A stretch of 64,000 bases of DNA from Warburgia ugandensis. Taxonomy: Eukaryota > Streptophyta > Magnoliopsida > Canellales > Canellaceae. The DNA is taken from assembly GCA_035236585.1 (NCBI GenBank), contig CP141135.1, positions 8,900,001 to 8,964,000 of the forward strand, written 5' to 3'. Within the stretch, counting starts at the first letter, position 1. Each line of letters begins with the position of its first letter. The notes beneath the pieces are model-generated. The model saw only the letters and a list, made by a program, of their open reading frames with translations. It did no database searches and had not been told where the DNA came from. Shown one piece after another: positions 1 to 64,000 of the stretch. The position numbers and the translations under genes are program-made.

Positions 1-1170
1 ATACGAACTGTTTATAATAATCTTTGAATTATTTGGGAACAAATGTGGACTCTGTTACTAAGAAAGCCACTTTCGTGAGGAGGAAGACATACACTTGGTG
101 CTTGTTTAGGAAATTTCTTTTTATTACATTTTTTTAATAAAAAATAATTTAATTTTCTATAGTAAGATAGAAAAAATATAATAAAAATAAGTGTATATAG
201 CTGAGGCATATTAACAGATTGAGAGATTTGAACCTTATTTACTTATACAATATTATATTAAGAAGGGCTAATAGGGGTCTTTCTCAAATAGGAACCTATT
301 AATAAATCACATCAACAACCTCTACCCCAATTTATACCAAATATATAACTTTGGTTACATGTCAAATGAATATTAAATCAATTGTTCATATTTTCATGCT
401 ACAAGCTTAAAAATGGGGGTCCAGAATATCCAATCAGTTATAATGTTTTGGATCATACCTGTGTGGAATTTTTGAGTCCTAAAAATGTACTTCTTCGGAT
501 TGACTATTTGACAATAAAGTTCTGACTAACAAACAATGTACTTTTTGATGGAGGAAGAAGAACATTGTTTTGGCCAAAGATCTACGCCAATAAGCTTGCA
601 CATTATTCCATGTCAAATGGATAATCCATTGGCAGGTTATAATTTCTCAAAATCCAACACTTCACAGTTTTTTTGGCGAGTACCATTGGGAGTCAGACAA
701 CTTTTAAGCAGCCCACTTGTTACACTCTTTTCCTAATGCATGGTTAAATGGGCTTCTAGATCTAGAGCGTGCATTATGTTTGACATGTCAAAAAATAGGG
801 AATCTTAAAGAAATAAATGCATTCGGATCATCTTAACCACTTATCTTAGGCATTTGAAAATTTAATATTATTCAAAGGCAAACCCACGTGAAAGCGTTCA
901 ATGGGCATGCGTTCTTGTCTCTGGCCCAGCCCATCATCTAAGATATGCTTAGCATGACAAGTGACTTGGATCTACTAACCAATTTCAGTGTGCATAGAAA
1001 AGGGAGAGCCAATTTTGACAAAGTTTTAAAGAGGGCCGTTGGATGAAAGGTCTAAGAGTGTTGGATGAAAACAAAACTAGTATTGATGAGATGGGCCTAA
1101 ACAAGTAAGTACACTTCTGGAAAACATTTTTCTTAATACAATTAGTTCAACTATTGATTATTGATTATTG
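1..1170. other. AT-rich intergenic DNA, no gene seen
   Basis: No coding frame in this stretch resembles a known protein, and the short open frames lack plausible splice structure. It lies upstream of the Abitram-like gene. I see no tRNA, no long repeat and no recognisable transposon domain. Confidence 0.5.
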
Positions 1171-1237
1171 TGGTTCACCCCTTCCCTGAACCCTCGCATG
1201 TAGGAGTTTCACATACCGGGCTGCCCTTTTCTTTTTT
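1171..1237 (+). mobile_element. Au SINE, 3' fragment
   Basis: The sequence reads TGGTTCACCCCTTCCCTGAA, continues through a GCATGTAGGAG-like segment and ends CCGGGCTGCCC followed by a T-rich tail. This is the diagnostic 3' end of the plant Au SINE family (tRNA-derived, polymerase III transcribed, ending in a T run). The tRNA-like 5' half with A and B boxes is absent, so this is a 5'-truncated copy about 0.6 kb upstream of the Abitram-like start codon. Recognition rests on memory of the family consensus and on agreement with the other copies in this window. Confidence 0.75.
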
Positions 1238-1819
1238 AAATTGGTTACCTTGTTCAAACACTTTACTTTGACCTTTCCTTATTTAATTGTTTATAAATAA
1301 GTAAAAATAAAATTGTGTTTTCAAATCCAATTTTACCAAAAATTGATTTTTTAAAAAGAACAATTTTCAGAAATTTTATTCAACCGCAGCCTAGGTTGGA
1401 TGATTTCCGATGCCCTTAAGTGAGGAAGGTGTGCCCCTCAACTAGTAAAGAGTCACTGATTTGCCTAGCTAACAGCCAGTCCATAAAATGGCATAAGCAT
1501 GAGTATTGTTCTTCCTCCATTGCATCTGCATTGGGCCCTTCTTACCCCCATTAATCACTGTACATCCTCGTATTGTGAGATGATCCAGTCGATCAAAATC
1601 ATTTATCTTATGGAAAAATTTACATCAAAAGAATGACTCCAATATTCAACCATTAGAGTTCTAATGATTGAACATAATCCGCCTAATAACCATCTTGAAC
1701 GATGAAAATTGAATTGTCTCACTATGGCCCACAAGATCATATGGGCCCACATTCATCTGTGGATTTTCTTCTTTCTCAACTCTAAAACCACTCCAAACAG
1801 TTCAAAACGTACCATTGCC

Positions 1820-4800
1820 ATGGAGAACAGCAACCAGGAAGCAAAATCCCTCCAAAACCCTGAAAATGATCCCATTTATGTTTCCACCCAAGAGCAGAAA
1901 AAACCAGAAAGTGAAGAAGAGGAAGAAGAACTCCATCGACTTCTTCTTCCCGATCCTCAACTTCTCCCCGCCGTTCCCCCTTCTTCAATCGACACCAACT
2001 TCATCAGATACTTCGTCGCAGGTGTAACGAAAGAAACACAAAGCCAAATCTCCAAATCCCTTCGTTTCTTCTTCCCTGCAGTTAATGATTTTTTATGCTT
2101 TTACTTATGGCAAATTTTCAGATTTTCTCAAGCCTGAACACGATCAGTACATTTACCGTCACGCAAACGGGTAAAAACCAGTTTTTTTCTCTGTCGGTCT
2201 TTTTTTGTTTGATTTCATGTTTTTCATTTTATTTTATTTTATCTGTGATTGAAGGTTATGTGTCATTGGTTTGGCACCGACCCATGTTGCGTTGAAGGAG
2301 AAAGGAGTGACTGCTGTTGATTTCAATGTGGGGAAGTCTGATCGGAGTGAGATCAAAGTTACCGGGAAGCGGAAAAGGGTAATCCTTTATAGAATTTAGA
2401 AATATTGATACTATGCTGTCAATTTATCTTCTTCTTCTTCTTCTTTTCTTTTTTTCATGTTTAATGGCAGAATAAAAAAGGAACTCTGGATTGTGGGGTA
2501 TTTCGGAGCGTGGTTTAATGATAATTGCTGTGCTGAATTGTTCGATAGCTAATGGATAGACTTAACTCCCTCTGCACTTTGTAACATTCATGATATGAGT
2601 AGTGTGATGGTCTGATACTGCATTTTGCAATGCATCAGACAGAACACAACTCAAAAAGGCTGATAAATGCTTTGGAAAAAGTCGCTCGCTTGCCTAAGAA
2701 AGAAATGCGAATTAGTGATGGCCATGTGGCATTTCTCTTGGAACTTATGCTTTTCGAATTTAAAATGGCGTTTCTCCCCCTAAGCTAGCCAGTGCCTTGC
2801 TTAGTATTCTGACTCCAAAGGGATTATCAAATGGTCGTCAATCACATTGCCTTCCCTGTATTTTTACATGAATTTGGCGATTGGCTTAATGGTAGTGGCT
2901 CCTAGTAAAATGTGAGTTCCCCTCTAGTAAGAAAATTGACTTCTAGTGTCATTACAGTTTATTTAAATATCTTTTGCTAATTGCAAGGACATGCTTTTTT
3001 CAATGAAATACCTGCTCTTGGGTTGTAAATTCATCACAGTACACTAGATCAAGTGGGGATATAACACAGAAAGCTAAAAAGAGAGCGGCATGGAGTCATC
3101 ATGATCTGTATTTTATTCATCCATGTTGAATGTGGGAAAACTGATTAAGAAAGTTGCTACTTTAACTTCATGTTGATCAGCATGTAGAGTAAAAGAATAT
3201 TCCTCAAGTTTGAGGAAAACACTAAGATGAACATATAAACACTTGAAAAATTGATTAACATGCTGAAAACAAGCTCTTGGTTGGAAAACAAGGCACTTAA
3301 CCCACTCGACTAAGTGCTTGAGCCTGACAAGCAAGAAGTTATTGGAAGTTCCATCAGTCTACTTGGCCTGTTTGGGGAAAAAAAAATCTCTATCAGTCTA
3401 GAGATATGGCAAGTTTCAAATATCTAAACGCTTAATACTAGCTTTACAAGCTATCTTTTGGGTCATAATGGATCTTAGATCATTTACTAGGCCATCCCAT
3501 AGATAAGCCATACAGCAGATTTAAATAGAATCTGCTAAAAGTCTTAAGTTGTATCTTCAAATGGAACGCTTGGAAACTGAAAAATTAATGGCACATACTT
3601 ATCAACAAAACCTGAACAAAGCAAAGGCCTAGAATTGTCCATCCAAGGGTTGTTTGATCCATTTTCCAGAAGACCCTAGCAAATAAATGCTTTTGATCAT
3701 TGAAAACTTGGCTATCTCTTACTTTTCTCCACTCAAAACGTGCCCATTTATCATTAAAGAGTTGCAGTTCCTTTGTTAGGACAGGGTCGTTGCATATTAC
3801 ACCTGTTAATAGAATCTTGAGTATCACGTTGCAAGTTGTTGAAATATCAAGAATGACTCTTGAGGATCGTGGTAGATACAGACAGCTTGCTGGACATGTT
3901 TATTATACATGCATGCATACCCTTTGCAGTTCTGCTGTGAGGGGCGAGTCCATACTTGCAAAAGGTTCCTACTTCATGTGCAGTTTGTTGCATCATACAA
4001 TTTAAAAGGTGCTTCCGAGTAGAAGAATTGCTTCCAAGCCCAAGGACTGGTAGCTAGGGATGTGATTTATTTGACACTTATATATTCTGTCTGCAATGTA
4101 TTGGCCCTGATACTTGCGTAGGCGCTTCCACATGGGACTTTTGACTCTCATTAGAACTTCTCTTTTTTTAATGAAGCTGCTAGTTTAAATTTGAGTTTCT
4201 TATCAGGAGTTTAGTTATTTTCAGTAGTTTCATATGTAACATACCTTTTCTGTTTGGGTGTTGGATGCACACCCATGAGCAGTCTTGACTCAGTGACCTA
4301 CCACTACAGAAGCATCTTCTTGCCCCACTTTGCAAGAAAGGCCTTGGCTCAATACTTAGTGTTCTCCTTTCCCTTCTTTGATGATATTCTGTTCTTTGTT
4401 CATTATTTCTTTCATATATCCTTCAGCTTCTGATCTTTTCTATGTGCTGCCGAACTGGGTAAGAGAAGCTACAAGAGGCTTCACACTTGAATGCATTTTT
4501 ACTTTGCTTTTATGATAGTTAACTCTTAAGTTGCTAAGGAGCACCATGTTTGCCTTCTTGCAAATTATGATTGTTTTTGGTTATTTGGTAACGTAAAGCA
4601 GTTTTCTCCTTGTCTCATCTCCAAGGCCTCTAACCCAGAAGAGAATGGGTTTATAAGCAAAATATACCCAAGCCCAATCTATTCTTCCTCAAGATGGCAA
4701 ATGGTTTCCATATTCTCTTAGTTCTTCATTCAGTTACCATCCTCCTTCCCTTTCCATAGAAAGTTTGTTTGGCAGTTTTTCATGCAGTTAGCCACACCAA

Positions 4801-6622
4801 CTGGAACATGAAATAAAGACACGATCTTTCAAGCATCCAACTTTCTCATCCCCAGGGTGTTGTTTTCTTTGTTTTTCAAGAATTTGATTTTCTACTTGCA
4901 GATTTAGAGGTAAGTTGACAAATATTTTATTGTTTTCAACAACCTATGTTTGTGGGATCATGCAGTAGATGCATAAAGTTTCTCCCTTAATGATGTACTT
5001 CTGTGTTGGTGTTTGTTAAAAACTGAAGAGTTGATGAAGTGATGATATGTTGATTTCTAATGTTTCCTCTGAATTTTCTGGATTCTTGAGTTAAAGTGGA
5101 GAGCTTGTTGCAAAATGTATTTTCTTTTGAACTTTTCTACTATGGAGACCCTTCTGCAGAAAAAGTTAATTGAATTGTTTGTTGAGTTCATTATCTTCAC
5201 ACTTAATTAACCCTGGCCTGCTTTCATGCAGAATGCACAACACTTGGAACCTAACTCAGCTTTATGTAAAGTTTATGTGAATGACGTTTTCTACGTTGCA
5301 AGGTTGGATATCACATGTTAGCATTTTAAATACTCATGTCTTGTAAGTTCCATTGTGAAAGTTTCTGGTGATTTTGGCAGGTGTTGTGTTAAAGGCTCCC
5401 TTCTTGAAGTAAATGACAGACTAATTAAGCAACCAGGACTGCTCAACTCCTTGGTGAGTAAAGCATGTTTCCTCACATTTTACACTACATAGTGATTGAG
5501 TAAGTCACATCTTTCATCTGGGGCATTGATTAAGCTCCAAAGAGCACCACTAGCATCCTTAGAAGGTGTACGCTTAAACTCGTTTATGGTTTTTCTAGTT
5601 CAAATTAAGATAGCTAAAATGCAACGTCTTAATATTTAGCTTTGGTTTTCCTTGAAAACCAGCTTTGCCTGGATGATTCTCTGACCTGTTGGATTTTATG
5701 CTGGGTCTGTGTTTCCCTAAGAGGAACATTGTTTTGAAGGAAGAATAATTTATATCCCCATTTTTTTCTAACAAGATTTCATTGTGTTTCTTTATTTATC
5801 AACTTTTTTTTTCCCCTTAGTAAGAGAATATTTCATCAGGTTGGACCTTTCATAATGGCTACCAATGAGCATTTACTCTTTGGTGATTAATTTCACTTGT
5901 CTCCTTGTTCCTGTACACCATAGTTGTGATGAGTATGTGCTATTTGGGCTTCTACATGTGGTGTATTTGTAATACCTGGTTCTTGTTCTCTACAGTTGTG
6001 ATGAGTAGTAATGCTACTTGGAGGGCAACCTCTGGTGTCTTTTTAGTTGCCAGAAGATAGATTGATGCATGTTTTCAAAACTCAAGCATTTGAACCAAGA
6101 AAAATCTTAGCTCCGTTCTTACTGAAATTGACCAAATAAAAGGGATTTTCTTTAATGTTGTTGCAGTGTGAGACCAATAGTGGACGTTTTCAGACTACCT
6201 TGACCTTTGAAGAGTCTTGACATAATCTTAAAAATTTATGTCACGTATGGTGTGTAGTTTCCTATTCTCAGGTTGGAAGACATTTTTACTGTCCTTTATC
6301 ACAAGACCATGTCTTTCCTATTTGTTGATGCAAAGACAGTCAAGCACGTCACTTTTGAGATGTTGGGAAGTTGCATCCTTCTCTTTCAGTAAACGAACAT
6401 GAAATTGTCATTCAAAAAAGGAAAAGAAAGGAAAAAAATATGTAATTGTCACAATTGTCATCCAGTGAACTGTTTACATTACATGCTTTCTGTTTATATG
6501 CACCTCAGGCAGATAGAGAAGGATACATTGCAATTATCATGCCAAAACCAGGCGACTGGCTCAAGATCAAGACTACATTATTAACCCATGATGATTACAA
6601 GAAGCTAAGAGGTCTTTGTTGA
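1820..6622 (+). CDS. Abitram/FAM206-like protein (Simiate family), six exons
   Basis: I assembled six coding exons: 1820-2021, 2122-2170, 2255-2378, 5232-5302, 5381-5453 and 6509-6622 (TGA). All introns are GT-AG and the phases agree, giving 210 residues. The start sits in a good context (GCCATGG). Residues 1-58 are a low-complexity acidic leader with a run of glutamates. The conserved body starts near residue 60 (YFVADFLKPEHDQYIYRHAN) and continues with LCVIGLAPTHVAL, FNVGKSDRSEIKVTGKRKR, LCKVYVNDVFYVARCCVKG, LLEVNDRLIKQP and EGYIAIIMPKPGDW near the C terminus. That order matches animal FAM206A/Abitram, a small nuclear-speckle and actin-associated protein implicated in transcription and RNA processing; the plant role is not established. 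Intron 3 is 2.85 kb; the other four are 78-1055 nt. No disabling mutation is seen. I am confident of the family and less so of the exact first methionine. Confidence 0.85.
2379..5231 (+). other. Large intron 3 of the Abitram-like gene
   Basis: This 2.85-kb GT-AG intron (donor after AAAAGG, acceptor TTCATGCAG) holds AT-rich sequence with scattered short ORFs on both strands. None resembles a known protein, and I could not identify a specific transposon inside it. Confidence 0.6.
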
Positions 6623-7145
6623 TTCATGTGAAGGTAATTTGTTGCATGTATTCAGTTTTCTAGTTTTAAAGGAAACCAAAAACTAGTTGTCATCAAGGAC
6701 TAGTTATAGCAAAATTCCAATCTATTGCAGGTCTCCGTCCATTCTACAGGTCTATATTCCAATCGATGGATTGGAACAGTGCTGTTTTCATGCAGCGGTG
6801 AGGTGTTTGTGGACTGTTTGCCTTTAGTAATTTACAATCGGGATTAGAGTTTGTTTGTTGTCCAGTACAGTGTCTTCCTCTAGTCTTGGTTGAATCTCAA
6901 GTATTTCCATGCAGGAACCAGTAATGTATCAGCCACCAAGATTGAAGGAGCGTTTTGTTTAAACATGATAAAGGCATCTGTTTGTTGTGTAATCTTATTT
7001 ATTGCTCCAATGCCCCCAATCAAGGTGTTTATTAGCAGGAATTGTAAGAAGAATAATATCATTATTGGATTGATGGATATTTGGGCATCATGCCATTTTT
7101 CCTTCCAATGTGCTGAGATGGACCGTATCGTCTTATTTTCATGTG
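6623..7145. other. 3' flank of the Abitram-like gene
   Basis: This is probable 3' UTR and downstream DNA. Two overlapping, mutually antisense frames of about 110 codons lie at 6880-7221, but neither has a domain or homologous look, so I treat both as chance. Confidence 0.4.
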
Positions 7146-7204
7146 GCCATTTTGCGCGTTTGATGCATAGCTTAACTCTAGACGGGGAAAGTGTTAATGC
7201 ACAC

Positions 7205-7318
7205 ACTGCGTAGTCAGACACGCGCCCATGCGGAGTCTCGAACCCTTGTCACCCAGTCACCCAAGTGAGATTCCTCACAACACTGCGCTAGAAGGCTTTG
7301 GTGCAGCGATGCTTTATC
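7205..7318 (-). mobile_element. tRNA-derived SINE-like sequence (not Au type)
   Basis: Read on the minus strand, the segment has a tRNA-like A-box region (TCTAGCGCAGTG) and, about 50 nt further on, a B box (GGGTTCGAGACTCC, fitting GWTCRANNC). This is polymerase III promoter spacing. The word TGCTAGAAGGCTTTGGTGCA recurs almost exactly at 32612-32632, which supports a dispersed family rather than a tRNA gene. No cloverleaf can be completed. Ends are approximate. Confidence 0.5.
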
Positions 7319-8504
7319 ATCAAAGATTGCATGAGAACGACATCCCTCATTGGTTGTTGTGTAATGTTCTTTGATTGTCATGCTCAGGGGGAAGTCTACC
7401 GAGCTATACTCTGTGACTATTTTGAACTCCCAACATTGTTCAAGCTGCGTTAGTCCGAAAAAATGAAAAGTAAAGATGGAACAAAGGAACAAGTAGCTTA
7501 GTTTCTTCCTCCCAGGGTGATGTCATCGGCCTTTCGAGTGGTAACAATGATCAGTTGGATCATTTGGGAGGTTGAATAAATAATGTATTGAAAAATATAT
7601 ACTTTTAAAAATTAAAAGAAAAAACAAATTAGATTGGTGCAAAAGCTTGGGCTTATGTGCCTGGATGCAATTTTGAATCGTATGTATTTCGCCTGTAGAG
7701 CAGCGTCCATGGAAGAAAATGGTCGGACGACGACTAGAAATAAGAATGGAAGTTGGCCCAGCGGTGAAATGATGGGAATCAGGAGACAATGAACTCTTAC
7801 CTTGCGCCCAGCAATCCTACCTCCGTGCCCGAACCGGAATAAGTGGAAGGACAGCAGTGGTCCACTACACTTATGCTTGATGGGTCCCACCAATTGTTGA
7901 ACAGTCATCCATTTGATTTCTCCACCTTTGGATAGCTACTGCTCAAAAATATCGGTGATTGGAAACGGAAAAAATTGTTCTTTAGATGACACCACGTGGA
8001 CAGTGGCAAACATTGTTTGAAGGACGGGTCCAATTCAAGAAGTATAGCTTTTGGATGTTATAATCATCCAATCATCTTGATGATGTTCAGCATACAAGAG
8101 ATTTTGAGCTAAAGAAATCAAATGGACAAGTCTGATCAACTATTGGTGAGACCCATCGTGCATAAGTGGGGTGCACTACACCAATCAATTGTTGTGTTGC
8201 ACACTGTGCTATCATTCTTCCCAAACTAATACCAAAGGCTTCCAGTCATAATGTTGTTGGAGAGGTGATTTTGTCAATTACGTACTCCACATGAAAAATT
8301 GCCCTATGGAGGCGGCCTTTTTGTTTTAAATAAATATATAAAATCAAAATAATAAATCAAAATATAGCTATCTTAGAGGAGTTGTATCCAACTAGCTCCC
8401 TAAGAGTTTATTTTCAACACGACTCTTTGAGATTTTCCAGAACTTTAGGATTCTCTATCTCTCTCTTGCAAATAACCTAAGGTATGGCTCGTCTTATCCA
8501 CATA

Positions 8505-8507
<3 letters not shown>
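7319..8507. other. Intergenic DNA, no gene supported
   Basis: Several overlapping minus-strand frames at 7523-7908 have no recognisable domain. The remainder is AT-rich. A segment near 8440-8460 (ACTTTAGGATTCT) is shared with 13881-13893, just inside the right LTR-like region of the neighbouring gypsy relic, so the left part of that relic may extend here. Confidence 0.35.

Positions 8508-8572
<65 letters not shown>
8508..8572. repeat. (GA)n microsatellite, about 65 bp
   Basis: This is an uninterrupted GA dinucleotide run, just left of the LTR-like sequence of the chromovirus relic. Confidence 0.97.
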
Positions 8573-8575
<3 letters not shown>

Positions 8576-9104
8576 CATTTGGTTAGTTTCGTAAGGTATC
8601 TCCAATTTAAGAAAAAGAATATTTAAGAGCTGTATGTCATGGGTTGCAATTAACTTGTACACCACTTGTGTGAACTCCTTGCGACTACACAAGTCAGCCT
8701 TCAACTCCTCGCTCTCACTTGCTATGGCTACACTTACTCACCCACAAGAGCAATGAGAGAACTTAGAAAGGGAGTTGCTTGAAGATAGCTTGTATTACAA
8801 CTTAAATAGTTTTCTGTATGTTATAATTGAGGGACTCTGGGAGGAACAAGCAATGGTCTAGCTTATGTACAACTATCACTTATCCAACAGTTTTGGATCG
8901 GTCTACATTATTTTAGACTATTATACTATTCTCTTGAAAAAGGAAGATTCTAGAGACCCCTCCTTCTAGAATCTAGATTGGGCTTTCGATAGAGGCTTGG
9001 AGAAGAATCTCCTCGATGGACAATAGCAAATGGGTCACAGGCCTGTTGGGTGTGCAGAAAAATTGGGCCTCGTGGCATTTTCGACATCCTCATTGCATTC
9101 CTTG

Positions 9105-9260
9105 TACTTAACACTTGAATTGCCACAGTGTCTCTCAGCTTCTTCCCATGTAGCCTCCTTCTTTGGCAACCTTCACCATTTCACCAAGTAATCGTTCTTA
9201 GGCTGAAACCCTCTTCGTCTTTTCACACGATCGCTAATGATGTACTCCACTTTCTTGTCA
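9105..9260 (-). pseudogene. Chromodomain remnant of the gypsy relic
   Basis: On the minus strand this translates as ...IISDRVKRRRGFQPKNDYLVKW, a stop, then RLPKKEATWEEAE. The aromatic/acidic pattern YLVKW-GLP-EATWE is the C-terminal chromodomain carried by chromovirus integrases, which is thought to direct integration to particular chromatin. A stop sits where the lysine after KW is usual. Confidence 0.7.
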
Positions 9261-9329
9261 AATGATTAGTTGTGGTACTTGTTTGTTAATCCTGTATGAG
9301 AGATCCTCCATGTTTGCATGACAGAGTTT

Positions 9330-10530
9330 TAGAATGCTTGCATGGAAGACGAGATGGATCTTGGGCAATGGTGGGAGTAGGACTTGGTATGAAACTATGC
9401 CAACTCATTTGATAATGGGGTGGGGTCCTTCATATCTTCTTAACAACCCCTTGTGCTTGCCTTGTAATGCCTTGAATTGTTGTGGAGGTAGCTTGAGCAT
9501 GACAAGGTCCCCTACCTTGAACTCTATCTAGACATTTCTTTTCACCGGCATGTTTTTTCATTCTCTTAGCAGTTGTATGCAAATAGGATTTAGTTATGAC
9601 TACTTGCTCATGCTAATTTTTGGCAAACTGATAGGCTGTCAGGCTCTTTCCCTCATAGCTTGCTCCTACTATTAATAATGGCAGGGGCTATTGGCCAATG
9701 GCTAACTCAAAGGGATGGTGACCCATTTACATACTCTTTTACAAGTTATAGTAGAATTGGGCAATATCCAATAGCTTTACCCAGTCCTTTTGATTTGTAC
9801 TTACAAAGAGCTGAAGATACTCCTCTAGCAAGGCATTGGTGCATTTCATTTGCCTATCCATTTGTGGGTGAAAACTATTGGAGAAGCAAAGTTCCATCCA
9901 TAGGAGTTTAAACATCTACCAAAACTTTCTTGTAAACCAAGGGTCTTGATCCCTTATAATGGTCTTAGGGACTCCCCAGTACTTCACCACGTTCTTTAAG
10001 ATTAGCGGGGCTGCTTAGTCAATTGTGCAATCTATTTTGGCTGCAATGAAAGTCGTATATTTGGAGAAGCGGTTTACCACCATTAAGATAGACGCGATTC
10101 CTTTTAACTTTGGTTATGTTGATATGAAATTCATCAAAATGCTTTTCCACTACCTCTAAGCCACAGACAATGGTTCTAGCAACCCATTTGACTTCTTGTG
10201 TTCAGCCTTGTCTTGTTGGCGTACTAGATAAGTTTTCACGTATTCATCTATGTCATCTGTCATTCTAAGCCAATAGTACTTAGTTTCCAACAAGGCAAGG
10301 GTTCTTTTTTGTCCTAGGTGACCATCCCACAATGCATCATGGCATTCTCTTATTAGTTCTGTTGTAGGGTTCCCCATCTTGGCATATAGAGGTGATTTTC
10401 CTTGCTGTAGAGAAGTCCCCCCTCTTGTTAAAATCTCCTTGTTTTCTCATCCTTAATAGCTTAGACGATGCCTTTGGCCACATCATCCTTGTTAAGTCAT
10501 TCTCATATATGGTCAAGTAAGGTCTCATTT
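9330..10530 (-). pseudogene. Integrase remnant of the gypsy relic
   Basis: The N-terminal HHCC region (RECHDALWDGHLGQKRTLAL, then VKTYLVRQQDK) keeps both histidines, but both zinc cysteines are changed to Y and R. The core follows in pieces: VVKYWGVPKTIIRDQDPWFT with the second catalytic Asp, then HPQMDRQ and NALLEEYLQLF with the Glu. The C-terminal part reads EFKVGDLVMLKLPPQQFKAL and RRYEGPHPI. Multiple stops interrupt it. Confidence 0.75.
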
Positions 10531-10814
10531 AGTTTACTTATAGTTGCAATGTGTTTAGGCTTTAAGGTTGCAAGCTCAGCCTTTCGCTTAATGCATCAGC
10601 AACTTGATTGATCCTTTCAAGCTTGTACTCCATGACCATGTCAAACTCAGCCAAGAAGTCTTGCCAATGGGTCCACTTTGCATTTAACTTCTTTTAAGTC
10701 TACAAAATAGGTAGTGGCAATATTGTCTATCTTAACCACGAAGCATGTACCAAGTAAGTAGTACCTCTATGTCCTTAAAGAATGGACCACTACCATCATT
10801 TCTTTTTCTTGAAC

Positions 10815-10945
10815 TATATACTTTCTTCCTGTCTCATTTAGCTTTCAAGTTTCATAGGCAATAAGATGGCCTTCTTGCTTTAGGAATACTTTCTTCCTAT
10901 CTCATTTAGTCATAGGCAATAAGATGGCCTTCCTGCTCTAGGACT
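10815..10945. repeat. Short tandem duplication inside the pol relic
   Basis: The words ACTTTCTTCCTGTCTCATTTAG and CATAGGCAATAAGATGGCCTTC occur twice about 60 bp apart (10822-10880 and 10885-10940). This is a local duplication in the RNase H part of pol that arose after the element died. Confidence 0.8.
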
Positions 10946-11214
10946 CCCCTCAGTGGCAAAGTCAGAAGCATTAGTATGTACCTTAAAGGGTTTTTTGTGA
11001 TATGCTAGTTTGAGAACTAGTTCTGTTGCCATAGCCACCTTGAGATCCTCAAAGGCCTTTTAGCACCGCTCCATCTAATGCCACAAGCTATGCTTCTTTA
11101 GCAGATTTAACAATGGTGTAGCATGCTATGAGTACTCTGCCATGAACCTCCGATAATAGTTGATAAGGCTTAAGAAACTATATAATTTGGTAACGTTCTT
11201 GGGCACTTCCCATT

Positions 11215-11860
11215 CTATAATAGCTTGAATCTCAGCCTTATCCATCCACCTCTAATCCATTGTCCAAGGAACGATACTTCTTGTAGGGCAAAGGAAAACT
11301 TCTCCCTTTTGACATAAGGGAGTTTTCTTGCAATACTTGGAATATGGCTCGTAGGTAGTCTAAGTCTCCAATATTTGGCTATAGACCACAATATCATCTA
11401 GGTAGACTACTTGATAGTACTCCAATTTTAGGTCAAGTTTGCTAAAGCACCTTGCCTCAGCTAACCGATTGAACAAGTCAACAATGAGAGGAATTAAATA
11501 CTTGTTTTTTGTAGTTACCTTGTTGAGTGCTCTATAGTCAATGCACTTCCTGAGACTTCCATCATGTTTCTTTTAGAACAGCAGCGAGGCTCCGTAAGGG
11601 GCTTTTGATGGTTGAATGAAGCTAGCATCCAACAATTCTCTTAGTTGCCTTAGCAATTCCTCTAACCCAGGTGGTGACATCCAATAACAAGGCCAATGCA
11701 GGGCCCCCCTTAAGCTAGGCTCCAACTCAATCCGATGATCAACCTCCCTTCTTAGTGGAAATCTCTTAGGTAGCTTAAGAGGCATAACATCTTTAAATTT
11801 GTTAAAGACTTTCTCAACCTCTTGCAGCATATGCATATTAACTTTGTCATTTTCTTCCAT
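11215..11860 (-). pseudogene. Reverse transcriptase remnant with internal deletion
   Basis: The N-terminal part is clear: LPLRREVDHRIELEPS, then ELLRQLRELLDASFIQPSKA and PYGASLLF. Further down, [10 protein letters not shown] runs straight into [11 protein letters not shown]. The finger/palm stretch that normally separates these two motifs, including the VMPFGLTNAP block, is missing, although the catalytic YLDD box is kept. Frameshifts occur elsewhere. Confidence 0.8.
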
Positions 11861-11989
11861 AGATTGGTTGAAAACGACTTTTCCCCTTTCTTTAGACCCT
11901 TTACCAACTGTATAGTTGATAAAAGCTTTTCTTATTTCTTATCATCCTTCAATAAGTTAATACTCCAAGGTATGGCATTGGGATAGCCT

Positions 11990-12240
11990 TAGCCGAACTA
12001 AGAAAATCCATCCTAAGGATGACCTTAAAGTCATCCATAGGTATCACAGTCAAATTGATAGTACCTTCTCACTCTCCAATTTTGATAGGCAGACCTTTGG
12101 CAACTCCAAGCACTGGCTTAGCCTTAGAGTTCACTGCCTTTATCCTACTCATATCCTTTTTCAATTTGAGATTTAACCTCCTGACCAATTCACCCATAAT
12201 GAAGTTGTGAATGGCTCATGCATCTATCATAGCTCTCATG
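11990..12240 (-). pseudogene. Retroviral-type aspartic protease remnant
   Basis: The minus-strand reading has MIDA-stop-AIHNFIMGEL where a D-T/S-G-A active site is expected, followed by KAVNSKAKPVLGVAKGLPIK and VIPMDDFKVILRMDFL. The order and spacing match the gypsy protease between the gag zinc knuckle and RT. The active-site triad is destroyed. Confidence 0.7.
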
Positions 12241-12314
12241 CCTTTGCCATTAAGAAACACATCTACGTATATCAACTCTTTTACCACCTTGGTAACAAGC
12301 TTGGCTAAAGAATC

Positions 12315-13539
12315 CTACCTTTTTATGACATTGAGGAGTCTCAGTGCCCTAATCTTAGGCTCCTCTTGATGGCTCTCATTGTCAATCAACAATTCATTAA
12401 GAGCCTTCTTCTTTGGGCACTCAAAAGCCCTATGATCACCATCGCATATAAAGCAACCAGAGTGGTAGGAGATGAACTTACCTCTGCCTTTTGGGTCATA
12501 ACTAGTCTTCTTGTTTTCTTCCTTGTGGCTCTTAGATTTGTCTCTCTCGCCTTTGCCTTGGTTCACATTACCTTCTTGTCCTTATTGATGCCCTCTGTCT
12601 TCTTGGTGAACTCTAATTTTTTTGCCATTGCGAGAGTTGTACCCAGGTCTTGCCTGCTCTCCTTTGCAATTCTTGTTTTTCCCAAGGCTGCAAAACTTGT
12701 CCTTCTTTTCCATGTCTAAGATGTTTAAGAGCAAGGTGGCGAATTGGCTAATGTATTCCTGAATGGATCCCATATGCTTTAGTCGCTTCATATTTTTTTT
12801 GGACCAAGTACTCCACATTTTTTTAGAATAATTGGGTCTTGATCTCTTTCTTGAAATCTTTCCATGTGGCTATTGTAAATGGCCTTCATTACATCATTGT
12901 ACCTTTGTCTCCATTATAGCATTACATCGTCAATGAGATACGTGGTGATAGTGTCTATCTTCATGGTCTCCTCTAAAATCTTAGTAGCTTTGAATTATTG
13001 TTCTATTTGCCACTAATTTCTTTTCAAATCTTTAGCATTACAGGTTCCCTTATAGTTGTTAGGTTATGGGATCTTAACTTTAGGAGTAAACTCCATTAGT
13101 CCATGTCCTCCCCTACTAACTATGACCTTTTCTAGTAAAGCCAACTGAATCCTAACATCCTCTAGCTTGGCTACTTCCTCATATAGACTTTTTATCTCGA
13201 CTTCTATAGTCTCAAGGCTATTGAACATACTTTCCACCCTTTTTTGTGATCTTTGCATCAATAGTCTTAATTACTTCAAATGTACTTGCATGTCGTCTTA
13301 TGGACTATGCAAGGCATCTATGTAAACACTAGACTTGTCCAAGCACTTAGAAAGAGTCTGTTCGAAGTTACCAAATTGAGCTTCCAAAGCAGTGAGTTGA
13401 GTGTCCAAGGCCATTTCTTGTGAAAGGACTCTTCTCTCTTTGACTTATGCTGAGCTTTTGTAGGCATGTTGGTCACTCCTGAATCACTTGCCATGATACT
13501 TTTCACGAAATTCCCACAATCTTCACAAACAACTCTCAC
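12315..13539 (-). pseudogene. Gag remnant with CCHC zinc knuckle
   Basis: The N-terminal Gag-like piece (MASDSGVTNMPTK) and a coiled-coil-like region (13064-13261) are followed by IQEYISQFATLLLNILDM. A basic linker then leads to the knuckle CFICDGDHRAFEC, spaced C-X2-C-X3-H-X4-C, one residue shorter than the commonest C-X2-C-X4-H-X4-C form. Three frames are needed to read it. Confidence 0.7.
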
Positions 13540-13548
13540 TCGAACTTA

Positions 13549-13560
13549 GCTATGACACCA
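13549..13560 (-). other. Primer binding site, initiator-Met tRNA type
   Basis: The minus strand reads TGGTGTCATAGC, two mismatches from TGGTATCAGAGC, the complement of the plant initiator-Met tRNA 3' end. It lies two bases from the TGTCAC end (13563) of the LTR-like region, where a PBS is expected for a minus-strand element. Confidence 0.65.
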
Positions 13561-13562
13561 AC

Positions 13563-13901
13563 TGTCACGGGGTTGCAATTTTCTTTGCCTAACCCATGCA
13601 CACTTGGGCAAGAATCCCCTCTATAGGCAATAACAGAATGGGTCATAGTCTTACTAGGTGTGCAATGAAATTGGGCCCCATAGCATGTAGGACTCTTTCC
13701 CAACCACTTGAGATAGGATCCACCTTATCCATATAAGTGGAATCCCAGAAAAAGAAAATGACCTCTAAGAAAGACTCTCTACATTGGAAAGATATAGGAC
13801 TCTCCTTGAGAGAGAGAGAGAGTCCCTTGTATTTAAACTTCTTAGAAGTTATTTTTTGCCAAAAGAATATTAGGGTTGTTTAAAACTTTAGGATTCTTCT
13901 A
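13563..13901 (-). repeat. Probable 5' LTR of the gypsy relic
   Basis: The segment abuts the PBS and begins with TGTCAC on the plus strand (element end ...GTGACA). It contains a short GA run and the word ACTTTAGGATTCTTCTAGA near its presumed far end, which resembles GGAAGATTCTAGAGA at 8941-8955. The outer boundary is uncertain. Confidence 0.4.
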
Positions 13902-16489
13902 GACCTCTATAGGGGCACTTTTATCTAAATATATGTAGGGCCTATCAAAAGAAAAGAAAAGAAAAGAAAACTCTATGTATAGTATTTCACATGTTTAAAT
14001 GACTTTGGGTTAGGGACCATTTTATTTAGATATGTAAGTCCAATCAAAATTGTGAAAAAGCTAATAAGGGACTATTATTGTGTTTGAACTCTTCTTCAGA
14101 GTTACTCATGTATAATACTCTTTCCTAAGAGTGGCTTATAAGTTAAGACTCCTGGAGTGTCTTATCATTTTAAAATTCTCAAAACTAAGGTTTCTTAGAA
14201 GGTTAGGACTATGGGTAGCCTTCAATGGGGTGCCCCATCTAATCTCCTATCCTTCTAGGACCTCAGAAAAATGAAAAAAGAAGTAAATATTTGAGGCCCA
14301 TTTAAGAGTTTCATCATCTTAAATTTTCTAAAACTCAGGTTTTTTACAAGATTTGTATTTAAAACATGCTAAACTCTCTTAGATAGACTTATGAATAAAT
14401 ATGTAGGAACCATAACAATCCTAAATCATACAAAAGATTCCTACAAAAGTCTTATCTTTCTTTTAAATAAATACAAGTGGATAAAAAAGGGCCCACCTAG
14501 AGTCTTAACCCCCACAAGAATCCTAAATCACTCTAGAGTCCAAATTTGGAAAGGTTTCTCTCTCAAATATCTATGTTTTCTTTTCTCTCTCCACCCCTCT
14601 ACTCTATGTTTCTAAACCTATGCCTTAGTTTTCCACTCCAATCTCTCAACATCTCCTAACTCCCTATCCACTAAGACTCTTAGGAAGCCTATAAATACTC
14701 CCCTTCCTAGCCAAATCAAGAGATACCAAAGGACACATGCAAGTAAAATACAAAGGAAAGATATGCTACAGAAAAAGAGAAATTTCTAAAGAAGGTTTTT
14801 ATAGAGATTTTTAAAGAGTCCCAAGGAGTTTGTTTAAGAAAAAAGTAAATGTGATTCTAGTTCTTTATTTTCAATCTTTTTTTTGTTGTTTTAAGTCTCT
14901 TTGTCTCAAGAGTAGATCTTGTAATGCCAAGAAAGATGGACTTATTCTTTCTTAGCATACTCTTTATTCGTTGAGTAGCCCTTGCCATGCTCTTTGTCCT
15001 ACGACCAAGATTTGATAAACTTTTCTTTTTTGTGGGTAGAGCTTGTCATGTCCCAAAAAGCTTGGCCCAAAAATATACAAGAGTGAACCCTATTGAAGAA
15101 TAACACTAGGTGCCCCTCTTGTTTTATAGGAGAGTCCTTTGTGGCCATGATTCTAAGTCCTAGCTAGCTTAGAACTAGAATTGGACAAAATTTCAAAAAG
15201 TCCCACCAGCTTAAAACTTCTATCGAGTCATTTAATTTTAGGAATCCTAAAAAAACTTGGACACTTAGGCTCCTAAAACCACAAGTCATAATTGAATTAG
15301 AAGTCATAAAGTATTTTTCTAGATAAAAAAAGATAGAGTCCCAACCAAACTTCAATTGCAATTCCCACCTTAAATTGGTGGCACCTTGTTTAGTGTCTTA
15401 AAGGTCGAGAAATCCAAAATTAATTAGAGTCCTAAAACTCTAGGATTTCAAAGCAAATTCAAAGTCCAAAGACTCTTAAGAATCTTCCTCTTTTTTTACT
15501 CCTAATTTGTCTGAGAGTCCTACAATCTCATGACTTACAAATTAAAAGTTTAAAGGTATAAGAGTTTTAGCATCACAAAACTCCTAAATTTAATTCTTTA
15601 TGAGCCCCAATTGACAAACAAAACTAGGCACCCAATTTTCTATGCCTTTTCTAATTGTTTCTATGTCCCAAATCCAAAGAGTCCTATAGTCCTAGATCAA
15701 CCCAAAGCCCAACAGTTTGAGGGCTTCTAAATATGTTGGGAGTCTTATTGTTTTAAGACTCCTAAACTTATCTAGAGTCCTAAAATCACTAGTTTTCTAT
15801 ATCAAATCCAATATTCCTAAATTACTAGACTTTTAACTTTGCAAAACTCCTAATTAGTGGGCCCCTGTTATCATATATAACTATTACACGTTTCTTCTCC
15901 TTTCCTAAATTTACTGAAAGTTCAACAATTTAAATACTCCTAAATAATTCTAAAGACTTAAAGCCTAAAGACTCCCAGGCTTATCTAGAGTCCTAAAGCC
16001 TAAAAACTCTAAAAGTTGGTTCAAGTCATACAACCAAAAGATTCTCAATTTTATCCAAAATCTAACAACTTAAAAAGACTTTTGAATGCTCTAACCACTG
16101 GGCTCCAATTGACATACAAAACTGGGCGATCAGTTTCTTTTTTCAGTCAATGTCTGAGTCCATTAAGACTCCTAATTCTACACAAATGCAACAGCTTCAG
16201 ACTTCAGATCTAAGTGTCCTAAAGCTTAAAGACTCATAAACCTACCTAGAGTCCTACAACTATTAGACTTTTAAACAAGTTAGAGTCCTAAAGGTTATAG
16301 GCTTTTAAGCCTAGTAAGACTCCTACAACTATCAAACTTCTTAATTAATCAAAGTCTTATAGCTCAAGAGTTTAGCAAAAGTCATATAGCTAAAGACTCC
16401 TTACACCAACCAAACTCCCACAGTTTGAGAGCCCATGTCCAAGCAAAGGACTCTTGAACTAAGACTTTTGAGTCAACAATAATTCTTGG
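13902..16489. repeat. GAGTCCTAAA/GACTCCTAAA-rich degenerate repeat field
   Basis: Over about 2.6 kb the words AGAGTCCTAAA, AAGACTCCTA, AGTCCTATAG and close variants recur dozens of times at irregular spacing. GACTC and GAGTC forms are often neighbours, so both strands carry them. There is no coding frame of note. A TATA-like CCTATAAATACTCC is at 14689-14702 on the plus strand. It looks like an old, diverged tandem array or a repeat-rich retroelement part, and I recognise no family. Confidence 0.6.
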
Positions 16490-16761
16490 GACACTAGAAT
16501 CCCTGGTCGGCTAAAAGTCCTATAGCCTAAGAGTCCTAGAATGATGGAAATTCTTGTGACATTAGAGTTTTCAGTTGAATGAAAGTCCTATAGCCGAAGA
16601 ATCCTATGATGATGGGATTTGTAGCGACACTAGAACTTTTTGATGAGGAAAAGTCCTAAAATCTAAGAATCCTTAAATAACTTAAATTCTAAAGGCATTA
16701 GAGACCTTGGATGATTAAAATTTTGAGATTTAGAAGTCCTTAAAGACTAAAATGCCCTCCA
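16422..16761. repeat. Tandem array with exact 68-bp period
   Basis: Four consecutive units begin at 16490, 16558, 16626 and 16694, each exactly 68 bp after the last. Each starts with a GACACTAGA/GACATTAGA-type word and has AAAGTCCTATAGCC-like sequence about 26 bp in and an AAGAATCCT-like word after that. A fifth, weaker unit precedes them at about 16422. Units differ from each other by substitutions, not length. Confidence 0.85.
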
Positions 16762-17640
16762 TACTTAACCTATCTTAATGAGTTTTGTTTAAATGGCTAC
16801 TTGCATACCAGTTTTAAAAGTTTGGGTGTGAGTCACATATGATGTAGACTTTGGGGCCTACTTATAGACCAAAATTGAAGTTTGGAAGCTAATTGCGAAG
16901 TGAAGTTTGGGGGCTAATTGTGAAGCGATAAAGATTGTTTGAGTGAAATGGGTGATTTTAATGGGTCTCTTTTTACAGCCATCTAATTAGATAATTATTG
17001 AGAAATGCAATTGGGATTCATTTTTCAAATTACACCTAGCTAGCTCCACTTTTGGATGATCTGACCAATTCATCTTGTTTGGAGTATCAAAATTTATGAT
17101 TGTTAAATACTTTTAATTATGCTAGTTTGACTTTTTTGGTCTTTCTTGAGCAACTTAGAAAAATCGGTAGCTAGAAACATCGAATGGGCGCCAATGTTTG
17201 AAGATAGTCAAAATAACTAAGATCAAACTAGATGATTAGGTTAAATCATCTAAAGGTGGGGTTCCATGTAGCTTTGAGTATGGGTTGGAGTGTACACTGT
17301 TAAGTATGGGAGGAGTCCACAACCCCTATTCGGATCTACTCACTAATTTTTTAAATGATCCAACATGTTCTTCAAATTAGCAACCCTCAAAATAAGAAGA
17401 TAATAAAAAATCTGGTGCAGCGGATACTTCTCTAGTAGGTCCTTCAAGTGAAATATGGATGGTATTAAGAAAAAACCCAATCCATTTATCTTTAAAAAGG
17501 AAGAACGCATGAGAGACTAAAGATGCATACATGGCATCATATTTATTAATTGAGTCATCTTAGAGACTGCGAATCCAATGGACAGATAGTACCACTCGAA
17601 AGATCTAAGAGTGGGGCCACGGATGGTGTGGACACTTTTT
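16762..17640. other. Intergenic DNA
   Basis: A short local duplication is visible near 16870-16930 (AAGTTTG..AGCTAATTG repeated). No gene, RNA or transposon domain is recognised. Confidence 0.4.
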
Positions 17641-17843
17641 GAGCATGATTCCTACAAGGACTCTTTTGAAAAGTTCTCCTTCAGTACATGTTTTAGACAT
17701 TTCATAATCTCTGTGTTTATTTTGTCTCCCCAGACCTTCTCAACCTCAGCCATTAACCCAGTTGCGCTCCCTTCACCCAAATGATAACCAATTCTCTTCC
17801 TCCTCCACCTCTCTCTCTTTGAGGGAATACTTCCAATTTTTCC

Positions 17844-17997
17844 ATGGCATTTTCTCAATGTTTACTACCCATGCCTATGTATTATCCAAAACCCACTCCA
17901 GATCTCCATCGTTTCTCCTTCAGCTTTTCTTGTTCAACTCAAATCAAAGTCTCTAAACCCTCATTCTTCTCCCCCTTCTCAAAAACTAGTCATAGAG
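17844..17997 (+). CDS. Possible first exon encoding a plastid transit peptide
   Basis: ATG in TCCATGG context opens 51 codons that end at a phase-1 GT donor (CATAGAG|GTATTC). The peptide starts MAFSQCLLPMPMYYPKP and is rich in Ser, Phe, Pro and Lys with a single acidic residue, as chloroplast transit peptides are. It may be the first exon of the USP-like pseudogene whose later exons lie at 21671-22243. I found no intermediate exons in the 3.7 kb between, so the link is inference. Confidence 0.4.
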
Positions 17998-17999
17998 GT

Positions 18000-20900
18000 A
18001 TTCTTTTCTTCTATAAATTGATGTATGGTTTCATTCTTTTATTGTATTTACCTACTTGATTTTAGTTAGTGTGCTGCCTCTGCTTTTCCAAATACTATTC
18101 TAATCACAGGTATGGTTGCAATTTGCCTTTACTATAATATTCTCACCAGTTACCTTCAGGTTTAAGTATAATTGTTATTTCTTAAAGCTTGATAATGTTG
18201 GCAGTTTCTTGGAGTCGAGTCCTTCAAATCTAAGCCCAAATGAGTTCCACTTCTAAAGGAGTCAATTAGCCATTTTCTTCTTTTGGTTAAGTGGTGTTAA
18301 TGGAGTTCTTAGCTTAAATCACAATATAAAGAGACCCCTCTTCTTCCATAGGGCTCTTAGTGATAGACATAGTTTCCAAGTTCGGATTTAGGATTAACCA
18401 GGTAAAATATTAGGAAAATTATAAACATTTGTGAAAAGTTCAGGAAAGATTGGGAGAAGAATCATTATTTTTGTTGTTTGTTTAATTTCTTTGATTTGGA
18501 CTTATAACTGGATCTACAAATAATATTTGAGCATTTGACAAATTATTTATGAAATTTGAGTTTAATTTGAAGAGTTCATGTTAATTTATATACTTTTTCA
18601 TTGAATTAGAGACATGTAAGAACTTTTGAACTATAGGGGATTATAGTGGGGCATAAAATGGCACACGCACACACACTTGAATTATCAGGGATTATAGTGG
18701 GGCATAAAATGTCACACACACACACACACACACGTAAGACTTGTGTGACTGCAGTGGTAGAACGCAAATCAAATTCATTTGAAGCACCTAATATTACTTT
18801 TATGTACCATTGATGGGTGAATGATTTTTCTGTGAAGCATTCTCAGCAAGGGCAGAGTTGCAAGAATCTTTAGGTGGTTTAGTAGCGAATACTTTTACAG
18901 AGTTCAAACATGTACTTCTTCCAATCACTGATCGAAACCCTTATCTTTCAAAGGGCACTAGCCATGTTTGCTTTTTATCTTATGGCAACTCCTACTAGTA
19001 GTTCTTACATAATCCTGTATTATGGTTTGATCAAACATATAAAAGATTCTTCCTTATGGAGCTTCTATACTTGAGCACTGAAGAAGTTCAATGTTTGTAA
19101 CCTTATGTATGATATTTGCATATTGTGTTTGATCAGATGAAACAGCCAAAGTGTTTGAGTGTAGTTCCATATCACTTGGGAGGGTTGTGTATTTTCTCAT
19201 GGCCTATAAAATATTAAGTAGTTTCTGAATTTGGTATTCCCAGTTCACATCCTTTATAAGATTGAAGCTATGATTTTAAGATTGGTGTACATTGTATCAC
19301 TAGGATAATGAGAGTTTGAGGTCTCAAATAACTTTTGAGTTAGTGCCTTGAAAATGCTTCTTTGTTTGAAAGGTATAAGACGTACCAATTCATGGATAAT
19401 GATAGCCACTTACATATGAACAAAATAATAAATAAAAAGGAATGATGTCTCTTCATGTCATTGTTTTAAAAGTTCATTGGTCAATTATCGACAAACTGAG
19501 TTCACTTGGTTTTGCCTTGTCAAAGTCCTAGTCCTTATCTGCATTTTGCTTGAGGGAATCAATCAAATCCTTCTTTACCTTGCCTCAAATATTGAAAATT
19601 GATTACATCAATGACAGAGTTCTTCAAAGTCATTCTCTTTACCTTGGGCAAGTTTCTTATTTGAGTCCAAGCTTTTAAACATTTTGCAATCTCATTGGTC
19701 ATTTTGTGAACATTGAACAAGAGGGATATCCTCCAATACTCTTCAGATTTGATAAATGAATGCATTAATTTTCATCCTCTGGTTGTATTAAATACGTAAA
19801 CTTCCAATATCCTTTCCTAGAGTATAAACTAAGAGCTACTTTAAAAATCACATACTTGAGTAACACCTTTGGACATATTCTAGAATTATATGGTATGAAA
19901 GACTATTAGGCATAATACTCTGCCATGTAAGGCCTCAATGGAAGCTTGTGGTAATAGGGTGGGGAGGACACACTGAACCTCTCTCTTGAGCTGAATTATT
20001 ACAAACCCCATTAAAAAAGGGAACTATTCGATCACCAGCATAAAAGGGCATAAAAGGATCTTGTTGAAAGAGACCAAGTTTCCAAGCCACTCTTTTTTAG
20101 AATCTGGAAAAGAGTAAGAACCTTCTACAATATGGTATACTGAGGTAGGAACATGAGTCTACCTCAACAAATATAGTATTTTTGCCAAGATAATCCTTCA
20201 AACTTCCTTTTAGCTAAGGTAGGACCAAATGTAGGAATCTTAAAACAATCAGTATCTTCCCCAAAACAAATCCTACTCACAATACTACCTCATACATATT
20301 GCTATTCCAAAACTACACATCACCATTAATTATGCTGCAAGTCACTGTACCATTATCCCTCCTAACCTATTTGGTTCCTATTTCCCCTCTATTAAGTGCC
20401 TCAGACTTTGTTGGTTTAGCCAAAATACTCTTAGGTTTGACCAACCATGCCTTTCAACCTAAGCATTTGAATCCCCTAAGATCCACCTTTTGGCTAGAAA
20501 CCTTATACCACCTAATGAGAGACAATGACTCTTCCAAGAGGGCACCTGCTCCTCATTTCCTATCTTAGTAGGGTGATGAAATGTCCTCATGGCTTAACTG
20601 ATTTATGGAGGACATCTATAATAGATCAACAGGAGTCTTTTTGTTGCATCTAGTATGATCCTACCCATCAAAGCAGCCCTCTGGAATACCCCATGCATAA
20701 TCACACTCATGCTAAGATCAGTGTATTAGTAAGCTGCCTCTAAGAGCTCAAGAATAAACCCTAAAATTTATTGTTTAGTTTGACATGCATCACAAAACAT
20801 GATATATTAGTACCAAGCGAAAGATCTGGAACTAGAGGAAGGCCTATAGTTATCACTTTAAAGAGCTAGGAGCTCCCTCAGTTCCCAGGTCAACATAACT

Positions 20901-21670
20901 AGAATATTTGAAATGATAACAATAGTGGTCGTAAGAGTTGGTCTTTAGATGGAATTATTCCACCTGTAGGATTACCATTGGTAGTGACACAAAACTGGGT
21001 GAGTCATGGTCTAAAGTGTCCAACATATCCAGCAATCACAAATTGATCCTTCCAAGAAATCCCAATCCCAATTGATGTGTGCATGAGAGTATGTTCTCAT
21101 GTCATTCTTACAAGATATCCCTTTCAAGCTAACTTGTCTCGAGATTTACACACTACAAGTAAGATATCTAAATCTGGACTACTCTGTTACTCTCAAATAA
21201 AAGCACAAAACAACTCATCACTTACAAATGCAATGTGAGGATATTGATACAATGCTTTTTAAGTACTTCTGACGAGAACAATCATCTTGAATTCCATCAT
21301 TTTAGTGGTTCCGACTTCTTAGACTAGCATCCTGTTGAATTCAATCCTTTCCCTGTTTTCTTTTCTGGTAGGCAAATTCCATTAGGTCCATGCAACTTAC
21401 TTCTTCATTATAAGAGGCAGAATGCTGTGAAACATGATTAGCCAACTAGTAGTTTCTGGAACATCACCATGTAAATGGGATTATACATGCATGTAATTAT
21501 ACAGTCCAATCTTGGGCATCTAGTACACTAAGCATGCACGAACAAGCAATGTCTATTTGAGTAATGGAATGTCATTTAGTACTGATCGTAGATTTATTGT
21601 TGAATGGTGAAGGTTGTTCTTATGCATGATTTCTTCATATATTAATGTTGAAATTTTTTATTCTTTCCAG
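18000..21670. other. Gene-poor DNA between two USP-like exon groups
   Basis: The core nucleotide-binding exons expected for a universal stress protein are not visible. The stretch 19550-21100 has weak minus-strand coding traces (for example 20299-20568 read on either strand) that I could not assign to a family. A transposon insertion that split the gene is plausible but not shown. Confidence 0.35.
18626..18734. repeat. Two-unit tandem duplication with (CA)n
   Basis: The words GGGATTATAGTGGGGCATAA and AAATGGCACAC occur twice about 50 bp apart, each followed by a CA repeat (the second run about 21 bp). This is a short tandem duplication anchored on a microsatellite. Confidence 0.85.
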
Positions 21671-22243
21671 TCACTAAGCCTGGAACGAGACTCGGTTGTC
21701 AACTGGCTATTATTTTCTGTTGGCAAGCTGCAACAACTTCTACTGCTATGGCAAAGAAGTATGGAGCAAAAATCACAGTTGTTGGTAATGCATATTATAC
21801 GTTAATGGCTATTTTCTTTGATCCAGTCTTAGAAAAATATGCTATAGAGAGATCGGGTATGTTGGGCAGACTTGTAGGATTTCAAGGGATAGAACTTGAT
21901 GTTCCTTGCAGTGATTGATGAAAAACCAAAAGAATCAATAGCACAGTACAATGACCAACTGTCAAGCATCCGATGGCATCTTCAAGAAGGTTGGTTTGCA
22001 CATACTAAAGACACTACTTATGGATATTCAATTGATTGTTCTTGGATCTTGTTTGTGTTGATCTTCATTTTTGGCCAGGTGGGTTTCAAGAATTCGTGCT
22101 GATGGAGCAGCTCGGGGATGAAAAGTAGCCAACCGCCATTATTGGTGAGGTTGCTGATGACTTGGATTTGGATTTGGTGGCATGTAGATGGGAATCTATT
22201 GGCAAAGTTCATCCCATGTCCTGTTTTACTTTTGCCACTCTAG
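21671..22243 (+). pseudogene. Universal stress protein-like (adenine nucleotide alpha-hydrolase-like) pseudogene, C-terminal exons
   Basis: Three consecutive segments splice cleanly. 21671-21784 reads QAATTSTAMAKKYGAKITVV. 21913-21990 reads VIDEKPKESIAQYNDQLSS followed by IRWHLQEG. 22080-22243 reads GFQEFVLMEQLGDEK, a TAG stop, then PTAIIGEVADDLDLDLV. After that, a deletion shifts the frame. In the other frame the end is still readable as HVDGNLLAKFIPCPVLLLPL with a stop at 22241-22243. The KYGAKITVVxID strand and the terminal IPCPVLLLPL strand are typical of the USP fold, in a form seen in plastid-targeted plant members. The in-frame stop and the frameshift, together with the missing nucleotide-binding middle, make this a pseudogene. 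The family call is moderate and the inactivation is directly visible. Confidence 0.6.
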
Positions 22244-22679
22244 TTTATCACCCTCTTAAGCTCAACATTCCCCCCAATAACCAAACTTTTTTGTCTGCTA
22301 AAATTCCTCTTCTTTTGAAGCTTCAAGTTTTTAGTTCTCTGAGCCTTCACGGGTTTAATGGGAAGCTTTATTTGTCTGGAGAACTATGTTTTGTTACCCA
22401 TGCTGATATAGCTTCATCAGTCTCTAGCTCTTGTTGGCTATATCGATAGGTAATGAAAATCAGTAAGCAGGGGTGTTGCTGATGGAGTCTGCAATGTCTA
22501 TTTTTTACCAAATTGTGTTTCTAAATGTCGTATTCTATGTAGTGGTGCAACCAAGATTTAAAAATATTTTATCTTGAAAAAACCATTTTTTATGCTCTAT
22601 CCATAGCTCTTATACTCAGATCTCTGCCTATCTTTGGGATCAATTTGGTCTTGCTAATATTTATATTTGGTTTCTAGAT

Positions 22680-23190
22680 ATTTGATGGATGAATGATTTT
22701 AGAATCCTAAAAAGCATGTTGTTGGGAATTGAATTTAGACCAGTTTCTGTTGCTGCTTGTGATAAAATGTACACTTCTTCAAATGCTAGAATTGTCCAAT
22801 CTCTGAGTTATTTGAACTACTAATTATCCAAGGCCAGAGCAATAAGATGAATGGTCGAATTATCCATTCATTTTATTACATTAATGAATGAATCTAAATT
22901 TGTCTCTTAAATTTTCATCCTGATCGTGGGGCTGGTATCTTGAGGAATGCTAGGCCAAAGGACCTCATCTAGAAGCTCCTCACATTTGGCTGATTGGATA
23001 ATTGTATAATCCTAAAAGCATGTTTTTGGGAATTGAATTTAAACCATCGTAATCACATGAAGTTTCTGAATCTCGTTTCTTGTGATAAAATGAACACTGT
23101 TTCAACAGCCAAAATGATCAAATCTGAGAGTTGTTTGAACTATTGATATACACTTATCGGGCAATAAGATGAACAAGTTGGATCATCCAA
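22680..23190. repeat. Diverged tandem duplication, period about 304 bp
   Basis: The word GGGAATTGAATTTAGACC (22724) recurs as GGGAATTGAATTTAAACC (23028). Flanking words also recur in the same order (AATCCTAAAAGCATGTT, TTGTGATAAAATG, CAATAAGATGAA). The unit is about 200 bp. Confidence 0.8.
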
Positions 23191-24558
23191 TAGTAAGCCC
23201 TCTTCATGCCAAATTTTAGGCAATTCTAGATAAAGTCCTTTCAGGGCCTTTGTCCTAGCATTCCTATACTACTTGGGCTACCCAAATGACCTATTAGTGA
23301 CCATTAGATGGACATATCACATGTATGAGATGTGATAAATCTTTTTAAACATATAAGAAAGCACAATGACTAAATTGAATTGAAAACTAAGGATAACATC
23401 ATCATAAAATGCTTAAAGGAATGAAGTTTTGGTATTATTTTTGCATAAAAGGAAATGAATAACGCATAGGAGAAGAGAAAATCAAAGGAAAATGAGAGTT
23501 GGCAGTTTTGATAGATTCTTCCTAATAAGGGGGCAGCTATATTTACAAAAAAAAGCCCTTAAATTTATATCTACCCAACCTTGGCCCACCTTAAGTATTT
23601 TTTAAGTTCTAATTATTTTTATTCTACCGTGCCTCATTAGTTGGGTAGATAAACCTGTAAGGGATTTGCCTATCTCTTGCAACTACATGTCAATATCTTT
23701 ATAAGCTCTATCTCTTTATATTTTGTAGCTACTTTTCCTAAAATTCCTTTGAAAATAATAATTATCATATAGGCAATTAAGAGATACAAATACTTTTTTC
23801 TAAAACTTCTCTCTTTATTTGGTTCCTCGTTGGTAAACAACCTCATCTTAATGATCTCAGCTGTCTATCACTTCCTCATTGGCAATCCAGCATCATTTAA
23901 TGGTCCAAGTCTTCCATCTCTTATGCTTGGAAAAGGGGTTAGAGTTTCTCTCTTTGTAGGCCCCTAAAATCTATCTATCTAATATTTCTTATTAATCTTT
24001 TTCTAATTTTAATAATCCTCATATTATAATGTTATACTAGATATTATGTAGGAATTATAAAATATTTTATTTTTATCCTATGTCGTTAGTTGAATGAATG
24101 GGTACCAAAAAATTTGCTTTATATATCTTCTCTTTTTTAGTCACATGGCATTTATATCACAATTTCTTAGATTTCTAATTCTACTAGAATACCTCCACTA
24201 ATGGCAATCCTTAAAAAAATATTTTTTTCTAATCTTTGCTATGTATTTATCTTCTTCTAATTCTAATTACCCTCATATTATAATCTTATACTATTACTTT
24301 TTTTCAATGTTTTCTCTAAACTTTTCAATTTATTGTTGTATATGTTTACTAAAGAATAGGACTTGTTAAGAAACTCTATCTTATTTTAAATTTATCTTTC
24401 TTTTCTATTAGTCCTCACTTAAATTTAGTTTGGTTTAAAGAACAAATGGTATCCCGTGTCATTGTGTTTCCTTCTCCTCTCTATTTTTTGAGTTGAGCAA
24501 GCAAGTTGTGACTTTCTAGTTTGCAAGGCTCTCTATATCTTGTGCGTGCCAAGAAAAT

Positions 24559-24580
24559 TAATATATATATATATATATAT
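24559..24580. repeat. (TA)n microsatellite
   Basis: This is an uninterrupted TA run of about 22 bp. Confidence 0.9.
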
Positions 24581-25480
24581 AATTACAAATGTAGTTTAGT
24601 GGACTGCTTCTCATTATTGCATTATATTATTTCCTTCTCCCTTTTGTTTTTTGAACAAGCAACTTGTGGCTTTCCAGCTTGTGTGGCGCTCTCTCTTTCT
24701 CGAGTATCGCTCGCTCGAACACACATAAAAGAAAAAGAAACATTATCTCTGCAATAGAAATAACCCATGCACTCAGTGCATGGCTCACCTTAGATGATCT
24801 TTGCTATCCAACATTCTCAGCTGTCCATTACTAGTCCCTGGAACTCCATTTTTGCGATCTGTCCCTCGTAACTTGTAAGGATACCAAACTGAGCAGATAA
24901 ACTCCGTGAATACAGCCCTTTGGTTTTCGGGTAACAGGGTGGGACTTAGAATGGGAATATATATATACATGTGTGTGTGTATGTATGTATGTAAAACACA
25001 ATTTTCAGCTTATTCAAGAGTATTCCACCAATGAATCAATCATTACATAACTCAAATTTCGATCTTACGGCTCCAACCGGCTGTGAACTTCCCATTCTGA
25101 TAATGTCTAACTATGGATTCCTGGATTAAAAACAGTGGGATGAGCAATTATGGTAATCTAATAAGTGTGAATAAGGGGCAACAGCCCATCCATGAACATT
25201 TTCGGGCAGTATTTAATACAGTTGCCTACTACCCATTCCCTAAATTTGGGACCCATCGGACTGTTCCAAGGATCCAGTTTTACCTTTAAATGATTGGTTC
25301 CAAAATAACGAAACAATCGAAGAGTTAGCACCAAGGGTGGAGAATTTTATGTATGATTCAATCACTGCATTCCGATCCAAATTAGTTGGATAGGGTTGTT
25401 GAGATAGGGGGTTAACTAGTACTTCTACTCACTCATATTCTCCAAACAAAAATATGGGCATCCTCCATATAACAGTTCAT

Positions 25481-25665
25481 AAAAAAGGACAGCCCTAGTA
25501 CACAAAGCTCCCACTCATACAAGGTTCAGGGAAAGAATGGACCACAAAGGTCTATAGTATATAGTCTTCCCTTGCATGTTTGGTGGAGACTATTTCCTCA
25601 CCTTGAACCTGAAGGTCACACAACAATAGCTTTACCCATAGAATAGCTCAGACTAGCATCATTTA
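25481..25665 (-). mobile_element. Au SINE, near full length
   Basis: On the minus strand it reads TTGTTGTGTGACCTTCAGGTTCAAGG (B-box region), a GGAAATAGTCTC-like linker, GACTATATACTATAGACC, TTTGTGGTCC, TTCCCTGAACC, GGGAGCTTTGTG, and ends GGGCTGTCC plus a T run. All blocks of the Au SINE consensus occur in order, diverged but uninterrupted. The exact 5' end and target-site duplication could not be fixed. Confidence 0.8.
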
Positions 25666-28620
25666 GAGTGCAAGTTTTGCTCGTGGCTTTGCTTTGTGCT
25701 TGTTGAGTATTGAGTTAGTCTTGAGTTTTCATCTTGACTTGTCATGTCTTTTTGTGTCAGTCGTGAGTTGTCGGTCTAGTCCTGTCTCGGCTTTTCTTCT
25801 TCTATTCAGACTGTTTGACGAAGCTGGGAGGATGAATGACTGGTTCAACGTTGAATGAAGTACTCTTAATTGATCAAAGGCATCGGGCTCTATATTTACT
25901 TGATTGAATTAAATTAGTATTGTTAGATCAAAAATAGTTTCCAATGTATGGTATCAAGGGGCGGATCAGATCATAAGCACTCGTGGTACAATCATGATAA
26001 GATCCTATCAAGATTATTTATAAATCAGAGATCCCTTATTTGATGTCTATATCATTAGTTCCTTCATATCTATAATCCATAATCACCCCCATAGGATGAT
26101 CCAAAATCATTTGAGTTTGATCTGTTAGGGTTATTGATCAATGGGCCATAATCCAAAATCACCTTTGGATGATCTAAATCATTTGAGCATGAAGCGGACA
26201 CTCAAAAAGTTTAAAAACAAATGAGAAAACTCTTGGGTAATTAGAGGGATTGTATGAATGTAATCTTTGATGGTTAGCTCATCTAAAATAGACTGGTAAG
26301 TAGTTTGTGTTAGATTTTTTAAATGAAACTCATAATATTGCCTACAGTATTGCTCCATACTTCATTATAGAAAAACTTAAAGTACTAACTTGAAAATTAA
26401 GTAGTTGAAATAACTTGTTTCTATTAGTCCTAATATAATGATGACATCAAGTGGAGATTGTTCCTTGAAGTTTCTCATAATCGTCCACCACACTATATGG
26501 TACACGTTCAATGATACTACGTATATAATGACAAAAGTCTTGGGGAAAAGTCAAAGCCTTATTAAAAAACCCCTAGTCTAGCATGGAAACTAGAGTTTAG
26601 GATTTCATCATCCCTTTCATAAGGATTTGTTAAAAGCTTAGAAGCTTTCATCATCCGAAATAGAAGATTGAAGAGTCAAGTTCGATGCCAACTTACTATT
26701 ATAACCAGAGGTAAGTAGTTTATTTCATATTTCAGATATTATGTAAAGTAAACAAGTTTCTTTAATTTATAGTTTGGATAAGAAAAAATCTACACCTTCA
26801 CTTGTAGTGTTAAGCTTTTAGCTATTGATATAAAGCCTAGGATTATGGTTGACTGGCCATATTACCAGAGTTCACAAGAAAATGAATTGGAGTTAAGATT
26901 CGAGGCAGCACTTTCCCCTTTGTGGGAAGTTGATTTAGGGTTTAGCTCATCACGGTTTCACCATATGTGTATAAAAAAAAGGATAGTGGGCCCACCTCTT
27001 TCATTTCTTTCAGTAATCTAAATTATTCATCAGATTTGTCTCATCTTAGATGGCCTAGCGTGTATCAAGTCCCTTCATTTTTAGGCTTTCTGAATACAAG
27101 AATAGATGGTATGACATTGGAAAGACCTAAAGCACATGACATCATTTATCTTTTGGGCTTCAATGTTAAAAAATAAAGGGCTTAGATGCATCTAATGCAT
27201 TTGAGATTTTGCAGTTAGGCCACTTGAGATGAGGTAAATTTGATGAACGGTTTGGATCTTGGAAGGAAATACAAAAAGTTAGGCCACTATCTACCTAAGT
27301 TATATAATTCAAGTAGCCGCTTTCCCGTTATGTTCAGTTAATGTGACAATCTTAAGAAAATTGTAATCACCTTGAGATGAATGGTTCAGAGGAAAACGAG
27401 AGTTTCACAGGTACACTGTCCAAACAATTGGCTCGCGGTTTTGGTTGCTGAACGACCACCATTAAGTTATCCTTGAGGCATGCGCAGTTATCAAACCGTT
27501 CATCATCTGAACGACGCTATGATCAAAACCATTTATCATTTCCTTTCATCCTAAATGGGTCATGCCCCAATTATCTCTCTTCGGATTATCCTAACATTCT
27601 CTCCCTTCGCCTGCATTTGGGCCGCGATACAAGTGAACGGTTTGGATTGAACTAGTAACTCCCCATTTACTCTTAAAAAGCTTGTCTATCCTAGTCAGAT
27701 AAGTTCTAAAAATGGTAACGAAATATTGAGCAGTGGGAAGGTTGGGATTGTATGATGCTTGAATCTTCTTGGCATGTCCTCGGGCTCCAACAACTTTAGA
27801 TCCATGAAACACTCGCAGTTGAACTTCTTGTAAGGAGGATGTGTATATTTTTACTTGGAAACTTATAGCGTGCAAAACTTCGAGAGGGTCCTCCACAATT
27901 TCAATCATCCAAACCGTTTATCTATCTGATGCAGCATACTGTGGATGAGCACTAATATAAGTTATATTAGAATTCTAAGTACCTGATTTGTCCAGGGTTC
28001 ATTGCATACCATACCCCCTTGCATTTAATTTTCTAAATGTACTTTTAAAAGCCAAAAACTAGAGGAATCTAATGTTCAGAGGGTTCTGATTTTGGCATGG
28101 CTCATGCATACTACGCATTACTATTTCCCAAATGGAAATCCACCTTCCTCCTGTCTTACATATTTCTCTGCAAAAATTTTGTGCTGATTTTGTTCTCACA
28201 AGAATTCTTTGAACTTTAGATAATACAATGAAAAAAATTCTAACAAAAATTACAGTTACAAAACCAATAGTTTAGCTGCAGAAAGACAAGGAAAAAATTC
28301 AGAAATTTTCATTTCTAATCTTGTTATCCTGCGAAGTAATTTCCTTTAAAAGAAAAAATGACAAAATTGATGAAATTATTTTAAACAAATAACCCACAAA
28401 GCATATGCCTGGGTTTCTTTGCAAGACTAAGGGTATTGGAGGGATTTGGAGTCTCTCTAGTTTTTGGAAATCTAAATTTGACTTGAATTTGAAATTTGTT
28501 GTCTTTTCCGCTTGACTTTCACAAATATGGCAAATGTTTAGTCCTATATTGGAAGATGCAAGAGAGTTTCAATCTTTAAAATTCTTTCATTTTTTTCACA
28601 TTACTTTCAAGAATATACTC
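25666..28620. other. Intergenic DNA, no gene supported
   Basis: A short local repeat occurs at 26075-26190 (CATAATCCAAAATCACC and GGATGATC-AATCATTTGAG twice). Open frames at 26967, 27473 and 27591 lack recognisable content. Confidence 0.45.
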
Positions 28621-28729
28621 TTGGAATAGTGCACCTTGGGCCATTTGTGTGCATGCAAGTGCGTAAGTATGCTTGTTCGAGCTACGTTAACCTCTTTTGA
28701 CTTTGGTTGTGATCTAGCCCAAGCCCACT

Positions 28730-29400
28730 AGGATGTATGATCTATGGGCTGAGATATCGTAGTGCTTGGTTGACCAATTGGTTGAAGTCCAGGATGATTG
28801 GTCCATGCTGTCTAGGCCCATCTAGCCCATAGTAACCCACCACAAGAGTGCTAAAATAGGAATTTTGGTGGGCTTTCCTATAAAGACTTGCCTAGAGTTG
28901 CTTGTGGCCTTCCAAGGGACCACAGAAGGTCACTTGGCACCCAAACACCCCACTATATATAAAGGGGGAGTGTAGGCCATTCTATCTTGCACCTTTTCTT
29001 CTCTTCGTTGAGGTATGTTGTTTTTAGATTTTTAGCATCTATCTAGGTAAGATATTTTCTACTCTCTTTTCTTTAGTATTTTTTAGAGCATCACTCTATT
29101 CTTATTCTCTCTTAAAGTTTGCCAAAGAGCATCGCTCCAATTTGATTTAGGAGTTTGTCTAAGTATATTACTCATGAAGGGTTGTTCCACTTGTAAATAT
29201 CTCTAGTTCCAAAGTTTACTAGAGAGTATCACTTTGTTCTAGGGTTTTAAACTTGTGAAGTTTTACTTGTTCTCTATTTTGCTAAAAGTATTTCTACGTG
29301 TGTAGATCTCTAGTTCACAAGTTTATCGATTTTGGAGTCATTATGTTCTAATTCTGAGCTTGTGAAGTCCTTCTTTGAGTTGTTTTTATGATTATGAAGA
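28730..29400 (+). repeat. LTR-like segment with a strong TATA box
   Basis: CACTATATATAAAGGGGGAG at about 28952-28971 is a textbook TATA box, followed by CTTGCACCTTTTCTTC. A downstream leader has three similar words (GAGCATCACTCTATT, GAGCATCGCTCCAATTTG, GAGTATCACTTTGTTCT) at 60-110-bp intervals. No gene follows on this strand. A solo LTR or its R/U5 region is my best guess; boundaries are not determined. Confidence 0.35.
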
Positions 29401-29673
29401 TTAATTTTTTTGAAATTCATTTTACAAATTAAGGTACGAGCCAACTTTGACTGTGTAAATCAGTTGATGGTCAAACCAAGTTTAGCTTAGTTTAGTTCTA
29501 GAGATAGAGATGTTATATTCTTTGCACTTATTAGAAAACTTTAACTATCTTCAAGAGGCACATTTTGATGCATACCTCTAAGCTAAAGTTCATCAGATTT
29601 ATTTTATGCAAGATTATTTTGTTTCTAATATAAAAAGAGGAAGAGTTAATGCACGAGGTAGTGATCATCTTCA

Positions 29674-31372
29674 CTAGGGAGGATGTTGCTGCGCTGCTAT
29701 TTCTTTGATAACAAGCCTCCTCCCTCTGTTGATAGTGACAAAACACAAGTAAATATGCTCTTCAAGCTCCTCTAACTGCTCCAGAAAGCAGGAATCAATG
29801 TTCTCAAACTCATTAACCACTTCTTCCAGCAAGTGCCCATTCTTATTCCTTGAGCATATATTGATAATGGCCTTACTATGCTCAATCTCATCGTGCAATC
29901 TCATAATAAGCCGGCTCATTGTGTCGAAATCGCGGTTGAGAATGTAAGCCCCCTTTGCTGCAGCATCAAGCTGTGCCCTAAGTCTAGTAAGTGACCTCAA
30001 TTTAAGACGGGGCACTGATTTGAACTTTCGCTTAAAGAATGAAGTTGATGAGCAAATCACAACCGGTGTAGCGGCAATGCCGACACATGTATGAACCGCG
30101 AGGACTAATGTAGCCACCGCAACTGCACCACAAGCAGCCAGGAGTGTTATTTTCGAAGCCTTCTTGCAGATTTTGATGATTCTTGATCTTCGGGTAACCT
30201 TCTTATGGGTCAAAGTTAGTTGTTTGAGCATTGATCCAAATACCTCATGAATTGCAGTAAATTGCACCCGGCTTGATCCGGAGAGTGGGTTTTCGAGCTT
30301 TGAATAGGACATGAATTCGGCAAGGATGAATTGGCATTCATCTTCTGCGTAATCGAAGGGGACTCTTTTGGTTGATTTAATTGCTCTTTGGATTATTCGG
30401 TAGTTAGAGCGAGTTTGATCAATACAATCAAGAAGGTAACCACAGATTTTGCAGGCTTCTAAGCTATCAACAAAGTAATCGATGACTAGGGAGTGAAGGT
30501 GGGCATTATTGATCATGGCTAGTAGGGTTTCCTGCTGAGGTTCGATGAGGAATTCGGAGATCTGCAAATAGGAATTGAAGGGAGACAAGGGAATGGATTC
30601 TTCATTTGTTGTTCTTATCTGTCTTTGAACTTTGCTCCACATTTCTGTGTAGGATTTTGTTCTGAAAGTCTCCATGTACTCTTGATTGACATTTACCTTG
30701 GTGCTCAAGTTACTTAGGCGGTCCCTTCGGGATTGACCTGGAGGAGATGTGCGTAAGCAAACCCATTAAAAATTTGTATTAAAACAAAAAACCCACAAAA
30801 GTTTCAATTTTTCTGCTCTCATTTAATGGAAAAAGTAACTTCTTATTAGGAAGAAACGGAAAATAGCTAGAGCTGAATGTAGAATATGAAATTAAATGAT
30901 TTCGTATAATATCACACCCGAAGAGAAGTGAATGCATGGAGTGAACACATCATAAATTTTTATTGGTTTCAACAAAAACCATGATTATCCCTTTCTTTTT
31001 CCCCATATTTATGAAAAAATGAACTAGTAATCAGAGAAAAATGCATCACAAATCTACATGACTTAATAAACAAACTCTTACTCTCTCTTTTCTTTCTTGT
31101 TGCTAGGAAAAGTATGAACTTAGATCAGAATAAAGGGAGGATAACCATAAAAAGTTTTCATAGGCTTCAAATTTGAAAATCGATAATTTGTCTCTTTTTA
31201 TTCTCAGTGCATGGAAAAAATGAAAGAATATCAGGATCAGAATGAAAATATCAGAGCTGAACAAAGAGAAACAAATCAGACATAAAAAAAACACTTTGAT
31301 TGTATCACCGCAAAATGATTACGCTGTGATCTTACCCGAACTAAGGCACTGGCTCCCAGCATGACTCTGCAT
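29674..31372 (-). CDS. UPF0496 family protein (DUF677), two exons
   Basis: Exon 1 is 31372-31336 (ATG, 12 codons plus one base, donor GTAAG) and exon 2 is 30737-29674. The 598-nt intron ends CTCCTCCAG. The product is 366 residues, normal for UPF0496 proteins. The N terminus MQSHAGSQCLSSG leads into SRRDRLSNLSTKVNVNQEYM and FRTKSYTEMWSKV, the family's N-terminal signature. A long helical region follows. Residues about 209-242 (from ITLLAACGAVAVATLVLAVH onward) form one hydrophobic, probably membrane-associated, segment. A second helical coil runs from RAQLDAAAKG to the end. Family function is essentially unknown; some plant members are membrane proteins linked to stress or cell-structure phenotypes. 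No disabling change is seen. The upstream exon is supported by phase and by the strong donor. Confidence 0.88.
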
Positions 31373-31399
31373 TTCTGTGTGTTCTTGGCAAAGAATAGC

Positions 31400-32570
31400 A
31401 CTAACATGAATGATCAAGGTTGGTTTTTTACAGATACCCAGTTGGGGAAAAGCTACATATCCTGCCAAGTCCACCACACTTCTATACTCGCTTGCTTAAA
31501 GATCCTAAACATTCATGCTCTTTGACTAGGTTTCATTGAAATCAACTTATATTCGTAAATGAATTATTTCAGACAATTGAATACCCAATCAAACAGTTTC
31601 CTTGTCCATTTACTAGTTATTTTTTTCTTAAGTTCACATAAGACACTCCAAACAAAGATGAAAACTATCTACTCAGATATGCAGGAATGGAAAGGAGAGG
31701 TTTTCATGAATCACTTACCTCTTGATCTTTTATGCCAACCAATCTTGGGCCACATGTCGTGGTAATCAAGCAGAACAAAAAGAGAATCAAATTCAATGTT
31801 CTTCCAAATATAGATATCTACTCTCCAGCGACCAGCCCAAATATTGGCTCCGTCCCTCTCTTTTGTTTTGTCTTCTTCTACTAGAGCTTGGGAGAATATG
31901 TCTCTCCTAGTCACCGACTTGAACAGGAACTATTGCTTGTGCATTGCTGAAACCTCTACAAGGCTTTTAAAGGAAGAAGGAGAGGGAAGAGAATTCAAGG
32001 AAAGAAATAGGCAGGCCATCTCACCCCCATCCGTCTGTTGTTTTACTTGTTTTGGCTTGATAGTTTCACCGTGTTTTCTTCCAAGGTGTAAGCCAAGTTC
32101 GATAACCGAATAATGCATAACATAACAATATGGGACTCGTTCCTTTGCTTACACGCATACAGGCAAATAGTCCAGACATGGTCAATTCAATGGAGAAAAT
32201 TTTGCCTTGTAATCGGTCCTAATTAATGTGAGATCTTTCTGATTGAGTCCAAATCAAAATCAAGTGTTCTAGAATCTAAAAGGTGATCGCCAATCCGATC
32301 ATGCCGTCTGATTAATCCTCACTATCAATTTCTAGGGCTGCGTGATGAGTGTACGGGTGTATACTGCACCGATATTTCCACCGTACGATTAAGTCTTCCT
32401 CTTTTCTTTTTTCTTTTTTTAAAGTTAGACAAATTCACCCATGCGCAACCTCAGATCCTCTACATGAAAAAAGAAAAAGGAGTTATATATACAAAGAAAT
32501 AAAGAGAATCATCATCTAAACAATTTTACTTTTCTGTACTTCTTAGTAAAGGAGAACGAATCTCTTGCTA
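31400..32570. other. Upstream region of the UPF0496 gene
   Basis: This probably holds 5' UTR and promoter of the minus-strand gene. Overlapping short frames on both strands at 31711-32118 have no domain resemblance. No TATA box could be assigned. Confidence 0.35.
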
Positions 32571-32574
32571 CTGG

Positions 32575-32640
32575 ATTATCACCAGGCAAGACTAGAGACT
32601 CTTGTGCAACTGTGCTAGAAGGCTTTGGTGCACCATAAAA
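32575..32640 (-). mobile_element. Fragment of the tRNA-like SINE family also at 7205
   Basis: TGTGCTAGAAGGCTTTGGTGCA is shared with the copy at 7283-7305, and the following GACTAGAGACTCTTG recalls its B-box side. Truncated; low certainty on ends. Confidence 0.4.
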
Positions 32641-34290
32641 TTAGGTTTTGGGAGAACCGTAATGATATTTGATGGATCAAGGGCCTTAAGGTGATCATCT
32701 GATGAAAGAGAAACAAAGGCACAATGGAAAAGATTTGTGTTCACTTGTTAGGTGTATTAACTTGATTTTAAGCTACTTAAAATGAAATTGGTTACTGATC
32801 AAGATAGAAGAGCGTTCTTTAACAACGAAAGGACAAACCCAGATGCGAAAACCATGGCACTTGATATCAGCTGACAAGCTAAACCTTTTCGATGTTGGGC
32901 TGATAGTGTACATGACATTTTCTTTTTCGTCTGGTCCATCTGCCTTAATCATTCCCGGCATCAATAGGTTAGTGTCATAAAGGTTAAGTTGCGTATAAAC
33001 CTTTCAATAAATATAATTTCATTACAAACTGGATTCGAGAAGTTTATACACCACTAGATTCAACTTTTCGATCGATTCCTGCGTTTACATGCCATCCATC
33101 CCAGATCAGGTTGAGGTGATAAGCATACATGGTGATTATCCTTTGAGGAATGATAGCACGGTGCTGCTCTGGAGCCCCCCCTTTTTGCATCATGCCCCTC
33201 ACCAGTGGTTCTTCAGACTCGTCCATTTTGAATTTTCTGATTCCAGTTATCTTGTATGCAAAAATTCAATGTAATTGGGTGGTTCTAAGATCAGAATACT
33301 CTATGCTTCTTACTTGTTAAACGTGAACGGGTGTTTGAGCAATGTTTCTCCCCACCTACGATCAAAAGTACTTTATTTTTCATTTTCATTTTCATTTTTT
33401 CTGACTTCCTAGTGCTTTATTTTTCCTTTTTTCCTGATTCCAGGCTCATCCAGTCATTGCTATCTTTGGAGCAGGAATCGTCGAACATCAGAGAATTTAG
33501 AAGGGAGGGTCTGATCATGATCCAGCATAGGCGGGACCCAAATGAAAAAATGAGGCGCGCTGCAACAAGTTTCCAGATGAAATTGTCAGTAACTACTAGA
33601 TGCTAGCATAAAACTGAGCAAGCAAGATTAGTCACTACTACTTTTGTTTGTTCCGTAGAAATAAGGGAAAGCAGCCTAAGTCGTAAGTGGATCGGTATCG
33701 TGATATAGCAGTAAAGGTAAGACGTGTAGGCGAATCCACTCATCAAGTTCTGATTGAAATAGGATCTCTCGGTTATGTTATGGTTGGAGGTTCAAGGTGG
33801 TACATTTTCCTGATTGGGCACACACATTAATGGGTCACGCCTCAAATTTGTGGTAAATCTTTCTATTTGTCGGGGATTCTTGGAAAGCAGAGCATTTGTA
33901 AGATATTTCGCTCTTAAATGCTGTTTGTTGAGGTCTTTGCTCGAGATGCTTAAATGTTCAATTGTAGATGTAATCAGATGAGTCTTGTGCTAATATGAGC
34001 AGCCCTTCTAAGTCCTGACCTTTGATTCGGGACGAACCACAGTTATAACATAAAATTTCAATCCGATTATATCGTATGGGGTGGTCACAGTTTTGGTTTT
34101 TTTCTCTGGAGAAGAATCAAGAAGTAATATGAGCTTGGATTAGAATATCTGGTGAGAGTTATCAGAAGGTGCATTACTTTGGTCCTTTTAAGAGCAACTC
34201 GTGTATTGAAGGAGGTATGACTTGGTCAAGACTAGTGCATATGCAATGCTTATACAGTTTTATGCATTTTTTAACTATTTATAGTTAGAA
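32641..34290. other. Intergenic DNA, no gene supported
   Basis: Short frames (for example 33044-33274 on both strands and 33331-33606) are not recognisable. No repeats longer than about 20 bp were noticed. Confidence 0.4.
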
Positions 34291-34422
34291 AAGGGGTGGA
34301 CCACAGGGGTCAATAGTATGCAGCTTTACCTTGCATTTTGCAAGAGTCTATTTCCGTGCCTTGAACCCGTGACCTCAAGGTCACATGACGATAATTCTAA
34401 TGTTGTGCCAAGGCTTTCCTTC
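34291..34422 (-). mobile_element. Au SINE copy flanked by an 18-bp target-site duplication
   Basis: The minus strand reads CCTTGGCACAACATTAGAAT, a GTGACCTTGAGGTCACGGGTTCAAGG B-box block, AGACTCTTGCAAAATGCAAG, CTGCATACTATTGACC and GGTCCACCCCTTTTC. The usual 3' CCGGGCTGCCC end is missing. It is flanked by TTAACTATTTATAGTTAG (34271-34288) and TTAACTATCCATAGTTAA (34423-34440), which match as an aged target-site duplication. The pair supports insertion of an already 3'-short copy at this site. Confidence 0.8.
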
Positions 34423-34440
34423 TTAACTATCCATAGTTAA

Positions 34441-36097
34441 GGACCAAAAATAATCTAATGGCGGTCAGAATTGTAGTAATGGTTCGAAATCTTGATCATT
34501 AAAGATCTAACGTGTACAATCATATGGATGGTTAAGATTAATAGTAAGTTAAGACCCACTTTGTAAAGTATAGGCCCGGAAAGGCCTATCAGATGGTTCC
34601 TTTGAGGAAAAGAAAAATGAAAATGAACTATAAGATGGCTCGTTTTTGAAGTATTGTAGCAGTCGCGGATCTTTAAAGTTTTTTCAGAAGTGCCAAATTG
34701 CCAGCAGTCCCGAAACTTGTGTGGTATGTTGGCCACGGGGATAACAAAGTAACAACCGTGGATAAATCTTTACCACCCGCTAATCTGGCAGCCTGAAGAT
34801 GTATAATCTGTGTCAAGCGTTGGTATTCATTACCCAGTGGCTGAGAGTAATGCATGAAATTAAATTTTCAAGCCGTGCACTGGAGTTTCCTGAAAAGTAA
34901 ACCGTTTGGGTTGAATAGTTCACATAGCTTTCCTTGTGAATCTATTTTCATGTATCTCTCATCCAATGGCTAAACAAATGCAAAGTGCACAAACCCAAGA
35001 TTCCCAACCCTTTGAATGATCAGGATTAAACTCACTAGATTAGGTCTGTCAATTTTGAATCTTATGTTGCATGATATCTTATGGTAATTAGGGAAATGTA
35101 TCTGGGACATTGATTTGTTGGCCACAGTATTTGAGGGCCGAGATTGTCTCGATTCATTATCTAAATCCAAGCGTGAAAACCTAATATGAGTTCATTCCAC
35201 TAATTTTTGAGAGCTTTAAAAATAGGTTAAAAAAACTAGGGTCCTTTTTAAGGAGAACCAAAAGAAAGTTCAGTCTCCATTCCCTGTACGGTTAAAAAAC
35301 AAAAAGAAAAAAAAAAAAAACAAACAAACAAAATTTTCCTTTTTGTTCTTTTTCATTAGCTTTTCAGAATGAGATTGTAGTTTAGATTTCGGCCAAGGTT
35401 TTAGATAGAAAGGAAATAAGATTTTTATCTGACTACTGTCTATTAATCGGTCTTTCAGAAATTTTGTTTCTGATAATTAAACGCCATTGTAGCTACATTT
35501 AACATGCATCTCTTTATTCCACTCCTTGAATCTTCGTACCACCGAGGGAGTTGAAATCATAACATATGGCCAAGATTTTTAGTTATTATCAATAAAGATA
35601 ATAAGATGTAATTTCTAAGAATTGATCAGGTTACTAACATAGAACCTCTTATCGGTTGAGCAAATATGATAGTATCTTAGGTTTCTGCTATTGTTATAGG
35701 CTCATTCTCCTTTGTTTTTTTATTTTTTCTTCTTCCTCTTCAGAATCTGAAACTTTGAAATCCAGGTTATTCTCCACCCAGCATTGTATTTTCTCTTCTT
35801 GTTCTTCCAATTCGTCAATCAATTCACATGGCCATCAAGAAACTTTTTGCTAATTTCCTTGATTTCAAATGCATCCATTTTATCTTTAAATTCTCGATAA
35901 TTGTTGAGATCGGTCTGGCAGTAGGATTGGGATGAGATTTCTCGGATGCTAGTCATTCCCAAATGGATCCAATTTTGTCTGTTATCAACCATCGGATTAA
36001 AGTAGAGATGTTAATGGGTTTGATCCACCGGCCAAATGGTGCCAGCCAGTAATGTGTTGCTAAGAAAGATGGCTTTTGAGAAATTATCAAATAAGCA
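34441..36097. other. Intergenic DNA downstream of the CAD-like gene
   Basis: AT-rich, with an A-rich tract near 35300-35335. No gene, RNA or transposon domain recognised. Confidence 0.4.
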
Positions 36098-36233
36098 TTA
36101 ACCGGCCCCCTTATTATGGAAACAAGTAAGCATACACATGGACAGAAGAAGATAAACAGTCAGACACAAGAAGAACAATGAACTGAACCTGCAACAGAGA
36201 CAAGTACAGATGGGAGCAAGGTCTGGGTCCGAG

Positions 36234-38742
36234 CTAGAGTTGAGACTCTTGGGCCACATCGATAACAAAGCGATATTTAACGTCGTTCTTGGCAAGCCTG
36301 TCCAAGGCTTGATTGATATATTCCGGTGGGATGAGTTCAATGTCGCAGGTAATATTGTGCTTTCCACACAGATCCATCATCTCCTGTGTCTCCTTCATGC
36401 CTCCAATTATGCTACCCTTTACTGCTCGTTTACCTGTGTCCATGAACGTAGACCAAATATTAGAGACTTAAGTTTTGTTATCTCAGATCGTAACACTGTC
36501 CGATTGCTTACTTTTCTTTATCTGGAGCAGTTGTTATCATCTGGCCAGTCCAGATTTTTTATCATTCCATTTCAATGGGACAAAGAAACGGTCTAGATCA
36601 CACTATTTCCTGCTGTAAGTTTGCAATGGAGAAGGTTTTCAGGCACTGCAAGTGCAGAACTTAGACGTACCGAATATCAATGGAAATGAAGGCAGCTCCA
36701 CGGGCTTATCAGGCGCACCAACCAACAGCAGGTTCCCACGAACTTTTAGCAAATCCAAGATGGGGCCCAGATCGTGCTTCGCAGAAACTGTGTCCAGGAT
36801 GAAATCTAAAGATCTCGCCCCAGCCTGTTACATAATAAAATTACAGAAAATAATAACATATATATCATGTAATTATCATAGAAATTAATAATCGTAGCCG
36901 TAGATGATACCGAGATTGACCTGCATTTGCATCGGATCGGTGCTAACAATGAAACCATCGGCTCCCAGGCGTTCTCTTGCCTCCTTTTCCTTAGAAGGAG
37001 TGGTGCTGATGACGGTGACATGGCATCCAAAAGCCTTTCCAAACTTGACCGCTATGTGGCCCAGGCCTCCCAATCCAACGATCCCGATTTTGTTTCCAGG
37101 TTGGAGAATGTTGTGCTCTTTCATGGGACTGAAAACTGTAATACCGGCGCACAACAGCGGAGCAGCCGCATCCATCGGTAGAGTTTCCGGCACATGGACC
37201 ACAAACCTGATACAGGGAGAAAGATTTAAACTAGTATTTCTCTTCTGCTGCATCATAAGATCCGGAACGTGTATCTTGTGGACCCATCAGATAATCTCTA
37301 TCTGATAATCACTCACTCACGATGATCGAATGATTTAACATTCTGAAAACTGTGTTTTTGTACATTAAATTAAATGCAAGTTTTAGATATGGGCTTCCCC
37401 TAACTCTTCTACATCAGATGATCCCAGCAGTTGGTTTGTAGAAAGTTTAAAAGCAACCGTTTAAATTAGAGTTACTAGCAATTAGACGATAAGTTCAACA
37501 ACAATGCACGATTTTTTTTAGCGCTGAAGAACATCTAAACCTTGATTTATTACCATCTACTCTTTTCTTTATTTAAAATTAATAAAAAAATATATAAAAG
37601 GCAGCACTATACATGAAGCTCCAACATATGAAGAGTTTAAAGAAAGTATAAACTACAAAGGATTTATAGTATGCAGTCTTACCTTGTATTTTTGCAATAG
37701 ATTAGTGCTTTACCTCTTGTGAGCGACTATCGTTTGGGAGTAACCACCGTATGTGATGCTCCCGTCCCAGAAAATGCCGTTGTAGGTAAGCTGCATCTTG
37801 TCACAGTAATTCTCCTCAGAATTTTTGCAGAAGTCGCATTCCAGGCAACTCGCTGCCATGCATCCGATTCCCACTCGGTCTCCGATCTTAAATCCCTCGA
37901 CATTTCCCCCCACTTTTGTTATAATACCCGTAATTTCATGCCTGGATTCACACAATCAAGCCACATGTCAGCAAAAGAATAAAGCGATTGGATGAGTTAT
38001 CGGAGCGTCTGTAATAAGAAAGGGACCCAGTTAGGAACAAGGATGATTTACCATACCCGGGTACTACAGGATACATGGTGATTCCCCAGTCGTTTCTGGC
38101 GAAATGGATATCAGTGTGACACATCCCACAATAGAGAATTTTGATGGTAACGTCGTCAATTCCGTTTTCCCTTCAATCCATCAAAATGAAGAGTTAGACA
38201 AATTATGACTGTATATAAATCGGCAAAGACTTGCGAGGAAATTGCTTTTGTCTGGCTCCGGGAACCAGTGAATCGATTTCTTGTTAGGTTTTGACGGCTA
38301 AAAGTGCGTGCGGGACCCAGAATTCAACTGCTTGGATCACCAATGACTTAGGGCCCACATGCACTATTACAGTCTACTGATACAACCTGGCCGTTGACTA
38401 CCGTATGTAAGGGCCCTTCGACGGCCGGCTAATATTACAAAGGATGCAGATTCCGGTAATGATCTAACCATCTTATTTCTCAACCTTTCTAACCATTTAA
38501 TCTAAGAAAATGAGCCCGTCATTTTACAACGCAGATCGAATAACAAAGGAAGCCTGCCACGGATGATAGATCAGGACCCGGAAAAATGGTTCCCATCATG
38601 ATCGGATTGAACACAAAAGCAAGGTGGGTGCAATATAATTTTCATACCTCCGTTTGAAGATGAATGGAGTGAGTTTGCCGGAGGAATCATGGGCAGCCCA
38701 GCCGGAAACTGTCTGAGTATGGTTTGGGGTCGTCTGAGTCAT
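36234..38742 (-). CDS. Cinnamyl alcohol dehydrogenase-type zinc alcohol dehydrogenase (CAD/mannitol dehydrogenase-like), six exons
   Basis: The coding exons are 38742-38648, 38170-38057, 37941-37714, 37206-36921, 36824-36671 and 36433-36234 (TAG). All introns are GT-AG and in phase, giving 358 residues, the usual CAD length. Catalytic zinc ligands C49 (YCGMCHTD), H71/E72 (PGHE) and C165 are present. Structural zinc cysteines C102, C105, C108 and C116 are present. The Rossmann motif GLGGLG lies at 190-195, followed by [10 protein letters not shown], where Ser/Lys contacts favour NADP(H). The enzyme is a cytosolic medium-chain dehydrogenase interconverting aldehydes and primary alcohols. CAD-like paralogs act on cinnamaldehydes, 8-hydroxygeraniol or mannitol, and sequence alone does not decide the substrate. 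No inactivating change is seen. Intron 3 carries an Au SINE fragment. Confidence 0.92.
37596..37706 (-). mobile_element. Au SINE 3' part inside CAD-like intron 3, next to the splice donor
   Basis: The minus strand reads TTGCAAAAATACAAGGTAAG, ACTGCATACTATAAATCC, then GTTGGAGCTTCATGTATAG and TGCTGCCTTTT, which are the consecutive 3' blocks of the Au SINE. It begins only about 7 nt downstream of the intron 3 donor (GT at 37713-37712), and the A and B boxes are missing. It is part of an otherwise normal 507-nt intron. Confidence 0.65.
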
Positions 38743-38810
38743 TTTTCCCGGCCAAAACCAAACCAGGTCTTGCCTCTCTCTGATATGCTTACAATATTAA
38801 CAATGTAAGC

Positions 38811-38820
38811 CTTTATTTAG
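38811..38820 (-). promoter_or_regulatory. Candidate TATA box of the CAD-like gene
   Basis: The minus strand reads CTAAATAAAG about 70-80 nt upstream of the CAD-like ATG (38742), a spacing compatible with a short 5' UTR. It is a weak match and no experimental evidence is available. Confidence 0.35.
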
Positions 38821-39670
38821 TGACTGATTGTGGGCTTCCCAAGTCAGTAAACGACTAAACAATGCCTAGCTGTCGGAGCGTTCCATGTCTTGGAATCTCC
38901 CGTCTGGAGTCATAAATGTGTTGATTTTGTTTCATTTAGTTTTAATGAGAAGCAGATTATCAATCTAAGGGAAATGCTCCGGAAGGGACGACCTCCTTGC
39001 CCTCAAACAATAACAGTTTCTAGAGCCCACATTTTCAAGATCCGACTCATTTATCTTATAAAGAAGCTTGTGGTTTCAATGATTTCAGCCTCTAAAAACT
39101 GTGCTTAATTAGAAACGGACATGCGAGAAATTTTGGTAAACAAAACACAGCCCTTATATCTACAAACATCTAAATTAAGACGAAGCAATGAGATGGACGA
39201 CTACCTCGTATGGGTTCAGTTTAGCATCCCTCCAAACGTACAAGTGACACCACAATCAACATGGTAAAAAAAAACAAAAAAAAGACGGACGCAGACTTGG
39301 TCCTGGACCTCCTACTTGACTCACTAATATCCACTGACATTTTTTTTATTTAACTCATAACACACACGTATATATATATAATGTGCAAATATCCTTTCTT
39401 ACATCTCCTAAAGAAAGGCAATGCACCTGAAACCACTTAAGAAAGAGACGCAACAGTGGGTTATATTGACTTTTGTGCAGCCACTGGCATCTTTTTTAAG
39501 TTCAAAACACAAGAAGAAAGAGCCACATTAAAAAATGACACATTTTATATGTTAGAGGACGCTTTACTCACGCTGCTGACTGATCACCAGTTGCACTATT
39601 AGACTTCCTAAAGACATAAACAAAAGATAAAAAGGGTAGCTTGATGCAAGAAGTTCCTGTGCATGTGGAT
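38821..39670. other. Upstream intergenic DNA of the CAD-like gene
   Basis: No gene is recognised. The candidate promoter of the minus-strand CAD-like gene lies at its left edge. Confidence 0.4.
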
Positions 39671-39673
39671 CTA

Positions 39674-39790
39674 AAAAAAGGGATGGACCACAAGGGTCTA
39701 CACCCTCACCTTTTATTTTTATACTTGGCTGTTTCTATGCCTCAAACAGTGACAATTACAATTCTACCATTGTGCTAAGGCTCCCCTTCA
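39674..39790 (-). mobile_element. Au SINE fragment
   Basis: On the minus strand: GGAGCCTTAGCACAATGGTAGAAT (5' tRNA-like block), AATTGTCACTGTTTGAGGCAT, GAAACAGCC, AGACCCTTGTGGTCCATCCC. The blocks follow the Au SINE order with internal losses. The 3' terminus is absent. Confidence 0.65.
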
Positions 39791-40530
39791 AAACCATTAA
39801 CAAACGATAACAATTGAAAATGACATGCCAATTAATTAATGTTTTCATTTTCCCTCAATATATTAGCATAACAGTTTGATAGCCAATTATCTCCCGTCTT
39901 TTTCTCTTGTTTACGAGTCTAATGGGGAACGCTAAAGTGATTCCATAGGCCACTTTTGCTCAAGCTCTCTTGCATTTTCTGCCTAAATAGTTGGAAAAGC
40001 ATGCGGATTGAACTATTCTAGTGTCTTGAAATTGGTATTTCTGACCACGGGAAATGGGCATGTTAGAACCTTTGTGTAAAAAAGGTCTTAGTTGTTTTAC
40101 AATTTTTTTTGGCTCTGTTACTTTTCTTTTTCTTTCTTTTTTTCAATCAAAGAATTAAACAAATTATCCTAGAACCTATTATTTTAATTCTTAAATCTAC
40201 TTAAAATCTCCTCAACAAGGGAGAAGTATCGCCTCAAACCTCCCACAGCCTTGGGATGTTAGAATCACTAAATCATCTTGATTTTGTGTTTGAGGACATC
40301 AAAAGCTGGATCAATCAACAAACAGGTTAGATCATCCATTGTGGGGCTTCATCATGCAAAAGTAAGTGGCCTAATGGACATGCCTTTATAAGGGGTGTCC
40401 ATTTAGCATTCCTCTTTTTCTTTCATGGTAGGGGTAGACGCTCTACATGCTCTTAGAAGTATGTGCTCTAGAGTGTCAACATGTCATCTTTTAACTCACA
40501 AAACTCAACTATTATTACAACTTTTTAATT
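39791..40530. other. Intergenic DNA
   Basis: AT-rich, no gene or repeat family recognised before the left end of the TIR element. Confidence 0.4.
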
Positions 40531-41485
40531 TGGGATTTTTGCAAAAATGCTATTACATGTTGCCATTTTTGCAAAAAAGTCTAATGTTTTTTGAGTTTTG
40601 TGAATTTGCTATTAAGTTTTCATGAGCTTTGCAAAATTGCCATTCTATTAGTTTTTCATCTTCTTTCTTTGTTAATTTTTTTAAAATTTTAATATTGTCC
40701 TTCTCTGTTTCTCTCTCTTAATATGTTCTAGCAGAACTGATACCTCACAGACACAGATATGATTAAGTTGCCAACTTTAGCCAGAAAGTTTGTTGACTTT
40801 TCGATGAAAAGTTTCCATGAAACTTGGTATGTAAATAATTCGGTAACAAGAAATCTAATGGTATAGTTAGATTTTAACAAAAACTAACTAGTAGTGAGAT
40901 ATGCAATCGCAAACATACCATGTTTACTAACTTGTGCAACATTACCTATTGAGCTTCTTCAATGAAATTGAACAACTTAAGCTTCAATTTCTCACTAAAA
41001 AATAATATAGAACTCTTACTACTATGAATTAGAATATAATCAATGCTTTGGATCAATAAAAACACAATAAATTAAAAATTTTCAAGTTTAAAACATAAAC
41101 AAAATACTATTACTATATACACAAATGGCGACAAGTAGTAGAGCTCTTCATTCGATGCCTTTTGGAATGAAAATTAGAAATCTAGGACCTGGGTCTTCTT
41201 CCTCTCAACATTTTCTATCTAGCACGATCTATTTTAGAGATTTTTGTTGATTAATAAAGCAAAAACTTACATGCAAAGTCCTATTAGAACATATTAAGAG
41301 AGAAATAGAGAAGGGTAATATTAGAATTTTAAACAACCAAGAGGAAAGGAGGATGGAAAACTAACAAAATGACAATTTTGCAAATTGAGCTCACAAAAAC
41401 TTTATGGCAAAGTAGTAAAACTCAGAAAACATTGCACTTTTTTGCAAAAATTCCAAAATTTAATGGCATATTTGCAAAAAACCCC
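40531..41485 (+). mobile_element. Long-TIR non-autonomous DNA transposon, copy 1
   Basis: The left end reads GGGATTTTTGCAAAAATG, then CCATTTTTGCAAAAAAGTC, TTTTGAGTTTTG, and TTTGCAAAATTGCCATTCTATTAGTTTTT. The right end is the reverse complement of the same series (AAAACTAACAAAATGACAATTTTGC to TTTGCAAAAAACCCC). The inverted ends are about 150 bp and imperfect. The interior (~650 bp) has no transposase-like ORF. Ends of this length with no coding capacity fit a Mutator-like non-autonomous element, but no clean target duplication could be fixed. Confidence 0.75.
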
Positions 41486-42937
41486 TTAAATTTTCTTTAA
41501 AAACTATTTTCACATAAAGTTATATTTCTTTTGCATTCCATCACAGCTCCCGATCAAAAGGGAGTTTAATTTTTTTGAAAAAAAATTGCATTTTAGTAAA
41601 TTTGATGGAAAATTATATAAGCACTAAACCGTCAATAGCATCACTTGCCCAATCAGCTTCAGAAAAGGTGCCAAGGAGAAATTAGATGAAGAGTACTGAA
41701 TTGTAAGACCATGCATAAGTGAGAGTGAAAATAATGACATACTTGATTAACAACAAATGCAATATCTATGCAAGTATGGGTAAGATACCAAAGAAAGCCC
41801 ACCAATCTGGGGTATAAAGTAGGAATGTGTAGTAAATCACTATTAACGGATGATAAGCATGAACCAGAAGTGACTAGCAAGGCATGACTAACAGGAATAG
41901 TATATTGAACTTTTCAAGCAATGCAATGGCATATTTACTTCGGGCAAGAAAAATCTTGTTACGTGTCAAGACACTTTCATGCCAAGGAAGAAACTGAGAT
42001 CACCCAAATCTCGAGTGTCGAAGTGGCAAATAACTACTGAATAAACAGCAACACTTCTTGAGAAATACTGCCACTGACAATGGTGTCATATATGTAGCCC
42101 AACAAAATCAAAATAGTGGGGCTAGTCCGTTTGTTGAAAACTTATTGTAGTAAAAGAGTGAAGACGACGTTGAAATCATGCTCGTGGAGCTTGCTTGAGT
42201 CCATAAATAGCTTTTAATCAAATGTATATATGTGATATGGCCTTGAGGGATCAACATATTCTGGTAGTTGCAGGATATAAACTTCCCGAGGGGCCATTGT
42301 TTAGACATTTCTAGTGCAAGAACTACTTGAATGTTGGAAGGTTTGACGATCGAGCTGAAGGTCTCATTGTAGTCAATACCTTATTTCTGGTTGTAACCTT
42401 GGGCAAGATTTGTGCCTCTCAAATAGTATCATCAACGTTTTCTTTTAATTTTGAAAACCCACTGGCTGTCAACCATATTCATGTCAGGTTTTCATGGTAT
42501 AAGATCCCAAGTTCCATGTTGAACATGTGCAAAAATACTCTTCATCACATGACCTGTTCCAATACAAAAATTATCTTGCCTAAGCTTAAGTGCTAGGTTG
42601 AAGGACAAGGGATCATTAAAGGCTACAGTGAGAACAGTAGAGATGAAAAGCTTCAGAATCATCTCCCATGTAATCTCATTAATACTCCTGTACTTTCGAT
42701 GGTGACGAGTCATCTAAAGAGGATAAAGAGGGGACAAATGTAGGACTTAATGAGTGTAGGGAGGTTGGTTGCTTATGACTAGAACCAATAGTAGAGGGTA
42801 GTGTTTGAGGCGACGATTGGTTAACAGGTGAAGAAGGTGGATTATGGTAGGGAGCATTAAAACCATCAGATGTGTTATGAGCTCTGGACAGAGGGCAAGT
42901 AGCATCCAAAAGTGCTGAGAGATTTATTTATTTTTTT
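41486..42937 (-). pseudogene. Ty1/copia pol relic (linker, RT, C-terminal RT) between the TIR elements
   Basis: On the minus strand, starting at about 42909: a Ser/Pro-rich linker with HNPPSSPVNQSSPQTLP, a TRHHRKYRS segment, HGTWDLIP, VDSQWVFKIKRKR, AQGYNQK-GIDYNETFSSIV (- is a stop), SNIQVVLALEMSKQWPLG, and at 41880-41659 YPRLVGFLWYLTHTCIDIAF followed by VVNQVCHYFHS. These are the standard copia RT blocks, in order, split by stops and frameshifts; the YGLKQAPRAW region is scrambled. No integrase, gag or LTR is visible. Confidence 0.8.
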
Positions 42938-43865
42938 GGAGATTTTGCAAAAATAATATTATATTTTGGCATTTTTGTAAAGAAGTCCAATGTTTTTTTA
43001 ATTGCAAATTTGTCATTAATTTTTCTTGAGTTTTTCAAAAATATCATTCTATTAGTTTTCCATCCTTCTTCCTAGTTAGTTTTTTTCAAAATTTCAATAT
43101 TAACCTTTTAGCAAATGGGTAATGGTGAACAAGAAGATTTTGCAAATGAATTTTTGATTTATTAATCAACATAAATCTCTGAAATTGATTTTTCTAGATA
43201 GAAGACATTAAGAAGAAGAAGACTCGAGTATTAGATTTTCAATTTTTATTCAAAAATGAATCAAATAAAGAGCTTACAATCTACTACTAATTGATGTTAG
43301 CATGAATAGTAACAATATTTTGCTTATGATTTAAACTTAAAATTTTTTTTATTTTTTTTTATTAATCTAGAGCATTGATTATGTTCTAATTTGTATTAAG
43401 AAGAGTTTTATAAAAAAAATTTAATGAGAAATTGAAATTGTTTAATTTCATTGAAGAAGCTTAATAGGTATGTTGTGTAGGTTGGTGAGCATGGTATATT
43501 TGTAATTAATTATCTCACTATTTTTTAGTTTTTTTGAAATCTAACTATATCATTAGATTCCTTGTTATTGAATTATGTTAGATACCTAGTTTCACTGAAA
43601 CTTATCATCGGAAAGTCATTAAACTTAGTGGCTAAAAATAGTAACTTAATCATGGGTTACAGTTCTAAAGTATAGAACTTGAATTCAAAATAGAGAGGGG
43701 TAATATTGGAATTTTAAAAAACTAACAGGGAATGAGGGCGGAAAACTAACAAATGGTAATTTTGCAAAGCTTGCAAAAACTAAATAACAAATTTGCAAAA
43801 CTCAAAAAGCATTGGACTTTTTGTAAATTTGCAAAAATGTAATGGCACTCTTGCAAAAAACTCTT
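42938..43865 (-). mobile_element. Long-TIR non-autonomous DNA transposon, copy 2 (inverted)
   Basis: The ends carry the same ~150-bp inverted words as copy 1 (GGAGATTTTGCAAAAATAAT ... CTTGCAAAAAACTC). The interior is in the opposite orientation: CATTGAAGAAGCTTAATAGG here is the reverse complement of CCTATTGAGCTTCTTCAATG near 40946 with one difference. There is no coding capacity. Confidence 0.75.
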
Positions 43866-46800
43866 CTTTTTTTTCTTAGAGTAAGTGTAAGCAAATGAGG
43901 TGGATTTAGGATAGGGGCGACAATTATTGATTGAATATTAACATGCAGACAAGATTCGTTAGAAATACTTTCAGGCAATAGTTAATATGGAAATGAGCAT
44001 TTATCAAACGCCACATGGTGAGAAATATAAATGTAATTAGGTTCATACTCACGTAGGCCTTATGATTCGAATTGCACCCAAGGATCCATGCTCAGGTTCT
44101 GCCTGTTTTTAAGAAAGTTCAAGATTACACGAGGGTGTGTTTACCATTCAAAAGACAAAAGAAAAAAAAAAAATTGAAAGAAGAAGAACAGAAAAGTGCG
44201 GTGAGCATGCATGGCCGAACACTTTCAAAAGAGTTGGTTAGCATTAGTTTTTTATAGGCGTCATTTGAGACACCACAGGAGATGGAAAGTCAAGAAAACC
44301 GCTGTAGAAAAAGCCTCTAGCCAAAAGTGAGAAGGCAAACTTGCTTGACTAAGCAAACATAGACCCATCTCTACAACATGGCAATGTTTTCGCTTAGCGA
44401 CCAGTTCTTTTGGGGATCTCTGTCATCATGCATGCTTCCCAAAAGCATCAAAACTGCACGAGCAATTATAAACGGATTCCCGTTTTATTGACGATGTATT
44501 TTTCAATTTCTACTGATATCGGGAATAATGATAGATTAGTTAGCAATCTATCTGTGAGTGGATTTAGGATAATTTTTTTCTCACTGCGTAGACATCCAAC
44601 TTTGTCTGATAAACAATAAAATGAGGGTCCATCTTGTTTCACTTTATTTTACATTGTTGACAATTATAATCACAATGTTTTAAGTCTTTAGAACTTTGTG
44701 CCCAATGATGAATACATTGCAAAAACTATTAGCCTATAGAAAGATTAAAAAGGAGGCTAATACTCAGGCAGAATCATCTCAACAACTACCATTGCTCTAT
44801 CCTACATTACTTGAATAACTTTCTAGCACAGAGCAATTATATGATCTCGTTCTTAGCACTGTCCTATACTACAACTTGATGACATCAGTAAAATTATTCT
44901 GACAATCATCCCTTCTTACATGAGAAATTGAATCCCATGTCAACCTAATAGTTTGGACTTCCTTAATCCTAACAAAATATAGTGAAAGTACCAAACAACA
45001 AGTACAATGAGTAATAAGGTAATGATATCTGATAACAAATAATTTAACTCGAGAGTTTAGTTAAATTACTTCATATAAAGTAGTTAACTTCTGAATTAAA
45101 AGTTCTAATTGGCTAATCAAAGTACGTTGGAGTTTGAAAATGATTAAAGTCATTTCCAACATAAGGCAGAACTTATGAGATAATCTTTTAAAGATCCAAT
45201 TACTTTTCCTAATATATTATTATAATTAGCTTGGCTTTACATAGTTTAGTTCAATATATTTTCTTAGCTTAGTTGAGTTTTATTTTTGTACTTGATATAG
45301 TTTAGTTGGTTTTAGATCAATTTAGTTAGGTTTATTTACTTCTATTTTATGTTTTTCACATGCTTGACTTCTAGACACTTGGCTAATATAAGCACAGTGC
45401 AATTCCTATATTAGAGAATTAATTTAGGCTAATGTATTTAGTTTTTAAAAATAAACTTTTATCAACAAATTCCTCAACTTTTTTCTTTAGTTTCCAAATC
45501 TTATTAAGTAGCCTTAGAAGTAGACTTAATTGATCTACTGTAAGAGATTAAGAACTCAAATCTTTGGCTATTTTACCTTAAAAAGGCTAGATCCTATAGG
45601 CAAATCTACAATGGAGAATCAGTCGTGATTTTTAGTGAAATAGCTAAATGATTTTTACTTAATAAAGTGCTAGTATAATTAGAAATCACCTATCATTCAT
45701 TACCTTTGTAACCTAATATCTAGACAATTAATATATCTGTGGATATCCTAAAAAAGGTTCAACACCTTGATAGTTCTAGGCCTATTAATTTAAGCATCCT
45801 ATCATTTTTGGATCTCAACTTCAGTCATTCTTTTCCAGGGCTAACAATTGTTGAACCCATATGACACATCGTTCAGCCACTAACCCAAATGGAGTGCAGC
45901 TAGATCAGCTGAGATTCTCCTTGTTGTGTCTGTTTAGACCATTTAAATGGTACATGGACGTTCCATCATCTGCTATGATCCGCACCCTTCCATCTTCAAT
46001 GCCCAATGTAGATAGGTCAATTGGTCATGCCCAAAAGTAAAATCCATTGGAAAATCGTAGTCCCATGTAGTTATTCATACTCGAGAATCAAATGAAGCAA
46101 ACTCAAATAGGCTTCAATGCCCAATCTTGATCCAATTCACTAAGACATGCCCATGGGCTTGTAGGTAGTTGGTATCATCCAAATTGTTGGATCAATTGAG
46201 CCACTGGTCCGATCAAGACGCCGTCATTGTAGACCTTCTAGAGTATGTGTAGGATGTATAATTGCCTAACCACGACTTCAGTATTTGGTAATTTTCCAAA
46301 CCATTCATCTTCTTGACCCTATCCTGTGTGGGCCAAATTTTTGTCCACTGAATAATCTTTTAAGCTTACAGCTTCCAAAAGTAAACAAAACCCTTCTATA
46401 CATCAGCAGTATAGAATCATCCATTGGATGAGATTTGTTAGATGGCCTATCTAAACAGGATCCTAAGACTGGATGGTTTAGATCACTTTTAGCGTTAGAC
46501 AACATCTACCACATACTAAACGCCAGTCTAGTAGCATCAGAAGGGAAGAGTGGAAGACAAGTGTTGGCAACCATGTTTTGAGCACTTTTTTATCCCTTTT
46601 TTTTTTTACTAATGTGACTATTATGGTAACCATTAGACTGTGGTTTACACCATAAAACAACTTCCTGGTATCTCCCTAAGGAAGGGATTCTTTGGCACAA
46701 AAGTAGTAATCCATGAATTAGATTATCCAATGATAGTTTTCTTCTTCCCGACTATTGCTTAACCTGCGAATGGATATAAAGCAATCTGAGAGAATAGATG

Positions 46801-48959
46801 GGTGGCCTTAATTCTTGGGCTGTTGGCTGTACATAATCTTAAAACTTGGGCCGTTAGCCTATAAATAATAAAGTTTGCGAGGATACAACAGAAATCAGTA
46901 TTAATGGATGGTCTGAAAAATAGCTAGTTATTCTTGTTCCTCAACACCCACACTGGAGCTGTCAAATGGGCGAGTGACCAGCTGGACATGTTACTCACAC
47001 CTGCCTAAGGCAGTCATGGGCCTCACTTTCAGAACCCGTTTGAAACTATGCGTAACCCGACCCGCCCGTCTGCTGCATTGCTCCTCATGTTCTTGATAGT
47101 GAATCTCTTGCACTGGCAGAAGTCCTTACAGTGCTTGAATGAGCTTCGAAGCAAGGACTCATGGTGCATGATCCGGAAGTTTAGAACTTTTTGGTTCACG
47201 CCAAAGGTCGGTTAGAACTATACGAGTCCAGAGGTTTAAGGGGATTCCATCTATGTCATCGCAATTTCTCTTCAAAATTTCCCCAGAGAGTTCTCTACCA
47301 GTGAGCCCGAGCCAAAGATAGGTTAGATTCAATTGAAGAAATAAATAAGTAATATACCCGTGACAGGTTGGGCGCAAGGCTTTTCATCACCCCTTTAATA
47401 GACTTATCTTATTATAGTAAGATAATTTAGAGTATTATTTCCTATTTGATCCCTTAAATTTTAATATTCAAAGTTGCGATCGATCTATTCGTTAACGAAA
47501 AAAATAGATTTAACATAGCTAACGACGCTGAAGACATCTTCAAAGGGTAGGAGATTTCATGACTGTTTGTTTTTTTATCTTGATACTAAAGAAGAGTTTG
47601 ACACAGTACTTTATTTCTGTCCTAGTTCATCCTAATTCAAGATTATAAGTATTTTGATTGTTCTCCAATATCCACACCCGTTTGACCCCACTGACCCTCC
47701 CAAGTCCGCGTGTTTGACAGCACGACCGATGACTACATATGCTGGCTATTGGACACCGGGATTACAAATCGTAGATAATCTTGCTATTGACAGACTTAAA
47801 ATAAGGACAAAACTCTTGAAACTTACCTATAGATGGTGATAGCCTATGGGCTGGCCTAGTCTTTCATCTTTAATTCGTCCCATCTGTTGGTAGAGGGGGT
47901 CTCTAACGCGAGGCGCAGTGAACTTTCCCTGAAGTTCGGTGCGCTGTAGCAGCCTACGATCAGATGATGGCTAGTCTTCCTTTAGTTCCCGATCAAGTCA
48001 CACCCGGTAATTTGTTTGCATGAGACGTAAATATGAGAAACTGCCTAAACTAAGGGTCCATTGCCCGGTAATTAGTTTGCATGAGAGTCTAACCTTCCCA
48101 TACTCTATCCAATGATCAATTAAATGTTCGACGTCCATTTCACAACTCATAACAGCAAAGGTTAGGACCATAGAACATATCCGATTTTTGGGCCATGGCC
48201 CCATCCACGACATGGTCAGACGACTAAGACCACGTTCTCCATAGTCTTCATTAACAGGACGATATATAATTTTCAAATTATAGACCAATCCACTGTGATC
48301 TACGGTCATCATTCATTGGTTGGTATGGTTCTGACTGATTCCAGAAATCCCAACAGTCAAATGCCCCCATCGTACTTAAAAAGATATTTGAGGCCTGGAA
48401 CAATTCAACCTAAGATATCTTATATACTGTAGTTGATGGAGAGTTGCTGTTGCCACCAGTTTTCTTATCTTCAGGAGTCACGTTGCTCCCTCTCAGTCTC
48501 AATTTTAGAAACAAGCTAAAAGTCCATGTGGGGCCGAGATGGTTAATGATCTAAACCGTTAATCTTCTGGACAACATCCAAGATAGGAGATCCTGAAAAT
48601 CTTCGATATTGGAAGAACTTAGCCCTTGCTATCACTGTACTTGAATATTTTGACCTGGCCAGTGTTCAGCAGAATATCGTACAATAATAAGACTAGCTGA
48701 TTCCGAACATCTCGTCACAGAAACATCAGAGGTTTGATCTTGACCGTCGAACGTATATAAGTACGGATTAGGAGTAGACTAGGTCAATTTTGCCACCTGA
48801 TCTTTTAGTTCATATATATCAAATAACAGAATTAGAAAATGCTAATAATAAAGAGTATTAAAAGCGATCAATTTGTTCAAAATCCTGTATTTTATTGTTA
48901 AACATGTAAATAAAAAGATCAAATAAAATAGGTAACCTTGGCTCGAGTTGCTCTTCAAA
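43866..48959. other. Gene-poor region downstream of the AMS ortholog
   Basis: About 5 kb without a supported gene. The longest frames (47159-47377 and 47998-48312, minus) resemble no protein I know. A short direct repeat of GGTAATTTGTTTGCATGAGA / GGTAATTAGTTTGCATGAGA occurs at 48006 and 48067. The stretch 45220-45480, rich in TTTAGTT words, may be an old LTR. Confidence 0.4.
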
Positions 48960-49067
48960 TCACGCCCGATGGTGGAGATGATGAATGGGGTCGTGGTGAT
49001 GATGATGGTGCTGATGAAAATCCCTTCCGCCATTTTCGGTTGTTCGGCCCTGCTCTGACCATCCGGG
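48960..49067 (-). other. In-frame His-rich tail behind the AMS stop codon
   Basis: After TAG (49070-49068) the same frame stays open for 35 codons: PGWSEQGRTTENGGRDF, then HQHHHHHHDPIHHLHHRA, and TGA (48962-48960). A GW segment followed by a His-rich terminus is the known C-terminal style of AMS proteins, so this is the family's tail cut off by a stop codon, not chance sequence. It is either lost coding sequence or is reached by alternative splicing. Confidence 0.75.
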
Positions 49068-52000
49068 CTACGGATTTCGTGTTAGCTCCAGCAATGAATC
49101 CCTCACCTGCTCAGCTTGAACAACTTCATCATCCATCTTCTGGAGATGATGAATATGACAAATCTTAGCTAACCACCATAACAATCTCAATTGAATTGCA
49201 AGAGAAAATACATGGTTTGAGGCGCACATGTTTGATGATCCAAATGGTTCATTCCCATGCCCATGATGTTAGATAGGCAATCCTCCATTGGAAGAACTTA
49301 ACCCTCTGATTGGTTAAAATCTATCCTCAGTTTGTTTGGGCTTTTCGAGCCGTTTAATGCTTACATCTACTTAACATCATCAAGTGGTGCACATTTTTTG
49401 TGGATGGCCTACTTAAGATGTCTTAGATGATGAACGGTTTAGATCGCCAAGCATTCAACTTCATGCATGAATTGCTTGGAAAAGTTAGTCATCATTATTT
49501 ACCTTTACTCTGAAAACGTTCATAACCAGGGCTCTGAAGGTGGTAACGTTGGCGTTTGTTACTTCTAGTCCAAGAGAATTCAAGGCCTCCATCAACCTTA
49601 CAAACCCACCAGGCTTGTGCTCACAGAGCAACTTAAGGAAGAATTCATTTCCATCTACTTGGCTCACTTCCACTTGAGGCTACATAAAGTAATCATTGAA
49701 ATAAATAATTGAAAATGCAGTTTTAGAGGAAAAAATATAATTTGCATTAGGATGTTTAATTCATTATCATACCTCCATTTGTTGGGTTTTGTCATCTGTA
49801 CTTAGAGACTCTTGATTTTGCTTCATCAGGTCAGGAGTTCTAGTATGAGAGGAGCACCTAGTTTCATGATCCACTGCTCCATTTGGTGATCCCTCATCAC
49901 CATGGCTAACTGAATTTTGATTTGGGATTTCTGATTGGGTGCTGTTATTGGTGGTGGGTTCGTTCTCCTTCGCACCTTCTTCCCGTGATTCCTCGAGTTC
50001 ATCTTGGAGGTCCTCCACTTGCTTCTGCAACTCCTTCACAAATTCAATGGCATCTCCAAGGATCGCTGCTCTATCCATCTGAAATTCATAGAAAAAGGAA
50101 AACTTGGAAACTGGTGAGAAGCTTAAAGAGCGAGACAACAAGCCGCGGACAAAATTATACTTCAAACAATGATCTTATCCCTACTATTGGCAGCTCTAAA
50201 ACATAGATAAACTTATTTAGACTTAGATAAACCACAGCTAAAAACAGTACGCTAAAATGTTACAGATCAATTCTATCCATGTTTCAATGTGTCAATAGCC
50301 TTTAGAGGCTGTTGGGGGAAGGGGGGTAACAGACCAAGGATTGAGTTGTCCATGGACAGTTACGCTATTCCTTGCTGTTTGCAGCCATTAACATAGACAA
50401 AATTGCTCAGGAGAAAATACCCCAAGATTTAGTGCTATCTTATCAAAGTTTCATTAAGTTTATCTATATTTCCACTCGAAAATAGCAGGGATAAAATGAT
50501 TATCCATGAATAAGCTTGTTCATGGCTTGTTTTCCCATTCTTAAACATTTATCATATAGTGATGGTGAATTACTGACAAAAAAAATAGAAGATAATTCCA
50601 GGATTACCTTTGTGATCTTAGGGACCAGTGCCCGTAAAGCATAGAGCCGATCATTGAGTTTCTTCCTTCTCTTCCTTTCAGCCATAAGATTCTTCGATTG
50701 ATGTCTTCTTCCAGAGCGGCTTACAATCTTCTGATCATCATCATCCTCAATCTGATCACTACAATCAGAAACAGAATCACCTCGGCCATTCTCCTGTTTA
50801 ACGGGATCCTTGTCAAAGCCAGGCTCTTTCGTCTCTGCAGATTCCATGAGAGATTGGTGCACCCTTGTACAAGAATTTCTAAGAAACGGTGGAACAGCTA
50901 CACTATCTGTGGACCCATGATCAATGGCTGGATTAAAAAGTGGAAGCTTATCAGAAAGAATGGCATCTGTCGATCCTTCGAAGAACATGTCGCCCTTGGG
51001 CCGACTGTCAGACGGTACGAATTGTTGTCCACTAAAGAAATTCATTGGGGACCCACACAAACGGATTTGATCAGCAGAAAGGTCCCATGGCAAATTCAGA
51101 TTATCGGTCAGAGGAGGAATCCAGGGCTGAAAATGGTTGGCACTCTTAGGAGAGTAGTTATCGGGTAAAAAGGATTTTGATGAATGATCAATCGGGTTTT
51201 CTCCGCCGAATCCCTCATTTAACGACAATCCGTCGACTGATTGTTCATGGAAGGTTGTGCTTTCACCACTTCGGATAATCATGGTTTCCTGCTCCCAGGT
51301 GGAACTGAACTGTGCCATAACGAATTCTATGATCTGCTGATCTTCTGGAACCTGTTAAGTGGCAATGGATGATACATTTCTATATATGAACTTTAGAGTT
51401 GATGAAAAGGGCACGCAAAGATCATTCCAATTTTGTTTATAACTAGAAAGCTATTTTATTATAATCACCCAAAGTGTGTGTTCATAAGAGTAACCGTAAC
51501 CTGCCCATCATTTTCAATTCCTTTTTCCTTTATCCGATGTTTATTTGAAGTCTTTCAGGTTGCTGTTACAGTTCGTCAGTACTTGCACAATAAAGGCAGA
51601 AGAGTTTAAGGGACGATACACCAAACTATAAGTGGGACCTGATGTTGGTAATATAGACCATTGTTCTTCTGGATTCTTAGGTGAGGCCCTGAAATCCAAT
51701 GGAAATAATGATCTTGCCCCTCTGATTTTGAATGGTTCAGATTTCCGGGACATGGCCTGTCTAAGATAATGGTCTGGAATCTGAATGGTTTGGATCAGAA
51801 ACATCTGGGCCCCCACTTGTACTTTCTGCTTTCCTACAAGTAGCTATCATACATGTTCCCCTTTGCGGCATGTACTCTAGCTCTTGTTATTGACTGTGTC
51901 CATTTAGTTGCTGCTGCAGCTCCTTACCCCTTTGCAGCCAACAGGAAGATTTTCACATAAACAGAATGTGTGGATTTATAGAAACAAGAGCTATAAACAT

Positions 52001-52162
52001 TCAGTTAACAGTTTGGTTAGAGAGAGGGAGGGTGGTTGTAGATTTGTACGTGTTTTGCAACAAAGAGCTCTACCAAACCACCAGGAACTGGAACCAAAAC
52101 TCTTGTCCCGAGTATCTCCTGCAGCAAATTGTGTGAAAATGTTAATATCATATTCTCATTAA

Positions 52163-52210
<48 letters not shown>

Positions 52211-52887
52211 CAAGTACACCCACCTCCGAAATGCTGGATTCTGGGATGTTGTACGGATTTAACCATTTGGGTTGGTTTGAAATTAAGGCCTGTGAGTGAT
52301 TCCTGTTTATAATCTTACAATTTAGAGAGAGTTTTAGGGTCTTAGATGCTAGATATTGTGCAGAAAAAGGAAGCAATATGTTAAATGTACCCGGAGTCCA
52401 AGGGCATGGAAGAAGGCAATTCGGCTAGAGCATTACAGTTACTGGTTCTTGGGTGTTGAAACATCACATCCCTACAAGGAATAATCGGAGAAACAGGAAA
52501 CAGTTGCTCTTCTCTTTTCTGATCATGACTATCAGGCCCTCCACAACAGCAACTCATCCATTCAATGCACCTGTATCAAATATTAGAACACCAAAGAGAG
52601 AGAGAGAGGCCTGGGAGGAAATCCTATCTTCATATAGAAGTGAAGAGGAAACACGACATTGTGAGCCATCATTCCACTTCACATTTGCACCCACGCAGTT
52701 CCCAAAAGAGACGACAGAGGCGCGCGCGCACACACAGATGTTATACATCTTTTGATAGCTGGAGCTTGTAAACGTCATTAGTTACTCACCTTTGATCACC
52801 ACTCAATTTCCAAACTACGCAATGGTCCCAGCCCATCATGCCCACAAGGGGTCTTAGCCTTTCCATGGGACTCTGCAACAGATTCAT
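49068..52887 (-). CDS. AMS: ABORTED MICROSPORES-type bHLH transcription factor (bHLH21), eight exons
   Basis: Exons: 52887-52790, 52570-52391, 52302-52224, 52118-52050, 51351-50608, 50078-49773, 49679-49503 and 49139-49068 (TAG). All introns are GT-AG with matching phases, giving 574 residues. Residues 1-150 are the bHLH-MYC N-terminal domain ([57 protein letters not shown]). The bHLH is at about 361-410, with basic residues [20 protein letters not shown] (N363, E367, R368, R370, R371), the loop VPKITK, and helix 2 [14 protein letters not shown]. From about 493 an ACT-like fold follows ([30 protein letters not shown]). In model plants AMS acts in the tapetum, dimerises with other bHLH proteins and activates pollen-wall genes; rice TDR is the counterpart. 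I chose M at 52887 because the family starts there; an in-frame M lies six codons upstream. The frame ends right after LLELTRNP, shorter than the family (see findings). Confidence 0.93.
52164..52208. repeat. (AC)n microsatellite inside AMS intron 3
   Basis: An uninterrupted AC run of about 45 bp ((GT)n on the gene strand), starting about 16 nt after the 5' splice site. The intron is only 105 nt (52223-52119). Confidence 0.95.
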
Positions 52888-52995
52888 GTCCGCTTTAACA
52901 ATCATTTTCCTGCACAGAGACGTAGCTTCTCTTTGTAAAACATAAACCTCATATTGAGACAGAAAGAAAGAGAGATTTCGACAACAGCTTGTGGG

Positions 52996-53002
52996 TTTTA
53001 TA
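52996..53002 (-). promoter_or_regulatory. AMS: Candidate TATA box of AMS
   Basis: The minus strand reads GCCTATAAAACCC, about 110 nt upstream of the start codon at 52887. This predicts a transcription start near 52965 and a 5' UTR of about 80 nt. It is a good consensus match at a sensible distance. Confidence 0.5.
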
Positions 53003-53059
53003 GGCAAAACCAAGTTAGTAACTTGACGGGACAACTTTATGCCGGCCTGACACAAGTAC

Positions 53060-54620
53060 TTCCTCTAACTCCCGATGACTACTTTGACTGAGCTAAGAAA
53101 AAGGAATTCACAAACTCAGCTTGATAGCAATTGATAACTGCACCATATCCTTACAAGACACAGACGACGTCACTTTTTACAGCAAATGCTCATGTTCCTT
53201 TCAAGAGGAAACGATGGGAAATGCTTCACTCTCTCTCACTAAATAGAGAAGAAAAACTATGGAGACTTAGATAATTAAATTGCAGAGAAGGGATTCAAAA
53301 ATGGATCTGTTAATTTAATTTAGAGGCTGTTACAGTTAGGTGAAGTGCAGTGGAGGCAAGAAGAGATTAGCGTAGATGAGTTTGTTTTCAGTTTCTCTTT
53401 CCTCCCCTGTGAGGGGGTTTGGTTTTGTTGGCACGGAAAGAAAAGCAGGAATCTTGTAATGATGAGACGGGGATTATTTGGGTTAGTGGGAACGTACAAA
53501 ACTCTAACAACTTCCCACAATTGAAGGCCTCGCCTGTAGATGGTCTTCATCAATGTTAGTACAGAAATGCATGTGTATATGTACATATAAGTTTTTGATT
53601 TGGGAATTACTTTGCGAGGCAATGTTTGAAAAATTAGGAACATATATAGAAGACTTTGGGAAGAATGGCAGATATAGGCCACGACGTGAATTTCAATTCA
53701 ATTGTAATATATTTCCTTTTGCATTTTTTATTTTTCTTAAGAAGAGTATTTAACCAAATTGAGAATGTCTTCACCCGGACAGGATAATGATTTGAACTAG
53801 AAAAGAGAGGCTCAATTGGATAAGAAACTAGGTCACCTAAAACACGTTTTGAGCAGCAATCTTTAACAGTTTTATCCCATGGTTAATCTAAGACTCCCTT
53901 TAGTACTCACAAATACAAAGAAGACCACTTAGTAAGGGTTGCAATGGGCGGGTCATTTAAGGGAATTCGATTGACTTGTAAGAATTAGGGTTAGAGGCAG
54001 AAAATGTACGATTCATGTCAAACCCGTGTTCTAGGATTAGGATAAAGACATGCCTAGCTCACTAATCATTTCAAATTGTTAAACAAGACAGCCGAGGTGG
54101 GATTGAATAGGTGGGCCCAGCATGAGTTTTGGCATCAAATTGAACTAAATTCGGGTAAATTTTGAATCATTAAAACCTCTTAAATTGAAAGTTCTATTGT
54201 GGATGGAATGACTTGAATTTCAACTCTAGTTTCATAAAAATTTCTGAGCAATTTTGTTCCTACAAATTCCATAAAAATTCAAGTAATTATAAGAAATTTA
54301 AGATTTTCAAAAAATATAAAAAATAGACAATAAAAGGTCAATTGTTGAATTATGCTCGACAAGAGCTTTCCAACAATATTAAGAACGTGTGAAACAAAAA
54401 CCGAGGACTCATACCTTAAAATTTTACAAATGAAGTGAGGGGAGTTGAAATTGATAGTGATGACCTCTTCACCTAATAGTTTTATGCCTGATGACTCAGC
54501 ACGAGGAGCTCAACATCTTGGAGTCGAGTCATCATGTAGAGCTCAACTTTCTGCAGCATAAAGTATGGTATGGTAAAAGGCAAAAAATGGGGGGAAAGAA
54601 GGACAAAGCACCCAATGGTC
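53060..54620. other. Upstream intergenic DNA of AMS
   Basis: Beyond the promoter-proximal part, no gene or repeat is recognised. Frames at 53320-53753 and 54482-54667 have no domain. Confidence 0.4.
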
Positions 54621-54966
54621 TGTAACCAAAATAGCTGTCGATGATCACTATCACCTCCTTTGACCATGGCAATTTCATACGTTTCACTAGTGCTTTGGTC
54701 GATGTAACTAAGAACTCTGAATTGAAGCGATGATATTACTAAACTATTAGAGCTACTTCAATGTCTTGTTTTTAATTCCTATCCATGGAGTCTTTGTAAA
54801 GCCATAAAATTCTAATTTTTTCATTTATTTGTTCTAAAATTTACTAAGAAAAGAAATGGCTTTTCAACTTTGGAGGAAGATCTTTCTTTAAAGAATAGTA
54901 TTTTGGCCGATTGATCTTTTAGTATACTACTTTCATTTGAGGTTCAAAGATAAGAGTGACTTTTTT

Positions 54967-55070
<104 letters not shown>

Positions 55071-55453
55071 CACTGTTCAATCACTAATGACAAGGAACAT
55101 ACGATGAAAAAGGGTCCTCCCCTCTTCTTCTCTTTCTTCCTCTCTCGATCATCGCTCAAACATGAGAAAACCCTTTTTAATTTGATGATTGAAAACTGGG
55201 TTTTGGGATTTCTTATCAGATTTGGAAGGAACTGATTGTAACCAAAATAGCCATGAATGATCATTGTCACCTCCTTCAACCATAGCATTTGTGTACCTTT
55301 CACTGGTGCTCTAGTTGAAGTAACTAAGAGCTCTGAATTGTCGTGATGATATTATTAAACTATTAGAACTACTTGAATATATTAATTTTAATTCTTGTGA
55401 TGGAATCTTTGTAAATCCATACAATTCTAATTCTTTCATTTATTTGTTCCAAA

Positions 55454-55455
<2 letters not shown>

Positions 55456-55496
<41 letters not shown>

Positions 55497-55497
55497 T
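55456..55497. repeat. (ATT)n microsatellite, about 40 bp
   Basis: A perfect ATT trinucleotide run in unit 2 of the 616-bp duplication, placed after AAAATTT, where unit 1 continues with ACTAAGAAAAG. Confidence 0.95.
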
Positions 55498-55689
55498 TCT
55501 CCCTTAGAGGGAGATCTTTCTTTAATGAAAAGTAGTTTGGCTGATTGATCTTCCATTTGCCACTTTCAACAATTCACATTCCCTACACTTCTTACTAGCC
55601 ACTTGGCCTCCTTTCATGGGGATACAATTTGAGGTTCAAAGATGAGGGTGACTTTTTGAAATTCTCTCCTTTCCAAAGCTTCTCTTTCC

Positions 55690-57091
55690 CACCAAAATTG
55701 TAATGATTCTAATTTTTAAATTTTATTTTAAAGGATTATAAATTAATATTGATAATCATAAATGGGGAGAATCTTCAATTTTAGGTTCCACTAAATTGAC
55801 CTTTTTAAAGACATCAAATTAGACTCCAATACCTTCATATTTGGATTGTACTTGAAAAAATGATTTGAATGACACTAATTTTGCTGAAATCAGAGTTTGG
55901 ACGAATAAATCACTATTTTTCTTACGAAGGGTATTTTTGTAATTTTGGAAGTGGACCTCGTCTGTAGCAATTTGTATCAGATAGTCAAGATACATTGAAA
56001 AACCCATTGCAAAGGATACTCATTAGTTTTGATTGAAATAATGATGTCTAGAACTAACAAAACATCATAATTAGGTATTTATAATAAAATATAAAGAAAA
56101 TAATTAAAACACTTAAAGAGGGCAATCATCTTGTCGATCATCTTGCTCTGAACAATGAGTTGAACCAAAACCCTATGCCTATTGAGTGATTCAAGTGGTT
56201 CTTAGTGGTCAATTAGAGAAGAAACTGACGCACGACGAACTTGAAGATCATCGTAGGAAAACGATGATCAATCCAACAAATACATTTAGGGAAGAAGGCC
56301 AAAGACCAATGTGAGGTAGGAATTCCAAAACCCAACTCGTGAATTCCATGTTTTAGCTAGATTCATGCTATTTTATGCTAGATCTAGGGTTTTAGACTAA
56401 TTTACATGTAGATTTCAATTGTTTTGTTAAAAACATTATCAAACCTTAGATTCGCTCGATTTGAATTGAAATTGCTTGATCTATGACTAATGAACAACAC
56501 TGTAGGAGTGATGATCCACCTATCTGAGGTTCTAATCATCCGATTGTAGCTCGGACAGGAATGATCCGACCTCTAAACCCCTGTCCACGGATGATCTAGC
56601 CATCGACCATGTCCATGATTATTGGATAGAGGGTGACAGTAAGCTAGATTGCCCATCTGAGACTAGACGGGGATGATCCAACCCTTGAATCAATCCACTG
56701 ACAATGATCTGATGGATGCTAACTGTTAGATCATCAATAAACAACAAAATCAAACATGATGAATACTGTTCAAGGTGAATAAATTTGAATCTGACCATTA
56801 AATTTTGGTAAAATTATGAATTTAAAAGTTATACATCAAATTAGATGTCAAAAATGAAAATTCATTGACTGGAGGGAAGATCTAATAATTGTTGACCATC
56901 GGATCATAATCAGATGTGCAAATGGGAAACTGATGATATTACTTTTACGTAATCTATTGAAATGTGACTGTAGGATTGGGTTAATAATTTCAAATAATAT
57001 TACCTTCCAACAGTTAGAACTTGAAAGTATATATCAGAATGACTATTTATGAAACCATATCCTGATTCCATCATTAAAAGCATTAAAATAT
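55690..57091. other. Intergenic DNA left of the LTR retrotransposon
   Basis: No gene recognised. Words of the type GATGATCCA/GGATGATC are frequent at 56500-56720, as in several other intergenic parts of the window. The bases AATAT directly left of 57092 are the candidate left copy of the retrotransposon's target-site duplication. Confidence 0.45.
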
Positions 57092-58777
57092 TGTGAGGAC
57101 CCGGGTTTTCCCATGCATTTTTAAATGAAAAATCTAAATTCCTAAGGCGGGATCCCTATTTGAAAAACAATGCAATGCAGCGGAAAAATCTTTTATTTGT
57201 AATTCATTTTAAAAACCCCGAGTGTCATTTGCTTTCACAATATCCAAGGTAGTTTTTGAAAAGCTTTAGAAATTATAAACGTTTTTCCCCAGGTCTATCC
57301 AGTCACAGCACACAGCCCAATCGTAATTAAATACAAATACATGTCCAAAGGGTTGAGAATTTACTTACATATATAATTGTTTCCTTTTTGATTCGCTTGC
57401 TCGTAACACTAACATAGATGTCCTCTACTCATGAAAGGAATCATCCTAAAAAATGTTAAGGATAGGGTGAGTATATACTATACTCAGTAGGAGTCTATCA
57501 CTACTAGTTTTATAATACATGCGATCTTTAAAATCATGTGCTCATAAAAACATATGCATGTTGTTCGAATAATCACGTTCAATATCGATATTAAAAGCCA
57601 CTGTCAAACTGGAATACTGACGACTTAAAGAAATATCATAATCCAAGTCGAAAGTAATCATATATCATAATCATAAAAATATACATCAGATGCTTAACTG
57701 AATCCAACTCATCGATATCTATCATGGTATGGTCGACCAACATTATATCATGCCATATGCAATGCACATAAATTCACGAAACCATAGGGTCCCACTATGC
57801 CCACGACCTCACCGCCGTGTGGTCCACAGGTACCTATGGACACAGGATCATATACCTCCACGGGGCATATGACACTTCGACCCAATGTCGTGACACCAGT
57901 GGTAGCCTCCTGTACCACATGCAGTTAAAGCAGGGACATGCCCTTTTTGGGCGTGGTACCCATCCACCTAATAGTGGTAGGGGCTGGGTGGCCAACCCAC
58001 ACCCCTTGGCATAGCACCCACGAGCTTACTAGCCCAAATCATGTTCGATCAAATAAGCCAAAAACCTTTGTTCAAAACCTGTCCTCTTTGGGTCCCTCAC
58101 AACTGCCTGGCCCTCGGCACTCCAGCGTCTTTTGGCAACCCTCAAGGACATGCAATCTTTGCAAGTACTTAAATCATGCAATGTATGCACTTGTTTACAA
58201 AACATATATGTGCATAATGTATATGCAATCATTTACGAACATGTCTATGTACAAAACGTTTATCACATGCATGCTGAATCAAGTCATGCTAAACAAGTCA
58301 TATACTTATAACATATGTTCTCAAAACAATAATAGATCTTTTAAAAGAATTTGATAGTGATAGAGCACCTACCTGGCTAGGTCGCGTTAACCCTTTTGTC
58401 CTCGTACGCTCCTGAACATGGTTTGGGGACTCAAGGTTAGTTTAGCCTATTTTTTATGGGTTTAGAGTAGTTGGGTCTTATTACTTAGGCATTAGGGGTC
58501 CATCCCTATGCCTATGGGTGTCCTAAGGTCCTAATTGGGCCTTGGTGTTCTCAGTTTTCTAAAGTTCTAGTGGCCACGCACCACCATCCTATTCTAAGGG
58601 TCATGCCCTCCTTTGATTGGGCCTTGATCAGGAATTTTATGGTTTAAATTGTTCGTGTCGTCGACACAGACACAACGGCTTTTGCAGCGTCTCAATTGGA
58701 GATCTAGATCTCAAGTTATAAGCGTTTTAGTGTCGTATGTACATAGAGCCTTAAAGACAAAAAAAGACGGAATTCTA

Positions 58778-58945
58778 GGGCGCTGCGCGTCTGCGACGTG
58801 CGCCCTACTTCCTTAAGTAACCAAAAATCGACGCACGCTAGCGCGCTGCATGTCTGCGCCGTGCGCCTCAGCGGGCGCGTCTACAAACGCGCAGTATGCT
58901 CCGCCCGTCTGTCTCTTTAGCGGGTGTGTCCCTGGACGCGCCCGT
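58778..58945. repeat. CpG-rich block with internal duplication inside the LTR
   Basis: GCGCTGCGCGTCTGCGACGTGCGCC (25 bp, 58781) is repeated in altered form at 58842 (GCGCTGCATGTCTGCGCCGTGCGCC). The block is dense in CpG against an AT-rich genome. The right LTR shows the same block at about 63200-63370, with several C-to-T and G-to-A changes at CpG sites. Confidence 0.75.
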
Positions 58946-59290
58946 TTGGTTTTTCAAATGAGACAACGTGGAACGTTCCGACTGGAACGTTCTGTCGTCT
59001 GGGGGACCGGGGCATCCTCAAGAGACCCTGGTTCGACCCCTATCGAACCAGTGCGGCCTAGGGAACGTCCCTGGGTCCTTGGTGGCTCTCCTGGGCTCCG
59101 TTTTGCATGGTTTTTCATGCAAAAACTTAGGGGAATTGACCTTGGAACTATGGGGGAGATGGGTTTTCAACGATCTTGGACGTACCTGGCTCGTTGCTGG
59201 GTTTTTCTCCTCATTTTTCCCTCTAGGTCACTGCTTCACGACTGATTTTCTCCAAGGTTTTGGGCTGCCATTAGAGGCACCCAAGAGCTC

Positions 59291-59300
59291 TATTTATAGA
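59291..59300 (-). promoter_or_regulatory. LTR TATA box (left LTR)
   Basis: The minus strand reads TCTATAAATAGAGC about 415 nt into the LTR in element orientation. This is consistent with a U3 promoter driving minus-strand transcription and supports the assigned orientation. Confidence 0.6.
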
Positions 59301-59365
59301 GCTAAGAGAGGGTTCTGGAGGGGGCTCTCACCGCCTTTGAATGGCGGTGGAGAAACCTCCAGAAG

Positions 59366-59393
59366 GGCGGTGATTTCTCCTCAAATCACCGCC
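59366..59393. other. Perfect 11-bp hairpin in LTR U3, upstream of the TATA box
   Basis: GGCGGTGATTT, CTCCTC, AAATCACCGCC: two perfect 11-bp arms around a 6-bp loop, 66 bp upstream of the TATA box in element orientation. The right LTR holds the identical hairpin at about 63786-63813. Confidence 0.9.
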
Positions 59394-59714
59394 GTTCTAG
59401 AACCCTCTAGAGGTTGAAGACGACGGGGTGCCCGTATCAAAATGGGCACCTGTGTTTTTCAGGTTAAGTTGTTTTTGTGAAATTTATAGTTTTGCCCCTG
59501 AACTTCAAAGGGTCATATCTTGCTCATTTTAACTCCGTTTTGGGTGATTTTGGTCTCGTTGAATTCCTTTTTCCGAGACGCATCTAATGGAACTATTTTT
59601 AAGACCAAATTCCTAGGTTTAGTCAAGGAAACTAGTGAAATGACCAAAATGCCCTTATCTTTAAAACTGAACTTTTCATGGGATTTTAATATTGCAAAAT
59701 TTGGGGTCATTACA

Positions 59715-61507
59715 TTATTACCCCCTTAAAAGAATTTTATTCTCGAAATTCCATAAATTATCATCTTCTAGGTAGTTGTCTCTTAGATGATTTCTTGGTG
59801 GATGCATCCTTAGGATCAAATCTAGGTTCATCCTCAATTTATCATTTCTATTGTTCCTCCTATAAGGCCTCACCTATAAGAGCTGCCTTTGTTGCGTACT
59901 CTGATGCATACTCTCATACTTGATTAATTAGGGTGGGATACCTTTTATTTAATCAACAGTACTCTAAAGGTAATGACTAGATAATAGTCTTAGGATTTTT
60001 GTTCTCCCAAATTTATGATAATAAGACCTCAATTTGATCCTCGATGGTACCCTTCTGGCTTAATTCCTTTATTTACACATGTAGCGGCAAGGTAAGATAT
60101 CACCAATATTTTCTTTTTATGGACTATATCCATTGGTGCTCCTTATAAATTAATGGATCTGATAAGAATCTAATAATAATTGATATCAAACCATTTGTAG
60201 GATTTTAACTTCTAGTTGGTCACCATTCCTCTTTGAAAATTTTTGTGCAGCATATTGTCCTTTTATTCAATGCTCTATTCAAAGTCTTAAACCCCCATAT
60301 GCTTTCTCTCTTTTATACTCTTTTTACAATAAGATCACCAACTTGCCTAGTATTATTCCTTTGCATTTGTTTGATCTTCCTTCCTATAGAATTGTATGTA
60401 TCTCCATAGAGTCATGATCTTCTTCTTTTGAATATTCAATATTCATTGAATACTGGTAGTTACATATCTATCTCTTTCTCTCTTTTCTTCAATATCCATT
60501 TGGTCTACCTGGATCAATGTCTCTATATGCGTTGTTGCATATATTTGATACTTCATCTATTTCTTTAAGTAACATATATGATAAACTGAATGCTTCTCAG
60601 AAATTCTAAACTGTCTTAAGATCATTGAAATCATCAATTGCCTATAGCCTCAACAAAATTCATACAATGTCTTAATAATGGTATTGATGTTTTGGTCATG
60701 CTATACTTTTTATGTTAGGATCAATCTTCTATCATCCCCAATATTATCATCAAAAATCTTTTGATAACTCGGTCGAATTCATTTCCTTATTATATTCGTG
60801 CTATGTTTCTCTTAATCTCGTAATATGTTACTTGATTTGCTCCATAATACTCAAGTAGTCATTATTCGATAGCACTTTACTTTTCATAAGACTCTAATTA
60901 AGGTATCCAAAATTGAGCTAAAGATTCATACCTTTGTGATCTAGTACAAGTCACAGTTATCCCTTAGTATTTTCTAGTATGCTTATCCTTATTGTCATCA
61001 ATATTTCCTCAAAGTCTTTCTTTTATATCTCTTATCATACTCATATCAGATCCCTTGTGGTAGTGTACTCATATTTCGATATTCTTTATGATGGTAAGAT
61101 AGCCATATGGATTCTTTGATTTTTCTCACCTTTGATAAGATTACTTTATTGCCGGCCAACACTATCTATTAACAAGTCCATTAATCACCTTCATTCATTC
61201 ATTTTCATCATAATATGATCCTTATATGAGATTTCATCTTTGCACTACTACACAACAATCCTTATTTCCTATGATTTTGATAGGATTCAATCGATCCAAT
61301 ATCTAAGTACTTGCTAGGACTATCTCCTTTTTCACCTATGTGTTTATGGTGAAATGTCTTGAGTCATTAATATTATAATCCTCAAATAGAAGTAGTCATC
61401 TCTACTACTCCTATTTATACTACTTATTCTTGATTTTCTCTATTGTTCATGACCCTCGGACATGCTGGACTGGTTGTGAATGGATAAAACCTGGCTCTGA
61501 TACCAAC
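59715..61507 (-). other. Non-coding interior of the LARD-like element
   Basis: 1793 bp, AT-rich, no frame of 60 codons on either strand. The polypurine-like tract at its left end is CTTTTAAGGGGGTAATAA on the minus strand, abutting the LTR start TGTAATGACC. I saw no gag, protease, RT or integrase trace. Confidence 0.8.
61493..61505 (-). other. Primer binding site, initiator-Met tRNA
   Basis: The minus strand reads TGGTATCAGAGCC, a perfect complement to the plant initiator-Met tRNA 3' end, two bases inside the right LTR. Confidence 0.9.
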
Positions 61508-64000
61508 TGTGACGACCCAGGTTTTCCAATGCATTTTTAAATGAAAAATCTAAATTCTTAAGGCGGGATCCCTATTTGAAAAACAATGCAATGCAGCGGA
61601 AAAATCTTTTATTTGGACTTCATTTTGAAAACCCCGAGTGTCATTTGCTTTCACAATATCCAAGGTAGTTTTTGAAAAGCTTTAGAAATCATAAACGTTT
61701 TTCCCCAAGTCTATCCAGTCACAGCACACAGCCCAACCATAATTAAATACAAATACATGTCCAAAGGGTTGAGAATTTACTTACATGTATAATTGTTTCC
61801 TTTTTTATTCGCTTGCTCGTAGCACTAACATAGATGTCCTCTACTCATGGATGGAATCATCCTGAAAAATGTTAAGGATAGGGTGAGTATATACTATACT
61901 CAGTAGGAGTCTATCACTACTAGTTTTATAATACATGCGATCTTTAAAATTATGTGCTCATAAAAACATATGCATGTTGTTCGAATAATCACGTTCAATA
62001 TCGATATTAAAAGCCACTGTCAAACCGGAATACTGACGACTTAAAGAAATATCATAATCCAAGTCGAAAGTAATCATATATCATAATCATAAAAATATGC
62101 ATCAGATGCTCAACTGAATCCAACTTATGGATTTCTATCATGGTATGGTCGACCAACATTATATCATGCCATATGCAATGCACATAAATTCACGAAACCA
62201 TAGGGTCCCACTATACCCACGACCTCACCGCCGTGTGGTTCCCGGGTACCTAGGGACACAGGATCATATACCTCCACGGGGCATATGACACTTCGACCCA
62301 GTGTCGTGACACCAGTGGTAGCCTCCTGTACCACATGCAGTTAAAGCAGGGACATGCCCTTTTTGGGCGTGGTACCCATCCACCTAATAGTGGTAGGGGC
62401 TGGGTGGCCAACCCACACCCCTTGGCATAGCACCCACGAGCTTACTAGCCCAAATCATGTTCGATCAAATAAGCCAAAAACCTTTGTTCAAAACCTGTCC
62501 TCTTTGGGTCCCTCACAACTGCCTGGCCCTCGGCACTCCAGCGTCTTTTGGCAACCCTCAAGGACATGCAATCTTTGCAAGTACTTAAATCATGCAATGT
62601 ATGCACTTGTTTGCAAAACATATATGTGCATAATGTATATGCAATCATTTACGAACATGTCTATGTACAAAACGTTTATCACATGCATGCTGAATCAAGT
62701 CATGCTAAACAAGTCATATTCTTATAACATATGTTCTCAAAACAATAATAGATCTTTTAAAAGAATTTAATAGTGATAGAGCACCTACCTGGCTAGGTCG
62801 CGTTAACCCTTTTGTCCTCGTACGCTCCTAAACATGGTTTGGGGACTCAAGGTTAGTTTAGCCTATTTTTTTATGATTTTAGAGTAGTTGGGTCTTATTA
62901 CTTAGGCATTAGGGGTCCATCCCTATGCCTATGGGTGTCCTAAGGTCCTAATTGGGCCTTGGTGTTCTCAGTTTTCCAAAGTTCTAATGGCCACGCACCA
63001 CCATCCTATTCTAAGGGTCATGCCCTCCTTTGATTGGGCCTTGATCAGGAATTTTATGGTTTGAATGTGTCCGTGTCGTCGACACGGACACAACGACTTT
63101 TACGGTGCCTCAATCGGAGCTCTAGATCTCAAGTTATAAGCATTTTAGTGTCGTATGTACATAGAGCCTTAAAGATAAAAAAACAAAGTCAGAATGCTAG
63201 GGCGCTGCGCGTCTACGACATGCGCCCTGCTTCCTTAAGTAACCAAAAATCAACGCACGCTAACGCGCTGTGCATCTAAGGCGTGCGCCTCAACGGGCGC
63301 CTCTACAGACGCGCGTTACGCTCCGCCCATCTGTCTCTTTAGCAGGCGCGTCCCTGGACACGCCCGTTTGGTTTTTCAAATGGAGACGACGTGGAACGTT
63401 CTGACTGGAACGTTTCGTCGTCTGGGGGACCGGGGCGTCCTTAGGACACCTTGGTTTGACCCCTGTCGAACCAATGCGGCCCAGGAAACGTCCCTGGGTC
63501 CTTGGTGGCTCTCCTGGGCTCCGTTTTGCATGGTTTTTCATGCAAAAACTTGGGGGAATTGACCTTGGAACTATGGGGGAGATGGGTTTTTAGCGATCTT
63601 GAACGTACCTGGCTCATTGCTGGGTTTTTCTCCTCGTTTTTCCCTCTAGGTCACTGCTTCACGAATGGTTTTCTCCAAGGTTTTGGGCTACCATTAGAGG
63701 CACTCAAGAGCTTTATTTATAGAGCTAAGAGAGGGTTCTGGAGGGGGCTATCGCCTTTGAATGGCGGTGGAGAAACCTCCAGAATGGCGGTGATTTCTCC
63801 TCAAATCACCGCCGTTCTAGAACCCTCTAGAGGTTGAAGACGACGGGGTGCCCGTATCAAAACGGGCACCTGTGTTTTTCAGGTTAAGTTGTTTTTGTAA
63901 AATTTACAATTTTACCCCTGAACTTCAGAGGGCTATATCTTGCTCATTTTAACTCCGTTTTGGGTGATTTTGGTCTCGTTGGATTCTTTTTCTGAGATGC
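61508..64000 (-). repeat. 5' LTR (right), incomplete in window
   Basis: Starts TGTGACGACCC on the plus strand. By comparison with the left LTR, about 130 bp remain beyond the window edge. Confidence 0.9.
63714..63723 (-). promoter_or_regulatory. LTR TATA box (right LTR)
   Basis: The minus strand reads TCTATAAATAAAGC, the counterpart of the box in the left LTR with one change outside the core. Confidence 0.55.

Follow-up and report, generated by a model that had tools for sequence, protein, structure and literature searches.

One of the two AMS genes of Warburgia ugandensis, a magnoliid tree of the Canellaceae, ends at an in-frame TAG just behind its ACT-like domain, and the family's His-rich tail remains open in the same frame behind the stop. 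The gene lies in the window (the whole stretch of 64,000 nucleotides that was analyzed), and its twin on another chromosome encodes an unbroken tail. AMS controls tapetum and pollen-wall development, and the Arabidopsis protein ends in a His-rich tail. The feature in the window is real, and its likely explanation is a genuine nonsense truncation of one duplicate, which the plant would tolerate if it can do without the tail or obtains it from the twin; this is a rather ordinary explanation, with a control built into the genome.

A stop immediately past the ACT-like domain

The window copy is encoded on the minus strand in eight exons that can be joined with GT-AG borders (Table 1); there is no other premature stop, and the protein up to the TAG has 574 residues. 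PF14215, PF00010 and PF22754 each score above cut-off in the truncated protein, in that order, and the nearest proteins among the best 120 of 595 homologs are AMS-like proteins of Persea and Tasmannia. Domain order, best relatives and tree position indicate that this plant bHLH gene is an AMS ortholog, as the sequence-only reading had proposed. The ACT-like domain is matched over profile positions 1-72 of 75, the same as in the tailed Tasmannia protein P0002, and thus the stop falls just behind the domain. Over the coding part of exon 8 (23 codons), the window copy and its twin on C4 have 5 synonymous and 0 amino acid differences. A perfect CA microsatellite of 22.5 copies in intron 3 (window 52164-52208) is a possible marker for the window copy.

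Table 1. Positions in the window of the AMS gene, its stop and tail, and the duplicated block.
Feature	Position	Strand	Basis and remarks
AMS exon 1, start codon	52790..52887	-	GT-AG model; homologous C4 exon 85.7% identical
AMS exon 2	52391..52570	-	GT-AG model; homologous exon in C4 copy
AMS exon 3	52224..52302	-	GT-AG model; homologous exon in C4 copy
AMS exon 4	52050..52118	-	GT-AG model, domain match; exons 1-4 and start of exon 5 encode bHLH-MYC_N (PF14215)
AMS exon 5, basic region and first part of HLH	50608..51351	-	GT-AG model, domain match
AMS exon 6, rest of HLH (PF00010)	49773..50078	-	GT-AG model, domain match
AMS exon 7, most of ACT-like domain (PF22754)	49503..49679	-	GT-AG model, domain match
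AMS exon 8, coding part ahead of stop, end of ACT-like domain	49071..49139	-	Translation, GT-AG model, domain match
In-frame TAG	49068..49070	-	Translation; AAC in C4 copy; Asn in Tasmannia, Persea and Phoenix; Thr in Aristolochia
35 open codons behind TAG, homologous to the family's His-rich tail	48963..49067	-	Translation, homolog comparison
TGA that would end the tail	48960..48962	-	TAA at the aligned place in C4 copy
AATAAA, candidate poly(A) signal, 63 nt behind TGA	48891..48896	-	Motif match only; aligned AATAAA in C4 copy too
Duplicated block, window vs. C4:48680834-48720534	16927..54015	opposite orientation	About 37 kb, same order with gaps

Translation of positions 49163-48900 on the minus strand bears out the earlier description of a last exon that ends at a TAG, with the same frame open to a TGA. 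The 35 codons in between read PGWSEQGRTTENGGRDFHQHHHHHHDPIHHLHHRA. A run of 12 His in 18 residues had been reported here; the His-rich run is present, and the count in its core is 11 His in 16 (or 18) residues, one fewer than stated. When the bases of the tail DNA were shuffled, 30% of the sequences remained open, and none of 20000 was both open and carried at least 11 His in 16 residues; the open His-rich frame behind the TAG exceeds chance.

The TAG differs from the AAC of the twin at two bases. By parsimony both probably changed on the window branch, from an ancestor that was likely an Asn codon, with a possible route via Lys or Tyr. The Trp codon that named tail-less relatives keep behind the residues TRN lies three codons behind the TAG. 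Ten of 17 residues are identical between the window tail and that of Tasmannia, and the tail is not obviously decayed, which would fit a young stop and also a tail that is still in use.

The His-rich tail among AMS homologs

Tails were scored in the best 120 of 595 homologs, counting from an anchor placed where the ACT domain ends and located in 118 of them; the exceptions are P0034, a model that ends earlier, and P0082, a Protea model that continues into a DUF677 protein. With at least 5 His within some 20 residues as the threshold, 97 of the 118 have a His-rich tail, a count that includes isoforms and congeners and is hence not one of independent cases. The other 21 comprise 16 proteins with a longer tail and fewer His, and 5 that end no more than 11 residues from the anchor (two from Nymphaea, one each from Telopea and Macadamia, and one EukProt transcript). 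Arabidopsis is not named among the best 120 of 595.

The 17 residues ahead of the His run also resemble the family: their mean score against 113 homologous tails longer than 12 residues is 30.3, while 1000 shuffles of the same residues average 15.5 (sd 1.6) and none reaches 30.3. That close relatives might lack a His-rich tail, raised earlier as a ground for abandoning the idea, is contradicted by Tasmannia, Persea and Aristolochia, and by the C4 copy, all of which have one. These comparisons indicate that the open frame is the family's His-rich tail, as first proposed, and that the stop lies inside the homologous stretch. The protein encoded by the window copy has no such tail, the TAG standing ahead of it; since the tail is common but not universal (97 of 118 scored), its absence does not exclude membership in AMS.

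Nine of the 120 listed homologs were aligned with the window protein. Before the stop, Tasmannia lanceolata P0002 and Persea americana P0001 share 68% and 65% of aligned residues with the window protein, respectively, and their tails are homologous to the window tail; the Tasmannia protein also has the same domain order (bHLH-MYC_N, HLH, ACT-like). Both continue into the His-rich tail, whereas the window protein ends at the border of the ACT domain. In this it resembles Telopea P0047, Macadamia P0054 and Nymphaea P0111 and P0024, which end just behind the ACT-like domain. These tail-less proteins keep the Trp behind TRN (NGWPELV, GDWPERP), however, while the window protein loses it and is shorter at its C-terminus, and in the window copy a His tail still follows in the DNA. 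AMS proteins of Nymphaea (P0024, P0111) and Proteaceae (P0047, P0054), as well as the short Amborella model P0182, have no His run. This suggests that the tail was gained within angiosperms and lost at least once; it may have been added after Amborella and Nymphaea split off and later lost in Proteaceae, if this polarity is right.

A second AMS copy in a duplicated block

A genome search with exons 7-8 and the tail gave five matches. Two are the window exons themselves, two are exons on C4, and the fifth, weaker, lies on C12 (49%, to the exon 7 part only). The C4 matches belong to a second AMS copy (C4:48682135-48686113) with all eight exons, 78.9-96.0% identical in DNA to those of the window and with GT-AG borders. 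Its frame is unbroken and encodes 606 residues, ending ...LTRNPNPGWSENGRATENGGTDYYQHHQNHLNSQHLHPHLHHLHHQA. A TGA flagged inside the second C4 match sits ahead of the exon's acceptor site, in intron 7. The C4 tail is less His-dense than the window tail and six codons longer. With 85% protein identity, the same exons and a position in a duplicated block, the C4 copy is the sister gene of the window copy.

Phylogenetic trees were built from AMS homologs without an outgroup from other bHLH subfamilies. The first, without the C4 copy, used 25 of the 120 listed homologs (P0024, a doubled gene model, was dropped) and left the position of the window copy open among magnoliids and Phoenix. In the second, with both copies and 18 of the 120, window and C4 copies are sisters (100/100) and the pair stands next to Tasmannia (Winteraceae) with moderate support (83/82). 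The earlier account of an AMS ortholog with the family tail was therefore correct as far as it went and incomplete, as the gene is one of two co-orthologous copies, of which that on C4 is tailed.

Besides the AMS gene, the block shared with C4 holds an ADH/CAD-like gene and a DUF677 gene, which match at 83% over 107 and 361 residues, respectively. One piece is inverted (25680-26204), nothing matches between 38765 and 48315, and a further window match at 7523-7963 fits the same order on C4. A stretch of about 1 kb, made up of exon 1 and roughly 860 nt of upstream sequence, is 81% alike between the copies. Since about 37 kb including these three genes is kept in the same order, the copies derive from duplication of a chromosomal block and not from transposition of a single gene. 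Together with the coding dS of about 0.29 at AMS, the block hints that the lineage underwent a block or whole-genome duplication.

The DUF677 frame (363 codons, window 29674-30765, minus strand) is open and lies downstream of AMS on the same strand. The annotated Protea model P0082 fuses AMS with a DUF677 protein that is 51% identical to that of the window; the AMS-DUF677 neighborhood seems old, and the Protea model is a probable mis-fusion. A short dispersed repeat, which aligns over about 80-136 nt and may be a small mobile element, occurs at window 34287-34424, at C4 48685664 in intron 7 of the C4 AMS gene, and at seven other places in the C4 stretch. The copy in intron 7 may explain the greater length of that intron (535 vs. 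363 nt).

Body and tail substitutions were compared across both copies and four homologs, with changes assigned using Tasmannia as outgroup. Between the two copies, the body (564 codons) has a dS of 0.288, a dN of 0.071 and a dN/dS of 0.25; of its amino acid changes, 26 are assigned to the window copy and 20 to the C4 copy, while 30 could be placed on neither branch. Branch lengths are 0.098 for the window copy and 0.090 for the C4 copy, and the truncated copy has evolved no faster than its twin. For the tail (35 codons) dN/dS is 0.61, based on few changes (5 synonymous and 13 non-synonymous differences), with 4 amino acid changes assigned to the window copy, 3 to C4 and 3 to neither, plus an in-frame gap of 18 nt. 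The AMS body is constrained and, in this comparison, the tail has evolved faster than the body; the tail numbers cannot tell a tail that has been dead for part of the time from one that is loosely constrained.

A neutral gap rate was taken from the introns of both copies and from 200 nt of their 3' UTRs, including intron 1, which aligned poorly (p-distance 0.449). Frame-breaking gaps occur there at 2.05 per 100 aligned nt, so that a 105-nt tail would be expected to gather 1.08 along one branch (P(none) = 0.34) and 2.15 along both (P(none) = 0.12). Preservation of the frame was accordingly set aside as proof of tail use, being weak evidence if a tail neutral since the duplication stays free of gaps with P = 0.34. 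A crude age bound was likewise given no weight, since it used assumed dN/dS values and the branch of 0.28 from a tree lacking the twin. For the same reason, the earlier conclusion that the stop is recent or the tail still used is plausible and not forced: with copies dS 0.29 apart and a probability of about 0.34 of seeing no gap, it is weaker than claimed.

Probable truncation and competing readings

On the reading that we consider likely, duplication of a chromosomal block in the Warburgia lineage would have given two AMS genes, and the window copy would then have gained a TAG, from a probable Asn codon, at the junction of the ACT-like domain and the His-rich tail. Ribosomes would stop at this UAG; as the codon is in the last exon, no degradation of the mRNA is expected, and the transcript should be stable. 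The plant would make two forms of AMS: a 574-residue protein that has all three domains and lacks the 36-residue tail, and a tailed protein from the twin. The tail-less protein could still bind DNA and dimerize, and the loss would be tolerated if the tail is not needed for these functions or if the twin provides the tailed form. Truncation is supported by the 5 of 118 scored homologs (best 120 of 595) that likewise end within 11 residues of the anchor; counting against it, the window protein is shorter at its C-terminus than the named tail-less relatives, the Trp behind TRN being lost, and the assembly presents one haplotype, which leaves room for a heterozygous or rare stop, or for an error added to one real substitution.

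If the TAG were an erroneous base, or if the sequenced material carried it as a rare or heterozygous allele, most plants would make the tailed protein from the window copy. We regard this as unlikely. The single haplotype and the otherwise intact frame and tail agree with it, and so would the Nanopore reads, the greenhouse-grown material and the heterozygosity of 0.24% given in the available text of PMC11139940, if that Warburgia ugandensis assembly is the one used here. The same text describes two long-read and four short-read polishing rounds and lists the read deposits CRA014162 and CNP0004586, and the joined exons carry no other lesion. A lone base error does not explain a TAG that is two base changes from its likely ancestor; one real substitution would have had to come first. 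Sequencing error, which had been named as a possible refutation, loses probability through the two bases that separate TAG from AAC and, given that assembly, through the short-read polishing, with an error atop one real substitution as the form it could still take. Independent sequence from the species was sought among protein fragments: translated intron 7 plus exon 8 as query gave three candidates, none with E of 0.001 or better, and exons 7-8 gave 62 hits, the top listed identity being 83% over half the query, none of which looked to be from the same species. RNA came from young leaves only according to the available text of the genome paper (PMC11139940), and from bark and leaf only according to that of PMC4549110.

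It is quite improbable that the window copy has begun to turn into a pseudogene since the duplication, with the stop as its first visible lesion. A twin with an intact tail makes for redundancy, and one copy does carry a nonsense codon. Against this, neither several lesions nor relaxed evolution, the marks by which a pseudogene would be recognized, were seen: there is one premature stop, the branches are of nearly equal length, and dN/dS in the body is 0.25. Splice sites and domains are intact, the stretch with exon 1 and its upstream region is still 81% alike between copies, and loss of the tail leaves every recognized domain in place.

The least probable reading is that the window copy still makes the tail, by readthrough of the UAG or by an in-frame splice, and yields tailed and tail-less isoforms. 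The preserved frame and tail composition would fit it. As in type I readthrough of Tobacco mosaic virus (TMV), the base after the UAG is C and the frame beyond it is open; in the TMV context, changing C to G at this place abolished readthrough, according to the available text of PMC2754532. That text gives the TMV-type motif as UAG followed by CARYYA, which was not found behind the window UAG (UAG CCC GGA); the window case further differs from the viral one in that translation past the stop is hypothetical. The 78 nt of RNA behind the stop fold locally no better than shuffled sequences (z +1.06), of which 171 of 200 did equally well or better. The claim that the tail is still used thus gained no positive support from stop context or downstream fold.

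Two in-phase splice options would bypass the stop and appear possible on paper only. One joins a donor-like CAG|GTGAGG at 49106 in exon 8, also present in the C4 copy, to a CATCAG acceptor ending at 49011, removing the TAG in a 96-nt intron; the acceptor (pyrimidine share 0.41, T share 0.29) is within the range of the gene's weakest real acceptors. In the other, the AG within the TAG would serve as acceptor, in phase with exon 7; its T share is 0.12, compared with 0.29-0.59 in real acceptors. Either would delete conserved ACT-domain or junction residues. Two further points oppose continued production of the tail: chance alone would leave it free of frame-breaking gaps in about one case in three, and the twin already encodes a tailed protein. 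We hold it equally improbable that the stop acts as a switch, such that the window copy makes mainly the tail-less protein and the tailed one at some anther stage via readthrough or in-frame splicing and, with the tailed twin, tunes the ratio of the two forms.

Under truncation of one duplicate, a natural experiment on tail function is available within a single genome, where one of two close AMS copies has the tail at its C-terminus and the other lacks it; the tail-less AMS proteins of Proteaceae and Nymphaea add natural comparisons for testing it. Our guess, by analogy, is that the tail could serve in subnuclear targeting or metal binding: human His repeats direct proteins to nuclear speckles, according to the available text of PMC2644819. 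Among titles and abstract beginnings, searches for AMS with histidine terms found no paper about the role of the tail, and none was found for AMS together with Warburgia.

Elsewhere in the window, a direct repeat occupies 57092-59571 and 61508-63991 (spacing about 4.4 kb, blocks 87-98% identical). Perfect microsatellites of CT (54970-55067, 49 copies), TTA (55456-55496, 13.7 copies) and GA (8508-8572, 32.5 copies) are also present.
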